Source: Pseudomonadaceae bacterium SI-3 | Lineage (GTDB): Bacteria; Pseudomonadota; Gammaproteobacteria; Pseudomonadales; Pseudomonadaceae | NCBI GenBank assembly: GCA_004010935.1 | Contig: CP026511.1 | Location: 2,604,001-2,668,000, forward strand | DNA length: 64,000 nt | Direction of reading: 5' to 3' | Shown: positions 1-64,000 of the stretch, piece by piece | How positions within the stretch are numbered: the stretch's first letter is position 1 | Layout: each line of letters begins with the position of its first letter | The notes under the pieces: model-generated | Told to the model about the DNA's origin: nothing | What the model saw: only the letters and a program-made list of their open reading frames with translations | Databases searched by the model: none | Made by a program: the position numbers and the translations under genes

Positions 1-572
1 GGCGGGTCATGGCCGGGTTCGGCGCCTCGGCTTTACTGGCGTTGCCGCTGGGGCTGTATATCGGCACCTATCGCCCGGTGCAGGCTTTTCTCGAACCTCT
101 GACCGACTTCATCCGCTACATGCCGGCGGTGGCCTTCATACCGCTGGTGATGTTGTGGGTGGGCATCGACGAAGGCTCGAAGGTGCTGATCATTTTTATC
201 GGCACCTTCTTCCAGATGGTGTTGATGGTCGCCGAAGACGTCCGCCGCGTGCCGATGACCCAGATCGAGGCCGCCCAGACCATGGGCGCCAATCGCAGCG
301 AAGTCGTCAAGCTGGTGATCCTCCCGTCTGCGCGACCGGCAATCCTCGACACCCTGCGCATCACCTGCGGCTGGGCCTGGACCTACCTGGTCGTTGCCGA
401 GCTGGTCGCCGCCAATTCGGGCCTCGGCTACGCCATTCTCAAGGCTCAGCGCTACATGCACACCGACAAGATCTTCGCCGGCATCCTGCTGATCGGGCTG
501 ATCGGCTTGCTCACCGACCAGGCCTTCCGCTGGCTTTCCCGCCGCGCCTTCCCGTGGAGGACACAAGCATGA
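1..572 (+). CDS. ABC transporter permease, SsuC/TauC type (5' end outside window)
   Basis: Inner-membrane permease of an ABC importer of the sulfonate/nitrate/taurine (SsuC/TauC) class. The reading frame is already open at the first bases of the window, so the N-terminus lies upstream; the ATG at 9 is probably internal. What remains is about 190 residues with four to five hydrophobic segments. The cytoplasmic EAA loop (EAAQTMGAN followed by VILPSARP) contacts the ATPase. The stop overlaps the ATPase start as ATGA, so the two are translationally coupled. A binding protein of the matching NMT1 class is encoded at 16667-17740, which hints that the solute is a nitrogen compound, but the true partner may lie upstream. 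Family assignment is firm; substrate is unknown. Confidence 0.9.
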   Translation, partial: RVMAGFGASALLALPLGLYIGTYRPVQAFLEPLTDFIRYMPAVAFIPLVMLWVGIDEGSKVLIIFIGTFFQMVLMVAEDVRRVPMTQIEAAQTMGANRSEVVKLVILPSARPAILDTLRITCGWAWTYLVVAELVAANSGLGYAILKAQRYMHTDKIFAGILLIGLIGLLTDQAFRWLSRRAFPWRTQA

Positions 573-1408
573 CCGACGCCAAGATTTGTATTCAGCAGGT
601 AGGCAAAACCTTTATCAGCGACACGCGCGAGGTCGAGGCGCTGCAATCGGTCAGCCTGGATGTGCGCCCAAACGAATTCATCACCTTCGTCGGCGCCTCG
701 GGCTGCGGCAAGTCCACCCTGCTGCGCATCATTGCCGGCCTGGAAACCCTGAGTTGCGGCGAAATCCTGCTCGATGGCAACCCCGTGGATGGCCCCGGCG
801 TCGACCGCGCGATGGTCTTTCAGCACTACAGCCTCTACCCATGGCTTACGGTCATGAAAAACATCAAGTTCTGCCGCCAACTCAAAGTGATTTCTGACAC
901 CGTGCGTGGCGATGGCGACGTTGAAACTGCTAGTGGGCGAGCCGACGCCCTGCTCAGCCTGATGGGCCTGACGAACTTTGCCGATGCCTTTCCAAGCCAG
1001 CTGTCCGGCGGTATGCAGCAGCGCGTGGCCATCGCCCGCGCGTTGATGCCCAAGCCAGCGACATTGCTGATGGACGAACCCTTCGGCGCACTGGACGCCC
1101 AGACGCGTGAGGTGATGCACGACCTGATCCGTCACGTGCACAAGCTCGAGAAAACCACAATTCTGTTCGTCACCCACGATGTTGAAGAAGCCATCTACCT
1201 CGGCAGTCGTGTGGTGCTGATGGCGCCACGGCCAGGGCGAATCGATTCCATCTATGAGGTGCCGCTGCCAGCGCAGCGCAACCAAGACATGAAGCTGTCG
1301 CCCGAATTCACCGCCCTGAAACGCGAGATCCTGACGCGCATCAGGGAGACGTCAGGCATGCAGACCGATCTCGATCAATTGGCCAAACTCACGGCCATTG
1401 CCGGGTAA
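569..1408 (+). CDS. ABC transporter ATP-binding protein, SsuB/TauB type
   Basis: ATPase subunit (279 aa) energising the preceding permease. Walker [10 protein letters not shown] is at residues 42-50, the Q-loop at VFQHYSLYP, the signature LSGGMQQ at 145-151, Walker B LLMDEP at 166-171 and the H-loop histidine at about 203. The start at 569 is chosen because it overlaps the permease stop (ATGA) and gives normal family length; the frame is open further upstream only as a shadow of the permease. A stretch around residues 104-125 is longer than in typical SsuB. The last third of this gene and about 95 bp of downstream DNA recur at 3346-3763, and the last 70 codons recur at 10278-10487. This is the only intact copy. 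Confidence 0.93.
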
Positions 1409-1797
1409 TCTATCGACTGGCCGCGCGAACTCCCCGCCTGCGTGGCCCGTTTGACCTGATGCTTAACGCGTCATCCGACAATGGACGCCACTGACCAGGA
1501 GCGGTCATTCGGGACCGAGCGTAACCTCAAGCATCACGAAGGCTGTTACCCGCAGCAGGACCTATTGGCTCCGTGATCGGCGGAGTGATCCTGACCGTAA
1601 TCTTCGCCGGCTATATCCTGTTTGCGTGGCTGGGTCATCGCATTGGATGCTCGCCTAATTGCGCCAAGCGCGGACACATGACGAATGTTGGCACCAAGAA
1701 ACCGTGGATGATCGTCTATTGTGATAGTTCATGTAGGAGGTTTGATTCGCTGCCAGGCGGTATAGGGTCTAGCAGACAATTTGAGTGGAGCTTTGAT
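1409..1797. other. Intergenic region with a hairpin and a membrane-like coding remnant
   Basis: The first ~95 bases match the DNA downstream of the partial ATPase copy at 3667-3763. Around 1481-1509 is an imperfect palindrome (arms AATGGACGC and GCGGTCATT). From about 1576 a short open stretch could encode a hydrophobic segment (VIGGVILTVIFAGYILFAW). It is in frame with the downstream kinase but has no ribosome binding site, and looks like debris of a membrane protein gene. No convincing complete gene is visible. Confidence 0.5.
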
Positions 1798-2859
1798 ATG
1801 TCTGAAGTCCAGCCAAAATCCGAAAAGCAGGAAGACGCTGAGGCCGCCGTCGACAATTTCCGAAAGGACCTTGGACCTTTTGTTGTTGCTGCGGAGACGA
1901 CACGCATGGCAATGCTTTTTACCGACGCGAAGGCACCCGGCGACCCGATCGTTTACGCAAACGACAGCTTTCTAAAGCTGACTGGGTACGATCGGAACGA
2001 GGCATTGGGCCAGAGTTTCAATTCCTTACTGGAACAGCGCGTCGACCCTGAGGTCATCGAGAAGATCAAGTCCGAATTCGAGAAAAGTGAGAATCACGAC
2101 AATAACCTGGATATCGACTATAACCGGAAGGACGGCAGTACGTTGTTCGTCTCGGTTTTCATAAGCCCAGTGCGGGACGAGAGCGGCCAGGTCATGCAGC
2201 ATTTCGTTTCGTTTATCGATATAACCAAGCATAAAGAGGCGCAAGAAAAGTCAAAGATGTTTATCGATGAGCTTAATCATCGCGTAAAAAACACTTTAGC
2301 CACGGTGCAGGCGATAGTCTGGCAGTCGTTCAAAAAATCATCCGATACCCATATTGTTCGAGAGTCTATCGATTCGCGCCTCTTTGCTCTTTCTCGATCG
2401 CATGATCTCCTTACCCGTGAGCATTGGAACGGCGTGAGTTTTCGCGATTTAGTGAACGAGGTATTGGAGCCGTTTGGGGTCGCAGGCGATGGCGCGGCCC
2501 GCTTCGTCATCGCGGGTCGAAATGTCCGCATTTCACCGCAGACGGCGCTGGCGCTTGGTGTCGCGCTCAACGAACTCGCGACAAACGCCCTGAAGTACGG
2601 TGCCTTATCCAACGAAGCAGGATGCGTCCTGATCGAGTGGGCGGTCGCGCCCATGCCGGCGGGCAACAGGCTGATTATTCGTTGGCAGGAAAAGGACGGC
2701 CCAACTGTGGCTCCGCCGTCGCGCAAAGGGTTCGGTTCGCAGGTGATCGAGCGTGGGTTGTGTCATGAGCTGGCAGGGACCGTGCATCTCGACTTTCCGG
2801 AAGAAGGCGCGGTTTGCACGATCGATATTCCGGCACCCGATCGTGCCCATGTCGAGTAA
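1798..2859 (+). CDS. HWE-family sensor histidine kinase with LOV-like PAS domain
   Basis: Soluble sensor kinase of 353 aa with no membrane segment. A PAS/LOV-like domain at about residues 25-145 (NDSFLKLTGYDRNEALG, later ISPVRDESG and FVSFIDITKH) precedes an HWE transmitter. The transmitter has its H-box ELNHRVKNTLATVQAI at about 158-173 (His161), the N-box LNELATNALKYGAL, the W-x-E motif in IRWQEKDGP, and a glycine-rich lid in RKGFGSQVIERGL. The residue aligned with the photoactive LOV cysteine (NCRFLQ motif) is Phe74 in GQSFNSLLE, so a flavin-cysteinyl adduct cannot form. The ATG at 1798 is chosen for GTGGAG just upstream and normal length. It overlaps the response regulator start by 11 bp, forming a two-gene module between two copies of the ATPase 3' end. 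Confidence 0.88.
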   Translation: MSEVQPKSEKQEDAEAAVDNFRKDLGPFVVAAETTRMAMLFTDAKAPGDPIVYANDSFLKLTGYDRNEALGQSFNSLLEQRVDPEVIEKIKSEFEKSENHDNNLDIDYNRKDGSTLFVSVFISPVRDESGQVMQHFVSFIDITKHKEAQEKSKMFIDELNHRVKNTLATVQAIVWQSFKKSSDTHIVRESIDSRLFALSRSHDLLTREHWNGVSFRDLVNEVLEPFGVAGDGAARFVIAGRNVRISPQTALALGVALNELATNALKYGALSNEAGCVLIEWAVAPMPAGNRLIIRWQEKDGPTVAPPSRKGFGSQVIERGLCHELAGTVHLDFPEEGAVCTIDIPAPDRAHVE

Positions 2860-3217
2860 GCCGCTTGCCGGTCGGCGCATCTTGGTCGTCGAAGACGAGT
2901 TGATGATTTTGATGCTCGTCGAGGACATGCTGGCCGAACTCGGGTGTACCTCCATCACGTCAGCCGCAACTGTTGAGCAAGCACTTGCTTTGATCGACGA
3001 GAAAGACTTCGACGCCGCGACATTGGACGTCAACCTACACGGGATCAAAAGCTTTCCCATCGCCGACGCGCTCATCGCGCGCTGCGTACCCTTCATGTTT
3101 GCAACCGGATTTGGCGCGGAGGGAGTACCGGCCCGATATAACGAGCAGACTGTCCTAAGAAAGCCGTTCCGCTACCAAGACGTATCAGACCAATTCCAGC
3201 GCCTCTTAAACTGCTAA
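2849..3217 (+). CDS. Single-domain response regulator (receiver only)
   Basis: Receiver protein of 122 aa without an output domain. The acidic pair is in VVEDE (residues 14-16), the predicted phosphoacceptor is Asp60 in ATLDVNL, the switch Thr is in FATGFG and the conserved Lys is in LRKPF. It starts inside the kinase gene (11-bp overlap), so the two are almost certainly partners. The sequence closely resembles the receiver at 19839-20201 (shared SFPIAD and FATG stretches), so the two kinase/receiver pairs are paralogous. Output must be by protein-protein contact or phosphotransfer. The target is not visible. Confidence 0.88.
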   Translation: MSSKPLAGRRILVVEDELMILMLVEDMLAELGCTSITSAATVEQALALIDEKDFDAATLDVNLHGIKSFPIADALIARCVPFMFATGFGAEGVPARYNEQTVLRKPFRYQDVSDQFQRLLNC

Positions 3218-3345
3218 ACAGCAGCCCTTGGTCCGCGCCAACGATGAGGCGGTGCCTGCGATCTACTCAATGAAGCGCAGGAGCGTGATCTTTGGCAGCG
3301 CAAATAAAGCGGCCGGTGTCCGATAAACCAATACGTCCCCTTTTC

Positions 3346-3763
3346 CACTGAACGCCCAGACGCGTGAGGTGATGCACGACCTTATCCGTCACGTGCACAA
3401 GCTCGAGAAAACCACGATTCTGTTCGTCACCCACGATGTTGAAGAAGCCATCTGCCTCGGCAGCCGTGTGGTGCTGATGGCGCCAGGTCCAGGGCGAATC
3501 GATTCCATCTATGAGGTGCCGCTGCCAGCACAGCGCGACCAGGACATGAAACTTTCGCCCGAATTCACCGCGTTGAAACGCGAGATCCTGGACGCGCATC
3601 AGGGAGACGTCAGGCATGCAGACCGATCTCGATCAACTGGCCAAACTCACGGCCATTGCCGGCTAATCCATTGCCTTGCCGTGCGATCTCTCCACCTGCG
3701 CGGCCCGTTTGACCCGATGCTTAACGCGGCATCCGAGAATGGCCGCCATCGGCCAAAAGCGGC
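3346..3763 (+). pseudogene. Partial, frameshifted duplicate of the ABC ATPase 3' end (copy B)
   Basis: This segment repeats positions 1089-1505: the last ~105 codons of the ATPase gene plus about 95 bp downstream. Homology begins abruptly at CACTG (3346), inside the Walker B/D-loop region, so no ATP site can be formed. One extra G after REIL (CTGGACGCGC versus CTGACGCGC) shifts the frame. Without the shift the tail would again read [16 protein letters not shown]. Several substitutions separate it from the intact gene, so the duplication is not recent. It closes the HWE-kinase module and opens the next one. Confidence 0.9.
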
Positions 3764-4080
3764 CACTAATTGCCATCAAACTCTTGGCAATTAACAGCAG
3801 GAAAAGCATTATGGAAACAACTGCTCACGCGCAGTCCCATCTTCGGCGGCATGGATGCCTTGCTTATTTCATACAAGCATTCATTCCTCCCACCTATGGC
3901 GACCTGCTGTGAAGCGCGGGCTTATGCCGCATTTGGCTATAACGGACTTATAGCGCGTTCGATATAACGTCGCAGCAGAAGGGAGTGAAAGATGCATAAG
4001 ACACTGATCTGCAAGTGAAAACTCAATATTGTTAGCGGAATGTTAGGCTGCGTATTAGTCGAGCGTTCGGTCTAATCACT
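3764..4080. other. Left flank of the integron array (no gene seen)
   Basis: About 320 bp between the truncated ATPase copy and the first cassette. Short open frames here lack ribosome binding sites and family resemblance. A small palindromic element ending near 3770 (GGCCAAAAGCGGCC region) resembles in inverted orientation the element at 7556-7586 on the other side of the array. The sequence just before 4081 (AATCACT followed by GTTATGC) is positioned like the crossover end of an attI site. No integrase gene or fragment is recognisable on either strand. Confidence 0.45.
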
Positions 4081-4146
4081 GTTATGCGCAAACACACTTA
4101 AACCAAACCATCAAATAGCTTAACAACAATGACAACCATCTCCCAC

Positions 4147-4602
4147 ATGAAAAAACTACTCTGCTCCATTTTAATTTTAAGCAGTCCTATTTGCTCAGCT
4201 GAAACAAATGCTTTCAGAATTGAGTGCACTGCAAATTTTCTAGGCAAGGAAACAAAGGTAGCCTTCGAGTACAACTTAAAATATCCAAAGACTTTCGGAG
4301 TCGGATACGGACCCCGATCGAAAAGCGAATCATTAGTAGCTTACGATTTGGTAGAAATTGAAAAGAAAAGGATTGAAGGCACAGACATTGAATACCTAGC
4401 CATTTATTACAATAACAAACCATATAACGAAGTCGACTATCCAAATCAAAAAACTATTACCCAGAACAAGCTAAGCTTCTTCCATGATTCAACCCTATCG
4501 CTTCATAGCGCAAAATTAAGCATCGACAAATCCAAGCTTGAATGGGCTGAAAACAACAGTGATGAATCATATAGAAACTGTATTAGCATTGGAGTCTGGT
4601 AG
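4147..4602 (+). CDS. Cassette 1: small predicted secreted protein, unknown function
   Basis: Protein of 151 aa starting MKKLLCSILILSSPICSA, a clear Sec signal peptide with likely cleavage after CSA; the mature part would be periplasmic or, if the Cys is used, membrane-anchored. An in-frame ATG 18 bp upstream (4129) is possible; neither has a good ribosome binding site, which is common for cassette genes. The mature region is polar, rich in Lys, Tyr and Asn, with two cysteines (ECTANF near its start and RNCISIG near the end) that could pair. I recognise no family. The gene is followed by its own attC site. Confidence 0.7.
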   Translation: MKKLLCSILILSSPICSAETNAFRIECTANFLGKETKVAFEYNLKYPKTFGVGYGPRSKSESLVAYDLVEIEKKRIEGTDIEYLAIYYNNKPYNEVDYPNQKTITQNKLSFFHDSTLSLHSAKLSIDKSKLEWAENNSDESYRNCISIGVW

Positions 4603-4685
4603 TATTTAAAAAATTTATCTCGCACAAAACCAATCAACGAACCGCTAAAATTCAAATAACAAGTGAACTTACTTTGGCGCCAAGA

Positions 4686-4761
4686 GCATAACAATCGGTT
4701 CAAATCGCTCGCTCCGCTCGCTGGGAAGGGCTAAAGCCCGCCCCTTAACCAAACGTTAAGT
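4686..4761 (+). repeat. attC site of cassette 1
   Basis: 76-bp attC. R'' is GCATAAC (4686-4692), L'' GGTTCAA (4697-4703), L' TTAACC (4745-4750) and R' GTTAAGT (4755-4761). L'' has one unpaired C relative to L', the extrahelical base that orients attC recombination. The central arms contain GCTCGCTCCGCTCGC and GGGCTAAAGCCC hairpins. It is nearly identical to the attC at 6880-6955. The R'' box pairs with the first bases of this cassette. Confidence 0.9.
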
Positions 4762-4776
4762 GTCATTGGAGTCGCA

Positions 4777-5679
4777 GTGCAAAACGTATATGCAGAAATT
4801 ATTATTAGGGACGTTGATGACTTCTATCAGTACCTGAAAAAATCTAACTACTTTCGGAATAGCTTAACATTTCGAGGGCAAATGGACTGTGATTGGCCAA
4901 TCGCATCTGGAATAGAGCGTAAGATGAGGCCTTATTTGAACGAAAGGCATATCATAGGTGATTACGAAGAAAATAAAATACTAGAAATCCAGCGTCGAGC
5001 CCATACATTAATCCGGAATAATATTCCTGCAAGCGATGATTATCTTGAGTGGCTCGCGTTGTTACAACATCATGGCGCTAGAACTAGATTAGTTGATTTT
5101 TCTCGATCTATCTTCGTCGCATGCTATTTCGCTACAAGGTACGATGCTAAATCTAATTGTGATGCTGCTGTTTGGGGTATTCATTTAGGAAAGTTAGAGC
5201 GTTTTAAAATGAGAAAAATATATTCCGCTCTAGAAATTCCTTCAGGAATCTCGGTTCATGAAAAAGATCGAATTATTGCGAAATACGCGATTACCAAAAG
5301 ACCTGATTTTAAAGGAGTCTCAATTCTTTATCCCTTTAGACAGAACCAAAGGCTATTTGCCCAGCAAGGCGAGTTTTTGGCTCCTCTAAACATAAATAGA
5401 TCCTTTATGGATAACCTGTCTGAAGTGTTTCTTGGTGATTGTGATACCGAAGTTAAAGATGGCTTTTGTGACTTTGAGGCCCCCTATAAGCGTGGCTATA
5501 TTGACGAGTTTAGTAGTGATGAGCTTGTGAAATATATAGGGGTTGTGAAATTCATAATACCGGAAAAATTTCACAAAGGCCTACGCGTAGTTTTAGAACA
5601 CATGAACATTCAGACGGAAAGCCTATTCCCAGATTTCGAGGGTGCAGTTCAAGCACTAAATCATGACTACTATGTGTAA
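4777..5679 (+). CDS. Cassette 2: FRG-domain protein
   Basis: Cytosolic protein of 300 aa. The FRG domain is recognisable from LTFRGQMDCDWPIASG at about residues 29-45 and LQHHGARTRLVDFSRS followed by FVACYFA at about 93-115; the domain is named for its Phe-Arg-Gly motif, which is present. Its biochemical function is not established, but FRG proteins occur often in mobile and defence-rich contexts. The GTG start is supported by TTGGAG six bases upstream and lies 22 bp inside the cassette. The stop at 5677-5679 directly precedes the attC. Base composition is AT-rich, unlike the host genes. A role in phage defence or stress is possible, but inferred only from context. Confidence 0.82.
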   Translation: MQNVYAEIIIRDVDDFYQYLKKSNYFRNSLTFRGQMDCDWPIASGIERKMRPYLNERHIIGDYEENKILEIQRRAHTLIRNNIPASDDYLEWLALLQHHGARTRLVDFSRSIFVACYFATRYDAKSNCDAAVWGIHLGKLERFKMRKIYSALEIPSGISVHEKDRIIAKYAITKRPDFKGVSILYPFRQNQRLFAQQGEFLAPLNINRSFMDNLSEVFLGDCDTEVKDGFCDFEAPYKRGYIDEFSSDELVKYIGVVKFIIPEKFHKGLRVVLEHMNIQTESLFPDFEGAVQALNHDYYV

Positions 5680-5681
5680 GC

Positions 5682-5742
5682 ACTTAACAAAGGCGTCAAT
5701 TAGGACGCTCGCAAGCTCGCGCCTATTACGCCGGCGTTATGT
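5682..5742 (+). repeat. attC site of cassette 2
   Basis: 61-bp attC: R'' ACTTAAC (5682-5688), a central imperfect palindrome (AGGCG...CGCCT with GCTCGCAAGCTCGC), and R' GTTATGT (5736-5742). R'' extended by one base (CACTTAAC) is the exact complement of GTTAAGTG at the cassette's left end. Its central sequence differs from the attC sites of cassettes 1 and 3, so the cassettes have different histories. Confidence 0.87.
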
Positions 5743-5757
5743 GTCAAGGAGAGTTCA

Positions 5758-6876
5758 GTGGATGAGGTAGACAAAAAATATGGCGCTATTTTGGTCGATA
5801 CATCAATCTTTGATAACCACGCACTGAAGCTTGAGAAAGGTTTATTGGGTAAGCTCGCGCAATTCAAAAAAAGCCCAATTGAATATATCTTCCCCGACGT
5901 AATAAAGAACGAAGTTAAAAGTCATCTAGAAAATAAAATAAAGATTTCTCGATCCGCACTAGAAAAAGCGCTGAACGATGCCGGAGACCATCTGTTTTTT
6001 GAAGGCAGCGAATTAAACGACGCAAAAAAAATCCTCATCGACAGTAAAGAAATTGAGGGGCTTGCCGAGAGCCGCGTTGAACAATTCATAGAATCTACAG
6101 GCGCACTCGTTCTTGAAACAGGAAATTTCGTGTCAGTCTCAGATCTGCTTATTAGTTATTTCTCTAACAAGCCACCATTTGCTGAGACCGGGAAAAAGAA
6201 AAATGAATTCCCTGATGCGATAGTCCTAATGGCCGTCGAAGCTTGGGCGGAGCAGAATGATATTGCAGTGCTTGCAGTCGCAAAGGATGGTGACTGGCAA
6301 AATTACTGTGAAAGCTCCGCTAGAATTGACTACCAAGAAGATTTTTCCCGAGGGCTAGAACACTTCAACAGAGAAAATGCTCCTTATGCGTTATTAGCGA
6401 ATATTGAATCTGCATTAAATTCCGGAACAGCTGATCAATTTCTTTCGTCTATAGGCTCTTGCCTTCAGTCTGTCCTTGATGGGTTCACTCCAGATCAAGA
6501 AGCTGACTCTCATCTTTATTGGGAGCCTGAAGGTAGCCATGGATGGTTTAAAGATTTTGAGTTGCTAGGCCACGAATTTCGGATAATTGATAAAGACGAT
6601 GATTGGGTAGTATTGGAAGCCCTTTCCAATATAACAGTCGAAGCCGAAGGCGAATTTTCACTGTCTATGTATGACTCCATTGATAGAGATCACGTGCATA
6701 TGGGCGGTGTAACAGTAACAGTCACCGAAGAATTTGAGTCTGAAATATTGATTACGATATCGGGCAACCTAGATGGCCCGATTAAAGAGCTTGCCATAGA
6801 TGAGGTCGAGGTTGTAAGTCCTATAAAAACAATTCATTTCGGAACCATTGAACCATATTACGATGATTACGAGTAA
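5758..6876 (+). CDS. Cassette 3: PIN-like (DUF4935-type) domain protein
   Basis: Protein of 372 aa. The first ~200 residues look like a PIN nuclease fold: ILVDTSIF near the N-terminus (Asp about 14), a conserved acidic residue in the FPDVIKNEV helix, EFPDAIVLMAV at about 156, and LAVAKDGDW at about 178. These give the usual set of metal-binding acidic residues. The C-terminal ~170 residues are acidic with beta-rich character (VEAEGEFSLSMYD; VTVTVTEEFESE) and match nothing I know. GTG start with AGGAGAG upstream. PIN nucleases are commonly RNases of toxin-antitoxin or defence systems; no antitoxin gene accompanies it, so a self-contained function is more likely. Activity is inferred. Confidence 0.75.
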   Translation: MDEVDKKYGAILVDTSIFDNHALKLEKGLLGKLAQFKKSPIEYIFPDVIKNEVKSHLENKIKISRSALEKALNDAGDHLFFEGSELNDAKKILIDSKEIEGLAESRVEQFIESTGALVLETGNFVSVSDLLISYFSNKPPFAETGKKKNEFPDAIVLMAVEAWAEQNDIAVLAVAKDGDWQNYCESSARIDYQEDFSRGLEHFNRENAPYALLANIESALNSGTADQFLSSIGSCLQSVLDGFTPDQEADSHLYWEPEGSHGWFKDFELLGHEFRIIDKDDDWVVLEALSNITVEAEGEFSLSMYDSIDRDHVHMGGVTVTVTEEFESEILITISGNLDGPIKELAIDEVEVVSPIKTIHFGTIEPYYDDYE

Positions 6877-6879
6877 GCC

Positions 6880-6955
6880 ACATAGCAACTGGTTCAAATC
6901 GCTCGCGCCGCTCGCTGGGACGGGCTAAAGCCCGCCCCTTAACCAAACGTTAGCC
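6880..6955 (+). repeat. attC site of cassette 3
   Basis: 76-bp attC nearly identical in its core to that of cassette 1 (GGTTCAAATCGCTCGC..., GGGCTAAAGCCC, CTTAACC). R'' is ACATAGC (6880-6886), one mismatch (A to G) from the ACATAAC expected from the cassette start. R' is GTTAGCC (6949-6955). The near-identity with attC1 fits the homogeneity seen in sedentary chromosomal integrons. Confidence 0.86.
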
Positions 6956-6969
6956 ATTACGAGAATAAT

Positions 6970-7464
6970 GTGACCACTGACGAACTAAGAGTCAATAACT
7001 TCATTGACTCACTGAAGCTTTCTCAAAGGATGTTTAACCTTGGGATGCTGATTTCTTTTTTGGCAATTTTTGTAGCTTTTAACCCCGAGGGAGTTGGGCA
7101 AGCAAAAATACCAATTATTGATATAAATATAGACTCGAGGGAACGCTTTGTTTCGATTTCGGCATTTTTCTTTTTAGTTACAGGCGTTTATATGAATTTT
7201 GCAGTCAAGCGCTGCTGTTCATTAATAACAAAAATTGAAAATCAAGAATTTGCAGATGCCGCGAAAAGCTATCCATCGATAGTTAATTCAAGCTTTCTTT
7301 ACACAATAATCATGATTGGATCTCTTGCTGGGGTTTGGGCTGTCGCCATAACCGAGACTTACAACATAAAAGCACTTTATTCTGTAATATTGGCAAATAT
7401 AGTTATTACACCATATATTCATGCTGCGCGAAGCAGTAAAAAAATAACACCCACACATGGCTAA
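6970..7464 (+). CDS. Cassette 4: small integral membrane protein, unknown
   Basis: 164-aa protein with four predicted membrane segments: LGMLISFLAIFVAF at about 26-39, FVSISAFFFLVTGVYMNFAV at about 56-75, YTIIMIGSLAGVWAVAI at about 110-126 and LYSVILANIVITPYI at about 136-150. N- and C-termini are charged (C-terminal SSKKITPTHG). I recognise no family. The GTG start at 6970 begins 20 bp after the cassette boundary with little ribosome-binding sequence. The stop codon lies inside the R'' box of the attC, typical of compact cassette genes. Confidence 0.72.
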   Translation: MTTDELRVNNFIDSLKLSQRMFNLGMLISFLAIFVAFNPEGVGQAKIPIIDINIDSRERFVSISAFFFLVTGVYMNFAVKRCCSLITKIENQEFADAAKSYPSIVNSSFLYTIIMIGSLAGVWAVAITETYNIKALYSVILANIVITPYIHAARSSKKITPTHG

Positions 7465-7517
7465 CAATGCGCTCACTGAGACCGGCTAAAGCCGGCCCTT
7501 TAGCTTAATCGTTATCC
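7459..7517 (+). repeat. attC site of cassette 4 (end of array)
   Basis: 59-bp attC with R'' GGCTAAC (7459-7465), central palindrome CCGGCTAAAGCCGG, and R' GTTATCC (7511-7517). R'' is the exact complement of GTTAGCC at the cassette start. No further attC pairing with GTTATCC (GGATAAC) is found downstream, so the array ends here. Confidence 0.87.
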
Positions 7518-7712
7518 GAACAAAAGTGAGCCGCCCCTTGTTCCTCCGTCACCCCGTGAATGTCCGCTTTTGGCCGAAAGCAGACTTTCAGGACTTTGTA
7601 AGCCGGAAGCAACAGCGCTTACCAGCCACCTACCGAAGCCAGCCGTTCATACCGACCGGGGCGGTCGCTCCGGACGGGGGACTTTGTAGATCGCAGAATC
7701 AGCGCGTCTCAC
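7518..7712. other. Right flank of the integron array with a palindromic element
   Basis: Between the last attC and the cyclase gene. Positions 7556-7586 carry a hairpin (arms GTCCGCTTTT and GAAAGCAGAC around GGCC) related, inverted, to the one at about 3737-3770 left of the array. A 71-codon open frame across this stretch owes its openness to this repeat and is not a credible gene. Confidence 0.5.
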
Positions 7713-10097
7713 TTAAGGTTGGGCTATCGCAGGTAGCTTGAAGGTGTTGCGTCCGTTTCTTTTTGCCTCGTACATAGACTGATCAGCCACGTGCAACAGG
7801 GAATCCAAGTCAAGCCCATGGTAGGGATATATTGCGATCCCAATGCTAGTCGACAGGTTGAGGTGCAGCCCAGGCAGCACTAATTCGGCACGCATTGCTT
7901 CGATAATAGACTCCGCAATTCGCTGAACATCCTCGTCGCGACTGAGTTCGCCAAGAACAACTACGAATTCATCGCCTCCAGTGCGAATCACTGTGTCGAT
8001 CTGCCTCACCGCCCCTGATATGCGTTGGGCTGCCGCCTTCAGCACCTCATCTCCAATCTGGTGACCATGTTGATCATTGATCTGCTTGAAATGGTCCAAG
8101 TCGAGCAGCATGACTCCCACGCGCTGATTGTTACGCATGGCTCTGTTTATCGCCATGTTCATTCGGTCGTGCATTAAGTTCCGGTTTGGTAACCCGGTCA
8201 GAGGGTCATGAAGTGCTAGGTGCCGAATCTGATCTTCAGTGCGTTTGCGTTCAGTGATGTCATAGGCCATGTAAACAAGGCCAGTGGCCTGACTGTCAGC
8301 GTTACGGATGACACTGACCTTTACGCAGATTGGAATTCGCTTTCCGCTCTGGTGCACATATGTCCATTCCGCCTCTTTGCCTTCATCCCGCAACGGTTCA
8401 TTCAAAATGAGATCCGCCGGACTTTTAAGCTGACCCAGTTCCTCGCTCAGTTTCGCGCATCGCTCGGATAGCTCTATGGGATCATGAAGTTGCAAGATGC
8501 TCGTGCGCACTAGATCGCTCTCGGCGTAGCCGACAAGTTGTACACCGGCAGGGTTAACGGCTGTCACAATGCCCGCGAGGTCTGTAGACATGATCGCGAA
8601 AGGGGAATGTAAGATGATTGACTGACTTTGGAGGCTAGCTTGCAACGCTTGTCGCTGAGCGGCATGTAGATCAGTTAAGTCGGCAACTATGATGATGACG
8701 CTTCGTATGCCTGACCTTACAGATACTGTTGCGGAAAGGCTCAGTTCAACTACCTCGCCACCGCTATCTGGACGATAGATGTCAAAGCGTGCACTGGCTC
8801 GCTGGCCGCTCCGAAGATCTGCTAGCAATTTTTTCTGCATCTCATCGAAACTAAGCAGATGCATAAAGGGTTGATTTAATCTGGACAATCCGAGCCAACC
8901 AAACATGCGTTCAGCTGCTTCGTTGCAGGTCTGAATCGCCATCTCAGGATTACAGTCCGTAACGACAATACCCTCCGCTGCGCTTTCGACTATTGAGCGT
9001 GTTGCTGCTTCGGAATCTTTGAGCGCTATAGTCATATGATCAGCCAACGCTTGGGCACGAGCACGCATCGTCAAAGCTGACGACAACAAGGCGCTGAGTA
9101 GAATGCTGAGCACGATTCCGGCGCCTAGTATCGTAGGGGAGCGGCTTGCGGGCATAGCGACATCAAACGCAGGCAGGGTAACTAAGCGGAGCTTCCAAGT
9201 GCGCTGGCCTACTACAATCAGAATGTCCTCATCGAATGCGGGCTTGTAGGACGGGATATCCGAAAGCACGTCGATACGTCGCTCGTATAAAAGTGCACCC
9301 TGAGCAGCCGAGTCACCGTCGAACAGCTGTAGAGCCATGTTACCGACCCGATTTCCTAAAGCCGCGTGCATCAGGTCTGGCATTCGAAACGCAGAATAGA
9401 CGAAGCCCTGAAGCGCCGCACGGCGGACTTCTACCGTCAGCGGAGCACTATCGTCTCGGTAGATTGGTTGAAACATGATAGTTCCGGGCTGTGGGTTCTC
9501 GCCTTCCTGAACAAGCCAAACTTTTCCGGATAACGCCGCGGCGCCGCCGTCACGCGCGGTTTCCATTGCGGCACGTCTAACCTCTTCAGAATACATATCG
9601 AAGCCGAAAGCCTTCAGATTCCTTCCCGAGAAGGGTTCCAGATACGCCACAGGCGTATGGAGATCCCTTACCCCAGACGGAATCACCGTGTAAGAGGGAA
9701 AGCCCTCCGCTCGAATGGCCTGTATATGCTGCTCCAAGTAATTTCCCGGAATCGCTGGCGTATAGCCAAGTCCTAACAACCCTGGATATCGATCCTGAAG
9801 CTGTAAGTGCTCCGCGAACTTTTTCCAGTCGCCTCGCTCGATTCCGCCGCGACTATAGAGATGGCTGCTCGCAGCCTGTAGCAAGCGCTCGTACTGCTTC
9901 ATTGCTTCGCCAATGTCGCGGGCGGTGTCGGACACTATGCGATCGAATCTCAGGCGGGCTGCTTCGGCCTCTTTGGATCGGACGCTTTGATAAGAAGCGA
10001 ATGTGATAGCAAGCCCAACCAGCAATGCAGCCAGAACAACGGCGATTCGGTGTCCATCAACCCAGCCAGCCATTGAGCGGAAAGCGCGTAACTTCAT
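7713..10097 (-). CDS. Membrane diguanylate cyclase, CHASE-PAS-PAS-GGDEF
   Basis: 794-aa c-di-GMP synthase. A membrane segment at about 17-38 precedes a periplasmic CHASE domain (about 70-300; FPSYTVIPSG, HTPVAYLEPF, GFDMYSEEVRRAAM, ALSGKVWLVQE). A second membrane segment (ILGAGIVLSILLSALLSSAL, about 325-345), two PAS domains (about 365-490 and 495-620) and a GGDEF domain (about 630-790) follow. The active-site motif is intact (RTGGDEFVVVL) and is preceded five residues earlier by an RxxD inhibitory site (RQID), so an active, product-inhibited enzyme is expected. The start MKLRAFRSMAGW fits the first membrane helix. It is transcribed against its neighbours and lies between the integron array and ATPase copy C, as part of the second inserted block. 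The CHASE ligand is unknown. Confidence 0.92.
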   Translation of the reverse strand: MKLRAFRSMAGWVDGHRIAVVLAALLVGLAITFASYQSVRSKEAEAARLRFDRIVSDTARDIGEAMKQYERLLQAASSHLYSRGGIERGDWKKFAEHLQLQDRYPGLLGLGYTPAIPGNYLEQHIQAIRAEGFPSYTVIPSGVRDLHTPVAYLEPFSGRNLKAFGFDMYSEEVRRAAMETARDGGAAALSGKVWLVQEGENPQPGTIMFQPIYRDDSAPLTVEVRRAALQGFVYSAFRMPDLMHAALGNRVGNMALQLFDGDSAAQGALLYERRIDVLSDIPSYKPAFDEDILIVVGQRTWKLRLVTLPAFDVAMPASRSPTILGAGIVLSILLSALLSSALTMRARAQALADHMTIALKDSEAATRSIVESAAEGIVVTDCNPEMAIQTCNEAAERMFGWLGLSRLNQPFMHLLSFDEMQKKLLADLRSGQRASARFDIYRPDSGGEVVELSLSATVSVRSGIRSVIIIVADLTDLHAAQRQALQASLQSQSIILHSPFAIMSTDLAGIVTAVNPAGVQLVGYAESDLVRTSILQLHDPIELSERCAKLSEELGQLKSPADLILNEPLRDEGKEAEWTYVHQSGKRIPICVKVSVIRNADSQATGLVYMAYDITERKRTEDQIRHLALHDPLTGLPNRNLMHDRMNMAINRAMRNNQRVGVMLLDLDHFKQINDQHGHQIGDEVLKAAAQRISGAVRQIDTVIRTGGDEFVVVLGELSRDEDVQRIAESIIEAMRAELVLPGLHLNLSTSIGIAIYPYHGLDLDSLLHVADQSMYEAKRNGRNTFKLPAIAQP

Positions 10098-10277
10098 GAT
10101 CCGACCCTAGGCGTGAGCGCAACGAAACTGTTGAAAGTAACGCTGTATCGACGCGGTCAGCAAAACGTGAAGATGATTTACCCCGCTTACGACTAATGGC
10201 ATTGTTTTGCGCAGCAATGGCAGGCCGCTTCAAGGTCGCCTGACGCAAGTTGAGGGGCCCGTTAGACGTTCTCTAAG

Positions 10278-10487
10278 GGCAGCTATCGTGTGGTGCTGAT
10301 GGCGCCACGGCCTGGGCGCATCGATTCTATCTATGAGGTGCCGCTGCCAGCGCAGCGCAACCAAGACATGAAGCTGTCGCCCGAATTTACCGCGTTGAAA
10401 CGCGAGATCCTGACGCGCATCAGGGAGACGTCAGGCATGCAGACCGATCTCGACCAGCTCCAGAAACTGACAGCGATCGCGGGTTAG
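10278..10487 (+). pseudogene. Partial duplicate of the ABC ATPase 3' end (copy C)
   Basis: Repeats the last ~68 codons of the ATPase gene ([20 protein letters not shown] to LQKLTAIAG), in frame but with no start, no ATP-binding motifs and an abrupt 5' boundary near GGCAG (10278). It is closer to the intact copy than copy B is in that it has no frameshift. After the stop it diverges from copies A and B, so this copy probably marks the ancestral downstream junction of the transporter operon. Confidence 0.9.
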
Positions 10488-10494
10488 CATCCAC

Positions 10495-10516
10495 GGTGGG
10501 CTGAAGCCCACCCTAC
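10495..10516. repeat. GGTGGGCTGAAGCCCACC hairpin
   Basis: Perfect palindrome GGTGGGCTGAAGCCCACC followed by CTAC, directly after ATPase copy C. A degenerate relative lies at about 10566-10605. The same element recurs at 28837-28858 and as an inverted pair at 57793-57848. It is a dispersed intergenic repeat that probably acts as a transcription terminator. Confidence 0.75.
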
Positions 10517-10625
10517 TATCGACCGGGTTGTGCAGCTGTCCCCTTCAGTACCCGCTGAGCAGCCTGCGGTGGGCTAAAGCGGGACGCCGCCAGGCCCACC
10601 CTACCGGTCCAGATCGCATCGTCGT

Positions 10626-13600
10626 TCAGCGCGGCATCATCCGCACGCCGGAGAGCTCGGCGAGCGGTCCCGGCCGGCCCAGGTGGTAACCCTGCACGTA
10701 GTCAACGCCGATATCCTGCAGGCACTCGAGGATAGCCGCTGACTCAACGAACTCCGCCACGGTACTCAGCCCCATTTCATGGCCGATGTTGTTGATCGAC
10801 GCCACCATTGCCCGCGCGATGGGATCGCGATCAATGTCCCGAACGAAACTGCCGTCGATCTTCAGATAATCCACCGGCAGGGTTTTGAGGTACCCGAACG
10901 ACGACAGGCCAGAGCCAAAGTCGTCCAGTGCGAAGCTGCAACCCACAGCCTTGAGGCTGTTCATGAAGGTCATGGCACGGCTGAGGTTGGCGATCGCCGC
11001 GGTTTCGGTGATTTCAAAACACAGGCAATTGGCGGGGATCTGGTGACGCTCGATGGCCGACAGGACGAATTCGAGAAAGCTTTCCTCACCCAGCGAGGTT
11101 GCCGACAGGTTGATCGAATAATGCCCCAGCGACGCACCGGGACGACGACGTAGATCGCCGACCCATGCCAGGAAATTGCCGACCACCCAGCGATCCACCG
11201 CCGGTGCCAGATCGTAACGTTCAGCCGCGGGCATGAAGGCGCCGGGGGGAATGATGCTGCCATCCTCGCCCTGCATGCGTACCAGCACTTCATAGCGCTG
11301 CGAACCGTCGTCGCCTGCGGCACGCACGATCGGCTGCACGAACAAACGCAGCAGGTCGCCATCCAGTGCTTGCCGTAGCCGGTGCGTCCATTGCATCTCG
11401 CCGCGGCGTTCCATCAGCTGTTGGTCGTCCGCCTGATACACATGCACGCGGTTGCGACCGCCGTCCTTGGCCGCATAACAGGCACTGTCGGCAGCACCAA
11501 GCAAGGGGCCGAGCGTTTTCGCGTGCTCGTCGATGGCCACCAGACCGATGCTGGCGCCAACCGCGAAACTCTTGCCCTCCCAACTGAAGCGAAACTCGTC
11601 AACCGCGTGGCGTATGTCTTCGGCAATCCGCACCGCCTGAATCAACGAACACTCATTGAAGAGGATGCCGAACTCATCGCCGCCCAGGCGCGCCAGCAGA
11701 TCACTGCCCCGCACACGGCCTCTCAGTAGCTGACCCAGTTGGCGCAGCAGCTCGTCACCGGCGGCATGGCCGCAGGTGTCGTTCACCACCTTGAACTGGT
11801 CCAGGTCCATGTAGCAGAGAACATGCTCGCCACCGGTGTATTCGCGCAGCAGCGACTCGATCTGGCGCTCGAACGCGGAGCGATTGACCAGCCCGGTCAG
11901 GTTGTCGTGATTGGCCTGGAACGTCAGCTTGTGAGCCAGCTGGCGGGTGACCGTGACATCACGAAAGGTCAGCACAGTACCGATGACGGCACCCTCGGCG
12001 TCGCGGATGGGCGCAACCGCATCCTGTACAGCCAATTGCGTGCCATCAGGTCGATGAAGGATGCCCGGCGCACGCTCGGTGCGATCCTGACGGTCACTTC
12101 TGCGCCGAAGGCCGAGGCTGGCGGCATTGAGCAGCCGCGCACCGGTGGCCTCGTCGAATAGCTGGTAGACCTCGTCAAGCACCAGCCCCTGCGCGGCGGC
12201 CTGGCTCCAGCCAATCAGCCGCTCGGCGCTGGGGTTGAGATAGCGCACGCGCCCGGCCCTGTCGGTGGTGATCACGCCATCGCCGATGGAAGCGAGCGTG
12301 ACCTGGGCGAGCATTTTCTCCGCGAACAACTGCTCCTCGATCTGTCGGCGTTCGGTGATGTCTCGCACCATGCAAACGAAGGCGTCCTGCGGGCGGTTTC
12401 CCTGGCTGGCGGTCAGCTCCGCGGCAAACAACTCGCCGTCTTTACCGTGGAGCATCAATTCGGTTTTCAGCTCGCCGCCGGCTTCCGGCAACAGCGACGC
12501 ACTGTTGCCCACGACAAAACGTTGAAAGGGTTGCCCGACAATCTGCTCGGCCGGTAAACCGAACAGCCGCTCCGCGCCGGGGTTGCAGCTGGTCAGAATG
12601 CCGTCATGGCCATAGGTGACGATGCCGTCGCGGATGTCCCGCACGATGCTCTGCGTCTTCGCCACTGCGTGTTGCAGGGCACGGATCACCTTGTTGTATT
12701 GCTCGGCGATCTGCCCGACCTCGGTGAACGGCTCAACATCCACTTCGCGCTGGAACTGCCCCAGACGTTGGTGTTCAGCCATGGCGTCGAGCAGTTCGAT
12801 CAGTTCGGTGCGTGCGCCATGTTCGCTGACGTTCAATCCCACGCGCTCATCATCGGGGTTCACCCGCATCGGGTAGTACCGATTGATCAGCCGCAACAGC
12901 AGATAGGTGACGCCGAACGCCCAGACCGCGCAAACCAGCACGCCCTGCAACTGAACCATCAGTTGATCGAAGCGACTCAGGCCGGTGCCGAGCAGCAGCG
13001 GGTCACCACACAGCGCTACCGCCACAGTGCCCCACAAGCCAGCCGCCAGGTGAACCGGAACCGCGCCGACCGCATCATCGATGGCGCAGCGCACCAACAG
13101 CCGGTCTGCCAGCCACATCGCCAGGCCGCCGCCTGCCCCGATCAGCAGGGAGTCGGCAATGCTGACCGCATGAGCACTCGCGGTGATTGCCACTAACCCC
13201 GCCAGCATGCCGTTGAGCAACGCAACGGGCTCCACGTAGCCGTGCCGCCATTGCGATAACAGCATCGCCAACGCCATGCCAGCCATGCCTGCCACAACGG
13301 TATTGACGACGATTCCCGGCACGCGCCCATCGAAACTCAAGGTGCTGCCACCGTTGAAGCCGAACCAGCCGAACAGCAACAGCAAGCCGCCGAGCATCGC
13401 CAGTGGCAGGTTAGAGCCCGGCATGTTCTGTCGCAGCCATTTGCTATCGAAGCGGCCCGCGCGCGGGCCGATGACCATCACCGTTGCCAGCGCGATCCAC
13501 CCGCCTACGCCGTGCACCACGGTCGAGCCCGCAAAGTCGACAAATCCTTGCTGCGCGAGCCAACCCTGACCTTCACGCAAGGCGCCGCCCCATGCCCAAT

Positions 13601-14051
13601 GGCCGAACAAGGGGTAGATCAGACCAGCCGACAGCGCGGCGACGATCAGGTAGGCGTTGAAGCGCATACGTTCGGCGGCCGCGCCCGAAACGATGGTGGC
13701 GGCGGTCGTACAGAACATTGCCTGGAACAGGAAAAAAGCCAGCGGCCAACTGTCGTCGACCGCAAGTTCAAGCATGAACAGACCCGTGCCCATCACCCCG
13801 TCCTGACTGGTGCCGAACATAAGCGCGAAACCGAATGACCAATAGAGCAGCAAGGCGATGCACAGGTCAGCCATGTTCTTGGTCGCGACGTTGATGGCGT
13901 TCTTGCTTCGCGTCAGGCCGGCTTCCAGGCACAAAAACCCAATCTGCATGTTGAAGACCAGACCGGCGCACAGCACGACCCAGAGAATATCGATCGAGTC
14001 TTTCGGCATACGCATCCCATGGCAGGTGTCCGCAGAGGCGGTGGAAAGCAC
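10626..14051 (-). CDS. Ammonium transporter-PAS-PAS-GGDEF-EAL fusion
   Basis: 1141-aa protein joining an Amt/Mep ammonium-channel domain to c-di-GMP enzymes. Residues ~15-405 form the Amt domain with about eleven helices (QIGFLCLEAGLTRSKNA, VHGVGGWIALA, GWFGFNGGS). A linker and two PAS domains (about 455-690) follow. The GGDEF domain (about 700-860) has intact ARLGGDEFGILF, and the EAL domain (about 880-1130) has EVL instead of EAL, with EITETA, DDFGSG and KIDGSFV retained. It should sense or transport ammonium at the inner membrane and couple this to c-di-GMP turnover. The GTG start at 14051 is the longest; ATGs at codons 13 and 15 are possible. A sigma-54-type promoter sits just upstream, fitting nitrogen control. 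Confidence 0.92.
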   Translation of the reverse strand: MLSTASADTCHGMRMPKDSIDILWVVLCAGLVFNMQIGFLCLEAGLTRSKNAINVATKNMADLCIALLLYWSFGFALMFGTSQDGVMGTGLFMLELAVDDSWPLAFFLFQAMFCTTAATIVSGAAAERMRFNAYLIVAALSAGLIYPLFGHWAWGGALREGQGWLAQQGFVDFAGSTVVHGVGGWIALATVMVIGPRAGRFDSKWLRQNMPGSNLPLAMLGGLLLLFGWFGFNGGSTLSFDGRVPGIVVNTVVAGMAGMALAMLLSQWRHGYVEPVALLNGMLAGLVAITASAHAVSIADSLLIGAGGGLAMWLADRLLVRCAIDDAVGAVPVHLAAGLWGTVAVALCGDPLLLGTGLSRFDQLMVQLQGVLVCAVWAFGVTYLLLRLINRYYPMRVNPDDERVGLNVSEHGARTELIELLDAMAEHQRLGQFQREVDVEPFTEVGQIAEQYNKVIRALQHAVAKTQSIVRDIRDGIVTYGHDGILTSCNPGAERLFGLPAEQIVGQPFQRFVVGNSASLLPEAGGELKTELMLHGKDGELFAAELTASQGNRPQDAFVCMVRDITERRQIEEQLFAEKMLAQVTLASIGDGVITTDRAGRVRYLNPSAERLIGWSQAAAQGLVLDEVYQLFDEATGARLLNAASLGLRRRSDRQDRTERAPGILHRPDGTQLAVQDAVAPIRDAEGAVIGTVLTFRDVTVTRQLAHKLTFQANHDNLTGLVNRSAFERQIESLLREYTGGEHVLCYMDLDQFKVVNDTCGHAAGDELLRQLGQLLRGRVRGSDLLARLGGDEFGILFNECSLIQAVRIAEDIRHAVDEFRFSWEGKSFAVGASIGLVAIDEHAKTLGPLLGAADSACYAAKDGGRNRVHVYQADDQQLMERRGEMQWTHRLRQALDGDLLRLFVQPIVRAAGDDGSQRYEVLVRMQGEDGSIIPPGAFMPAAERYDLAPAVDRWVVGNFLAWVGDLRRRPGASLGHYSINLSATSLGEESFLEFVLSAIERHQIPANCLCFEITETAAIANLSRAMTFMNSLKAVGCSFALDDFGSGLSSFGYLKTLPVDYLKIDGSFVRDIDRDPIARAMVASINNIGHEMGLSTVAEFVESAAILECLQDIGVDYVQGYHLGRPGPLAELSGVRMMPR

Positions 14052-14081
14052 AGCACCTGGCGGCGCTGGCTTTTAGCTATT

Positions 14082-14097
14082 AGCCAGAACCGTGCCA
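14082..14097 (-). promoter_or_regulatory. rpoN-dependent: Sigma-54 (-24/-12) promoter for the Amt-GGDEF-EAL gene
   Basis: On the minus strand the sequence reads TGGCACGGTTCTGGCT. The TGGCACG -24 element is perfect and the -12 element is TGGC instead of TTGC; the GG and GC dinucleotides have the required 12-base offset. The predicted transcript would start about 20 bases before the GTG start. This fits NtrC-type nitrogen regulation. I did not find a confident NtrC enhancer. Confidence 0.65.
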
Positions 14098-14115
14098 GCC
14101 GTCCTAGCGCTCACA

Positions 14116-15138
14116 TCAGGACGCCAGCAGGTCATGCATGGCGGCGAAGACCTGCGCCATAGCCTGCGGACTGCGCCCCGGCCCGCCAGCGCAGTGGCCC
14201 CAGTCAGACTCAAGTACACGCAGCTCGGCGTTTGGCATCAACGAGGCTTCGTGTCGCGCGTCTTCAACGGTGAAATAGAGATCACTGCTGCTGGGCATGA
14301 TGATCGCCCGAGCAGAAAGCTGGGACAGCGCCTCGTCCAGGCTGCCAAACCCGGGCAGCGCGGACGGATCGGCTGACTGCCAGGTATCGAGCACGCAAAG
14401 CAGATCGTTGGCGTCCTGCTCCAGGTGGTCCTGTTCCCAATAATCGAGCAAGGCGTCGAGACTGGTGAAACCCAGCTCACGCCATAGCTCGGCGCGAAAG
14501 AACGCCTGCGAGTAAGCCCAGCCAGCGTACGCGCGGCCGAAGGCTCGCAAGCCGCGCTCGGGCGCCTCGATATAACGCCCACCCTGCCACGCCGAATCGG
14601 CCTGCAGAGCTGCCTTAACACCTTCAAGGAAGACGAAATTGTGCGGCCAGCAGCGCGCCGTGCAGCAAAACGGCAGGATGCGTTGCACCTTTTCAGGGAA
14701 CAACAATGCCCAGTAAAGCGCCTGCATCCCGCCCATGGACCAACCCGTCACCAAGTGCAATTGCCATGTTGGGCCAAACAGCTGGTCGAGCAACATGCGT
14801 TGCGCACGCACGTTGTCCGCCAGCGTTATGTGCGGAAATTCCGCGCCGCCCTGCCCTGCGGTGGCATTGCTCGGCGAGCTGGACCAGCCGGCACCGAACA
14901 GATTGGTCAACACCACGCAGTAGTCACCATTGGCCAGGGGGCTGCCTGCACCAAGCAGGGGCAGACTGCCCCAATGCGATCCACCGTAGTAGCTGGGAAT
15001 CAGCACGATGTTGTCTCGCTGTGCATTCGGCGAGCCGACGACCTGATAGCAGAGCCGCGCTTTCTGCAACGTCTGGCCGCTTTCAAGCGCTAGATCGCCC
15101 AGTTCGATGAGTCTTTTTTCCCTTTCTATCTCAAGCAC
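14116..15138 (-). CDS. Alpha/beta-hydrolase, homoserine O-acetyltransferase-like
   Basis: 340-aa alpha/beta-hydrolase of the MetX (homoserine acetyltransferase) superfamily branch. The nucleophile elbow is TGWSMGGMQALYWA at about residue 134, with an Asp in PSSSDLYFTVED and the His in SDWGHCAGG completing the triad. The early segment NIVLIPSYYGGSHWGSLPLLG resembles the oxyanion region of MetX proteins. True MetX proteins are about 370-380 aa, so this shorter relative may act on another ester or amide. It is divergent from the GlnT-type ligase gene and next to the Amt fusion, suggesting a nitrogen-scavenging role, but this is only context. Confidence 0.8.
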   Translation of the reverse strand: MLEIEREKRLIELGDLALESGQTLQKARLCYQVVGSPNAQRDNIVLIPSYYGGSHWGSLPLLGAGSPLANGDYCVVLTNLFGAGWSSSPSNATAGQGGAEFPHITLADNVRAQRMLLDQLFGPTWQLHLVTGWSMGGMQALYWALLFPEKVQRILPFCCTARCWPHNFVFLEGVKAALQADSAWQGGRYIEAPERGLRAFGRAYAGWAYSQAFFRAELWRELGFTSLDALLDYWEQDHLEQDANDLLCVLDTWQSADPSALPGFGSLDEALSQLSARAIIMPSSSDLYFTVEDARHEASLMPNAELRVLESDWGHCAGGPGRSPQAMAQVFAAMHDLLAS

Positions 15139-15205
15139 TTGCAGTTCCTCTGAGCAGCATTGGCGGGTGTCCCGGCAGGTCTTGCAGCAGCTTTTCTATA
15201 CACGC

Positions 15206-15221
15206 TGGCATGTATATTGGA
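15206..15221 (+). promoter_or_regulatory. Possible weak sigma-54 promoter upstream of glnT
   Basis: TGGCATGTATATTGGA lies about 60 bases before the glnT start. The -24 TGGCA element is good and the spacing to the -12 element is correct, but the invariant GC at -12 is GG here. It may be a degenerate or nonfunctional site. It is reported because both this gene and the neighbouring Amt fusion would be expected under nitrogen control. Confidence 0.35.
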
Positions 15222-15279
15222 TGAAGGATTCGTGCCACAGCGCGTAACGCTGGCCCGAATTCAGCAAGGGATTCCCACC

Positions 15280-16644
15280 ATGACGACCTTTCCGCTTTCC
15301 CAGATCGACGAACTCAAACAGAGCCTGCAGGACAAAGGCGTCAAGTACGCCATGGCCAGCTACGTGGACATGCACGGCGTGATCAAAGGCAAATTCGTGC
15401 CACTGGCGCATCTCGGCCAGATGCTGCGTGGCTCGGAGCTGTATACCGGGGCGGCGCTGGACGGCGTCCCGCAGCAGATCAGCGACAACGAAGTCGCCGC
15501 CATGCCGGACCCGGCCAGCGCCACCCAGTGCAGCTGGAACCGCAGCCTGGCCTGGTTCGCCAGTGATCTGTACCTGGACGGCAAGCCGTTCGACGCCTGC
15601 TCGCGCGGCATTCTCAAGCGCCAAACCGAGGCTGCAGCCGAGATGGGCTACAGCTTCAATCTGGGCATTGAGACCGAATTCTTCCTCTATAAGGACACCC
15701 CGGACGGCGGCTTCGCCCCGCTCAGCGATCGCGATACCGCAGCCAAACCCTGCTACGACCCGCGCCTGCTGATGGACAACCTGCCGGTAATCGACGAACT
15801 GGTGGAGGCCATGAACGAGATGGGCTGGGGCGTCTACTCCTTCGACCACGAGGACGCCAACGGCCAGTTCGAAACCGACTTCAAGTACTCGGACGCGTTG
15901 ACCATGGCCGACCGCTTCGTGTTCTTCCGCATGATGGCCAATGAGATCGCCCGCAAGCATGGTGCCTTCGCGACCTTCATGCCCAAGCCCTCGGCGCAGC
16001 GCACCGGTAGCGGCGCGCACTACAACATGTCGCTGGCGGATCTGGCGTCTGGCAAGAATCTCTTTGAGGTGGACGGTGATGACCCGCACGGCTGTGGTGT
16101 CTCCCCGCTCGCCTACCACTTCATCGCTGGCATCCTGAAACACGCCAAGGCCATTTGCGCAGTGATCGCGCCCACCGTGAACAGCTACAAGCGGCTGATT
16201 CGCAAAGGCGCCATGTCCGGCTCGACCTGGGCACCGGTGTTCGTCTGCTACGGCAACAACAACCGCACCAACATGCTGCGTATTCCGTCCCAAGGCGCGC
16301 GCGTGGAATGTCGCGCCGCCGATATCGGCTGCAACCCTTATCTCGGCGCCGCGATGATCCTTGCCGCAGGTCTCGAAGGGGTCCGTGAAAAGCTTGAGCC
16401 AGGCCAGCCGCACCGCGAGAACATGTACGACTACAGCGAAAAGGACGTCGCGGACATGGGCATCGAGACCCTGCCGCGCACGCTGTCCGAAGCCATCGAC
16501 GCCTTCGAAGCCGACCCGCTGTCCCGCCAGGTCTTCGGCGACGCCATGTACCAGGCCTTCGTCGACTACAAGCGCGACGAATGGAATGCCTACCACACCC
16601 ATGTTTCCGACTGGGAAATCCAGCGCTACCTGAAATTCTTCTGA
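15280..16644 (+). CDS. glnT: GlnT-type glutamate-ammonia ligase (type III glutamine synthetase-like)
   Basis: 454-aa ATP-dependent ligase of the glutamine synthetase superfamily, short type III/GlnT class. It has an N-terminal beta-grasp region (YVDMHGVIKGKFVPL) and metal-binding motifs (LGIETEFFLYK, FDHEDANGQFE). Nucleotide and glutamate motifs follow (SGAHYNMSL, NNRTNMLRIPS, VECRAADIGCNPYLG). The start at 15280 follows CAAGGG and matches the family N-terminus; the longer open frame upstream runs through the promoter. Close relatives include gamma-glutamylmethylamide synthetases (GmaS), so the acceptor amine could be methylamine instead of ammonia; no N-methylglutamate synthase or dehydrogenase genes are in view. 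The binding-protein gene follows after 22 bp, probably in the same transcript. Confidence 0.88.
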   Translation: MTTFPLSQIDELKQSLQDKGVKYAMASYVDMHGVIKGKFVPLAHLGQMLRGSELYTGAALDGVPQQISDNEVAAMPDPASATQCSWNRSLAWFASDLYLDGKPFDACSRGILKRQTEAAAEMGYSFNLGIETEFFLYKDTPDGGFAPLSDRDTAAKPCYDPRLLMDNLPVIDELVEAMNEMGWGVYSFDHEDANGQFETDFKYSDALTMADRFVFFRMMANEIARKHGAFATFMPKPSAQRTGSGAHYNMSLADLASGKNLFEVDGDDPHGCGVSPLAYHFIAGILKHAKAICAVIAPTVNSYKRLIRKGAMSGSTWAPVFVCYGNNNRTNMLRIPSQGARVECRAADIGCNPYLGAAMILAAGLEGVREKLEPGQPHRENMYDYSEKDVADMGIETLPRTLSEAIDAFEADPLSRQVFGDAMYQAFVDYKRDEWNAYHTHVSDWEIQRYLKFF

Positions 16645-16666
16645 CTCGATGAAAAGGAGATTCACC

Positions 16667-17740
16667 ATGCAAGCCAATACGTTCAAGCGGGCACTCTGTG
16701 CCGGCGCCGTGATCATTGCAGCCCTTTCGCCTTTTGCTGCGCAGGCCGAGGAAAAGAAAACCTTCGACATCGCCTGGACGATCTACGCCGGCTGGATGCC
16801 GTGGAAGTACGCCGACGAGTCGGGAATCATGAAGAAATGGGCAGACAAGTACGGAATCGAGGTGAACATCACCCAGATCAACGACTACGTCGAATCGATC
16901 AACCAGTACACCGCCGGCCAGTTCGACGGCGTAGTCGCCACCAGCATGGATGCGCTCTCGATCCCGGCTGCCGGCGGCGTAGACACCACGGCCCTGATCG
17001 TCGGGGACTACTCCAACGGCAACGACGGCTTGGTGATGAAGGGCACTGCCGATCTGAAATCCCTCGAAGGCCAGCAGATTCATCTGGTCGAGCTGTCGGT
17101 CTCGCATTACCTGCTGGCCCAGGCACTGGACAGTGTGGGCATGAGCGAGCGCGACGTGCAGGTGGTGAACACCTCGGATGCCGACCTGGTCGCGGCGTTC
17201 AGCACCGACGACGTGCGCAACGTCGTCACCTGGAACCCGCTGCTCGATGAAGTCGCTGCCATGCCCGGCGCGCACAAGGCCTTCGACTCCAGCCAGATCC
17301 CGGGCCATATCAAGGACCTGACCATCGTCAACAGCGAAACCCTGGCGGACAACCCGGACTTCGGCAAAGCGCTGGTAGGCGCCTGGTATGAGGTGATGGG
17401 CATCCTCGAAAGCGATACCGAGGAAGGCGCCAAGGCACGAGCAGCCCTGGGACAAGCATCGGGCACCGATCAAGCCGGTTACGAAAGCCAGCTCAAGGGC
17501 ATGAAGATGTTCTGGAAGCCGGCCGATTCGCTGGCCTTCATCGAAAGCGACGAGGCCTACCAAGCCATGGACAGCGTTCGCCAGTTCTCCTTCGATCACG
17601 GCTTGCTAGGCGACGGCGCCGACTCGGTAGATTTCGTCGGCATCGCCATGCCGGGCGACAAGTTGCTCGGCTCCGATGCCAACGTCAAACTGCGCTTCGA
17701 TACCACCTACATGCAGATGGCGGCGGACGGAAAGTTGTAA
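16667..17740 (+). CDS. Periplasmic NMT1-type ABC substrate-binding protein
   Basis: 357-aa exported binding protein with signal peptide (FKRALCAGAVIIAALSPFAAQA) and a type II periplasmic-binding fold of the NMT1/SsuA class (IAWTIYAGWMPWKYADESGI, QFDGVVATSMDALSIPAAGG, VVTWNPLLDEV). Its overall look resembles proteins annotated as putative urea (urea-carboxylase-associated) ABC binding proteins. The ATG at 16667 is chosen because AAAAGGAGA lies seven bases upstream. It directly follows glnT and matches the class of the permease/ATPase at the window start, now 16 kb away. I infer it once sat closer to that transporter and that it binds a small nitrogenous solute. Confidence 0.85.
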   Translation: MQANTFKRALCAGAVIIAALSPFAAQAEEKKTFDIAWTIYAGWMPWKYADESGIMKKWADKYGIEVNITQINDYVESINQYTAGQFDGVVATSMDALSIPAAGGVDTTALIVGDYSNGNDGLVMKGTADLKSLEGQQIHLVELSVSHYLLAQALDSVGMSERDVQVVNTSDADLVAAFSTDDVRNVVTWNPLLDEVAAMPGAHKAFDSSQIPGHIKDLTIVNSETLADNPDFGKALVGAWYEVMGILESDTEEGAKARAALGQASGTDQAGYESQLKGMKMFWKPADSLAFIESDEAYQAMDSVRQFSFDHGLLGDGADSVDFVGIAMPGDKLLGSDANVKLRFDTTYMQMAADGKL

Positions 17741-17749
17741 AAGGTGCCG

Positions 17750-17794
17750 GCTGCCAGCTTCTACCTGAAGCTGGTTCTACCTGAAGCTGGCAGC
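17750..17794 (+). terminator. Hairpin after the binding-protein gene
   Basis: Inverted repeat GCTGCCAGCTTC (17750-17761) and GAAGCTGGCAGC (17783-17794), with a partial internal repeat of the arm (CTACCTGAAGCTGG twice). There is no T-run, so it may slow decay or terminate weakly before the tetR-type gene. Confidence 0.5.
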
Positions 17795-17831
17795 TCGCGT
17801 TCGCTCGCCCCCACTCTCAACGATCAAGCTC

Positions 17832-18449
17832 ATGCGCCGTACCAAAGAAGACGCCGAACAAACCCGCCTGAAGATTATCGCCGCCGCGCTGGAGCTGTTC
17901 AGCAAAAACGGCTATTCCAACACGACCCTGGCGATGATCGCCGATGAGGCAGGCTTCAGCCGCGGACCGATCTACTGGCACTTCAAGAACAAGGATGAGT
18001 TGTACCAGGCGGTTCTGGGATTTTCCCAGCAGCCGTTGGAAAAACTGATTACCCAGAGCCAGAGCATGGCCGAGCGGCCGCTGGAGGCGCTCGAGCATTT
18101 CGTCAGCGAATGGTTTCGCCTGTTGCTGGAGGATCGCTGGCACCGGCAGTCATTCGAGATCTTGTTGAACAAGACCGAATTCACCGAGCAGATGGCCGAT
18201 ACCCTCGCGCGTGAGCGCAAACTGACACGCGACATCGTTACGCTGCTGGAAACGCTCATCGAAGCCGCAAGCCCAAGCATCGACCCTGGCACAGCCAAGC
18301 CACACAGCCGCGCGCTATTTGTCTATGCAAGCCTTATGGGCATTACCCACAGCTGGCTGTTCTCGCCTGAACTGTTCAACCTCAAGTCGCAACAGACGTT
18401 ATTCACCAAGCAGCTGCTCGCCGACTGCCGCCCGCCAGAACCGGCATAG
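17832..18449 (+). CDS. TetR/AcrR-family transcriptional regulator
   Basis: 205-aa repressor. The N-terminal helix-turn-helix (ALELFSKNGYSNTTLAMIADEAGFSRGPIYWHFKNKDELY, read as residues ~18-56) is a textbook TetR domain. The start MRRTKEDAEQTR is typical of AcrR/TtgR-type efflux regulators. The C-terminal half is helical and would bind a small ligand. No efflux genes adjoin it, so the target is not evident; the curlin-repeat gene downstream and the glnT operon upstream are the nearest candidates. There is a 210-bp gap to the next gene. Confidence 0.9.
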   Translation: MRRTKEDAEQTRLKIIAAALELFSKNGYSNTTLAMIADEAGFSRGPIYWHFKNKDELYQAVLGFSQQPLEKLITQSQSMAERPLEALEHFVSEWFRLLLEDRWHRQSFEILLNKTEFTEQMADTLARERKLTRDIVTLLETLIEAASPSIDPGTAKPHSRALFVYASLMGITHSWLFSPELFNLKSQQTLFTKQLLADCRPPEPA

Positions 18450-18659
18450 TCCCGTTCGCACCCGCTCGTCATCTCGTTATTTCCAAACAATACAAAGCAG
18501 AATGCTGGCAAATCGGGCCCGGATATCAAGGCCTTCGTTTAATGCCGCGTTGTGCTGGAGGTATTAATTCTCCGCCCATGCCAGATCGTCTTTCCGGTGG
18601 ATACACAACTGCAAACCTGACGCATAGAAGTCAGGCTCCTGCAGCGGAGGGATACTGAC

Positions 18660-19757
18660 ATGCAAACAAAAAGAACAATCCTGGCGGCCGCCATTTCACT
18701 GCTGATCGCCAACCACGCCTATGCCGCAAGCGAGTCGGTTCAGGACCAGACGGGTACTGATAACGTCGCCGATGTCGTTCAGCAAGGCGATTCCAGCAGC
18801 GTCAACCAGCGTCAGAACGGCACGGCCAACGTTGTCTTCACCGAGCAACGCGGTGTCGGACTGACGACCGAGAGCGATCAGGTCGGCAGCGGCAATATCT
18901 CTGTTACCGATCAGAGTGGTTCCAACGGCAGCGTGGCGATCAGTCAAGACGGTCAATACAACCTGGCGACCATCCTTCAATCTTCGGTGGGCGTAGGCCA
19001 GTCGGCCGCCATTTCGCAGGCAGGGATCAGCAACCTTGCATACATCGAACAGCAGGACGGCGCAGGGAACGCCGCAACGATCAGTCAGAACGGACAGCGC
19101 AATGCCACCGAGGTTTTCCAGGTTGGGCGCCTGAGCAAACGCTACACGGGCGTCCAGAATGGTGACGGCAATACCGCCTACATCGAACAGTCTGGCAGTG
19201 CCTCTGCCGATACCGAGCAGACCGGCACAGCCAACGTCATCAGACTCACTCAGGACGGCTTCCCTTATGGCGCCTATGCGTCCATTAGCCAGAACGGCAC
19301 CGGGAACAAGGCGACGCTCGACCAGCGCTCAGGCGGCCGTTATTCCTCAGGAGATGTGGCGTTGGTTCAGATCGGCACGGACAACGTCGCAGATGTGGTG
19401 GAATCTGGTGGCTTCTCTTCGTTCTCCTTTACCCAGGACGGCATCGGCAACGTGCTGACTGCAGAGCAAGGCGGACGCTCGACGTCAGTCGTTGGGCGCT
19501 CTACGGGTAATTCCAACCGGGTCGATATCGAGCAGGATTTCGACGGCAGCAGCCTTGTCATTGACCAGAACGGAACGGCCAACGAGATAGACGTGGTTCA
19601 GATGGGCTACTACAGCAGCGGCACCATTGAGCAGGTTGGCACGGAGAATTACGCGTCGCTGGTGCAAACGGGTGCATGGGACAACGTGCAGCAGTACGAC
19701 GCGGCCATCATGCAGAACGGTACAGGCAATTCGGCGTTCGTTACGCAGGGACCGTAA
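18660..19757 (+). CDS. Orphan curlin-repeat (CsgA/CsgB-like) secreted amyloid protein
   Basis: 365-aa exported protein: signal peptide MQTKRTILAAAISLLIANHAYA, then about sixteen degenerate curlin-type repeats built on Q-x-G-x-x-N-x-A-x-x-x-Q (for example ISQNGQRNATEVFQ, IDQNGTANEIDVVQ, IMQNGTGNSAFVTQ). The Gln/Asn ladders imply a beta-solenoid that can assemble as amyloid. CsgA is ~150 aa with five repeats, so this is more than twice as long. GGAGGG lies before the ATG. No csgB, csgC, csgE, csgF or csgG is in the window, so export would depend on a distant curli system or another route. Function in adhesion or biofilm is inferred from the family. Confidence 0.85.
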   Translation: MQTKRTILAAAISLLIANHAYAASESVQDQTGTDNVADVVQQGDSSSVNQRQNGTANVVFTEQRGVGLTTESDQVGSGNISVTDQSGSNGSVAISQDGQYNLATILQSSVGVGQSAAISQAGISNLAYIEQQDGAGNAATISQNGQRNATEVFQVGRLSKRYTGVQNGDGNTAYIEQSGSASADTEQTGTANVIRLTQDGFPYGAYASISQNGTGNKATLDQRSGGRYSSGDVALVQIGTDNVADVVESGGFSSFSFTQDGIGNVLTAEQGGRSTSVVGRSTGNSNRVDIEQDFDGSSLVIDQNGTANEIDVVQMGYYSSGTIEQVGTENYASLVQTGAWDNVQQYDAAIMQNGTGNSAFVTQGP

Positions 19758-19808
19758 CACCCTACGCCCAGCTGCAGCTTCGCCCACTCGCAGCAGCATA
19801 CGTGCAGT

Positions 19809-19835
19809 GGCAGGCCATTCAGAACGTGGCCTGCC
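19809..19835. terminator. Terminator-like hairpin between convergent genes
   Basis: Arms GGCAGGCCA and TGGCCTGCC with a 9-base loop, located between the end of the curlin-repeat gene and the end of the response regulator gene on the opposite strand. It could serve both directions; no strong T-run. Confidence 0.55.
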
Positions 19836-19838
19836 CTC

Positions 19839-20201
19839 TCAGTCAATCGCCAAGGCCTGGCGCACGACTCGCTCGAGGTCACTGAAGAAAAATGGCTTTT
19901 GCAGCGTCGGAATGTGCGCGTAGCGCGGGTCCATGCCGACCGAGCCATAGCCGGTCGCGAACACCAACGGGATGTGGCGGTCGATCAGGCGATCCGCAAT
20001 CGGAAAGCTATTGACCCCGTCCAGGTTGACGTCCAGCACTGCCAGGTCGAAATCACCGCTCTCGGCTGCCTGCATGCCTTCCGCAAAGCGTGGCACCAGT
20101 TCCACATGTTCGCAGCCGATGTCCTGCAGCATGTCTTCCAGCAGCATGCCGATCAGCGCTTCATCCTCGATGACCAGTACCTTCGAACACAGACCACTCA
20201 T
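19839..20201 (-). CDS. Single-domain response regulator
   Basis: 120-aa receiver-only protein. Acidic pocket VIEDE, phosphoacceptor Asp in AVLDVNL, switch Thr in FATGYG, Lys in LQKPF. The start at 20201 is chosen because it overlaps the kinase stop as ATGA; a longer frame reaches 20225 without support. It is the partner of the HWE kinase encoded just upstream on the same strand and a paralogue of the receiver at 2849-3217. No output domain. Confidence 0.9.
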   Translation of the reverse strand: MSGLCSKVLVIEDEALIGMLLEDMLQDIGCEHVELVPRFAEGMQAAESGDFDLAVLDVNLDGVNSFPIADRLIDRHIPLVFATGYGSVGMDPRYAHIPTLQKPFFFSDLERVVRQALAID

Positions 20202-21988
20202 TGCAACGGCACCTCTATATCGCAAACAACGCCGCCGGCGAGATAGGCCAAACGTACCTCGGCGTCCAACTCACCACCCAACCCGCGTTCAAGCAACCTC
20301 GACCCGAACCCTTTGCGTACGGGTGGGGTAACGACCGGGCCACCGACCTCCTCCCAGTGCAACCGGAGAGTGGGTGTCTGCTCCGACAGTGACACCTCCC
20401 AGGCGATGCGCACCTGGCCTGAGTCGCTGGACAACGCTCCGTATTTGGCCGCATTGGTGCACAGTTCATGCAGTGCCATAGCCAGCGCCAACGCTTGCTT
20501 GGGCCGCAACCGCTGCGCCGGCCCCTCGCTGACGAAACGTTGCTGGCCATCGACCCGGAACGGCGCGACGGCCTGCTCGATAACATCACGCAGGTCTGCG
20601 GCTTGCCAGTTCTCCCGCGACAGCACGTCGTGCGCCTTGGATAGCGCGATCAAGCGCCCTTCAAACCACTGATAGCTTTGGTTGCTGGCATCGCGGCGAA
20701 AGCTCTGCGCAGCAATCGACTGGACCGTCGCGAGTGTGTTCTTGACCCGATGGTTAAGCTCATTGAGCAGCAATTGGCGATGATCGTCGGCGACCTTTCG
20801 CTCGGTAATGTCGACCAGCATGTTGACCGCGCCAATCAGCTCGCCGGCGCTGTTACGCAGCGGAGCGGGATACGCGAGAAACGGCACGCGGGTTCCGTCC
20901 GGGCGCTCAGCCAACGCCTCGGCACCCTGGATAGCGCTGTTTTCGATCACCGCCACGGCCATTGGGCACTCCTCGTGACGCATCGGTGTGCCGTCTGGCC
21001 AGTACAACCGCCAGGTTACGCACCACTCATCGCTACCAATGATCGGCACACGCCCGGTCAGATCGACACAAGCCTGGTTGAAGTAGCTGACTTTGCCATT
21101 CGCATCGGTGGTGTAAACGGCCGAAGGCAAGGCCTCCAGAAGGTCGCGCAAGCGCTGTTCCGCCTCCCGATTGGCTGCCTCCAGTTGCTTGCGTTCGGTA
21201 ATGTCGCGAGCGATTGCCAGTTGTACGTAACCGCCGCTGGATCCGTTGCTGCCATCTGGCATCGTCATGGGCACCGCGTGGGTTTCCATGTGCCGCCGTT
21301 GTCCAGCGAGATTGATGATGTCGAACTCCCAACTGAGTTTTTCACCATCGCAAACCCGAAGGTGCTGCTCCTGCCATGAGGCTCGATGTTCAGGCGCGAT
21401 CAGCTCAAATACGCAGGCACCCTCCACGTCCTCCGGCGCGTTCGCTGCCAGCATTTGCAGGCCTGCCGGGTTCATTTGTACCAGCGTCCCGTCGCGATCA
21501 ACCACCTTCACGCATTCGGGCGTGTGGTTCACCATCGCGCTCAACCAGTCGACATTACGTCGCCGATCGGCGCTTGACTGCCGCGCAGGCGTAATGGCCT
21601 GAAAGCACACAACTGCGCCGGTGATCTGTCCGGTGTCGTTGCGCAGCGCTTCGATATTGGCCAACACAGCGGCTGAAATGCCATCGGGCCGCTCGATCAG
21701 CAGCACGACGTCCTGAGCGGAGCGACCGGTGCGAATCGTGTAAGCCAGCGGTGTATCGGCAAGCGGCATCAGCTCGCCATCGTTTCGCACCACCCGCAGG
21801 CGTCCGTGACTGGCTAGCACCCCGCCGCACAGCTGATCGGCCATCCGGTTGTAGCGCTGCACAGCGCCGTTGGCGTCGAGCACGCACACGCCCATGGGCA
21901 TGACGTCGAGTACGGGATCATCGAACGGCAGCGAATCCGCAAGAGAATCGGTTGCCGGGTTCGCGCCGGGGATATTTGCAATCTGCAT
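20198..21988 (-). CDS. HWE-family sensor histidine kinase with multiple PAS domains
   Basis: 596-aa soluble kinase with three PAS-like domains (about 20-135, 150-280 and 290-410; ITERK linkers end the second and third) followed by an HWE transmitter. Motifs: H-box ELNHRVKNTLATVQSI, ALHELCTNAAKYGAL N-box, LHWEEVGGP (W-x-E), RKGFGSRLLERGL. A GTG two codons upstream (21994) is an alternative start; the ATG at 21988 has AAAGGTG before it. The gene is coupled by ATGA overlap to its receiver. The transmitter resembles that of the kinase at 1798-2859, but the sensory part is different and longer. The signal is unknown. Confidence 0.9.
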   Translation of the reverse strand: MQIANIPGANPATDSLADSLPFDDPVLDVMPMGVCVLDANGAVQRYNRMADQLCGGVLASHGRLRVVRNDGELMPLADTPLAYTIRTGRSAQDVVLLIERPDGISAAVLANIEALRNDTGQITGAVVCFQAITPARQSSADRRRNVDWLSAMVNHTPECVKVVDRDGTLVQMNPAGLQMLAANAPEDVEGACVFELIAPEHRASWQEQHLRVCDGEKLSWEFDIINLAGQRRHMETHAVPMTMPDGSNGSSGGYVQLAIARDITERKQLEAANREAEQRLRDLLEALPSAVYTTDANGKVSYFNQACVDLTGRVPIIGSDEWCVTWRLYWPDGTPMRHEECPMAVAVIENSAIQGAEALAERPDGTRVPFLAYPAPLRNSAGELIGAVNMLVDITERKVADDHRQLLLNELNHRVKNTLATVQSIAAQSFRRDASNQSYQWFEGRLIALSKAHDVLSRENWQAADLRDVIEQAVAPFRVDGQQRFVSEGPAQRLRPKQALALAMALHELCTNAAKYGALSSDSGQVRIAWEVSLSEQTPTLRLHWEEVGGPVVTPPVRKGFGSRLLERGLGGELDAEVRLAYLAGGVVCDIEVPLQ

Positions 21989-22212
21989 TAGCACCTTTCA
22001 CGCCGGTCGATGGGTTCCCGCTAGCAGAGTTTACTGAACCAAGCGAGGCGGCGGGTTTCAGCAGCCCGCCACATTCGCTGCAAGCATAGCCTGTGTATTT
22101 ATGCAGACAAGCTATGCATCGAGCCGCATTGATGTTGACAAATATGCACTCTAGGATCAGGACAGCTCCATCGACTTGCCTATCCGAATAACAACAATCG
22201 CTAGGACACGCC

Positions 22213-23724
22213 ATGACCCAGTCAAGTGCCATCCCCACAGTCAAACTCCTGATCGGCGGTGAGCTGATGGAGTCGTCCACCAGCGAGTGGCGCGACATCA
22301 TCAACCCGGCGACTCAGGAGGTCCTGGCCCGCGTGCCTTTCGCTACCGAAGCGGAAATGAATGCCGCCGTTGCCAGTGCCAAGGAAGCCTTCAAGACCTG
22401 GCGCAAGACCCCCATCGGCGCACGCTCGCGAATCTTCCTCAAGTACCAGCAGCTGATCCGTGAAAACATGAAGGAGCTGGCAGCGATCCTCACGGCGGAA
22501 CAGGGCAAGACGCTGCCCGATGCCGAGGGCGACGTGTTCCGCGGGCTGGAAGTCGTCGAGCACGCCGCCGGGATTGGCAACCTGCAGCTGGGCGAGCTGG
22601 CCAACAACGTCGCAACGGGTGTGGACACCTACACCTTGCTGCAGCCGTTGGGCGTCTGCGCCGGGATTACACCGTTCAACTTCCCGGCGATGATCCCGCT
22701 GTGGATGTTTCCGATGGCAATCGCCACAGGTAATACCTTCGTCCTCAAGCCGTCCGAGCAGGACCCGATGGTGACCATGCGTCTCGCCGAACTGGCGCTT
22801 GAAGCGGGTGTACCGCCGGGCGTGCTTAACGTCATCCATGGCGGCGCCGATGCGGTGAACCTGATCTGCGACCACCCGGATATCAAGGCCGTCTCCTTCG
22901 TCGGCTCGACAAAAGTCGGCACACACGTCTACAACCGCGCCAGCCAGGCCGGCAAGCGCGTGCAGTGCATGATGGGCGCGAAGAACCACGGCATCATCCT
23001 GCCGGACGCCCACAAGGAGCAGACCCTTAACAACCTCACGGGCGCTGCATTCGGCGCGGCCGGTCAGCGCTGCATGGCGCTTTCAGTGCTGATCCTTGTG
23101 GGCGAGGCGCAGAGCTGGCTGCCGGATCTGATCGCCAAAGCCAAGACTTTGAAGATCAACGCAGGCGCTGAAAGCGGCACCGATGTCGGTCCGGTGGTTT
23201 CCTGCGCAGCGCTGGATCGCATCAGCTCGCTGATCGAACGCGGTGTATCGGAAGGCGCGGAACTGGTGCTGGACGGCCGCAACCCTCAGGTTTCCGGCTA
23301 CGACAACGGCAACTTCGTCGGGCCAACCATTTTCTCCGGCGTGAAGCCCGAAATGAGCATCTACCGCGAAGAGATCTTCGGGCCGGTGCTCTGCGTGATG
23401 CAGGCCGACACGCTCGATGAAGCCATCGAACTGATCAACGCCAACCCCAACGGCAACGGCACCGCCCTCTTCACCCGTTCCGGCGCGGCAGCCCGGCATT
23501 TCCAGGAAGAAATCGATGTCGGCCAGGTGGGCATCAACGTGCCGATCCCGGTGCCGGTGCCGATGTTCTCCTTCACGGGTTCGCGCGCCTCGAAACTCGG
23601 CGACCTCGGCCCGTATGGCAAGCAGGTGGTGCAGTTCTACACTCAAACCAAGACCGTCACCCAGCGCTGGTTCGACGAGAACGAAGTCGGCGGCCCGGTG
23701 AACACCACCATCAACCTCAAGTAA
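22213..23724 (+). CDS. mmsA: Methylmalonate-semialdehyde dehydrogenase (CoA-acylating)
   Basis: 503-aa aldehyde dehydrogenase converting (methyl)malonate semialdehyde, NAD+ and CoA to propionyl- or acetyl-CoA in valine degradation. Recognisable motifs are the N-terminal [15 protein letters not shown], the [16 protein letters not shown] segment typical of MmsA, KPSEQDPM, and the catalytic Cys in [10 protein letters not shown] at about residue 285. The C-terminus [12 protein letters not shown] is also MmsA-like. It heads a probable operon with mmsB, the 3-hydroxyisobutyryl-CoA hydrolase and an acyl-CoA dehydrogenase. A 7-bp inverted repeat (GCATAGC/GCTATGC, 22084-22117) lies in the 220-bp upstream region, possibly an operator. 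No MmsR-type regulator adjoins it. Confidence 0.96.
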
Positions 23725-23730
23725 CCGCTA

Positions 23731-23754
23731 CGACGCCCTGCACGCAGGGCGTCG
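23731..23754 (+). terminator. Strong hairpin between mmsA and mmsB
   Basis: Perfect 11-bp arms CGACGCCCTGC and GCAGGGCGTCG with a 2-base loop (a 4-base loop if the last pair opens), no T-run. It probably attenuates transcription or protects the mmsA message rather than ending the operon, since mmsB follows only 63 bp after mmsA. Confidence 0.6.
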
Positions 23755-23786
23755 AATCAGCCGCCAATAACAAGAAGGAAACGGCC

Positions 23787-24677
23787 ATGCATATCGGATT
23801 TCTCGGACTCGGCAACATGGGCGGGCCCATGGCCCGCAACCTGCTCAAGGCCGGGCATGAGGTCACTGTCTTCGATCTTTCCGCCACGGCGGTCTCCGGG
23901 CTGGTCGAAGCGGGTGCCAAAGAGGCCACATCGCCGGCTGCAATCGCCCAGGCAGGTGTCGAAACCATCATCACCATGCTGCCTGCGGCTGCCCATGTGA
24001 AGCAGGTCTACCTCGGTGAGGACGGGCTGCTCGCGCATGTACCGGCCGGCGTACTGCTGATCGACTCCTCCACCATCGACCCGATGTCCGCGCGGGAGGT
24101 CGCAGCGGCCGCCGCGCAGCATGGCAACCCCATGCTCGATGCCCCGGTATCCGGCGGCACGGTCGGCGCCGCAGCCGGCACCCTGACGTTTATGGTCGGC
24201 GGCAGCGAGGCGGATTTCCAAAAAGCGCAGCCGATCCTCGCCGCAATGGGCAAGAACATCGTCCACTGCGGCGACACGGGTAATGGTCAGGTCGCCAAGG
24301 TTGCAAACAACATGCTGCTGGGCATCTCGATGATCGGCGTGGCCGAAGCCATGTCGCTGGGCGTGGCCCTGGGGATGGACGCAAAGGTGCTGGCCGGAAT
24401 AATCAACTCGTCGAGCGGACGTTGCTGGGCATCGGAGATCAACAACCCCTTCCCTGGCGTGCTGGAAAACGGCCCGGCCTCGCGTGGCTACAGCGGCGGG
24501 TTTGGCACCGACCTGATGCTCAAGGACCTTGGGCTGGCCAGCGAAGCAGCCAAACAAGTGCGCCAGCCGGTTATCCTCGGTGGTCTCGCGCAGCAGCTGT
24601 ACCAGGCATTTAGCATGCAAGGCCACGGTGGGCTGGACTTCTCCGCGATCATCAAACTTTACCGCCAAGAGGACTAG
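23787..24677 (+). CDS. mmsB: 3-hydroxyisobutyrate dehydrogenase
   Basis: 296-aa NAD-dependent dehydrogenase of valine degradation, oxidising 3-hydroxyisobutyrate to methylmalonate semialdehyde, the MmsA substrate. The Rossmann motif GFLGLGNMGGPMARNL is at the N-terminus. The substrate motif DAPVSGGTVGAAAGTL is at about 120-135, and the catalytic Lys is in GQVAKVANNMLLG at about residue 171. Cytosolic. Two bases separate it from the hydrolase gene that follows. Confidence 0.96.
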   Translation: MHIGFLGLGNMGGPMARNLLKAGHEVTVFDLSATAVSGLVEAGAKEATSPAAIAQAGVETIITMLPAAAHVKQVYLGEDGLLAHVPAGVLLIDSSTIDPMSAREVAAAAAQHGNPMLDAPVSGGTVGAAAGTLTFMVGGSEADFQKAQPILAAMGKNIVHCGDTGNGQVAKVANNMLLGISMIGVAEAMSLGVALGMDAKVLAGIINSSSGRCWASEINNPFPGVLENGPASRGYSGGFGTDLMLKDLGLASEAAKQVRQPVILGGLAQQLYQAFSMQGHGGLDFSAIIKLYRQED

Positions 24678-24679
24678 AC

Positions 24680-25732
24680 ATGACCCAGGCAGAAGCGCCG
24701 GTACTGATCGAGGTACGCAATCGCGTCGGCTATCTCACGCTCAACCGCCCCGCCGGGCTGAATGCCGTCACCCTGGAGATGGTGAGGATGCTGCACCGCC
24801 AGTTGCAGCAGTGGGCTGACGACCAAGACGTGGTGGCCGTGGTACTGCGCGGCGCAGGCGAGAAAGCCTTCTGCGCCGGTGGTGACATCCGCTCGCTCTA
24901 CGACAGCTACAAAAGCGGCGACAGCCTGCACCGCGAGTTTTTCGAGGAGGAATACGCGCTCGATCAGTACATTCATGCGTATACCAAACCCCTGATGGCG
25001 CTGATGAATGGCTTCGTCCTGGGCGGCGGCATGGGGCTGGTTCAGGGCGCCTCGCTGCGGGTTATCTCCGAGCGCACGCGCATGGGCATGCCGGAAGTCG
25101 GTATCGGCTATTTCCCTGATGTCGGCGGCAGCTACTTCTTGTCGCGCCTGCCAAATAACCTTGGCATTTACATGGGCCTGACCGGCAACCATGTGAATGC
25201 TGCTGATGCGCTGTATGCCGGGCTTGCCGATTACAGCGTGCCGCACGAGCAATTCGCCGAACTCGAACGATGCCTCGACCAGCAGGACTGGTCGATGCCG
25301 CCACTGCAGGCGCAGACCAACTTTCTGGTTTCGATGGGCTGCACCGAACTGCCGGATGCACCATTCAAAGCCTTATTCCCGGCCATCGAAAAGCATTTCG
25401 CCCATGACAGCGTCGCTGCGATTCGCCAGTCGCTGGCCGCCGAAGAGCGCCCCGAGTACCGCGACTGGGCGGCCGAGACCTTGAGGGTGATCGACAGCCG
25501 TTCGCCGCTTTCGGTCAGCGTCACGCTAGAGATGCTCCGCCGCGGACGCACCCTGTCGCTGGCCGACTGCTTCGCCATGGAGCTGCATCTGGACCGACAG
25601 TGGTTCGATCAGGGCGACATCATCGAAGGCGTCCGGGCTCTGATCGTCGACAAGGATAAGAACCCGCGCTGGAACCCGCCTACGCTGGAGGAAGTGACGC
25701 CAGCACGCGTGGCGGCCTTCTTCGCCGACTAG
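24680..25732 (+). CDS. 3-hydroxyisobutyryl-CoA hydrolase (crotonase family)
   Basis: 350-aa crotonase-fold enzyme that releases CoA from 3-hydroxyisobutyryl-CoA, giving the MmsB substrate. The length and the [21 protein letters not shown]-terminus match HIBCH rather than simple enoyl-CoA hydratases (~260 aa). The oxyanion-hole segment is [11 protein letters not shown], and the Glu/Asp pair eight residues apart in [17 protein letters not shown] is the HIBCH catalytic set. Placement between mmsB and an acyl-CoA dehydrogenase supports the role in valine breakdown. Confidence 0.92.
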
Positions 25733-25743
25733 GAACTGATTTT

Positions 25744-26895
25744 ATGCACGACATCGAACTGAGCGAAGAGCAACGGATGATCCGCGACATGGCGCGCGAC
25801 TTCGCCCGCGCCGAGATCGCGCCGAAGGCCCAAGCGTGGGAACAGGTCGGTTGGATCGGCGACGAAGCCGTGACCCAGCTGGGCGAGCTGGGGCTGCTGG
25901 GCATGATCGTGCCCGAGCAATGGGGCGGCACCTATATCGACTACGTTGCGTACGCCCTGGCGGTCGAGGAAATTTCGGCAGGTGACGGCGCCATTGGGGC
26001 GTTGATGAGCATTCACAGCTCGGTCGGCTGCGGCCCGATCCTCAAGTACGGCACGCCGGAACAACAGGACGAATGGCTACCGGATCTGGCGGCAGGTCGC
26101 GCCATCGGTTGCTTTGCCCTCACCGAACCTCAGGCCGGCTCCGAGGCACACAACCTGCGCACCCGCGCCGTGCTGGAAAATGGCGAGTGGGTGATCAATG
26201 GCGCCAAACAATTCGTCAGCAACGGCAAGCGCGCCAGGATCGCCATCGTCTTCGCCGTTACCGATCCCGAGCTCGGTAAAAAAGGCCTGTCCGCGTTTCT
26301 GGTCCCCACCGACAACCCCGGCTTTGTTGTCGATCGCATGGAAAAGAAGATGGGCATCCGCGCCTCGGACACCTGCGGCGTCACCTTGCGCGACTGCCGC
26401 ATTCCAGAAGCCAACTTACTCGGGCCGCGCGGCAAGGGACTGGCTATCGCCCTTTCCAACCTCGAAGGCGGCCGCATCGGCATTGGTGCCCAGGCGCTGG
26501 GCATCGCCCGCGCGGCGTTCGAAGCAGCGCTGGGTTATGCCCGTGAGCGCATCCAGTTCGACAAGCCGATCATCGAGCACCAGAGCGTGGCGAACATGCT
26601 GGCGGACATGCACACCCGGTTGAATGCCGCGCGCCTGTTGATCCTGCATGCCGCGCGCCTGCGCAGCGCCAACCTGCCCTGCCTGTCCGAGGCGTCCCAG
26701 GCCAAGCTGTTCGCCTCGGAAGTTGCCGAATACGTGTGTTCAAAGGCCATGCAGATCCACGGCGGCTACGGCTACCTGGAGGACTACCCCGTCGAGCGTT
26801 ATTACCGGGATGCGCGCATCACCCAGATATATGAAGGATCGAGCGAAATTCAGCGGCTGTTGATTGCGAGGGAGTTGAATAACTACGGGTTGTGA
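25744..26895 (+). CDS. Acyl-CoA dehydrogenase, probably isobutyryl-CoA dehydrogenase
   Basis: 383-aa FAD-dependent dehydrogenase with the three-domain ACAD fold: [12 protein letters not shown] at about 127, [12 protein letters not shown] at about 153, [23 protein letters not shown] at about 337. The catalytic Glu lies in [15 protein letters not shown] at the usual short/medium-chain position. Eleven bases after the hydrolase gene and last in the mms operon, it most likely oxidises isobutyryl-CoA to methacryloyl-CoA. Substrate is inferred from context; a 2-methylbutyryl role cannot be excluded. The hydratase step for methacryloyl-CoA could be the enzyme at 46810-47586. Confidence 0.9.
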
Positions 26896-26932
26896 TCAAC
26901 CCCTATAAGCGTGAAGGCAGCATCAGGTTTTG

Positions 26933-26954
26933 TCAGGGATCAGCTGATCCCTGA
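26933..26954. terminator. Perfect 22-bp palindrome after the mms operon
   Basis: TCAGGGATCAG followed directly by CTGATCCCTGA, about 37 bp after the dehydrogenase stop. There is no T-run. It could be the core of a terminator/cruciform or a regulator site. A single REP element (TGTAGGAGCCAGCTTGCTGG, 27012-27036) follows. Confidence 0.5.
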
Positions 26955-27011
26955 AGTTTCCGCGGACGGCAATTCATGAGCCGCCTGATTGTCTTCGCTA
27001 TCACCTGCTCT

Positions 27012-27036
27012 TGTAGGAGCCAGCTTGCTGGCGATC
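27012..27036. repeat. Single REP palindrome
   Basis: One copy of the Pseudomonas REP unit beginning TGTAGGAGCCAGCTTGCTGG and ending GCGATC, the same unit as in the array at 43816-44660, located between the mms operon and the acyl-CoA synthetase gene. Confidence 0.75.
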
Positions 27037-27148
27037 AAAGACCCGACTATCAGAGAAGCTGAAGAACGAAACACCCCGAGGCAGTAATCCCGAGCGAGAT
27101 GGCGGCAAGCGCGACCGCTATCCAGACAACAATAAAAAGGATACGACG

Positions 27149-28801
27149 ATGCTCAAAGGTACGATGCAGCAGACCCCGCTGATGATCAGCGGCATCCTGA
27201 CCCATGCAGCCCTCGCCCACGGCGACCGCGAGATCGTCTCTCGGCTGGTGGATGAGCCCATCTGGCGGTACGACTACGCCGGGCTCGCCAAACGCGCCGG
27301 CCAAGCCGCCAGCATGTTACGCAAGCTGGGGGTGAAGCCCGGCGACCTGGTGTCGTCGCTTGCCTGGAATACCCATCGCCACTTCGAGCTGTTCTTCGCC
27401 GTGCCCGGCATTGGCGCGGTGCTGCACACGGCCAATCCACGGCTGTCGGACGAGCAGATCATCTACACCCTGAACCACGCCGGCAGTGGCGTGCTTCTGT
27501 TCGACCGCAGCTTCCTGGCCTTGGTCGAGCGTGTGCGCCCGCACCTGGAAAAAGCCCACACCTTCATCATGTTGTCCGATGCCCAGCGCACCGAAGCAGG
27601 CGAGGTCGGCGCGCTGAGTTACGAAACGCTGATCGCGCAGGAACAGCCGGTCACCGACTGGCCGCAGTTCGACGAAAACGCCGGCGCGATGCTCTGCTAC
27701 ACCTCCGGCACCACCGGCAACCCGAAAGGCGTGGTCTACAGCCACCGCTCCGTCGTCCTGCACGCCATGGCGGCTGGCCTCACCGGCGCCTTCGGCTTCT
27801 CCGCATTCGACTGCATCATGCCTTGCTCGTCTCTCTACCACGCCACCGCCTGGGGCGTGCCCTTCACGGCCGCCATCAACGGCTGCAAGTTCGTGCTGCC
27901 GTGCGACAAGATGGACGGAGCCAGCCTGCAGGAGCTGATTCAGAACGAGGGCGTGACATTCTCCGGCGGCGTGCCGACCATCTGGACCATGTACCTCAAT
28001 CATCTAGAGCGCACGGGCGAAGACACCGGCCAGCTCAAATGCCTGGTGATCGCCGGTTCGGCCGTCCCCCGTGCGCTGGCCGAGAAGTTCGAGACGCGTT
28101 ATGGCGTCAGCGTTCGCCAGCTCTGGGGCATGACTGAAACCAGCCCCCTCGGCGTGGTCGCCACCCCGACGCCCAAGCTCGCGGCCATGGGCGAAGCAGC
28201 CACCAACGAAGCGATCTGGACCCGCCAGGGGCGCCTGCAATTCGGCATCGAACTGAAGATCGTCGATGAGGCGGGCAACGAATTGCCGCATGACGGCGTC
28301 ACGTCCGGTGCGCTGCTTGTTCGTGGCCCTTGGACGGTCGAGCGCTATTTCCGCAGCGAAACCAGCGCACTGGATGCCGATGGCTGGTTCGACACCGGCG
28401 ACATCGCCACCCTCGACCCCAATGGCTACATGCGCATCACCGACCGTAGCAAGGACGTGATCAAGTCCGGCGGTGAGTGGATCAGCTCCATCGATATCGA
28501 GAACATCGCCGTGGCCTGCCCGGGTGTACGCATCGCAGCGGTGGTCGGTGTGGCCCACGAGAAATGGGAAGAACGCCCGATCCTCATCATCGAACCCCAC
28601 GACGAGGCCGACATCTGCATCGACACGGTACTCGCCTACTTGGAGCCGCAAATCGTCAAATGGTGGATGCCCGACGCCGTCATCATCGATACCGTCCCGC
28701 TGACCGCGACCGGCAAGATCGACAAGAAAACCCTGCGCGACCGCTACCGCGACCACTTGATAGAGCTGGAGGAAAACGCAGCTGACGCGGCGAGCCTTTA
28801 G
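27149..28801 (+). CDS. Fatty/branched acyl-CoA synthetase (AMP-forming)
   Basis: 550-aa ANL-superfamily ligase forming acyl-CoA from a carboxylic acid, ATP and CoA. The phosphate loop is [11 protein letters not shown] at about residue 190, the aryl/acyl pocket motif [12 protein letters not shown] at about 330, GWFDTGD at about 413 and [16 protein letters not shown] with the C-terminal catalytic Lys near [11 protein letters not shown]. It resembles AlkK/medium-chain synthetases. The start at 27149 has AAGGA eight bases upstream. It precedes the alpha-methylacyl-CoA racemase gene, suggesting that 2-methyl-branched acids are activated here. In P. putida a similar synthetase starts the cluster corresponding to 40525-43635. 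Confidence 0.9.
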
Positions 28802-28836
28802 CGCGGCAGAACCTGGGGGACGGGGCCGTCGCTACC

Positions 28837-28858
28837 GTAGGGTGGGCTTCAGCCCACC
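28837..28858. repeat. GTAGGGTGGGCTTCAGCCCACC repeat
   Basis: Hairpin GGTGGGCTTCAGCCCACC preceded by GTAG, about 35 bp after the synthetase stop. It is the inverted version of the element at 10495-10516. A degenerate copy (GGGCGGGTTTCAGTCCACC) is at about 28943-28962. Dispersed intergenic repeat, likely terminator. Confidence 0.72.
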
Positions 28859-29011
28859 GATTTCACCCAGCCGAGCGAACGTAGCGGGCCGCGCCGTTTT
28901 GCGGATTCACCCAGTCATCTCCGGCGAGCCACCTGGCGACCCTTAGGGCGGGTTTCAGTCCACCTGCACGTACGGGCGCCATGGATCCCATCACCAACAG
29001 GAACGCGCCTT

Positions 29012-30091
29012 ATGTCGACCGCCACCGCCACACCCCGCCAAGGCCCGCTGCTCGGCCTGCGCGTGCTGGAGTTCGCCAGTATCGGGCCCGGTCCACACTG
29101 CGCGATGCTACTGGCTGACCTTGGCGCCGAGGTGATGTGCATCGAGCGCGAGGGCGGCAATGGCTGGCCCAATCCGGTGGTTGATCGCGGCCGCAAGCGC
29201 CTCACGCTGGACATCCGCACCGACACCGGACGCGAACGCTGCCTGGCGCTGGCCGAAGGCGCGGATGTGCTGATCGAAGGCTTTCGGCCCGGCGTGATGG
29301 AACGCTTGGGGCTCGGACCTGAGCAGGTTCACGGGCGCAACCCGCGTTTGGTTTATGGCCGCATGACCGGTTGGGGCCAGACCGGACCGCTAGCCAAGCG
29401 TGCCGGCCACGATATCAACTATCTGGCGATCACCGGCGCACTGGCTGCGATCGGCAATCGCGAAGGCCCAGCGATTCCGCCACTCAACCTGGTTGGCGAC
29501 TTCGGCGGCGGCTCGCTGTATCTGGCGTTCGGGATCATGGCCGCATTGTGGGAGCGCGAAAGGTCAGGCCAGGGTCAGGTGGTCGACGCCGCGATCGTTG
29601 ATGGCGTGTCCTCGATGATGAGCTTCTTCGCGGGGCTCCTGCCCAGCGGCGCCATCTCCCTTGAACGCGACCGCAATCTGCTGTCGGGCGCCGCACCGCA
29701 TTACCGCTGTTACACCTGCGCCGACGGCCGCGACATCGCCATCGGGCCGCTGGAACCTCAGTTCCTGACCGAACTGATGCAACACATCGAGGCGCCCGAA
29801 TCCTTGCGCGAAGGCTGCAATGATCCGGCGCAATGGCCGGAGTTAAGCGAACAGCTCGCCGCGCTGTTCGCCAGCCGCAGCCGGGCAGACTGGTGCGCCG
29901 TACTCGAAGGGACCGACGCCTGCTTTGCCCCAGTGCTCACTCTGGAAGAAGCCGCGCAGCACCCGCACATGCAACAACGTGGCGTCTATCGCGACATCGA
30001 CGGCGCCCTGCACGCCGCCCCAGCGCCACGCTTTTCACGGACGCCGGGGTCGATCAGAGATTCCGTCAAGGTGGTAGAAGGTTGGGATTGA
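29012..30091 (+). CDS. Alpha-methylacyl-CoA racemase (CaiB/BaiF family)
   Basis: 359-aa CoA-dependent enzyme interconverting (2R)- and (2S)-2-methylacyl-CoA, needed because acyl-CoA dehydrogenases use one isomer. Diagnostic racemase residues are His in GHDINYLAITGALAAIG (about residue 132) and Asp in NLVGDFGGGS (about 162), plus APHYRCYTCADG. This distinguishes it from formyl- or carnitine-CoA transferases. AGGA lies nine bases before the start. The second half of this gene recurs, deleted internally, at 38018-38429 and as a decayed trace at 40320-40452, with unrelated genes in between. Here it lies in series with the acyl-CoA synthetase. Confidence 0.92.
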   Translation: MSTATATPRQGPLLGLRVLEFASIGPGPHCAMLLADLGAEVMCIEREGGNGWPNPVVDRGRKRLTLDIRTDTGRERCLALAEGADVLIEGFRPGVMERLGLGPEQVHGRNPRLVYGRMTGWGQTGPLAKRAGHDINYLAITGALAAIGNREGPAIPPLNLVGDFGGGSLYLAFGIMAALWERERSGQGQVVDAAIVDGVSSMMSFFAGLLPSGAISLERDRNLLSGAAPHYRCYTCADGRDIAIGPLEPQFLTELMQHIEAPESLREGCNDPAQWPELSEQLAALFASRSRADWCAVLEGTDACFAPVLTLEEAAQHPHMQQRGVYRDIDGALHAAPAPRFSRTPGSIRDSVKVVEGWD

Positions 30092-30167
30092 GCGAATCCA
30101 AACGAGTGGCTTGCCCGAGCCGTTGCCAAAAAGCAGACATACCTCCTGGAGAGGACTGTCAGAAACT

Positions 30168-31385
30168 CTAGGCTGTATCAGATAATCGTGACGCCTCACA
30201 CCGGCGCGACCATTGCCAAACGACGCGAGACACGCGGTCGGCAATTTCGGCAATCTCCGCTTCGGAGCAGATCAACGCCGGCAACAGGCGGATCGTTCTT
30301 TCCCGCGAGACGCTGATCAACAAGGCTTCATCCTTCAATGCGCAGGACAAAAGCTCGGTACAGGGGCGATCCAGTTCGACGCCTATCATCAAACCGAGTG
30401 CGCGAATCGCTGCGACGCCTTCACAACCTGCGAGCCCTCGTCGAAGGGCGCCTTCCAAGCGCTGCCCCATAACGCTCGCACGTTGAGGTACGCCATCTCG
30501 CTCCATCACATCGATGACGGTGCAGCCGATTCGACAGGCCATTGGATTACCGCCGAAGGTTGAGCCGTGGTGACCGGGCGAAAAAAGGTCCGCTGCGGCG
30601 CCTCTGGCTAAGCACGCACCGACGGGATAGCCGTTGCCGAGGCCCTTGGCCAAGGTGATCACGTCCGGCAACACTCCCGCATGCTGATACCCAAACCATG
30701 CACCCGTACGCCCTAAGCCGGTCTGCACCTCGTCGACCATGAACAACCAGTCGTTCGCTGTGCACAGATTGCGCAGCGACTGCATATATTCAATCGGCGC
30801 AATGCGTACGCCGCTCTCGCCTTGCACTGGCTCGACCAGCACCGCGACGATATTGGAGAACTGCGATGCAAGCGCCGTCACAGCGTCAATATCAGCGTAT
30901 GGCACCCGCATGAAGCCCGGCATAAGCGGCTCGAAGCCCCGATGCACGCTTGGGTTGCCGGTTGCGGCGAGCGTTGCGAGCGTGCGGCCATGAAAACTGT
31001 TTTCCATTACCGCCACGACCGGATGGGTTATGCCACGGCGGGTTGCGTGCAGGCGTGCCAGCTTCAGCGCCGTCTCGTTTGCCTCAGCTCCCGAATTGCA
31101 GAAAAACGCTCGACGCATCCCGGATATCGCACAAAGCCGCGTACCGAGTGAGTCCTGCCACTCGATGCCGAAAAGATTCGAGGTATGCATCAAGCGGCCC
31201 GCCTGATCGGCAATGGCTGCGGTTATTTCAGGGTGAGAGTGGCCGAGATTGGTTACGGCTACTCCCGCAATCGCATCGAGATATTCGCGCCCTTGAGCGT
31301 CCCAGAGCCGTGCCCCCTGCCCTCGGGTGAAGTAAACCGGCTGTCTGGCATAGGCATGCATCAGGTGTGAATTTTGATCGTCCAT
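30168..31385 (-). CDS. Class III PLP-dependent aminotransferase (ArgD/AruC-like)
   Basis: 405-aa aminotransferase of the acetylornithine/succinylornithine group. Motifs: LDAIAGVAVTNLGHSHP near the N-terminus, FFCNSGAEANETALKLAR at about 95, SFHGRT, VDEVQTGLGRTG at about 215 and the PLP lysine in TLAKGLGNGYPVGA at about 248. The substrate may be an omega-amino group (ornithine derivatives, GABA-type), but cannot be fixed from sequence. It is last in a probable minus-strand operon with the 86-aa protein and pyridoxal kinase, so cofactor supply and use are encoded together. Confidence 0.88.
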   Translation of the reverse strand: MDDQNSHLMHAYARQPVYFTRGQGARLWDAQGREYLDAIAGVAVTNLGHSHPEITAAIADQAGRLMHTSNLFGIEWQDSLGTRLCAISGMRRAFFCNSGAEANETALKLARLHATRRGITHPVVAVMENSFHGRTLATLAATGNPSVHRGFEPLMPGFMRVPYADIDAVTALASQFSNIVAVLVEPVQGESGVRIAPIEYMQSLRNLCTANDWLFMVDEVQTGLGRTGAWFGYQHAGVLPDVITLAKGLGNGYPVGACLARGAAADLFSPGHHGSTFGGNPMACRIGCTVIDVMERDGVPQRASVMGQRLEGALRRGLAGCEGVAAIRALGLMIGVELDRPCTELLSCALKDEALLISVSRERTIRLLPALICSEAEIAEIADRVSRVVWQWSRRCEASRLSDTA

Positions 31386-31391
31386 GAATCC

Positions 31392-31652
31392 TCACTTCAC
31401 CGGAGCTAGAAGCGAAGGACGCGGCGTTACTGACCGGAAGCTATGCTCCGTTCCCAGTACTCGAATCCCGCCGGGCCCAACCTCCAGGTAGCGCCGCTCG
31501 CCTTCGGACACCTGCATCTCGATGCTATAGCCTTCAGCTGCAGGCAGACGTTGAGCGATGTCATGTACGGCCGCTAAGGCCCATGGCGTATCGGATTCAA
31601 AATGACCAAGGTGCTTTTGGTCACGATGAATGTTCAGACGATAGATGGGCAT
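31392..31652 (-). CDS. Small unknown protein in the PLP operon
   Basis: 86-aa cytosolic protein beginning MPIYRLNIHRDQKHLGHFESD, mixed alpha/beta with no signal peptide or membrane segment. I recognise no family. It overlaps the pyridoxal kinase gene by 19 bp and ends 6 bp before the aminotransferase gene, so translation is coupled and the product likely works with one of them. It could be an accessory or regulatory subunit, but nothing in the sequence shows which. Confidence 0.7.
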   Translation of the reverse strand: MPIYRLNIHRDQKHLGHFESDTPWALAAVHDIAQRLPAAEGYSIEMQVSEGERRYLEVGPGGIRVLGTEHSFRSVTPRPSLLAPVK

Positions 31653-32530
31653 GACGGTAATCCCTTGGCGCTGAGAGAGAATTCGGCCTCTGGTAAGCGC
31701 AGCTCGGCCGAGTTGCTTTGAAGCGTGAGAGCAAGAGAAGCAATTACCTGGCGGCTGGCAAACTCAACGGCTTTGGTAAGCTCCACTCCCTTCAACAGTG
31801 AGGCGGCCAGAGCCGCACTGAAAAAATCACCTGTGCCTTTGGGCGACACGTTGACGCGCTCGTGCTCAATCACCTGCGCGTGTTTTTTCGTCACCACCAC
31901 CACGTACATTCGCTCGCCTGGCCACTCGTGTTGAGCTGCACTGGTAACAACGACCCATTGGGTGCGCCCGGTGAGCAGGCAGCGTGCGGCGTCGATAACC
32001 TGCTCAACAGTGTCAACACAGCGGCCGGAAAGACGAGCCAGCTCGAACGCGTTTGGCGTGATGCCATGGGCGAACCGGAGCAAATGAGTCTGGAAGGCAC
32101 CCACCATTGCAGGCTCTACATACATGCCACAGTCATCATCACCCAGCACAGGGTCCAGCTGAACGCGTATGTCCGGGTACTTCTCCAGCACCGTGCCCAG
32201 CCAACGGGCAAGTACCGCCGCCTGCGTTGTGTTGCCGAGGTAACCCACAAGCACAGTTTTTACCGAACGCAAAACCTCTCGGGCCTCCAGATCTTTCAGG
32301 TAACCGGCGAACCAGCTGATCGGAAGCGCACCTCCATGACAGGTGGCGTAGTGAGGAGTATTGCTGAGCAAGACGGTGGGTATGGCGCCGACAGAAAAGC
32401 CACTGGCATGCAGCACAGGCACGGCGATGCTGTTACCAACGCACCCGTAGACTACCTGCGATTGAATCGAAATCACGTCTATTGGAAGCGGTTGTTTAAT
32501 CGAAACGGCGCAATCATTTCCGACGGTCAT
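31634..32530 (-). CDS. pdxY: Pyridoxal kinase
   Basis: 298-aa ribokinase-fold enzyme phosphorylating pyridoxal (vitamin B6 salvage) to PLP. N-terminal IDVISIQSQVVYGCVGNSIAV is the PdxY/PdxK signature. Other motifs are HGGALPISWF, VQLDPVLGDDDCGMYV and the anion hole VSPKGTGDFFSAALAA with the catalytic Asp. An upstream ATG would lengthen it by 30 residues, but the ATG at 32530 has AGAGGAAG six bases before it and leaves a 146-bp divergent promoter region with the ptsJ-like gene. Family proteins are ~285-290 aa, in agreement. First gene of the minus-strand operon. Confidence 0.88.
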   Translation of the reverse strand: MTVGNDCAVSIKQPLPIDVISIQSQVVYGCVGNSIAVPVLHASGFSVGAIPTVLLSNTPHYATCHGGALPISWFAGYLKDLEAREVLRSVKTVLVGYLGNTTQAAVLARWLGTVLEKYPDIRVQLDPVLGDDDCGMYVEPAMVGAFQTHLLRFAHGITPNAFELARLSGRCVDTVEQVIDAARCLLTGRTQWVVVTSAAQHEWPGERMYVVVVTKKHAQVIEHERVNVSPKGTGDFFSAALAASLLKGVELTKAVEFASRQVIASLALTLQSNSAELRLPEAEFSLSAKGLPSCPSIV

Positions 32531-32676
32531 TAGCACTTCCTCTCCGCTGACGCTGCTTTTGGCAAAAAAGCACCCAGCGGGGTAACAATCGACTTCAAAC
32601 AAGTTGGCTACATCAGGCATCAGTGTAAAGTTGTCCTGTGTCTAAGTAAACATTGGCATAGGACAAAAAAGACGTT

Positions 32677-33963
32677 ATGAACAAGACATCGGCTGACATT
32701 TTCGAAACGATCAGATCAAGGGTGCGGACGCAACAGTTGAGCCCAGGTCAAATGCTCCCACCAGTGCGCCAACTGGCGCAGGAGCTGGGGGTTAATCGCA
32801 ATACTGTCGCGGCTGCTTACAAGCGCTTGGTTGCTGCAGGCATTGCTGAGACCAGAGGACGCCACGGGACTGTGATCTGCCAAACCGCTGCGCCCGGCGA
32901 GCAAGAGGGTGGCATTGGTCATTCGCGACTGTTCGAATTGTCGAGCGGCAACCCGAATCCGATGTGGTTGCCCGACCCGGCCCTCGCACTGACACAGCAA
33001 CAACCGCGCCTGCGGCTCTATGGTGACGAGCCGGTTGACCCGGGCTTTCACGACGTGGCCTGTCGATGGCTGACCGACGATTGCCCCTCGCCTCCGGAGA
33101 TTGACCTGGCCCACGGGGCCGTGGACGCTGTCGAACGTCTGCTGGCGGCCTATCTTGTTGCAGGTGACAAGGTTGCCGTCGAGAGCCCTTGCTTCATCAG
33201 TAGCATCAACACGCTGCGCATCGCCGGCTTGCAGGCGGTTGGCGTCCCTGTCGACGAGCACGGGATGCAAGCTGCCCCGCTGGAGGCTGCTTTAGCGAAG
33301 GGCGTGCAGGCGGTGCTGATCACCCCTCGCGCTCACAACCCCACCGGCGCGAGCGTGAGCGCCGAGCGGGCTGCACAGATCCGCGCCGTGCTTGACCGAT
33401 ACCCGCAGGTTCTAGTGCTCGTCGATGATCACTTCGCATTGCTATCCGACGCGAAGTTCCATCAAGTCATCCCTCCCTCCAGCCGGCGTTGGGCGCTGAT
33501 CCGCTCTGTATCCAAAGCGCTAGGGCCTGATCTCCGGCTCGCTGTCGTCGGCAGCGACCGGGAAACATCGTTGCGGCTTCGGTTACGACTGGCTTCAGGC
33601 ACCACCTGGGTAAGCCATCTTCTGCAGGATATTGCGCATACGTGCCTGACTTCGTCTCAGGTCGGAGAGCAGATCGAGCGGGCTCGAGCGGATTACACGC
33701 GACGCAGAGATCTTCTGATCGGTGCGCTGAGTAGCCATAAAATCCAGGCCCTGCAGCCATGTGACGGGCTCAATGTTTGGGTGCCGATCGACCAAGACGT
33801 CGAGCCAGTCATTCTGCATCTGGCCCAGCGGGGCTGGGTCGTGCGCAGCGGCACGGGCTTCACGGTTCAAGAGCCGGTGCGTGGCATCCGTATAACCATC
33901 TCGATGATGGACGCGGACCAGGCCGCCCGCTTCGCCGAAGATCTAAGTCTCTGTATCCACTGA
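32677..33963 (+). CDS. ptsJ: MocR-type regulator PtsJ (GntR HTH fused to aminotransferase domain)
   Basis: 428-aa regulator: a winged-helix GntR domain at residues ~1-70 (LPPVRQLAQELGVNRNTVAAAYKRL) fused to a fold-type I aminotransferase domain that binds PLP. Landmarks are ITPRAHNPTGA, VDDHFALLS and the PLP Lys in RSVSKALGPDLRLAV. The sequence follows enterobacterial PtsJ closely, including WVSHLLQD. PtsJ of Salmonella represses pdxK, a vitamin B6 salvage kinase; here the gene is divergent from pdxY, so repression of pdxY in response to PLP is the natural inference. It is one of two MocR proteins in this island. Confidence 0.9.
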   Translation: MNKTSADIFETIRSRVRTQQLSPGQMLPPVRQLAQELGVNRNTVAAAYKRLVAAGIAETRGRHGTVICQTAAPGEQEGGIGHSRLFELSSGNPNPMWLPDPALALTQQQPRLRLYGDEPVDPGFHDVACRWLTDDCPSPPEIDLAHGAVDAVERLLAAYLVAGDKVAVESPCFISSINTLRIAGLQAVGVPVDEHGMQAAPLEAALAKGVQAVLITPRAHNPTGASVSAERAAQIRAVLDRYPQVLVLVDDHFALLSDAKFHQVIPPSSRRWALIRSVSKALGPDLRLAVVGSDRETSLRLRLRLASGTTWVSHLLQDIAHTCLTSSQVGEQIERARADYTRRRDLLIGALSSHKIQALQPCDGLNVWVPIDQDVEPVILHLAQRGWVVRSGTGFTVQEPVRGIRITISMMDADQAARFAEDLSLCIH

Positions 33964-33993
33964 CTCGGCTCCCCGAGCGGTTACTGCCCCTGC

Positions 33994-35292
33994 TCAGTTC
34001 ACCGTGCGACGACGCTGCTGCAACGCGTGCGCAACATCGCGTGCCAATGCCGGCACGCTGATAGGGTTCAGGTTACCGATACTGATCCTTACGGCCGCCG
34101 GGCTTTCTAGCCTGAACGGCGATCCCGCCTGGATGGCCCACCCCAGCGATGCCAGCGTCTGCACGACGGAGGTTTCGTCCGAGACAGGCAGCCACACGTG
34201 CAAGCCCTCCCCCTGAGTAGGCACAGCGACGCCTAAATCTCTGAGCCCCTGAATCAGCGCCGAACGCCTCCCCAAGTACTCTGCCCCCACCGCCGATAGG
34301 CGACTACTATCGATCATCTTTTGCCACAGGTGCCCTGCAAGCCTTTGCAGCAACAGGCTGACCCAGCGGGGGCCAAGCGTCTGCTGCTGATGCATGCTCT
34401 TGAGCACGCTGGGACTGCCAGTTACCACCGAAACGCGCAGGTCAGGCCCCAGGAACTTGCTGACCGACACCACGTAGAGCCAACTGAGAGGTTCGCGAGT
34501 GAAACTCAAGGGTTTGGCAGCACTGAGCGGCCCCCAGTGATCATCAAGAATCAGCAGCGTATCGGGTGCGTCTGCAAGCTTGTCGAGCCATTCTTTCCAC
34601 CGGCGCTCGCTTATGCAAAACCCGGTGGGGTTGTGGGCACGCGGGGTCAGAATGACGGCGGCGGCCGAGCGAAGGACTTCGGCAGATGGAACCAACGCGC
34701 CTTCCTCGTCCACCGGAACGGGAACGGCCTTGAGTCGCAGGCTTGCCAATAACGCGAGCGCCGGCGGCCAGCACGGATCTTCCACGATCACTTTGTTGCC
34801 GGGCCGGCAACGTAGGCGGAGCGCACGCTCCACGGCATCGAGGGCTCCCGAATAAATACCCAGCTGCTGGCAAGGGATTCGCTGGTCAGCCAGCCACCGG
34901 CCTGCGACATCGAGCAGCTGCGGGTCATTACTTTGCACGTCGTAGCCGGACTGACTCTCTGTAAGCCAGCCAGCATCAATCGCTGGGAGCGTGGCTCCAT
35001 CGATATTTCCAGAGGCCATGTCTCTCAAACCCTCCGGAATAGTGGTCCGGTTTTCGGCCATGGGCATCTCACCCGCCACACGTGTTCCACGCCGTCCGTC
35101 GGTAACTATCAAGGCCGCATCACGCAGCAGCTTATAGGCCGCCGCCACTGTGTTTGGGCTGACTTGAAGCTGCTGCGCGAGTGATCTGACGGCAGGCAGT
35201 AAGGCGCCATCCCGGTAAAAACCCGAACGAATTTGTTGCTCGATCGACTCAGCGATCTCGACAGCGGTCGATCCGCTAGCTATTGTATTCAT
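33994..35292 (-). CDS. Second MocR/PtsJ-like PLP-binding regulator
   Basis: 432-aa MocR-family protein: GntR helix-turn-helix at about 15-80 (AVRSLAQQLQVSPNTVAAAYKLL) and an aminotransferase-like domain with TPRAHNPTGF, LDDHWGPLS and the PLP Lys in VSVSKFLGPDLRVSVV. It converges with ptsJ and is a diverged paralogue of it. The ATG at 35292 falls inside an operator-like repeat and has no ribosome binding site, so the message may be leaderless or self-repressed. Its likely target is the divergent amidotransferase/MOSC/alaC gene set as well as itself. Confidence 0.87.
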   Translation of the reverse strand: MNTIASGSTAVEIAESIEQQIRSGFYRDGALLPAVRSLAQQLQVSPNTVAAAYKLLRDAALIVTDGRRGTRVAGEMPMAENRTTIPEGLRDMASGNIDGATLPAIDAGWLTESQSGYDVQSNDPQLLDVAGRWLADQRIPCQQLGIYSGALDAVERALRLRCRPGNKVIVEDPCWPPALALLASLRLKAVPVPVDEEGALVPSAEVLRSAAAVILTPRAHNPTGFCISERRWKEWLDKLADAPDTLLILDDHWGPLSAAKPLSFTREPLSWLYVVSVSKFLGPDLRVSVVTGSPSVLKSMHQQQTLGPRWVSLLLQRLAGHLWQKMIDSSRLSAVGAEYLGRRSALIQGLRDLGVAVPTQGEGLHVWLPVSDETSVVQTLASLGWAIQAGSPFRLESPAAVRISIGNLNPISVPALARDVAHALQQRRRTVN

Positions 35293-35317
35293 ACATTCAG
35301 TATATTGTATTGGTACA
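35284..35317. promoter_or_regulatory. Twin operator-like palindromes in divergent promoter
   Basis: TGTATTCATACA (35284-35295, a perfect palindrome with 2-base centre) and TGTATTGGTACA (35306-35317) are spaced 22 bp apart, about two helical turns. They fill the 28-bp gap between the second MocR gene and the amidotransferase gene, overlapping the MocR start codon. AT-rich DNA between them (TATATTGTAT) could hold -10 elements. This is a good candidate binding site for the adjacent MocR protein. Confidence 0.6.
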
Positions 35318-35320
35318 TAA

Positions 35321-36016
35321 ATGAAAGCCGCCCTTGTTATTCGCTTTCTCGCTTTTGAAGATCTCGGCTCGCTGCAGCAGATTCTTGATGATCGGGGATA
35401 CCAGATCGAGACACTGGACGCGAACCTCGACTCGTTTGCCGGCCTCGATCCGACGATCCCTGACCTGGTCATTGTTCTCGGCGGCCCAATAGGGGCTTTC
35501 GACGAAGCGAAGTACCCATTCCTGAAGCCCGTCCTCTCATTCGTCGAACAACGCCTCCAGTGCGGTAAGAAAATACTGGGAGTTTGCCTTGGCGCTCAGC
35601 TGATAGCACGGGCGCTGGGCAGCAACGTTGGTCCAATGGAAAAGAAAGAGATCGGTTTTGCGCCAATATCGCTCACGGACGAGGGCCTGCAGTCCTGCCT
35701 GGAGTCCTTGAGTAGCGGCGTGCCGGTACTGCACTGGCATGGCGATCAGTTCGAAGTTCCAGCCGGAGCGACGCGTCTGGCGGCAACCGACACCTGCCCG
35801 AACCAGGCGTTTTCCGTAGGTAACTCGGTTCTCGCCCTGCAATTCCACCTTGAGGCCAATCCGCGGCGTATCGAGCACTGGCTGGTCGGCCATGCAGGTG
35901 AGCTCGACAGCATCAAGCTCGATCCGCGCGTCATCAGAGATCAGGCCCAGGCATGCACAGACGAACTGCTCGCGGCCGCGCAGACGGTTTTTGCGTCCTG
36001 GCTGGATAGGAACTGA
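35321..36016 (+). CDS. Class I glutamine amidotransferase-like protein
   Basis: 231-aa GATase-1 domain protein resembling the amidotransferase half of GMP synthase. The nucleophile elbow is GVCLGAQLIARALG (Cys at about residue 90), preceded by VLGGPIGAFDEAKYPFL. The His-Glu pair is in LQFHLEANPRRIEHW at about 176-180. Freestanding family members act on various glutamine or gamma-glutamyl amides; the substrate here is unknown. Its ATG follows the operator repeat directly with no Shine-Dalgarno sequence, suggesting a leaderless mRNA. MOSC and alaC genes follow in the same direction. Confidence 0.85.
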   Translation: MKAALVIRFLAFEDLGSLQQILDDRGYQIETLDANLDSFAGLDPTIPDLVIVLGGPIGAFDEAKYPFLKPVLSFVEQRLQCGKKILGVCLGAQLIARALGSNVGPMEKKEIGFAPISLTDEGLQSCLESLSSGVPVLHWHGDQFEVPAGATRLAATDTCPNQAFSVGNSVLALQFHLEANPRRIEHWLVGHAGELDSIKLDPRVIRDQAQACTDELLAAAQTVFASWLDRN

Positions 36017-36029
36017 CGGAGCCGCATCG

Positions 36030-36728
36030 ATGCTAATCGGGAAGATTCAAACCATCATGACCGGAGCAGCTGTGCCATTCACCCGGCCCGAGACCTTTAG
36101 TGGGATCGATAAAAGACCGCGCACAGGGTCGGTCAGTGTCGGGTTTGAGGGGCTCGAAGGTGACGAGCAAGGTGATAGGCGTGTGCATGGCGGGCCGGAC
36201 AAGGCCATCCACCACTACCCCTACGAGCATTATCGCCACTGGAGGCAAACGTTCGGGGATCGAGAGCTACTAAGTGCTCCTGGCGCCTTCGGTGAAAACC
36301 TATCGACCGTAGGGCTGACCGAAGAAAACATCTGCATGGGCGACATCCTCTCGTGCGGTACCACAGTGCTGGAGGTTTCGCAGACTCGCCAGCCCTGCTG
36401 GAAGCTCGATGATCGGCTTGACACCAAAGGCGCAGCACTCGAAATGCAGCGTAGCGGCAAAGTCGGCTGGTACTACCGAGTGCTTGAGCCGGGCGTCATC
36501 GAAGCCGGCGCGCCGCTGAACCTGCTCGACCGTCCACACCCCGAGTGGCCACTAAGCAGGGTGCTGCAACTCCTCTACCTCAACACGATGGACCTGGACG
36601 CACTGGTGCGTTTGCAGTCGCTTCGTTTGCCGCCCTCCTGGCAGAAGATTGTGGCGAATCGGATCAAGACCAGCTCGGTTGAATCCTGGGCCAAACGACT
36701 GAGCGGGCCGGAATCCAGCCGCTCGTAA
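36030..36728 (+). CDS. yiiM: MOSC-domain protein, YiiM-like
   Basis: 232-aa protein closely resembling E. coli YiiM, which with molybdenum cofactor detoxifies N-hydroxylated bases. Motifs: [14 protein letters not shown] at the N-terminus, [43 protein letters not shown], and the MOSC cysteine in [13 protein letters not shown] at about 133. The start at 36030 has GGAG upstream and gives the family length; it begins 13 bp after the amidotransferase stop, so they share a transcript. MOSC domains are distantly linked to PLP-dependent MoCo sulfurases, an interesting fit with the surrounding PLP genes but not proof of a shared pathway. Confidence 0.85.
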
Positions 36729-36771
36729 AACGAGCTCCCGTTCAGATATTCGCTTTCTTATCGAGACCCAG

Positions 36772-37992
36772 ATGCCCACTAACAGTCAATCAACCGCCTT
36801 GCCATCCAAAATGGCATTCAGTCGAATCGATCGTCTACCTGCGTATGTTTTTAATGTCACCGCAGAGCTGAAGCTCGAAGCGAGACGCCGAGGGGAGGAC
36901 ATCGTCGATCTCAGCATGGGCAACCCGGACGGCGCAACGCCGCCACACATCGTGGCAAAGCTCTGCGAGGTCGCTCAGCGGGACGACACCCACGGGTATT
37001 CGAGTTCAAAAGGCATTCACCGGCTGCGCCGCACGATCGCCCAGTGGTACCAGAACAGATACAACGTCGAGATCGATCCAGAAACCGAGGCAATCGTTAC
37101 AATCGGCTCCAAGGAAGGCCTGGCGCACTTGATGCTCGCGACCCTGGATGCAGGCGACACGGTACTCGTGCCGAACCCAAGTTATCCGATCCATATCTAT
37201 GGTGCGGTGATCGCGGGCGCTCAAGTCCGCTCCGTTCCACTTGTTTCAGGCGTGGATTTTTTCATCGAGCTGGAACGGGCCATTCGTGAATCCATTCCGA
37301 CGCCAAAGATGATGATCTTCGGCTTTCCTTCGAACCCAACCGCGCAATGTGTCGAACTCGATTTCTTTGAACGGGTAATCGCGCTTGCCAAGCAATACGA
37401 CATTTTGGTCGTGCATGACCTTGCTTATGCGGACATCGTATTTGATGGCTGGCAAGCCCCCTCGATCATGCAGGTGCCTGGCGCCAAGGATGTTGCGGTC
37501 GAATTCTTTACGCTTTCGAAAAGCTACAACATGGCCGGATGGCGCGTTGGTTTCATGGTGGGTAACGCCGAACTCGTTAATGCCCTGGCTCGTATCAAGA
37601 GCTACCACGACTACGGCATGTTTACCCCGCTTCAGGTCGCCGCAATAGCGGCACTGGAGGGCGACCAAAGCTGCGTGAAGGCGATAGCCGAAACCTACCA
37701 AGCCCGCCGAGATGTGCTGGTTTCAGGATTACGAGCCATCGGCTGGATGGTCGAGCAACCCAAAGCGACCATGTATGTCTGGGCGAAAATTCCTGAACAG
37801 TACCAGCATCTGGGTTCGCTGGAGTTCGCCAAAAAGCTGATGGTAGAGGCTAAGGTGGCGGTTTCTCCTGGGATCGGTTTCGGCGAGTATGGCGATGATC
37901 ATGTGCGTTTTGCGTTGATAGAAAACCAGAGCCGCATCCGCCAAGCGCTGCGTGGGATTCGAGCAATGCTTAGGGCCGAGGGCTCTGAATGA
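36772..37992 (+). CDS. alaC: Glutamate-pyruvate aminotransferase AlaC
   Basis: 406-aa class I/II PLP aminotransferase making alanine from pyruvate and glutamate. Similarity to E. coli AlaC is high throughout: [70 protein letters not shown], and the PLP Lys in [17 protein letters not shown] at about 245. The start at 36772 lacks a clear ribosome binding site; Met14 ([10 protein letters not shown]) is an alternative. The stop overlaps an ATG (ATGA) that opens into the racemase remnant at 37989, an accidental coupling created at the module boundary. Confidence 0.92.
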
Positions 37993-38017
37993 GTAGGTCT
38001 GCCCAGAGACGACTAAT

Positions 38018-38429
38018 GACTACTGATCCGCAACTGGTCTACGGTTGCATGACCGGATGGGGCCAGAACGGCCCATTGGCCAACAGCGCAGGCCACGACA
38101 TCAATTACGTCGCCATTATTGGCGCACTGTCTGCAATTGGAACTCGAGAAGGCTGCAACGACCCGGCGAAATGGCGGGAGCTAAGCGAACAGATTGCCAC
38201 GCTGTTCGCCAGCCGATCCCATGCCAAATGGCGCGCACTGCTTGAAGGGACCGACGCCTGTTTCGCCCCGGTGCTCACCCAGGAAGAAGCCGCGCAGCAC
38301 CCGCACATGCAACAACGTCGCGTTTATTGCGACATCGACGGCGTTCTGCACGCCGCACCCGCGCCACGTTTCTCGCGGACACCAGGTGCGGTCAGGGAGT
38401 CGGTACAAGACACGATAGACTGGGGCTGA
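38018..38429 (+). pseudogene. Partial, internally deleted duplicate of the CaiB-type racemase gene
   Basis: Matches codons of the racemase at 29340-30091: it begins at [15 protein letters not shown], runs to SAIGTREG, then jumps to [14 protein letters not shown] and continues to the C-terminus. About 350 bp are missing, including the catalytic Asp motif. The junction lies at a short repeat (CGCGAAGGC) present at both ends of the missing segment in the intact gene. The frame is open from an ATG at 37989 that overlaps the alaC stop, so a ~146-residue chimeric peptide could be translated, but it lacks the CoA- and catalytic-site N-terminal region. Confidence 0.9.
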
Positions 38430-38578
38430 GACACCAGCCTAGGTATCCAGTCCTTAGCGAGGCCAGGATTGGCGTGAGGCCGATTACTAGGCTCAGCGAT
38501 ATGCAGAATTCAGCTCGCTGCCACTTGGGCTAAAGCCGCCTGCATGCCGCGTGCTGACTAAGCGAAAGCGCGACAGGT

Positions 38579-40243
38579 CTAGCGCTCCGCGCCCTCCTGC
38601 AGCTCGTTCACCAGCCACCTCGCCGCGAAGTCTGCGGCGTCTGTAAAGGGATTGAGCACCAGTGCGACACCAGCATTGTCGAGTGCCTGGCCGTGCTGAT
38701 CATCCCTCACCACCCCGGCCACACGACCGTTGAAGCCAGCGACATGTAACGCATGCAGAAATGCCCGGTTCGATTCCCATTGTGGAAAGGTGGTCACGAC
38801 CCAGTCGGCATGTTGCAACGGCAGACTCATCAACAAGCCCGGGTCCTCCCCGTCACCGAAGCGCACATTCAAGCCGCTTTGGGCCAGTATCCGCACGGCC
38901 TCTGGATCGAAATCCACGCCCATCACCGTGATACCCGCATCATCAAGCTGCCGCAGCAAACGCGCGCCGTAGCGCCCCATGCCGAACACCAGGACTCGCG
39001 GCTGGCCTTCCGGCCGCAACGGCTGCTCCACCTCCAGTTCGCGAAAAGGGCGCTTGCGCTCGAACACACCGAGCCAGGGCATCAAGCGCTCATAAAGTGG
39101 TTGCGAGAAAAGGATCATGTAGGTCGACAGCATGATAGTTACCAGCCCGACCAAGGTAGTAAGCCCCAACGCTTGGGTATCGACGTGCCCCAGGGTGATG
39201 CCCATGGCAACGAACACGATGGAGAACTCGCTGATCTGCGCCACCGTCAGCCCGGCCAGAAAGCCAGTGCGCTTGCGGTAGCCCATATAACCCATGATCG
39301 CCATGACGATAAGCGGATTTCCGATCAGCACGAAAAGCGATAGCACCGCTGCGGGGAGCAGTTCGCCACCTAAGGTGGAAAAATCCAGCTTGGCGCCTAG
39401 ATCGATGAAGAAGAACAGCAGCATAAAATCGCGAATGCCGGTCAACCGCGCATTCATCGCCTCGCGATAGCCGGTAGAGGCCAGTGAGAATCCGGCAATG
39501 AACGCGCCGGCTTCCTTGCTGAAGCCAGCCCACTCGCCAAGTGCTGCGAGCCCACAGCCCCAAGCAATGGCAAAGATCAGCAACAACTCCTGAGAGCGAG
39601 CCATGGCGGCCATCACTTTCGGAAGCACGTAGCGCATCAATAAGAACATCAGTAAAGCGGCGAGCACCAAGCGCAGGATCAAAGAACCCGCCACGTCCAG
39701 CATGTCCGCGTCGCCAGCGCCCCGCAGCGCGCTCATGGCCATCATTGCCAGCACCACAGCCAGATCCTGAACAATCAGGAAACCGACCGCGATGCGCCCG
39801 TGAAGCGAGTCCAGCTCGCGTTTGTCTGAGAGCAGCTTGACGATGATGATGGTGCTGGAAAAAGTTAGCGCGACGGCAATGTAGATTGCCTCAATCGGGG
39901 TCTTGCCCATGGCGAGCGTCAGAATGAACCCGAAGCAGATGGTGAACGTCAGTTGGCCAAGCCCGGTGGCCAGCGCCACTGGGCCGATATGCCGTACGTG
40001 TTGGAGATCGAGCTTCAGTCCGACCACGAACAGCAACACCGTCACCCCAATTTCCGCTAGAAGATCGATCTGGTCATGCGCCCTGACTAGGCCGAATACC
40101 GCCGGCCCGACCAGAATGCCGACGACGATGTAGGCGATCAACACCGGCTGCCGAAGCCGCACGGCCACCGCACCGGCGGCCGCCGAGAACATCAACAGCA
40201 CCGCCAATTCGACATAAGGCCCATGGGCCAGCAATGACTCCAT
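38579..40243 (-). CDS. CPA2-type monovalent cation:H+ antiporter with TrkA-N domain (YbaL/RosB-like)
   Basis: 554-aa inner-membrane protein. About twelve membrane helices (residues ~5-385; LVLFVVGLKLDLQHVRHIG, FSSTIIIVKLLSDKREL, GAFIAGFSLASTGYREAM) form a Na+/K+:H+ exchanger. The soluble C-terminal NAD-binding TrkA-N domain begins at RVLVFGMGRYGARLLRQL (about 418), as in KefB, YbaL and RosB. It probably exports K+ in pH, osmotic or electrophile stress. It is a single gene, opposite to its neighbours, lying between two racemase gene remnants, and so is itself an inserted module. Confidence 0.9.
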   Translation of the reverse strand: MESLLAHGPYVELAVLLMFSAAAGAVAVRLRQPVLIAYIVVGILVGPAVFGLVRAHDQIDLLAEIGVTVLLFVVGLKLDLQHVRHIGPVALATGLGQLTFTICFGFILTLAMGKTPIEAIYIAVALTFSSTIIIVKLLSDKRELDSLHGRIAVGFLIVQDLAVVLAMMAMSALRGAGDADMLDVAGSLILRLVLAALLMFLLMRYVLPKVMAAMARSQELLLIFAIAWGCGLAALGEWAGFSKEAGAFIAGFSLASTGYREAMNARLTGIRDFMLLFFFIDLGAKLDFSTLGGELLPAAVLSLFVLIGNPLIVMAIMGYMGYRKRTGFLAGLTVAQISEFSIVFVAMGITLGHVDTQALGLTTLVGLVTIMLSTYMILFSQPLYERLMPWLGVFERKRPFRELEVEQPLRPEGQPRVLVFGMGRYGARLLRQLDDAGITVMGVDFDPEAVRILAQSGLNVRFGDGEDPGLLMSLPLQHADWVVTTFPQWESNRAFLHALHVAGFNGRVAGVVRDDQHGQALDNAGVALVLNPFTDAADFAARWLVNELQEGAER

Positions 40244-40319
40244 CCTGATACCTCTTCGCTAGCGCTTGGTACACGCGGTTGCTCAGAGTCTAGATAAGAT
40301 TGGGACGCCACGAGCTGAC

Positions 40320-40452
40320 CGAGCACAATCACCAGTCGGTTATGGGTGCATGAGCGGCTGGGCCGGATCGGATCGTTGGCTGAAATTGCTGGCGGCGAGA
40401 TCAACGGCCCATGATCGGCGCACGGGCAGCAACAGAAGATCGCGGAGGCCCG
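40320..40452 (+). pseudogene. Decayed remnant of the CaiB-type racemase gene
   Basis: DNA-level trace matching about 29347-29476 of the racemase gene: GGTTATGGGTGCATGAGCGG aligns with the YGRMTGWG region, GATCGGCGCACGGGCAGC with the ITGALAA region, and ATCGCGGAGGCCC with NREGP. Small deletions and frame breaks are frequent, so it is an old fragment. It lies on the same strand as the intact gene and marks the right edge of the antiporter module, just before the acyl-CoA dehydrogenase operon. Confidence 0.62.
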
Positions 40453-40524
40453 GCGAACTCGCTCACGCTGCTGGAAAGCACAGCGACTAGCTTTAAAGAT
40501 GAGCTAGTTTTGAGAGCATCCGGT

Positions 40525-41658
40525 TCACTCGCCTAGATTGCGCGCGATCACCAAGCGTTGGATATCACTGGTGCCTTCGTAGATCTGGCAGACCCGCACA
40601 TCACGGTAGATGCGCTCCACCGGGAAATCCTTAAGGTAACCGTAGCCGCCCAGTGTCTGGATCGCAGCCGAGCAGACCTTCTCCGCCATTTCCGAGGCGA
40701 ACAGCTTGGCCATGGAGGCTTCGACCAGTGCGGGTTGGCCAGCTTCGCGCAATGCGGCGGCGTGAAGCACCATCTGACGGGCAACGGCGATCTGAGTGGC
40801 CATGTCGGCGAGGCGAAAGGCGACGGCCTGGTGTTCGCTAATGGCTTTGCCGAACGCTTCACGCTCGCGAGCGTAATCGCGTGCAGCCTCGAAGGCTGCG
40901 CGGGCCATACCGACCGCCTGAGCGGCGATGCCGATGCGGCCACCTTCCAGATTCGCCAGCGCGATGCGATAGCCCTCGCCCTCCTCGCCCAGGCGCTGAG
41001 ATTCGTGCACGCGCATGTTTTCGAACGCCAGTTGGCAAGTATCGGAGGCGTGCTGGCCGAGTTTGTCCTCGACCCGTACCACCTGATAGCCCGGTGTGTC
41101 GGTCGGCACGATAAACGCGCTGATGCCGCGCTTGCCGGCGTCCGGATCGGTCACGGCAAATACGATCACCGTGCCGGCATGCTGCCCGGACGTTATGAAC
41201 TGTTTGGCACCGTTGATAACGTAACTGTCGCCGTCACGCCGGGCGCGGGTACGCAGGCTGCTGGCGTCGGACCCAGCGTGGGGCTCGGTCAGGGCAAAGG
41301 CACCGATCTGCTCGCCACTGGCCAGCGGCATCAGGTAGCGCTGCTTCTGCTCCTCGTTGCCGAACCGCAGGATCGGCACGCAGCCCACCGAGTTGTGCAC
41401 GCTCATGATGGTCGAGCAAGCGCCATCGCCAGCGGCAATCTCTTCCAGCGCCAATGCGTAGGCAATGTAGCCGGTGTCGCTGCCGCCCCATTGCTCCGGG
41501 CACAGCATGCCGAAGAAGCCGAGTTCGGCCATTTCGGCAATCGCTTCGGCCGGATAACGGTGTTCGCGGTCCCACTCGGCGGCGAAGGGTTTCAGCCGCT
41601 CCTGGGCGAACTGCCGGGCCATGTCGCGAATACTGGTCTGGTCATCATTGAGCAGCAT
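40525..41658 (-). CDS. Short/branched-chain acyl-CoA dehydrogenase
   Basis: 377-aa flavoprotein with full ACAD motifs: [19 protein letters not shown] at about 127, [13 protein letters not shown] at about 150, [24 protein letters not shown] at about 333 and the catalytic Glu in [16 protein letters not shown]. Last gene of the minus-strand operon SDR-thiolase-ACAD. In P. putida the equivalent cluster (PP_2213 to PP_2217) handles 2-methylbutyryl-CoA from isoleucine and short fatty acids, which is the inferred role. Confidence 0.92.
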
Positions 41659-41667
41659 GGAAAATCC

Positions 41668-42855
41668 TCAGTCGAGCAGTTCGACGGCCATGGCGGTCGC
41701 CTCGCCACCACCGATGCAGATCGCCGCGATACCTTTGCGCAGGCCACGGTCGCGCAGGGCCGCGATCAGGGTCACCAGGATGCGAGCCCCGGACGCACCG
41801 ATCGGGTGGCCGAGGGCGCAGGCGCCGCCGTTGACGTTGACCTTGGCGTGATCCAGGCCGAGTTCGCGCATGGTGACCATGCTGACCACGGCAAAAGCCT
41901 CGTTGATCTCGAACAGGTCCACCTCATCAAGACGCCAGCCAGTACGCTCCAGCAACTTGTGGATGGCACCAATGGGCGCGGTCGGGAACAGGTTGGGCGC
42001 ATCGGCGAACACCGCATGGCCATGAATCACCGCTTTCGGCTTCAGGCCAAGCTGCTCTGCCTGGGAGCGCCGTGTTAGTACCAGAGCAGCGGCGCCATCG
42101 GAGATGGAGCTGGAGTTCGCGGCGGTAACGGTGCCGCCTTCGCGGAACGCTGGCTTTAGGGACGGAATTTTGTCCGGCATCGCCTTGGGCGGCTGTTCGT
42201 CGTCGCGAATGGTCCGTTGCTCGCGCCCTTGGGTGACGTCCAGCGGGACGATCTCGCTGGCGAAGCGGCCGGCGGTGATGGCGTCGCGCGCACGCTGCAG
42301 CGATGTCAGGGCGTAGGCGTCCTGTTCTTCACGGGTGAAGCCGTGGTTCTGCGCGCAGTCCTCGGCAAAGGTGCCCATCAGGCGGCCCTTGTCATAGGCA
42401 TCTTCAAGGCCATCGAGGAACATGTGGTCAAGCACCTTGCCATGTCCCATGCGATAGCCGCTGCGGGCCTTTTCCAGCAGATAAGGCGCGTTGGACATGC
42501 TCTCCATGCCACCCGCGACGATCAAATCGACGCTGCCGGCGCGCAACGCGTCGTGCGCCAGAATGGCCGCCTGCATGCCTGAGCCACACATCTTGTTCAG
42601 GGTGGTGGAAGCGGTTGCCTTGCCCAGTCCCGCACCAAGTGCGGCCTGGCGCGCCGGTGCCTGACCGAGACCGGCTGGCAGCACGCAGCCCATCAGCACT
42701 TCCTGAACCTGTTCAGCCGAGACACCGCTGCGCTCTACCGCTGCGCGAATCGCTGCCGCGCCCAGTTCCGGCGCGCTGAGGCTCTTGAGATCGCCCTGGA
42801 AACCGCCCATGGGCGTACGGGCCGAGCCCAGTATCACGATTGGATCGTTGTGCAT
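41668..42855 (-). CDS. Acetyl-CoA acetyltransferase / 3-ketoacyl-CoA thiolase
   Basis: 395-aa thiolase cleaving 2-methylacetoacetyl-CoA or acetoacetyl-CoA. The first active-site Cys is in [14 protein letters not shown] at about residue 90, the His in [15 protein letters not shown] at about 350 and the second Cys in [14 protein letters not shown] at about 380. GGAGA before the ATG. Nine bases separate it from the following dehydrogenase gene and 12 from the preceding SDR gene, so it is in an operon that would degrade isoleucine-derived acyl-CoA. Confidence 0.93.
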
Positions 42856-42867
42856 TGCTGTCTCCGA

Positions 42868-43635
42868 TTATTTCGCGGCCATGCGCAGCGCGCCGTCGAG
42901 GCGGATCACTTCGCCGTTGAGCATGTCGTTTTCGATGATATGGCGTACCAGCGCTGCGTATTCACTGGCGCGCCCAAGACGCGGTGGGAATGGCACGCCA
43001 GCCGCCAACGAGTCGCGGACTTCCTGTGGCATACCGGCCATCATCGGCGTCTCGAACACACCCGGGGCGATGGTCATCACGCGAATACCGTGACGCGCCA
43101 GTTCGCGGGCCGCTGGTAGCGTCATCGCGACCACGCCGCCCTTGGAGGCCGCATAGGCGGCCTGGCCAATCTGGCCGTCGTAGGCCGCGACGGAGGCTGT
43201 ATTGATGATCACGCCGCGATTTTCCTGCTCGTCCGGCTCGCCCCTGGAAATGGCTTCTGCCGCCAGACGCAACATGTTGAAGCTGCCGATCAGGTTGAGA
43301 CCGATGACCTTGCTGAAACTGTCCAGTCCGTGCGGGCCTTGGCGACCCAGAATCCTTTCGCCGCTGGCGACGCCGGCGCAGTTGACCAGCCCGTGCAGAC
43401 CGCCGAAATGCTCGACCGCTGCGTTCACGGCAGCCTGAGCGGCGGTCTCGTCACACACGTTGGTCACCACGCCGATGGCGTTCGCCCCCAGCGCTTCACT
43501 GCGTTCGTTCAGCAATGCTTGATTGATGTCCGCCAGTACCACCTTGGCACCGGCTGCGACCAGCGCTTCGGCAGCCGCAGCGCCCAGGCCGGACGCACCG
43601 CCTGTAATCAGGAAGACTTTGCCTTGAATATCCAC
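42868..43635 (-). CDS. SDR 3-hydroxyacyl-CoA dehydrogenase (type II, HSD10-like)
   Basis: 255-aa short-chain dehydrogenase: [15 protein letters not shown] cofactor motif, NCAGVA, catalytic Ser in [12 protein letters not shown] and the Tyr/Lys pair in [14 protein letters not shown]. The C-terminal [37 protein letters not shown] (read as two motifs) is characteristic of 3-hydroxy-2-methylbutyryl-CoA dehydrogenases. I chose the GTG at 43635, with GAGGTCGT upstream, because the longer frame adds an 18-residue tail that the family lacks. First gene of the isoleucine-type operon; its promoter lies between it and the REP array. Confidence 0.9.
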
Positions 43636-43815
43636 AGCACGACCTCGAGAAGATGTTAGGTATCGCGGCAGGCGAGCTGCCGGGTCCATCTGAGTTCATC
43701 TTCTTCAGACCGGGGGGTACGGACAATGGTCGTTACGGGCAATCGCGGTGACTGGTTTGGCCAAGGCAGCTGGCACGGGTGCACGCTATGGGCCGTGCGG
43801 GTCCATGATTGCCTT

Positions 43816-44660
43816 TGTAGGAGCTAGTTTGCTGGCGATCCGTCCTTCACCGTAGCGCGTGAATTGAGTTAAACGCCTGATCGCGAGCGAGCTCGCTCCT
43901 ACGAAAAGCGCGACTGCGAGCGGCTGACGTCTGTACTAGCCCTGCCAGTCCTGTAGGAGCTAGGTTGCTGGCGATCCGTGCTTCACCGTCCCGCGTGAAT
44001 TGAGCTAACGCCTGATCGCGAGCGAGCTCGCTCCTACGAAAAGCGCGACGGCGAGCGGCTGACGTCTGTACTCGTCCTGCCAGTCCTGTAGGAGCCAGCT
44101 TGCTGGCGATCCGTGCTTTCACCGTCCCGCGTGAATTGAGTTAAACGCCTGATCGCGAGCGAGCTCGCTCCTACGAAAAGCGCGACGGCGAGTGGCTGAC
44201 GTCTGTAGTCGCCCTGCCAGCCCTGTAGGAGCCAGCTTGCTGGCGATCCGTGCTTCGCCATCCCGCGCAAACTGAGCTAGCGCCTGATCGCGAGCGAGCT
44301 CGCTCCTACGAAAAGCGCGACGGCGAGCGGCTGACGTCTCTACTCGCCCCGCCAGTCCTGTAGGAGCCAGCTTGCTGGCGATCCGTGCTTCGCCATCCCG
44401 CGCAAACTCAGCTAGCGCCTGATCGCGAGCGAGCTCGCTCCTACGAAAAGCGCGACGGCGAGCGGCTGACGCCCGTACTAGCCCTGCCAGTCCTGTAGGA
44501 GCCAGCTTGCTGGCGATCCGTGCTTCACCGTCCCGCGTTAATTGAGTTAACGCCTGATCGCAAGCGAGCTCGCTCCTACGAAAAGCGCGACGGCGAGGAG
44601 CTGACGTCTGTCCTCGCCCCGCCAGTCCTGTAGGAGCCAGCTTGCTGGCGATCCAAGGCC
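43816..44660. repeat. REP array: seven TGTAGGAGC units, ~135-bp period
   Basis: Units start at 43816, 43952, 44087, 44224, 44359, 44494 and 44629. Each full unit holds a forward REP (TGTAGGAGCCAGCTTGCTGG then CGATC), a spacer, an inverted REP (GATCGCGAGCGAGCTCGCTC then CTACG) and a conserved tail (AAAGCGCGACGGCGAGCGGC). The spacers are also conserved, so the array grew by tandem duplication of a paired-REP block. The period is a multiple of three, which keeps long frames open on the minus strand (45-residue repeats), but these have no start signal and are not proteins. It separates the isoleucine operon from the AraC gene. Confidence 0.93.
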
Positions 44661-44717
44661 GAACCAATAGGCCGGATCACCAGCAAGGACTAGGCCCCAC
44701 TAGCACCTACAACTGGG

Positions 44718-45749
44718 CTATGGCCCTTCATCGCCACGCAAGATCAGGCTGCGATACTGCCCTGGATTGGTTCCGGACCATTTGCGAAATGCCTTGTAGA
44801 ACGAACTGACGTCGGCGAAACCCAGGCGCTCGGCAATTTCGGCGTAGGTGATCGAGGCGTCCGCCAGCCACAGGGTGGCCATTTCCTGGCGCACCTGGTC
44901 CTTTATGGCCTGGTAGGTCTGCCCTGCCTCGGCCAATCGGCGGCGCAGAGTTGAGGCTGATACGCACAACGTCCGCGCCAGCGCTTCACTGGTCGGCCAC
45001 TGTTCGGCGGGCAGTTCACGCAGCTGCGCCTTGATGCGGCTGGCGAGGCTCGTGGTGTCGCGGTATTTGACCAGGATGTTGGAAGGCGCATGGGCCAGGA
45101 ACCCGTGCAGCTCCTGCTCGCTGCGGCGCACTGGCAGGTCGAGCACCTCGGCAGCGAAGATGACCCGCGTGCTGGGCCGTGCGAAACGCAGGTTGCGCGA
45201 GAACATCACCCGGTAGTCATCGGTATAGGCCGGCTCATCGCAACGCAGCTCGACGGCTAGCAGCGGGATACGCCGCCCTACCAGCCAACAGGCCAGACCG
45301 TGCAGCAGCATCCAGAAAGTGAAGTAGCTAAAGGCTCTGAGCGGCGGTGCATCTTCCGGCTCCGACAGCGTGATCTCCGCCAGGCTTTCGCTGCGAAACA
45401 GCTCGCCGCGGAAGCCTTCGAAGGTCAGCCTGAAGAAATCCAGCGCCACACGAAGCGCTGTATCGAGTGTCGGCTGGGCCATGGCGGCACGGCAGACGAA
45501 GGCGAAACTGCCGGTGCGCATACGCCGCGCATCCATACCGAAAAACTCATCGTCGAACTGCCGCGCCAGGCGCCGCCATAGCTTGCTGAAATCAGCCACA
45601 TCGACACGCGCTTCGCTATCGGCCAGGTCAATAGCGCCGAGCTCAAGCTGGCGCAGCAGCTCTTCGGCTGATTGCGAAGACGAGATGAAACCCTGCAGCG
45701 CCTCCTCCACCAGCCGGATGGAAATGGTGTTTTTGCCGTCGCGGTTCAT
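44718..45749 (-). CDS. AraC-family transcriptional regulator (Arabinose_bd-type N-domain)
   Basis: 343-aa activator. Residues ~20-210 resemble the ligand domain of OruR/GbdR-like AraC proteins that sense metabolites. The C-terminal ~100 residues carry two helix-turn-helix motifs (SEALARTLCVSASTLRRRLA and ITYAEIAERLGFADVSSFYK, followed by FRKWSGTNPGQYR). Its ATG overlaps the LysR stop as ATGA, so both regulators are made from one message. The likely targets are the flanking acyl-CoA operons, judging only from location. Confidence 0.9.
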   Translation of the reverse strand: MNRDGKNTISIRLVEEALQGFISSSQSAEELLRQLELGAIDLADSEARVDVADFSKLWRRLARQFDDEFFGMDARRMRTGSFAFVCRAAMAQPTLDTALRVALDFFRLTFEGFRGELFRSESLAEITLSEPEDAPPLRAFSYFTFWMLLHGLACWLVGRRIPLLAVELRCDEPAYTDDYRVMFSRNLRFARPSTRVIFAAEVLDLPVRRSEQELHGFLAHAPSNILVKYRDTTSLASRIKAQLRELPAEQWPTSEALARTLCVSASTLRRRLAEAGQTYQAIKDQVRQEMATLWLADASITYAEIAERLGFADVSSFYKAFRKWSGTNPGQYRSLILRGDEGP

Positions 45750-46654
45750 GCGCGCCCCATCATCACGTCATGACTGTTGGCAGCCACATCCCGCAGGAAG
45801 TCCCAACACACACGCATCCGCGCCAGGTCCTTGTTTTCTACGGGCATCAACATCCAGAAGGTTCGAGTGAATTCGACCTCGCCGACCAGAACCTCCTTGA
45901 GCAACGGCTCCCTGGCTGCCAGGAACGCCGGCAGGATTGCCAGCCCAGCCCCGGCGGCAACAGCTTCCTGCTGGGCGAGGATGCTGGTGCTGCGCAACGA
46001 GTGCTGACGGGGGCGAACGATCTCGTCGAGGTAGAACAGCTCCTTGCTGTACAGCAGGTCCTCGATGTAGCTGACGAACACATGGCCGCTGAGGTCTTCC
46101 CGGCTGCGGATAGACGGGTGTGACGCCAGGTAGGTTTCTGACGCGTAGAGCCGCAGCACGTAGTCGGTGAGCTTGGTGATCACGTAGGGGCCGCGCTCGG
46201 GACGCTCCAGGGTGATGACGATGTCCGCCTCATGTCGCGCCAGCCTGACCGAGCGTGGCACCGCCAGCAGATCCACGCCGAGATGCGGGTAATCACGGGT
46301 CAGGTTGGCGAGCTGGCCCGCCAGCATCACGGTGCCGTACCCCTCGGTGGCGCCAATGCGAACCTGACCGGACAGCTTATCGGCGGTCAGGCTCGGCTGT
46401 TCGATGGAGGTGATGGCGCTTTCCATCGCCTCGGCTTGGGCCAGCAATTCGCGGCCCGCTTCGGACAGTCGATAGCCTGCCTTGGCGCGGATGAAGAGCT
46501 GTCGATCCAGGCTTTTTTCCAGCGCCTGCACCCGTCGGGCCACCGTGGTGTGGTCTACAGCCAATCGCCTCGCGGCGACCGTCAACTTGCCCGCACGCGA
46601 GAGTTCGAGAAAAAAACGCAGGTTGTCCCAGTCCACTGCAGACTCCAGATCCAT
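45746..46654 (-). CDS. LysR-family transcriptional regulator
   Basis: 302-aa LTTR. N-terminal helix-turn-helix: NLRFFLELSRAGKLTVAARRL then VDHTTVARRVQALEKSLDRQLF, followed by a periplasmic-binding-like effector domain (IGATEGYGTVMLAGQLA). It belongs to the branch that regulates short acyl-CoA genes divergently. The start at 46654 gives the family N-terminus; the longer frame to 46711 adds an atypical leader. It is divergent from the enoyl-CoA hydratase gene (155 bp apart), its probable target, and coupled to the AraC gene. Confidence 0.9.
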   Translation of the reverse strand: MDLESAVDWDNLRFFLELSRAGKLTVAARRLAVDHTTVARRVQALEKSLDRQLFIRAKAGYRLSEAGRELLAQAEAMESAITSIEQPSLTADKLSGQVRIGATEGYGTVMLAGQLANLTRDYPHLGVDLLAVPRSVRLARHEADIVITLERPERGPYVITKLTDYVLRLYASETYLASHPSIRSREDLSGHVFVSYIEDLLYSKELFYLDEIVRPRQHSLRSTSILAQQEAVAAGAGLAILPAFLAAREPLLKEVLVGEVEFTRTFWMLMPVENKDLARMRVCWDFLRDVAANSHDVMMGRA

Positions 46655-46809
46655 CGAATTGACGCGTGCCGTCCGCGGCACGCTGTGCAAAAACACAGAA
46701 TACCTCTGCATTTCGCACCATGGGTTTACTATTTTTACGCTGCTAGGCTCGCTATCGAACTCCGTTTCGCCTCACGACATCCGCATCATTCCAAGCACAA
46801 GGAACCGAC

Positions 46810-47586
46810 ATGAGCCAAAAGATCCAGCTCGAAATGCGCGACCACACGGCGCTGCTGACCATCGCCAATCCACCAGCCAACACATGGGATCGCGAGTCTC
46901 TGGCTGCGTTGGAACAAACCATCGGCCAGCTCAACGACAATCCCGACGTGTATGCCTTGGTGATCACCGGAGCCGGCGAAAAATTCTTTTCCGCCGGCGC
47001 CGACCTGAAACAGTTTGCCGATGGCGACAAGCAAGGTGCGCAGGAAATCGCTGCATTGTTCGGGCGTGCCTTTGAAGCCTTGAGTCATTTCCGTGGTGTG
47101 TCGATTGCCGCCATCAATGGCTACGCCATGGGTGGTGGACTCGAATGCGCGTTGGCCTGCGACATACGCATCGCCGAAGAGCAGGCACAAATGGCACTTC
47201 CGGAAGCCAAGGTTGGGCTGCTGCCCTGCGCAGGCGGTACGCAGAATCTGCCATGGCTGGTAGGCGAAGGTTGGGCCAAGCGGATGATTCTCTGTGGCGA
47301 GCGCATCAGCGCACAGAAAGCCGAGAAGATTGGCCTGGTTGAAGAGGTGGTCGGTCGCGGCGAGTCACTCGAGGCGGCGCTCAAACTGGCGGCCCTGGTG
47401 GATCAGCAAAGCCCCTCCTCCGTCAGTCGCTGCAAGCGCTTGGTGATGAATGCGCGGCAGGCACCGCAAGCCGCCGGCTGGGCAGCTGAGCGCGAGCTGT
47501 TCGCCGAGTTGTTCGACACGCATGACCAGAAAGAAGGGGTCAATGCCTTCCTGGAAAAACGCAGCGCCACGTGGCAGAACGCCTGA
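46810..47586 (+). CDS. Enoyl-CoA hydratase
   Basis: 258-aa crotonase hydrating 2-enoyl-CoA (tiglyl-, methacryloyl- or crotonyl-CoA). The oxyanion-hole segment is FFSAGADLKQFADGD at about 60, and YAMGGGLECALACDIRIA at about 102. The two catalytic Glu positions are in MGGGLECAL and LPEAKVGLLPCAGGTQNL. In P. putida the equivalent hydratase is next to the ACAD/thiolase/SDR cluster; here it is separated from it by the REP array and two regulators. It would supply the missing hydration step of the isoleucine and perhaps the valine route. Confidence 0.92.
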   Translation: MSQKIQLEMRDHTALLTIANPPANTWDRESLAALEQTIGQLNDNPDVYALVITGAGEKFFSAGADLKQFADGDKQGAQEIAALFGRAFEALSHFRGVSIAAINGYAMGGGLECALACDIRIAEEQAQMALPEAKVGLLPCAGGTQNLPWLVGEGWAKRMILCGERISAQKAEKIGLVEEVVGRGESLEAALKLAALVDQQSPSSVSRCKRLVMNARQAPQAAGWAAERELFAELFDTHDQKEGVNAFLEKRSATWQNA

Positions 47587-47594
47587 GGCCGAAA

Positions 47595-47618
47595 CCGGCC
47601 CCGCTCAAGCGGGGCCGG
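47595..47618. terminator. Bidirectional terminator hairpin
   Basis: Perfect 10-bp stem CCGGCCCCGC / GCGGGGCCGG with TCAA loop, between the convergent enoyl-CoA hydratase and LivM-type genes. A-rich bases (GAAA) on the left serve as the T-run for the minus-strand transcript only weakly. Confidence 0.7.
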
Positions 47619-47650
47619 AGACCATCACCCTCCCCGTCATAGCCAGCGTA

Positions 47651-48676
47651 CTACTTGAAATTGCGCTTGATCAGCCGCTCCACCCATCCCACGATCCCCG
47701 AGCGGAACAGCAGCACGCAGAGCACGAAGATCACTCCGAGAATCACGTGCACCCACTCGCCCAACGGCCCGTTGGACAGCGAGCTCTGCAGCGTGACCAC
47801 CACGGTTGCGCCCACGATCGGCCCGAGAATGGTGCCAACGCCGCCCAGTAGCGTCATCAAAATCACTTCACCCGACATGTGCCAGTGTGCATCGGTCAGC
47901 GAGGCGAGCTGGAACACCACCGTCTTGGTTGAGCCAGCCAGCCCGGTCAGCGCCGCGGAGATCACAAAGGCCAGCAGTTTGTGACCGTCAACGTTGTAGC
48001 CCAGTGAAATTGCCCGCGGCTCGTTTTCTCGAATCGCCTTGAGCACCTGCCCGTATGGGGAATGAATGGTGCGCTGGATGATGGCAAACCCGATCACGAA
48101 CACCGTCAACACGAAGTAATACAAAGCCATGTTGTTCTGCATGTCGAACAGGCCCAGCAGATAGCCACGCGGCACGCCCTGCATACCGTTCTCGCCGCCT
48201 GTGAAAGGCGCCTGGACGAAGACGAAAAACGCCATCTGTGCCAATGCCAGCGTGATCATCGCGAAGTAGATGCCCTGCCTGCGGATCGCCAGCAAACCGA
48301 AGATCAACCCCAGCACGGTGGAGGCCAGCGTACCGACCAGAATGCCCAGCTCAGTACTCAACCCGCTGTACGTGCTGAGCATGTAACCGGTGATGTAGCC
48401 GCCACAGGCGAAGAATGCTGCGTGACCGAACGACAGCAGCCCGGCGTATCCCAGCAGCAGATTGAAGGCGCAGGCAAACAGTGCGAAGCACAGCAGCTTC
48501 ATAAGGAACACCGGATAGACCATCAGCGGTGCCACCATCGCCACGGCTAGCAAGACGCCGTAGAAAATGGACATGCGCCGCCGAGCTGCACGGCGACGTT
48601 CGCGCTCGGCATTGGCTCTGACTTGGGTGGAGGTCGCCTGCAAGCCAGAGGCTTGAACATTTTCCTGAGTCGACAT
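47651..48676 (-). CDS. Branched-chain-type ABC permease, LivM family
   Basis: 341-aa inner-membrane permease with about nine helices (LMKLLCFALFACAFNLLLGYAGLLSFGHAAFFACGGYI region, residues ~60-100) and the LivM signature LRAIRENEPRAISLGYN-like loop (KAIRENEPRAISLGYN). The cytoplasmic N-terminus is unusually long and basic (RERRRAARRRM). The start at 48676 is chosen because AGGAGG lies seven bases upstream; the ATG at 48682 is too close to it. The livH-type stop overlaps the region, so they are coupled. Last gene of the importer operon. Confidence 0.9.
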   Translation of the reverse strand: MSTQENVQASGLQATSTQVRANAERERRRAARRRMSIFYGVLLAVAMVAPLMVYPVFLMKLLCFALFACAFNLLLGYAGLLSFGHAAFFACGGYITGYMLSTYSGLSTELGILVGTLASTVLGLIFGLLAIRRQGIYFAMITLALAQMAFFVFVQAPFTGGENGMQGVPRGYLLGLFDMQNNMALYYFVLTVFVIGFAIIQRTIHSPYGQVLKAIRENEPRAISLGYNVDGHKLLAFVISAALTGLAGSTKTVVFQLASLTDAHWHMSGEVILMTLLGGVGTILGPIVGATVVVTLQSSLSNGPLGEWVHVILGVIFVLCVLLFRSGIVGWVERLIKRNFK

Positions 48677-48678
48677 GT

Positions 48679-49566
48679 TCATGCCTCCTTTCCGAACAAA
48701 CCGGCCGGCCGCATCAACAGGACCAGCACCATGATCACGAAGATCACCGTGTTGGCCGCCTCCGGATAGAACACCTTGGTGAGCCCTTCGATCAGACCCA
48801 TCGCAAGCCCTGTGACGATCGCGCCCATGATCGAGCCCATCCCGCCAATCACGACGACCGCGAACACCACGATCAATAAATTGGAGCCCATTCCCGGCGT
48901 GACAGCGTAGATGGGCGCGGCAAGCACGCCGGCGAATGCGGCCAGCGCAACGCCATAGCCATACGTGAGGGTGACCAGCAGCGGGACGTTGATGCCGAAA
49001 GCCTGCATCAACTTGGGGTTCTCCGTCCCGGCGCGCAGATAGGAGCCAAGCCGAGTCCGCTCGATCATGTACCAGGTCGCAAAGCACACCGTCAGCGCGG
49101 CGACGATGACCCAGGCACGATAGGTTGGCAGGAACATGAACCCGAGGTTGTGCCCGCCTTTGAGCAATTCCGGCATCGGGTAGGACGAGCCGGACACGCC
49201 GAACAGCTTGACGAAGCTACCTTCGACGATCAGCGCCAGGCCGAAGGTCAGCAGCAGACCATACAGGTGATCCTCGCCGGCAATGCGACGCAGCAGACCG
49301 CGCTCGATTCCAATGCCCAGCAGACCGATCAGCAGAGGCGAGAGCAACAATGCGGCCCAGTAATTGATGCCCAGATAGTTCAGCCCGAGGAACGCGGCGA
49401 AAGCGCCGAGCATGTATTGCGCACCGTGGGCGAAATTGATGATCCGTAGCAAACCGAAAATGATCGCCAGACCAAGGCTCAACAGCGCGTAGAACGACCC
49501 GTTGATCAGACCGAGCAGCAGCTGCCCGAACAGTACGCTCAGGGGAACGCCGAAAACGAGAGTCAT
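48679..49566 (-). CDS. Branched-chain-type ABC permease, LivH family
   Basis: 295-aa inner-membrane permease with eight helices; GLINGSFYALLSLGLAIIFG at the N-terminus and FGINVPLLVTLTYGYGVALAAFAGVLAAP in the C-terminal half are LivH landmarks. It pairs with the LivM-type protein to form the channel of an importer for branched-chain amino acids or short acids. It follows the binding-protein gene after a hairpin (49595-49614). Confidence 0.9.
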   Translation of the reverse strand: MTLVFGVPLSVLFGQLLLGLINGSFYALLSLGLAIIFGLLRIINFAHGAQYMLGAFAAFLGLNYLGINYWAALLLSPLLIGLLGIGIERGLLRRIAGEDHLYGLLLTFGLALIVEGSFVKLFGVSGSSYPMPELLKGGHNLGFMFLPTYRAWVIVAALTVCFATWYMIERTRLGSYLRAGTENPKLMQAFGINVPLLVTLTYGYGVALAAFAGVLAAPIYAVTPGMGSNLLIVVFAVVVIGGMGSIMGAIVTGLAMGLIEGLTKVFYPEAANTVIFVIMVLVLLMRPAGLFGKEA

Positions 49567-49594
49567 GATTCACTACCCAGAAAAGTCCGTGACG

Positions 49595-49614
49595 CCCCGG
49601 CCAAGCGGCCGGGG
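49595..49614 (-). terminator. Attenuating hairpin between binding-protein and permease genes
   Basis: Perfect stem CCCCGGCC / GGCCGGGG with loop AAGC, between the end of the binding-protein gene and the LivH-type start. There is no T-run. Such hairpins commonly keep the binding protein at higher level than the permeases by partial termination or mRNA protection. Confidence 0.65.
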
Positions 49615-49634
49615 AATGGCTTGGGGCAGGCCGA

Positions 49635-50849
49635 TCAGTTCTGGGTGACCAGCTTGCACTGACTGTCTGAGAGTGGACGGAAGGCTTCATCGCCTGGGAT
49701 GGTTCTGATGACCTTGTAAAGGTCCCATTCACCTTTCGACTCCGCTGGCGTCTTGACCTGCACCAGGTACATGTCATGCACCATGCGGCCGTCTTCGCGA
49801 ATCTTGCCGTTCTTGGCAAACATATCGTTGACCGGAGTCTTGGCCATTTGCGCGCGCACGGTTGCGGTGTCGTCGCTACCGGTTTCCTTCACCGCGTTCA
49901 AATAGTGAGTGGCGGCTGAATAGATGCCGGCATGGACCATGGTCGGCATACTGCCTACACGCTCTTCGTAGCGCTTGGCCCAAGCGCGGGCTTCTTCGTC
50001 CATGTCCCAATACCAGCCGGTGGTCAGCATCAGGCCTTGCGTGACGTCCAGCCCCATGGCGTGAATGTCGTTAAGGAACACGACCATGCCAGCAAGACGC
50101 TGTCCGGACTGCGTCACGCCGAATTCGCTCGCGGTCTTCAGCGAATTGACGGTATCTGCGCCCGCGTTGGCCAGGGCGATAACATCAGCACCGGAACCCT
50201 GCGCCTGAAGGATATATGACGAGAAGTCGCTGCTCGGGAACGGGTGGCGGACCGTGCCGACCACGCTGCCGCCTTCGGCTTCGACGACCTTCTTGATATC
50301 GGCCTCCATTGCGTGGCCGAAGGCGTAGTCGGCGGTCAGGATGAACCAGCTCTTGCCGCCATCCTTGAGGACCGCGTTGGCCGTACCGTTGGCCAGGGCG
50401 AAGGTGTCGTACGTCCAGTGGATATGATTGGGCGAACAGAACTCGTTGGTAATGCTCGATGCGGCGGCACCGGAAATCAGTGCAAGTTTGCCGCCCTGCT
50501 CCACCACCTTGGCTGCCGCCAGCACCACGGAGCTGGCCACCAGTCCGGTGACCATGTCGACATTACGTTCATCGATCCACTGCCGCACAGTATTGGCGCC
50601 AACATCCGGCTTGTTCAGGTCGTCGGCGTTGAAGGTAACGATTTTCTTGCCATCGACCGTGCCGCCGAAATCTTCGATGGCCATGTTCAGCGCTTCGAGA
50701 CCACCGGGACCGGACAGATCGCGGTAGGTGCCGGACATGTCAGCGAGATAGCCGATGCGGATTTCGTCGTTGCTGATTTCGGCCTGGGCAGCACTGGCGA
50801 TCATGCTGGAGACGAGGACGGCGGCTGCGGTTTTCTTGAGCATTTTCAT
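49635..50849 (-). CDS. Periplasmic branched-chain-type ABC substrate-binding protein
   Basis: 404-aa exported protein: signal peptide MKMLKKTAAAVLVSSMIASAAQA, then a type I periplasmic-binding fold (IRIGYLADMSGTYRDLSGPGGLEALNMA region at about 30-58, FNADDLNKPDVGANTVRQWID, ADYAFGHAMEADI, FPSSDFSSYILQAQGSGADVI). Family members from similar loci bind short-chain or aromatic acids as well as amino acids. The ATG at 50849 is preferred over a GTG two codons earlier. The substrate may be a branched-chain fatty acid given the neighbouring acyl-CoA synthetase. Confidence 0.9.
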   Translation of the reverse strand: MKMLKKTAAAVLVSSMIASAAQAEISNDEIRIGYLADMSGTYRDLSGPGGLEALNMAIEDFGGTVDGKKIVTFNADDLNKPDVGANTVRQWIDERNVDMVTGLVASSVVLAAAKVVEQGGKLALISGAAASSITNEFCSPNHIHWTYDTFALANGTANAVLKDGGKSWFILTADYAFGHAMEADIKKVVEAEGGSVVGTVRHPFPSSDFSSYILQAQGSGADVIALANAGADTVNSLKTASEFGVTQSGQRLAGMVVFLNDIHAMGLDVTQGLMLTTGWYWDMDEEARAWAKRYEERVGSMPTMVHAGIYSAATHYLNAVKETGSDDTATVRAQMAKTPVNDMFAKNGKIREDGRMVHDMYLVQVKTPAESKGEWDLYKVIRTIPGDEAFRPLSDSQCKLVTQN

Positions 50850-50932
50850 ATTCACCCACTGTGATTGTTTTTGTTGTGGCTATTGATCACCGGCATGTAC
50901 TGCAGACCGGCTGGCTTCCATGACGAGGGCGG

Positions 50933-51649
50933 TCAGACCCCCAGACAGCTATTCAAAAACTCCTTTTTCGAATCCAGGTCGGCGGCGCTGATCTCTTCGA
51001 TGATTTGCCCGTGCTCCATCACGTAATGACGGTCGGCCAGTGGCGCGGCGAAGCGGAAATTCTGCTCTACCAGCACGATGGTCAGGCCGCGTTTCTTCAG
51101 CTTGATCAGGACCTCGGCGAGCTTCTGCACGATCACCGGGGCTAGCCCTTCGGTGATCTCATCAAGCAGTAGCAGATTGGCACCGGTGCGCAGGATTCGC
51201 GCCATGGCCAGCATCTGCTGCTCGCCGCCGGACAACCGGGTGCCTTGGCTGAAACGGCGCTCGTAGAGGTTGGGGAACATGTCGTAAAGCTCGTCCAATC
51301 CCATGCCGCCACTGCGCACGGTGGGCGGAAGCAACAGGTTTTCCTCGACATTGAGGCTGGAAAAGATCCCGCGTTCTTCCGGGCAATAGCCCACGCCAAG
51401 TCTGGGGATCTGGTGGGCGGGTATGTCGATGGTTTCATTGCCATTGACGATGATGGAGCCGGTCCGCCGTCCCACCATGTTCATGATGGCGCGCAGCGTG
51501 GTGCTACGGCCTGAGCCGTTGCGCCCCAGCAGGGTGACGAGTTCGCCGCGCCCGACCACCAGGTCGACCCCATGCAGGATGTGCGATTCACCGTAGAACG
51601 CATGCAGGTCGTCGACCCGCAGCTGGTCGCGGTCAGCTTTGGGCGTCAT
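50933..51649 (-). CDS. LivF-type ABC ATPase with Arg in Walker A
   Basis: 238-aa ATPase. Walker A reads GRNGSGRST (residues ~42-50): the invariant Lys is Arg (codon CGT on the coding strand). The rest is normal: LSGGEQQMLAMARIL signature, LLLLDEITEGLAP Walker B, EQNFRFA H-loop region. Arg at this position is seen in some LivF-like subunits, so ATP binding may still work with the LivG partner providing the canonical site. The ATG overlaps the LivG stop as ATGA. Confidence 0.9.
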   Translation of the reverse strand: MTPKADRDQLRVDDLHAFYGESHILHGVDLVVGRGELVTLLGRNGSGRSTTLRAIMNMVGRRTGSIIVNGNETIDIPAHQIPRLGVGYCPEERGIFSSLNVEENLLLPPTVRSGGMGLDELYDMFPNLYERRFSQGTRLSGGEQQMLAMARILRTGANLLLLDEITEGLAPVIVQKLAEVLIKLKKRGLTIVLVEQNFRFAAPLADRHYVMEHGQIIEEISAADLDSKKEFLNSCLGV

Positions 51650-52419
51650 GCGTGAGCCTCCTCTGCGTCGGCTTCGCTGCCCATGTAGGCCTCGCGCACC
51701 TCGGGATTTGCCGAAACGCTTTCGTAATCGCCTTCGGCCAGAACCGAACCCCGTGCCAGTACGGTGATGCGGTCACAGAGCCGGCTGACGACGCTCAGGT
51801 TGTGCTCGACCATCAGCACCGTGCGGTTCACCGCAGCCCGGCGGACCAGGGCTACGACCATGTCGACGTCTTCACCGCCCATGCCCTGCGTAGGTTCATC
51901 GAGCAGCAGCACGACCGGGTCCAGCGCCAGCGTGGTCGCCAGTTCCAGAGCGCGCTTTCGGCCATAGGGCAGCTCGATGGCGAGCGTCTGGGCGTAGGAT
52001 TCCAAGTCCACTTCGGCGAGCAACTGCATGACTCGCTCATCGAGCTCGCGCAGTGACCGTTCGGACTTCCAGAAGTGATAGGACGTGCCGAGCTTTTGCT
52101 GCAGGGCGACACGAACGTTTTCCAACACGCTCATGTGACCGAACACCGCCGAGATCTGGAACGAGCGAACCAGCCCGAGGCGGGCAATCTGGTTGGCCTT
52201 CATCGACGTGATCGCTTTGCCGCGATAGAGGATCTCGCCGCGTGTGGGCGTCAGAAACTTGGTAAGGAGGTTGAACACTGTGGTCTTGCCGGCACCGTTG
52301 GGGCCGATCAATGCGTGGATGTGTCCCTTCTGCACACGCAGATCGACGGAATCCACTGCGGTGAAGCCGCGAAATTCCTTGGTCAGACCGCGCGTTTCCA
52401 GCACGAACTCAGGTGCCAT
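51646..52419 (-). CDS. LivG-type ABC ATPase
   Basis: 257-aa ATPase, first gene of the importer operon. Walker A GPNGAGKTTVF at about 38, FGHMSVLENVRVALQ typical of LivG, signature replaced by the LivG-type IELPYGRKRALELA, Walker B VVLLLDEPTQGMG. AGAGGG upstream of the ATG. The 249-bp region upstream holds a TTTACGTAAACG motif (52478) and the oprD terminator. Its partner LivF has an altered Walker A, so this subunit may carry the main catalytic site. Confidence 0.92.
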   Translation of the reverse strand: MAPEFVLETRGLTKEFRGFTAVDSVDLRVQKGHIHALIGPNGAGKTTVFNLLTKFLTPTRGEILYRGKAITSMKANQIARLGLVRSFQISAVFGHMSVLENVRVALQQKLGTSYHFWKSERSLRELDERVMQLLAEVDLESYAQTLAIELPYGRKRALELATTLALDPVVLLLDEPTQGMGGEDVDMVVALVRRAAVNRTVLMVEHNLSVVSRLCDRITVLARGSVLAEGDYESVSANPEVREAYMGSEADAEEAHA

Positions 52420-52477
52420 GGGATGCCCTCTAACCTTGATTATTGTTGTTGGTTATGGCGCAGGTCTGTGGATGACC

Positions 52478-52489
52478 TTTACGTAAACG
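52478..52489. promoter_or_regulatory. TTTACGTAAACG motif, LiuR-like half-site
   Basis: TTTACGTAAACG lies about 60 bp upstream of the LivG-type start. It shares the ACGTAA core with the perfect palindrome TTACGTTAACGTAA upstream of liuA (56444). If LiuR reads both, importer and leucine catabolism would be co-regulated. It matches only partly, so this is tentative. Confidence 0.35.
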
Positions 52490-52599
52490 ATAACAATCGT
52501 TTGCAAGCTGTTGCAAGCATCGTTTTCAAACGCTCGCTTGAGTAAAAAAGTGGGTAGCGATGCGGCTTGTGCGGCATTGCCGTACGCATGGAGACTGCT

Positions 52600-52626
52600 G
52601 AAAAAAGCCGGGCCGCAAGGGCCCGG
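52600..52626 (-). terminator. Rho-independent terminator of the oprD-type gene
   Basis: On the minus strand: CCGGGCCC, short loop, GGCCCGG, then CTTTTTT. A textbook intrinsic terminator 43-70 bp after the porin stop codon, separating the porin from the importer operon. Confidence 0.85.
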
Positions 52627-52668
52627 TAAAGGATCAACGAGGAGGTATTGCGGTGCTGCTCAGGGCGC

Positions 52669-53931
52669 TTACCAGAGCGCCAGGGTGTAGCTAAGGATCA
52701 CGCGAGTTTCGTTGATGTCGCTGCCAAAGTTGCTGCGTACCGTAGCGTTACGCACTTTCATGGCGAGGTTCTTCAACGGTCCGTTCTGGACCACATAGGC
52801 GATATCCGTGTCGCGTTCCCACTCTTCACCTTCGCCGCCGCCGGCCAGGTTGACGTTGTCACCGGACACGTAGCGGGTCATCAGGCTCAGCCCGGGGATA
52901 CCAGCTGCAGCAAAGTCATAGTCATAGCGGACCTGCCATGACTTCTCATCTTCGTTACCGAAGTCATTGATCTGCAACAGGTTGATCAGCATGTTGTCGC
53001 CGCCGCTGACGTACGCAAAGCCGGTGTCGCCGCTCAACGTCTGGTAACCGCCAGTAAAGCCATGGCCGCCGATCTTGTAGGTGAACAGCGCGCCAAAGGC
53101 GTTGTTATCGACGTTGCTGCCGCCGTCATCGGTGGAGCGCACGTAGCGCAGGTCGGTCTTGAAGCTCTGGTTCTCACCGAGCGGCATGATGTGGACCAAC
53201 TGCGTGTTGTGTTGCTTGTAGATGCCATCCATGCCGCCGTAGTAATAGTTAGCGGTAAGCTCCGGCATGATCTGGTAGCGGCCACCGGCGAACAGGAACT
53301 CGTCGCTGGTTTTGGCGCTGCCCAATTGAATATTCCGAGCACCACCATTGAACACCGTCAGCTCTTCATAATCCGACGAGTCACGGTAGCTGATGCGATC
53401 GAGCATACCGACATCAACGGTCAGACCCTCGATTTCCTTGCTCTGCAACCAGCCCCCACGGAAGATGCTGGGCAGCAGGCGGCTGTCGTTGCGCATCACC
53501 ACCGGGATGATCGGCTGCAGGGTGCCGACGTGCAGGGTCGTGTTGGACATCTTCGCTTTAGCGGTCAGGCCGGCAGTGCCGTAGTCATCAGACGGCTGAC
53601 CAGACGAATCGCGCTGCAGGATGCCAGTACCGGAACGATCCGGGCTGGAATCGAGCTTGACGCCCAGCAAGCCGAGCGCATCCACGCCAAAGCCGACCGG
53701 CCCTTCGGTGTAGCCCGATTCCATCTTCAGGATGAAGCCCTGCGCCCATTCGTCGGCCTTGGATTGAGACGCGCCGGACTGGCGGAAATCACGGTTCATG
53801 TAGAAATTGCGCAGCTCGACGCTGGCTTTGCTGTCATCGAGGAACGCGGCGGATGCCATGGTTGAGGTGCCCAGCGCTGAAGCTGCCAGGCTGCTGAAGA
53901 GGAAGAAACGGCTCAGGGGTTTCAATTGCAT
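52669..53931 (-). CDS. OprD-family outer-membrane porin
   Basis: 420-aa porin precursor with signal peptide (LKPLSRFFLFSSLAASALGTSTMASA) and OprD features: AFLDDSKASVELRNFYMNRDFR at the mature N-terminus, GTLQPIIPVVMRNDSRLLPS in the constriction region, and a C-terminal beta-strand ending in YTLALW, with terminal aromatic Trp for Bam-mediated assembly. The ATG at 53931 has AAGAGAG six bases before it; the one at 53937 touches that sequence. OprD/OpdX porins pass carboxylic acids or amino acids. Lying between the synthetase and the importer genes, it likely takes up their substrate. Confidence 0.92.
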   Translation of the reverse strand: MQLKPLSRFFLFSSLAASALGTSTMASAAFLDDSKASVELRNFYMNRDFRQSGASQSKADEWAQGFILKMESGYTEGPVGFGVDALGLLGVKLDSSPDRSGTGILQRDSSGQPSDDYGTAGLTAKAKMSNTTLHVGTLQPIIPVVMRNDSRLLPSIFRGGWLQSKEIEGLTVDVGMLDRISYRDSSDYEELTVFNGGARNIQLGSAKTSDEFLFAGGRYQIMPELTANYYYGGMDGIYKQHNTQLVHIMPLGENQSFKTDLRYVRSTDDGGSNVDNNAFGALFTYKIGGHGFTGGYQTLSGDTGFAYVSGGDNMLINLLQINDFGNEDEKSWQVRYDYDFAAAGIPGLSLMTRYVSGDNVNLAGGGEGEEWERDTDIAYVVQNGPLKNLAMKVRNATVRSNFGSDINETRVILSYTLALW

Positions 53932-54035
53932 GATCATCTCTCTTGTTATTGTCTTGGTTGATGCAGCTGATGGACCCGACCTCGCTCCTGTCGGGTCTCG
54001 TTTACCGCGTTATGCGGTAAATCCATGGCTACCGC

Positions 54036-54629
54036 TCAGTTCGCGGCAGCTCTGGGCACGCGACCCAGCAAATAAAATTCGTCGTTGGGCGGCGTTCGCG
54101 CCATCGACACCAGACGGTTGGAAAGACCAAACAGCGCAGCAATCGCGCCAATGTCCCAGATGTCGCTCTGAGTGAAGCCCATCTTTTCCAATCGCGCCTG
54201 CCAAGCGTCATCCAGTACGCCACGTTGTGCAGCCAAGTGCAGCGCAAAATCGAGCATGACCCGCTGGCGCTCGCTGAGCCCGGCGGTGTGGTAGTTCACT
54301 GCAATCTGATCGGCAATCAGTGGATCCTTGGCCAGGATTCGCAGAATCGCACCATGCGCCACTACGCAGTACAGACAGCCATGATCGGCGCTCACCGCCA
54401 CCACGATCATTTCTTTCTCGGCTTTGGTCAGACTGTCCGATTCTCGCTCCATCAGCGCATCGTGATAGGCAAAAAAAGCCCTGAATTCATCTGGTCTATG
54501 GGCCAACATCAGAAAAACATTGGGTATGAAGCCGGCTTTCTCTTCTACCGCCAGAACGCGCTCACGCACATCGTCCGGCAGCGAAGCGAAGTCATCGACG
54601 AGCGGAAAACGACTGATGGGCTGGGTCAT
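54036..54629 (-). CDS. AhpD-like (CMD-domain) peroxidase-related protein
   Basis: 197-aa alkylhydroperoxidase-like protein. The CMD active-site motif is DHGCLYCVVAHG at about residue 84 (Cys-x-x-Cys and His). It belongs to the uncharacterised peroxidase-related family, helical and probably oligomeric. The ATG at 54629 (MTQPISRF) is preferred for GGAG upstream; the frame extends eight codons further. It lies 58 bp after the acyl-CoA synthetase gene, so they may share a transcript. Function in this pathway is unknown; disposal of peroxides made by acyl-CoA oxidation is conceivable. Confidence 0.85.
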   Translation of the reverse strand: MTQPISRFPLVDDFASLPDDVRERVLAVEEKAGFIPNVFLMLAHRPDEFRAFFAYHDALMERESDSLTKAEKEMIVVAVSADHGCLYCVVAHGAILRILAKDPLIADQIAVNYHTAGLSERQRVMLDFALHLAAQRGVLDDAWQARLEKMGFTQSDIWDIGAIAALFGLSNRLVSMARTPPNDEFYLLGRVPRAAAN

Positions 54630-54687
54630 GGAGGGCTCCGTATCGTTCAGCAAATGAAGCGGCTAGTCGAAACCAGCCGCTGGGTCA

Positions 54688-56364
54688 TCACTCGGCAATG
54701 CCGAGCTCTGCGACGCTGACCTCGCGCATCTTGAACTTCTGCACCTTGCCGCTGATCGTCATCGGGAACTCATCGACGAACTTGATATGTCGCGGCGTCT
54801 TGAAATGTGCGATCCGCCCTTTACAGAACTCGCGCAGATCGTCGGCAGTTGCTGAATGCCCCGGGTGCAACTTGACCCACGCAACGATCTCCTCACCGTA
54901 AGTCTTGTCTGGTACGCCGATCACCTGCACGTCAGCCACCGCCGCGTGGGTAAACAGGAACTCCTCGACTTCCCGTGGATATACGTTCTCACCGCCGCGA
55001 ATGATCATGTCTTTGTTGCGGCCGACGATTTTGATGTAGCCCTCCTCGTCCATGGTCGCCAGGTCGCCGGTGTGCATCCAGCGCGCGCCGTCGATAGCAC
55101 CGGCGGTGGCCTCCGGATTGTTCCAGTAACCGAGCATGACGCTGTAACCGCGGGTGCAGAGTTCGCCGATCTGCCCGCGCGGGACGATGCGGTTGTGTTC
55201 GTCGACTACCTTACTTTCCAGGTGCGGCTGGGTGCGCCCGACACTGGTGACACGGCGTTCAAGGTCATCATCCGGGCCGGTCTGAGTCGAGACGGGGCTG
55301 GTTTCGGTCATGCCGTACGCGATCTGCATCTCAGCCAGGTGCATGTCGTCGATGACCCGCTTCATGACTTCGATCGGACAGGTGGAACCGGCCATGATCC
55401 CGGTGCGCAGATTGCTCAGATCCAGCGATTGACGCTCCGGGTGGTCGAGCATGGCGATGAACATGGTCGGCACGCCGTACATACCGGTGGCCTTTTCTTC
55501 GGCTGCCGCTTGCAGCGCCGCGAGCGGTTCGAAGGCGGCGCTCGGATAGATCATCGTGGTGCCATGGGTGACGCAGCCAAGATTGCCCATGACCATGCCG
55601 AAGCAGTGATAAAGCGGGACTGGAATTACCAGCCGGTCGTGCTCGCTGAGCTTGAGGCTCTCACCGACCATGTAGCCGTTATTAAGGATGTTGTAGTGAC
55701 TGAGCGTGGCGCCCTTGGGGAAACCCGTGGTGCCGGACGTGTACTGAATATTGATCGGGTCATCGAATTGCAGCTGCTCGCCGCATTGGCGCAGCTGCTC
55801 CGGGCCGACGTTCTCCGCCATGTCCATCAGCCCTTTCCACAGGAGCATGCCGTCAACCGGCGTGTCGCACAGGCTGATCACCCCACGCAGCTCGGGCAGC
55901 ATGTGGCTCTGCAAGGCGCCGATGGCCGAGCGCTCCAGCTCCGGCAGCAGCTCATGCAGCATCGCGTGATAGTCGGATGTCTTGAACGCATCGGCGCAAA
56001 TCAACCAGCGGCAGCCGGACTGCTTAAGGGCATATTCGAGTTCGTTGAGGCGATAGGCCGGGTTGATGTTAACCAGCACCACACCCACCTTGGCGGTCGC
56101 AAACTGAGCGATGCACCACTGCGCATTGTTAGGCGACCAGATGCCCACCCGCTCGCCAGGTTTGAGGCCGAGTGCCAGCAAGCCCCGTGCGCAACGGTCC
56201 ACCTCTTCGGCCAGCTGGGCCCAGGTGTAGCGCAGGTTCTGGTGACGAACGACCAAGGCCTCACGGTCGGAGAACCGCTCGACAGCCCGGTCGAACGCCG
56301 CACCGATGGTCATCGGCAACAGGGGTTTGGTCTGCGGTCCGCAGGTGTAGCTCGGAAGACTCAT
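54688..56364 (-). CDS. AMP-forming acyl-CoA synthetase
   Basis: 558-aa ANL ligase activating a short, branched or medium-chain acid. Motifs: [19 protein letters not shown] (phosphate loop, about 200), [13 protein letters not shown] at about 335, [35 protein letters not shown] and the catalytic Lys in [12 protein letters not shown] near the C-terminus. It is divergent from liuA across a 233-bp region carrying a LiuR-like palindrome. Similar synthetases sit next to liu or atu genes in pseudomonads, suggesting isovalerate or acyclic-terpenoid acids as substrates. Confidence 0.92.
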
Positions 56365-56443
56365 GTCGAAATTCCTCAGTCTTATGTTTGTTATGAGGCC
56401 TTACTGTCCCGCGCGCTGTTGTTGACAGTCATTCGGGACGTGG

Positions 56444-56457
56444 TTACGTTAACGTAA
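56444..56457. promoter_or_regulatory. Palindrome TTACGTTAACGTAA, probable LiuR site
   Basis: Perfect 14-bp palindrome in the divergent region between the acyl-CoA synthetase gene and liuA. It resembles the MerR-family LiuR recognition sequence reported for proteobacterial leucine/isovalerate genes. Both genes would be controlled from it. No liuR gene lies in the window, so the regulator must be elsewhere. Confidence 0.65.
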
Positions 56458-56597
56458 AGGTAACAGCGTGACAACCCACCGCACCCTACGCCAAAAGTCG
56501 GTGCGCAAGCGTGACAAACAACAGGCTGAGCCGCAGGCGAAATCCAGCTTTTGATCGGCGGTCGGATCAGAACAACTACAAAATAGACAGGTGGCAC

Positions 56598-57761
56598 ATG
56601 AACTATTCAGGCCTCAACTTCGCGCTCGGTGAAACCGTGGACATGCTCCGCGACCAGATCCGCGGTTTCGTTGCGAACGAACTGGCGCCCCGCGCCGAAG
56701 CCATCGACCGTGACAACCTCTTCCCCAGCGACATGTGGCGCAAGTTTGGCGACATGGGCCTGCTCGGTATCACCATAGACGAGGAATACGGCGGCGCTGG
56801 CATGGGTTACTTGGCACATGTCATCGCTATCGAAGAAATCAGCCGTGGCTCGGCCTCGGTGGGTCTGTCGTACGGCGCGCACTCCAACCTTTGCGTCAAC
56901 CAGATCAACCGCAACGGTACGGCGGAGCAGAAAGCGAAATACCTGCCCAAACTGGTATCCGGTGAGCACGTCGGTGCGCTAGCGATGAGCGAGCCGAATG
57001 CCGGTTCCGACGTGGTTTCGATGAAGCTGCGGGCCGATCGCAAGGGTGACCGCTTCGTCCTCAACGGCAGCAAGACCTGGATCACCAACGGGCCGGATGC
57101 CAACACCTACGTCATCTACGCGAAAACTGACCTGGATAAAGGCGCGCACGGCATCACCGCGTTCATCGTCGAGCGCGACTGGAAGGGTTTCTCGCGCGGC
57201 AGCAAGTTCGACAAGCTCGGCATGCGCGGCTCCAACACCTGCGAGCTGTTCTTCGATGACGTCGAGGTTCCGGAAGAGAACGTGCTTGGCGTCGAAAATG
57301 GTGGCGTGAAGGTGCTGATGAGCGGCCTGGACTACGAGCGCGTGGTGCTGGCAGGCGGCCCGGTCGGGATCATGCAGGCGTGCCTCGATGTGGTGGTGCC
57401 CTACATCCACGACCGCAAGCAATTCGGCCAAAGCATCGGCGAGTTCCAGTTCATCCAGGGCAAGGTGGCCGACATGTACACCCAGCTCAACGCCAGCCGC
57501 GCTTACCTCTACACCGTGGCGCAAGCCTGCGACCGTGGCGAGACCACTCGCAAGGATGCCGCCGGGGTGATCCTCTACACCGCCGAAGCGGCGACGCAGA
57601 TGGCCTTGCAGGCGATCCAGATTCTCGGCGGCAACGGCTACATCAACGAATTTCCTACCGGCCGCCTGCTGCGCGACGCCAAGCTTTACGAAATCGGCGC
57701 CGGCACCAGCGAGATTCGCCGGATGCTGATTGGCCGCGAACTGTTCAACGAAACCAAATAA
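56598..57761 (+). CDS. liuA: Isovaleryl-CoA dehydrogenase
   Basis: 387-aa ACAD oxidising isovaleryl-CoA to 3-methylcrotonyl-CoA in leucine degradation. Two features separate it from other ACADs: the catalytic Glu in [18 protein letters not shown] (helix G position, about residue 246), and the loss of Glu at the usual C-terminal position, where [12 protein letters not shown] appears instead of YEG-type sequence. Other motifs: [37 protein letters not shown]. The start at 56598 has AGGTGG upstream. First gene of liuABCD. Confidence 0.96.
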
Positions 57762-57792
57762 GACAAAGCAGCAGAGGCGGAACGCGGTAACC

Positions 57793-57848
57793 GTAGGGTG
57801 GGCTTCAGCCCACCATTCCCGGAGGTGGTGGGCTGAAGCCCACCCTAC
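57793..57848. repeat. Inverted pair of GGTGGGCTGAAGCCCACC elements between liuA and liuB
   Basis: GTAGGGTGGGCTTCAGCCCA(CCA) at 57793-57815 and its exact reverse complement at 57826-57848 form 23-bp arms with a 10-base loop; each arm is itself a hairpin. It lies inside the liu operon, so it could cut expression of liuB-D relative to liuA or mark mRNA processing. Confidence 0.85.
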
Positions 57849-57913
57849 CCAGGATGAAGTGCCACTTCGGCCATCGTCCAGCTCCAGCCTCCAGCGCTCT
57901 TTTCGAGGGTTCT

Positions 57914-59521
57914 ATGGCCATCCTGAATACCCAGATCAATACCCGTTCACCGGAGTTCGCGGCCAACAGCGCCGCGATGCTCGAACAGGTGACCAACCTG
58001 CGCACGCTGCTCGGGCGCGTCAGCGAAGGTGGCGGCGAGAAAGCGCAGCAGCGCCATGTCTCGCGCGGCAAGCTGCTGGTGCGTGACCGCATCAACGCCC
58101 TCCTCGACCCCGGTTCGGCCTTTCTCGAAGTCGCACCCCTGGCGGCTTACGAGGTCTACGGTGAAGACGTTGCTGCTGCGGGCGTGGTGGCTGGCATCGG
58201 CCGAGTCGAGGGCGTCGAATGCGTGATCATCGCCAATGACGCCACGGTAAAAGGTGGCAGCTACTACCCACTCACGGTGAAAAAACACCTGCGCGCGCAA
58301 TCCATCGCCCAGCAGAATCGTTTGCCGTGCATCTATCTGGTGGATTCCGGCGGCGCCAACCTGCCGCGCCAGGATGAGGTGTTCCCGGACCGTGAACACT
58401 TCGGTCGCATCTTCTTCAACCAGGCCAACATGAGTGCCATGGGCATCCCGCAGCTCGCGGTGGTGATGGGCTCCTGCACCGCCGGTGGCGCCTATGTGCC
58501 AGCCATGGCTGACGAAACCATCATGGTGCGCAACCAGGCGACGATCTTTCTCGCCGGCCCGCCGTTGGTCAAAGCCGCGACGGGCGAAGTGGTCACCGCC
58601 GAAGATCTCGGCGGTGCCGATGTGCACTGTAAAACGTCCGGTGTGGCCGACCATTACGCCGAGAACGACGAGCACGCGCTGGCGATCGCCCGGCGCTGCG
58701 TCGCCAACCTCAACTGGAAAAAGCTTGGCCAGGTGCAGACCCGCCAACCGCGTGTACCCCTCTATGCCGCGGACGAGCTTTATGGTGTGATTCCGGCACA
58801 ATCCAAGCAGCCCTACGACGTGCGCGAAGTCATCGCGCGGCTCGTCGACGGCAGCGAGTTCGATGAATTCAAGGCGCTGTTCGGCACCACCCTGGTCTGC
58901 GGGTTCGCCACATTGCACGGCTATCCGATCGCGATTCTGGCGAACAACGGGATCCTCTTCGCCGAAGCCGCTCAGAAAGGCGCTCACTTCATCGAGCTGG
59001 CCTGCCAGCGTGGCATCCCGCTGTTGTTCCTGCAGAACATCACCGGCTTCATGGTTGGCCAGAAGTACGAGACCGGCGGTATCGCCAAGCACGGCGCCAA
59101 GCTGGTCACAGCGGTGGCCTGCGCTCAGGTGCCTAAGTTCACCGTGGTGATTGGCGGCAGCTTCGGCGCCGGCAACTACGGCATGTGCGGTCGTGCCTAT
59201 GATCCGCGCTTTCTGTGGATGTGGCCCAACGCGAGAATCGGCGTGATGGGTGGCGAGCAAGCCGCTGGCGTGCTGGTGCAGGTCAAGCGTGAACAGGCCG
59301 AACGCAGCGGACAGACCTTCTCAGAACAAGACGAGTCGCAGCTCAAACAGCCGATCCTTGAGCAATACGAGCGCCAGGGGCATCCCTACTATTCCAGTGC
59401 CCGACTGTGGGATGACGGTGTTATTGATCCGGCGCAGACGCGCGATCTACTGGGCCTGGCACTCTCAGCGAGTCTCAACGCACCGATCGAACCGACCCGA
59501 TTCGGCGTATTCCGGATGTAA
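57914..59521 (+). CDS. liuB: Methylcrotonyl-CoA carboxylase, carboxyltransferase (beta) subunit
   Basis: 535-aa carboxyltransferase moving CO2 from biotin to 3-methylcrotonyl-CoA, partner of LiuD. The acyl-CoA-binding half has [23 protein letters not shown] and [17 protein letters not shown]. The biotin half has [41 protein letters not shown] and [18 protein letters not shown]. Length and motifs match MCC beta rather than propionyl-CoA carboxylase. The start at 57914 follows CGAGGG; the longer frame runs back into the repeat. Confidence 0.96.
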
Positions 59522-59607
59522 GCCTGCGATCCCGCGCGCAGTGCGCTGGCCAAAGCGGCCGGTCGCGGCGCGTATTGACCGCAGGCTGGCTCGTACAGGA
59601 GAAGCAG

Positions 59608-60411
59608 ATGACCGATTTCCAGACCATCGAATTGAACAAAGACCCGCGCGGCTTCGCCACCCTATGGCTCAACCGACCGGAAAAGAACAACGCCTTCAAC
59701 GCCGAAATGATTCGCGAGCTGGTACTGGCAATCGACGCGGTGCAGGCGGACAAGAGCCTGCGCTTCTTGCTGCTGCGCGGCCGTGGCAAGCATTTTTCGG
59801 CCGGGGCGGATCTGGCCTGGATGCAACAGTCGGCGAAGCTGGATTTCGATGCCAACCTCACCGACGCCCGTGAGCTGGCCGAACTGATGTACAGCCTCTA
59901 CCACCTCAAGCTGCCCACGTTGGCAGTGGTGCAAGGCGCAGCCTTCGGTGGTGCGGTCGGGCTGGTTGCCTGCTGCGACATGGCCATCGGTGCGCATGAT
60001 GCGTTGTTTTCCCTTTCCGAAGTGCGCATCGGCCTTGCGCCGGCAGTCATCAGCCCCTTCGTCGTCAAGGCCATGGGTGAACGCGCCACGCGTCGCTACG
60101 CCATGACCGGCGAGCGCTTCAGTGGCGAGCGCGCCCGCGACCTCGGTCTGTTGTCAGAAACCTACGCCGCCGCCGAACTGGACGATGCCTTGCTCGGCTG
60201 GCTCGACAACCTACTGCTTAACAGCCCGCAAGCCATGCGTGCCAGCAAGGACCTGTTGCGCGAAGCCGCCAGTATTTCGCTGAGCCCCGCGCTACGCCGC
60301 TACACCGAAAACGCCATTGCGCGCATACGGGTCAGCCCCGAAGGACAGGAAGGCCTCAATGCCTTTCTCGAAAAGCGCAAACCGAATTGGACGCAGGAGC
60401 CAGAACAATGA
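59608..60411 (+). CDS. liuC: Methylglutaconyl-CoA hydratase
   Basis: 267-aa crotonase converting 3-methylglutaconyl-CoA to HMG-CoA. Motifs: LNRPEKNNAFNAEMI, HFSAGADLAWMQQSAKLDFDANL (the ADLAWM segment is typical of LiuC/AtuE), GAAFGGAVGLVACCDMAIG with oxyanion-hole Gly, and LSEVRIGLAPAVISPFVV with the Glu. CAGGAGA upstream of the ATG at 59608. Its stop overlaps the liuD start as ATGA. Confidence 0.94.
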   Translation: MTDFQTIELNKDPRGFATLWLNRPEKNNAFNAEMIRELVLAIDAVQADKSLRFLLLRGRGKHFSAGADLAWMQQSAKLDFDANLTDARELAELMYSLYHLKLPTLAVVQGAAFGGAVGLVACCDMAIGAHDALFSLSEVRIGLAPAVISPFVVKAMGERATRRYAMTGERFSGERARDLGLLSETYAAAELDDALLGWLDNLLLNSPQAMRASKDLLREAASISLSPALRRYTENAIARIRVSPEGQEGLNAFLEKRKPNWTQEPEQ

Positions 60412-62321
60412 TAACCACCCTGCTGGTCGCGAACCGGGGCGAAATCGCCTGCCGCGTGATGCGCACCGCCAAGGCCATGGGCCTGACCACCGTTGCCGTG
60501 CACAGCGCCATCGACCGCGATGCGAGGCATGCCCGCGAGGCAGACATTCGTGTTGACCTCGGCGGCGCCAAGCCGGCCGACAGTTACCTTATGATCGACA
60601 AGCTGATCGACGCCGCCAAAGCCAGCGGCGCACAAGCGATCCATCCCGGCTACGGCTTCCTCTCGGAGAACGCGGGCTTCGCTCGCGCCATTGAGGATGC
60701 CGGCCTAATCTTCCTCGGCCCGCCCGCCTCGGCCATTGATGCCATGGGCAGCAAATCCGCCGCCAAGGCGCTGATGGAAAAAGCCGGCGTGCCGCTCGTG
60801 CCTGGCTATCACGGTGAAGCGCAGGACGTGGAAACCTTCCGCGTCGCTGCAGAAAAGATTGGCTACCCAGTGCTGCTCAAGGCCACCGCCGGTGGCGGCG
60901 GCAAAGGCATGAAGGTGGTTGAGCGTGAAACGGATCTGGCCGAAGCGCTGCAATCGGCTCAGCGTGAGGCGCAGTCGTCCTTTGGCGACTCGCGGATGCT
61001 GGTCGAGAAATACGTGCTCAAACCGCGCCACGTGGAGATCCAGGTATTTGCCGATCAGCACGGTAACTGCCTGTACCTGAACGAGCGTGACTGTTCGATC
61101 CAGCGCCGCCACCAGAAGGTCGTCGAGGAAGCTCCCGCGCCAGGACTTTCGCCCGAGCTGCGTCGCGCCATGGGCGAAGCAGCGGTCAAAGCGGCTCAAG
61201 CCATCGGCTATGTGGGCGCCGGCACGGTGGAATTTTTGCTCGACGCGCGCGGTGAATTCTTCTTCATGGAGATGAACACCCGCCTGCAGGTCGAACACCC
61301 CGTGACCGAAGCCATCACCGGCCTGGATCTGGTGGCCTGGCAGATCCGTGTCGCGCGTGGCGAGCCGCTGCCGATCACACAGGATCAGGTGCCGCTCAAC
61401 GGTCACGCCATCGAAGTGCGGCTGTATGCCGAAGACCCGGACAATGACTTCCTCCCCGCCACCGGCACGTTAGACCTTTACCGCGAATCCGCTGCTGGAC
61501 CGGGTCGACGCGTCGACAGCGGCGTGGCCGAAGGCGACCAGGTGTCACCCTTCTACGATCCGATGCTCGGCAAGTTGATTGCCTGGGGCGAGAACCGCGA
61601 GGAAGCACGCCTGCGTTTGCTGGCGATGCTCGATGAAACCTGCGTTGGCGGCGTGCGTACCAACCTTGCCTTCCTGCGCCGTGTGGTCGGACACCCGGCT
61701 TTTGCCGCCGCCGAGCTCGATACAGGCTTCATCCCACGCCACGAACCCGACCTGATGCGCACACCCGGCGAACTTCCGGATGACTTCTGGCAGCAGGCGG
61801 GCGAGCTGTTCGTGCAGACCGAACCGGCGAAGATCCGCGAGGACGACCTCCATTCGCCCTGGGCAAAGCGCGACGGCCTGCGCTTCGGTATGCCGGCGCG
61901 AATTGGTGTGCATCTGCAATGCAACGGTGAAAGCCGGTTGGTGCGCATCGATGCGGCCGCCAACACCAGCGAGCGTGCCCCTTCAAATGTCAGCCGCCAG
62001 CCCAAAGTGATTCGCAAGGACCAAACCCTGTATCTGGAATGGAATGGCGAGCTGCAAGCCGTCACCGCATTCGACCCCATCGCCGACGTCGAAGCCAGCC
62101 ACCAACACCACGGCGGCCTCACCGCGCCCATGAACGGCAGCATCGTTCGTGTGCTGGTCGAGGCCGGGCAAAGTGTCGAGGCCGGCGCCACATTGGTCGT
62201 GCTTGAAGCGATGAAGATGGAGCACAGCATCCGAGCCGCCGAAGCAGGCGTGGTAAAAGCCGTCTACTGCGCCGAAGGCGAAATGATCAGCGAAGGCACG
62301 ACGCTGGTGGAGCTTGAGTAA
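60408..62321 (+). CDS. liuD: Methylcrotonyl-CoA carboxylase, biotin-containing (alpha) subunit
   Basis: 637-aa biotin carboxylase/BCCP protein. ATP-grasp biotin carboxylase at about 1-450 (LVANRGEIACRVMRTAK, ATAGGGGKGMKVV, ERDCSIQRRHQKVVEEAPAP, FFMEMNTRLQVEHPVTE), a linker, and the biotinyl domain at about 565-637 with the biotinylated Lys in VVLEAMKMEHSI. ATGA overlap with liuC supports the start. A liuE (HMG-CoA lyase) gene does not follow; the next gene is convergent, so the last step of leucine breakdown is encoded elsewhere. Confidence 0.96.
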   Translation: MITTLLVANRGEIACRVMRTAKAMGLTTVAVHSAIDRDARHAREADIRVDLGGAKPADSYLMIDKLIDAAKASGAQAIHPGYGFLSENAGFARAIEDAGLIFLGPPASAIDAMGSKSAAKALMEKAGVPLVPGYHGEAQDVETFRVAAEKIGYPVLLKATAGGGGKGMKVVERETDLAEALQSAQREAQSSFGDSRMLVEKYVLKPRHVEIQVFADQHGNCLYLNERDCSIQRRHQKVVEEAPAPGLSPELRRAMGEAAVKAAQAIGYVGAGTVEFLLDARGEFFFMEMNTRLQVEHPVTEAITGLDLVAWQIRVARGEPLPITQDQVPLNGHAIEVRLYAEDPDNDFLPATGTLDLYRESAAGPGRRVDSGVAEGDQVSPFYDPMLGKLIAWGENREEARLRLLAMLDETCVGGVRTNLAFLRRVVGHPAFAAAELDTGFIPRHEPDLMRTPGELPDDFWQQAGELFVQTEPAKIREDDLHSPWAKRDGLRFGMPARIGVHLQCNGESRLVRIDAAANTSERAPSNVSRQPKVIRKDQTLYLEWNGELQAVTAFDPIADVEASHQHHGGLTAPMNGSIVRVLVEAGQSVEAGATLVVLEAMKMEHSIRAAEAGVVKAVYCAEGEMISEGTTLVELE

Positions 62322-62352
62322 TGACCGCTACTGGCGGCCGGCAAACCGGGCA

Positions 62353-62386
62353 TCGACCGCCGTTTTTGCCGCGCGGTGGCGGTCGA
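62353..62386. terminator. Hairpin between convergent liuD and chemoreceptor genes
   Basis: Arms TCGACCGCC (62353-62361) and GGCGGTCGA (62378-62386) with a loop containing TTTTT. Located 32 bp after liuD; likely ends the liu transcript. The remaining ~110 bp to the chemoreceptor stop hold no supported gene. Confidence 0.55.
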
Positions 62387-62500
62387 CGTGCACGCTCGAC
62401 CCACGTTAAAAAAGCCTGCGATAGAGAGGCGCTTGCTCGCAAATGCGGCTTGGATAAGCGTCCCCCTCGGCGCTGCCAACGCACCAACGTTGCCGCGCGG

Positions 62501-64000
62501 CTACATCCGGAAACGGCGTACCAGTCCGTTCAACCCCACCGCCAGGCGCGACAGTTCCTGCGTCGCCACACTGGTCTGCTGGGCGCCAGCGGACGTTTGC
62601 ACCGAGAGTTCGCGAATGCTGACCAGGTTCCGGTCAATTTCACGGGCGACTTGCGCCTGCTCCTCAGAGGCACTGGCGATAACCAGGTTGCGCTCGTTGA
62701 TTCCGGCCACCGTCTCGGCAATCCGCGCCAGGGCAACCCCTGCAGCCTCGGCTTTATCGAGCGTGCCCTGAGCGCGAGAGGCACCTTGTTGCAATGCTTC
62801 AACCGTCAGCGTCGTGCCGTTCTGGATGCTGCCAATCATCGACTCGATCTCGCGGGTCGACTCCCCGGTGCGCTTCGCCAGCGCTCGCACTTCGTCCGCC
62901 ACAACGGCGAATCCACGACCGGCATCTCCGGCGCGCGCAGCTTCAATGGCCGCGTTGAGCGCGAGCAGGTTGGTTTGTTCGGCAACGGCGCGGATCACAT
63001 CCAGCACTCGAGTGATGTTGTGGGTCTGATTGGCCAGATCGCCGGCACGTGCCGAAGCGCTGACCACGTCGTCCGCCAACGCCTGGATCGACGCGATGGC
63101 GTCTTCAAGCTGTTTGCGTCCCTGCTGGGCCGACTCGCTCGACGCCCGCGACGCCTCAGAGGTCGACACCGCGTTGCTGGCTACCTCTTCGACCGCACAA
63201 GTCATTTCATTCACCGCCGTGGCGGCCTGTTCAATCTGGTCGTTCTGCCTTTGCAGGCCCTCGGTACTGTCCAGCATGACAGCGCTCATCTCTTCCGCCG
63301 AGGCCGTCAGCACATGGGCCGAGTCGTTGATTTGGCCAATGATATCGCGCAGGTTGGTCTGCATTTCGCTCAGCGAGGTCAGCAGCTCGGTGGCTTCATC
63401 ATGGCCATCGACATGCACATCATGCGTCAGGTCTCCTTTGGCAATCTGATTAGAAACAGCGACCGCCCGGCGCATGGGCCGCACGATACTGGCGGTCAAC
63501 AGCACGGCCAACGCTACGGTGAAGATCAGCGCAACGAGGATCACCAACGCGATCACGATCTGAGCTTTTTGGTAAACGGCAGTGGCCGCCTCTACAGCAT
63601 GGTGAGCGCCCTCTTCGTTGAAGGATCGAAGCTTCGACAAGGCCTGCTCGAACTGGTGGCTCAGCTCGGTAACCCGCGCGTTAGCCGTGGCGATCTGCTC
63701 AGCGCTCGCGTTGCTATCCATCACGCGCTGCCGTTCCTGAAGCGCCTTGGGATAGGTCGCGTATACCTCTTTGACGACGCCAAACGTACGAGCCTCGTCA
63801 GGGTCGGAAATGTGGCTTTCGTAACGAACCATCAGCTGACCGATCTCATTCATTGCAGCAGCGATTTGCTCACCACTCTTACGAAGCGTTTCGGCATCGT
63901 GAAAGGCAAGCTGACGCATGGACTCGATCCGTACGTGAGCGAAGTGCAACGCCATGTCGTCTGCGGCTGCCTGGCTTGGCATCCAGTCGGAGTCGATTTC
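62501..64000 (-). CDS. Methyl-accepting chemotaxis protein (N-terminus outside window)
   Basis: At least 500 residues of an inner-membrane chemoreceptor; the frame remains open to the window edge, so the first membrane segment and start lie outside. Visible are the second half of a four-helix-bundle periplasmic domain, a membrane helix ([23 protein letters not shown]), a HAMP domain ([20 protein letters not shown]) and the long signalling hairpin. The conserved tip is [24 protein letters not shown] then [15 protein letters not shown]. It ends without a CheR-docking pentapeptide (LVRRFRM). Ligand unknown; location next to liu genes may be chance. Confidence 0.93.

Follow-up and report, generated by a model that had tools for sequence, protein, structure and literature searches.

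Results

Gene content of the locus. The stretch of DNA analysed here, hereafter the window, comprises 64,000 nucleotides (C1:2604001-2668000) of the 4.84-Mb, single-contig genome of Pseudomonadaceae bacterium SI-3 (G000; related genomes are likewise given by G numbers). Near its left end lies an ABC-transporter ATPase gene whose 3′ end is present three times in one orientation, intact (copy A), frameshifted (copy B) and truncated (copy C). The features are as follows, in window positions.

3-572, plus strand: ABC transporter permease gene, running past the window start (Pfam BPD_transp_1, E 1e-27)
590-1408, plus strand: intact ABC ATPase gene, whose 3′ end is copy A (1089-1408) (ORF, Pfam ABC_tran)
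1409-1507, plus strand: DNA downstream of A, common to B (81%)
1480-1509, unstranded: palindromic site S(A), with an altered centre (GACC)
1573-2859, plus strand: PAS-HWE histidine kinase gene, start codon uncertain (Pfam)
2753-3217, plus strand: receiver-domain gene, start codon uncertain (Pfam Response_reg)
3307-3345, unstranded: 39-bp filler at the joint of the HWE block and B
3346-3666, plus strand: second, frameshifted copy (B) of the ATPase 3′ end
3667-3765, plus strand: DNA downstream of B, common to A
3738-3767, unstranded: palindromic site S(B), the right arm of which forms the left end of cassette unit U2
3751-7575, plus strand: mobile cassette unit U2, with inverted ends GGCC-AAAAGCGG
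3751-4084, plus strand: conserved U2 leader of 334 bp, right behind which the cassettes diverge
4129-4602, plus strand: cassette gene without Pfam match (ORF)
4687-4758, plus strand: attC-like repeat
4777-5679, plus strand: FRG-domain cassette gene, PADLOC candidate defence family PDC-S15 (Pfam, PADLOC)
5758-6876, plus strand: PIN-domain cassette gene (Pfam)
6881-6952, plus strand: attC-like repeat
6970-7464, plus strand: cassette gene without Pfam match (ORF)
7464-7520, plus strand: attC-like site, with a shorter match to the resident attC sites
7559-7588, unstranded: palindromic site S, right end of U2
7713-10097, minus strand: CHASE-PAS-GGDEF diguanylate cyclase gene (Pfam)
10286-10487, plus strand: third, 5′-truncated copy (C) of the ATPase 3′ end, its last 30 bp being those of another allele
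10626-14051, minus strand: Amt-PAS-GGDEF-EAL fusion gene (Pfam)

Copies A and B thus enclose the HWE kinase and receiver genes, and copies B and C enclose the cassette array (the FRG gene, the PIN gene and two genes without Pfam match) together with the cyclase gene. With the Amt fusion to the right of C, these genes stand where a preliminary description of this DNA had placed them. The G+C content is 54.5% in the HWE block, 41.3% in U2 and 53.4% in the cyclase block, versus 61.2% in the permease and ATPase genes. The cyclase block has no close DNA relative in the genus. An Rfam search of positions 1 to 16000 gave no match.

Three divergent copies of one gene end. Alignment confirmed that ATPase 3′ ends of the same orientation lie at 1089-1408 (A, intact) and 3346-3666 (B, frameshifted), as the preliminary description had proposed. 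Copy B is 95% identical to A over 322 bp (E 6e-143); a single inserted base near position 3590 breaks its frame, and it carries four missense differences. The truncated copy C, which had been placed at 10278-10487, is real, with secure homology that starts at about 10286-10288 instead; it is 96% identical to A over 171 bp (E 3e-75). Chance likeness is excluded by these E values, and a search of the whole G000 genome returned three matches to the ATPase 3′ end, all of them at this locus. The similarity of A and B continues for 99 bp past the stop codon, to 1507 and 3765, at 81% identity, close to the approximately 95 bp first estimated, and C does not share it. An assembly error is unlikely, because the copies differ by about 4 to 5% and the genome is a single contig.

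We compared the codons of the copies, for which about 25% synonymous differences are expected under neutrality. Synonymous changes accounted for 11 of the 15 codons that differ between A and B (P 1e-4), 16 of 17 between A and C (P 2e-9) and 18 of 21 between B and C (P 7e-9); for comparison, A and its homologue in G039 differ at 26 codons, 23 of them synonymously. When third codon positions were counted, the bias between A and B was weak (10/16, P 0.016). The differences between C and A over the last ~30 bp of C are likewise nearly all at synonymous positions, and over the short stretch 1380-1408 C is 82% identical to G026 and G031, versus 64% to A or B. The synonymous excess argues that B and C diverged mainly under selection, as working alleles that were truncated later, and not as tandem duplicates decaying in place.

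The copies begin at different points. In A-equivalent positions, the 5′ breakpoint of B is at about 1090 and that of C at about 1209, and an orphan ATPase end in G049 starts at 1154. At the joint between the HWE block and B lies the 39-bp filler (3307-3345), a source for which was not found within the window. Where the cyclase block meets C, six bases (GGCAGC) match B and are followed by three extra bases (TAT) before the homology starts. No clean microhomology was found at these two joints. No switch in donor identity is visible along the permease and ATPase genes, a comparison that is uninformative.

The same site in related genomes. Within a genus sample of 56 genomes, 33 including G000 match the ATPase gene end, and we mapped its neighbourhood in all 32 relatives. 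The gene is joined to abh, which we take to be homoserine acetyltransferase-like, in 17 of them (gap of 15-51 bp) and to the Amt fusion in 7 (gap of 15-285 bp), so that in 24 of the 32 the ATPase gene is followed by nothing other than abh or Amt and the site is empty. Other cargo occupies the same gene end in five relatives: 2.8 kb in G039; 4.4 kb ahead of Amt in G031; the same genes as in G031, split over two contig ends, in G026; 1.1 kb in G001; and 0.5 kb including a piece of Amt in G012. The preliminary description had named such findings as tests of insertion and of a recurrent hotspot, and both tests turned out in its favour. The remaining three relatives are uninformative, in that neither abh nor Amt lies within the stretch; G009 and G024 carry a gene of about 76% identity, and G049 carries the orphan end, of 88 codons. 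The natural right neighbour of the ATPase end is therefore abh, Amt or variable cargo, and since seven relatives have the ATPase-Amt join, we regard the junction of C with Amt as a natural one.

Among the 56 genus genomes, G000 alone has more than one near-full copy of the gene end; short, weak extra matches occur in G009, G024, G030 and G049. No strain with one or two of the blocks alone was present among the 32 genus relatives, none of which is conspecific, and no junction of ATPase end, palindromic site and cyclase was seen among them. Downstream of its ATPase end, G039 has the same ~110 bp, then an S-like site whose centre is altered and then cargo of its own; an additional S-like site lies ahead of abh. 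In G049, the orphan end and S lie together at an unrelated place, which shows that such pieces can arise in other ways too.

The HWE block (1495-3306) is 96% identical over 1813 bp to a different locus of G035, whose versions of the genes that flank the present locus are 74-86% identical to those of G000. The block in G035 has an S-like sequence at its left edge and another on the right, about 105 bp past the end of the G000 match; the G000 block lacks these ~105 bp with their right-hand S.

A palindromic site and a mobile cassette unit at the boundaries. At the boundaries beside A and B lie a palindromic site, S, and a mobile cassette unit, both missed in the preliminary description. S is a palindrome of ~30 bp centred on GGCC, approximately 70 bp past the ATPase stop codon, of the form AATGNCYGC-NNNN-GGCC-NNNN-GCNGNCATT, with an altered centre in A and G039. 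Four different sequences start at the point where A and B diverge: the HWE block, U2, the cargo of G039 and the flank of G049.

A scan for the 30 bases found S at 1480, 3738 and 7559 of the window; in a shuffled window it found none at an equal threshold and a single one when the threshold was relaxed. An earlier pattern with the wrong spacing had shown no excess (8 hits, versus 18 in the control). The revised palindrome pattern, with one mismatch allowed, occurred at 32 places in 22 of the 56 genomes versus 14 in the control, so that some of these are chance hits and single ones prove little; G000 had three versus none in the control. An expression for the half-site was unspecific, with two unrelated matches in the window and 0, 3 and 5 in three shuffled windows. 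An IS1182-family element is also found at the GGCC of S, which may thus be a mere favoured target of several elements. Titles and abstract openings in an incomplete coverage of the literature yielded no published description of S, of the cassette unit or of the 723-bp element described below.

U2 (3751-7575) is a discrete mobile unit without an integrase. Its leader matches 14 of 398 genomes of the family, and in 12 of these the left end falls at the identical base, in GGCC, next to nine different left flanks; two remote relatives of the leader (G201 and G198, 73%) have no GGCC end. The right end is also GGCC in all five genomes in which it could be reached. Past the CTGTTA that closes the leader, the 12 genomes split into six different first cassettes. 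Copies of the unit in G033, G006, G005, G041 and the Stutzerimonas stutzeri plasmid p1_PM101005 (contig 2 of G050) are about 99.5-100% alike within the unit. In a BLAST comparison with attC repeats of the resident integron, three of its four attC-like sites gave matches, the exception being that at 5672-5750. No intI match was obtained in the window at E 1e-5; the resident intI lies at C1:3855398, ~1.24 Mb from the locus.

A small tyrosine recombinase in a putative 723-bp element. In G033 and G006, the neighbour of U2 is a gene that encodes a small tyrosine recombinase of 206 residues, of which 42-190 match Phage_integrase (E 3e-19). Relatives of this protein, some of them partial, were found in 34 of the 56 genus genomes at E <= 1e-50, and in G000 itself two copies are full-length (93% and 84%) and another two are partial. 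We analysed 27 of the 30 loci among the matches listed, leaving out three partial ones. All 27 show the element end GGCC-GGTTAGCG, and 21 show both ends, spaced 723 bp apart in 16 loci and 576-727 bp apart in five; no second end was recognisable in the other six. The consensus of the 42 outer arms is ARAAGCGGCCANT, which places the putative 723-bp element at the centre of S-like sites. When we compared the 48 flanks of 24 elements, 14 pairs shared a flank starting at the GGCC joint, eight on the same side of the recombinase gene and six on opposite sides; because several loci are near-identical copies of one another, not every one of the 42 arms and 14 flank pairs counts as independent. One shared flank is 933 bp long and ends at the next GGCC. 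This sharing of flanks looks like module exchange at S.

The site and the recombinase go together in close copies, and no S half-site was found next to three homologues of 55-64% identity on Escherichia, Methylocystis and Sphingobium plasmids. Given these distant homologues without S and the IS1182-family element in S, we treat an action of the recombinase on S as hypothetical. In the course proposed below, S would be a joint at which mobile units come and go, probably by way of this recombinase; the element ends, the arms and the shared flanks bear on such an action indirectly.

Discussion

Proposed origin of the locus. Each gene end can be paired with the DNA on its right: A with the HWE block, B with U2 and the cyclase gene, C with Amt. 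Because of this pairing, the pieces read as allelic blocks of gene end plus cargo, and we propose, with a probability of roughly 60%, that three allelic downstream regions of one ATPase gene are stacked here, built up by two additive acquisitions. The ancestor would have had the ATPase gene, with a C-type end, followed by Amt. A first acquisition would have brought in ATPase end B, S, the cassette unit and the cyclase gene of a related strain, through a homologous join within the ATPase gene; its far end would have joined inside the resident ATPase 3′ end, whose remnant would be C. A second acquisition would have delivered ATPase end A, S and the HWE block from another strain in the same way and shifted B to the right. 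Such events would leave a single complete ATPase gene that carries the most recent end, with the newest block beside it, and one orphan end per acquisition. In the donors, cargo may have come to follow the ATPase gene because S would be a joint at which mobile units come and go.

Two successive additive integrations had been suggested in the preliminary description and still fit best, with empty sites and other cargo now found. Its scheme, in which incoming DNA carried cargo plus the same gene end, changes in that the gene ends belong with the DNA on their right, and S and U2 have been added to it. Homology-assisted illegitimate recombination during transformation is a plausible mechanism.

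The same product could come from a single crossover. Circles carrying a 5′-truncated ATPase end and cargo would, on Campbell-type integration, leave the cargo between a complete gene and a truncated copy, and excision at S could have supplied such circles. In the available text of PMC3240628, partial gene-end duplications in Escherichia coli came from single crossovers with circles, and partial duplications of the lacZ end, 109-950 bp long, are explained likewise. Circles with a piece of the ATPase end are needed here and none has been seen, and we consider this route unlikely. By sequence alone it is indistinguishable from our preferred explanation, with which it competes on mechanism and not on stacking.

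It is also conceivable, and more improbable still, that recombination at S placed the HWE block and copy B, as one S-bounded unit, into S(A) and U2 as a second, the ATPase ends being passengers. The three S sites of the window, S(A), S(B) and that at 7559, fall precisely on these boundaries, G035 has the HWE block between S-like sites at another locus, G049 joins an orphan ATPase end to S, and G000 has two full-length recombinase genes. Such a course leaves the junction of the HWE block with a truncated ATPase end unexplained, as well as copy C, which has no adjoining S; moreover, the centre of S(A) is altered, and the HWE block in G000 is without the ~105 bp that carry the right-hand S in G035.

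An in-place tandem duplication of the ATPase 3′ region, with cargo inserted later, would give copies of the same orientation and account for the 99 bp common to A and B. We regard it as very unlikely: mostly synonymous differences are unexpected for truncated copies that decay in place, C has a different downstream sequence and the tail of another allele, and G039, the closest relative at the flanks, has no second copy. Genomic islands whose integrase targets and restores the ATPase 3′ end are almost certainly not the answer, since the gene-end copies at the block borders are only superficially att-like, with no constant core repeat and with breakpoints that vary (~1090, ~1209 and, in G049, 1154), and neither an integrase gene among the block ORFs and Pfam matches nor an integron-integrase match in the window was found.

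A possible modular system at S. We also advance, tentatively and at slightly less than even odds, that S serves a hitherto undescribed modular system, present in the genus and its neighbours, as its recombination site; in such a system, an element encoding the 206-aa recombinase and non-autonomous modules would insert, invert and exchange at GGCC joints. The ATPase end would bear an S, and transformation would stack the resulting alleles, each acquisition being recorded by an orphan gene end. If true, this would be a second, integron-like cargo system, itself able to carry integron cassettes. The S-bounded modules in that reading would be the HWE block, U2, a module of ~936 bp and a stretch leading into phosphite-oxidation genes.

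Comparison with known systems. The candidate modules between short putative recombination sites, their apparent shuffling and an IS family that targets the site recall the dif (pdif) modules of Acinetobacter, as described in the available part of the literature on them. They differ in the presumed recombinase, which here would be a 206-aa protein in its own 723-bp element. S, with its GGCC centre, is presumably unlike dif.

Cassette arrays without an integrase are known as CALIN, and U2 resembles them in having attC-like sites and cassettes with no integrase in the window. It differs in that the array belongs to a discrete unit that has ends of its own, carries a conserved leader of 334 bp and occurs at varied places in several species. 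If the S-bounded units are real modules, and the integrase-less cassette carrier in particular, they would hint at how cassette arrays end up far from integrons.

Meier and Wackernagel reportedly treated homology-facilitated illegitimate recombination in Pseudomonas stutzeri in 2003. This process, on record for P. stutzeri in the available text of PMC3240628, resembles the acquisitions proposed here in combining one homologous with one illegitimate joint, in the same bacterial group. According to the same text, its usual product combines an insertion with a deletion about as large, whereas the recipient DNA at the present locus was kept and partly duplicated.

A close parallel in structure lies in the type VI secretion system (T6SS) of Vibrio cholerae, for whose effector-immunity modules successive acquisition through one-sided homologous integration has been proposed (PMC5361080, available text). 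T6SS arrays and the displacement of Rhs C termini, as presented there, share with the course proposed for this locus a conserved upstream anchor of homology, an illegitimate far end and an array formed as earlier downstream genes and displaced 3′ ends move back. The anchor here is instead a transporter ATPase gene whose product is barely altered, the cargo is unrelated and without immunity genes, and a palindromic site is involved. With a metabolic gene as its anchor, the present locus extends to a common metabolic setting a mechanism put forward for toxin-immunity loci. As each acquisition would leave the donor's piece of the anchor gene behind, the order of events and the donors may be deduced from one genome.

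Cassette carrier and candidate defence genes

The cassette unit bounded by S, the GGCC-centred palindromic site about 70 bp after the stop codon of the ABC ATPase gene, is a mobile cassette carrier without an integrase, which we observed at window positions 3751-7575 and, in other genomes, at 5850-8376 of stretch L191, at 2202-6043 of L195 and in L298-L308. Sequence comparison among genomes of the family showed that its 334-bp leader is conserved and that its ends are inverted GGCC-ARAAGCGG. The carrier is distributed over several species and a second genus of Pseudomonadaceae. One cassette gene matched a candidate defence family:

Window 4777-5679: FRG-domain cassette gene, match to the PADLOC candidate defence family PDC-S15 (E 3e-35)

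In genomes G201 and G198 (L317, L318), 73% relatives of the leader are followed by genes that appear restriction-like by eye.

ATPase gene-end sites in relatives

An orphan 3′ end of the ATPase gene together with S was present at an unrelated place in G049 (L154; L196, 1492-1849), a genome in which no further close match to this gene end was found. In G031 (L136, 8552-12525) and G026 (L134 and L135), the ATPase gene is separated from the Amt-PAS-GGDEF-EAL fusion gene by a 4.4-kb gene group, composed, as judged by eye, of ATP-grasp, alpha-E, transglutaminase and protease-like genes; this group carries no copy of the ATPase gene end.

Elements at the GGCC centre of palindromic sites

In L193 (767-2378) and, with one end each, in L191, L293, L194 and L195, IS1182-family elements adjoin S-like sites at their central GGCC. 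GGCC lies beside both ends of the L193 element, resembling a 4-bp target duplication.

A 723-bp element consisting of almost nothing but a gene for a 206-residue tyrosine recombinase (L239-L265, L291, L293) is found in palindromic sites, inserted at their central GGCC, and the same neighbours recur on either side of it. One such neighbour is the following:

L250, L251 and L257 (flanks) and L291 (4734-8738): stretch at least 1.4 kb long that adjoins the recombinase element

This stretch, 99.9-100% identical among three genomes of the genus, starts at the GGCC joint and is found on either side of the element; in the Pseudomonas aeruginosa plasmid pPA942-IMP45, it runs on into LysR-ptxD-phn genes.
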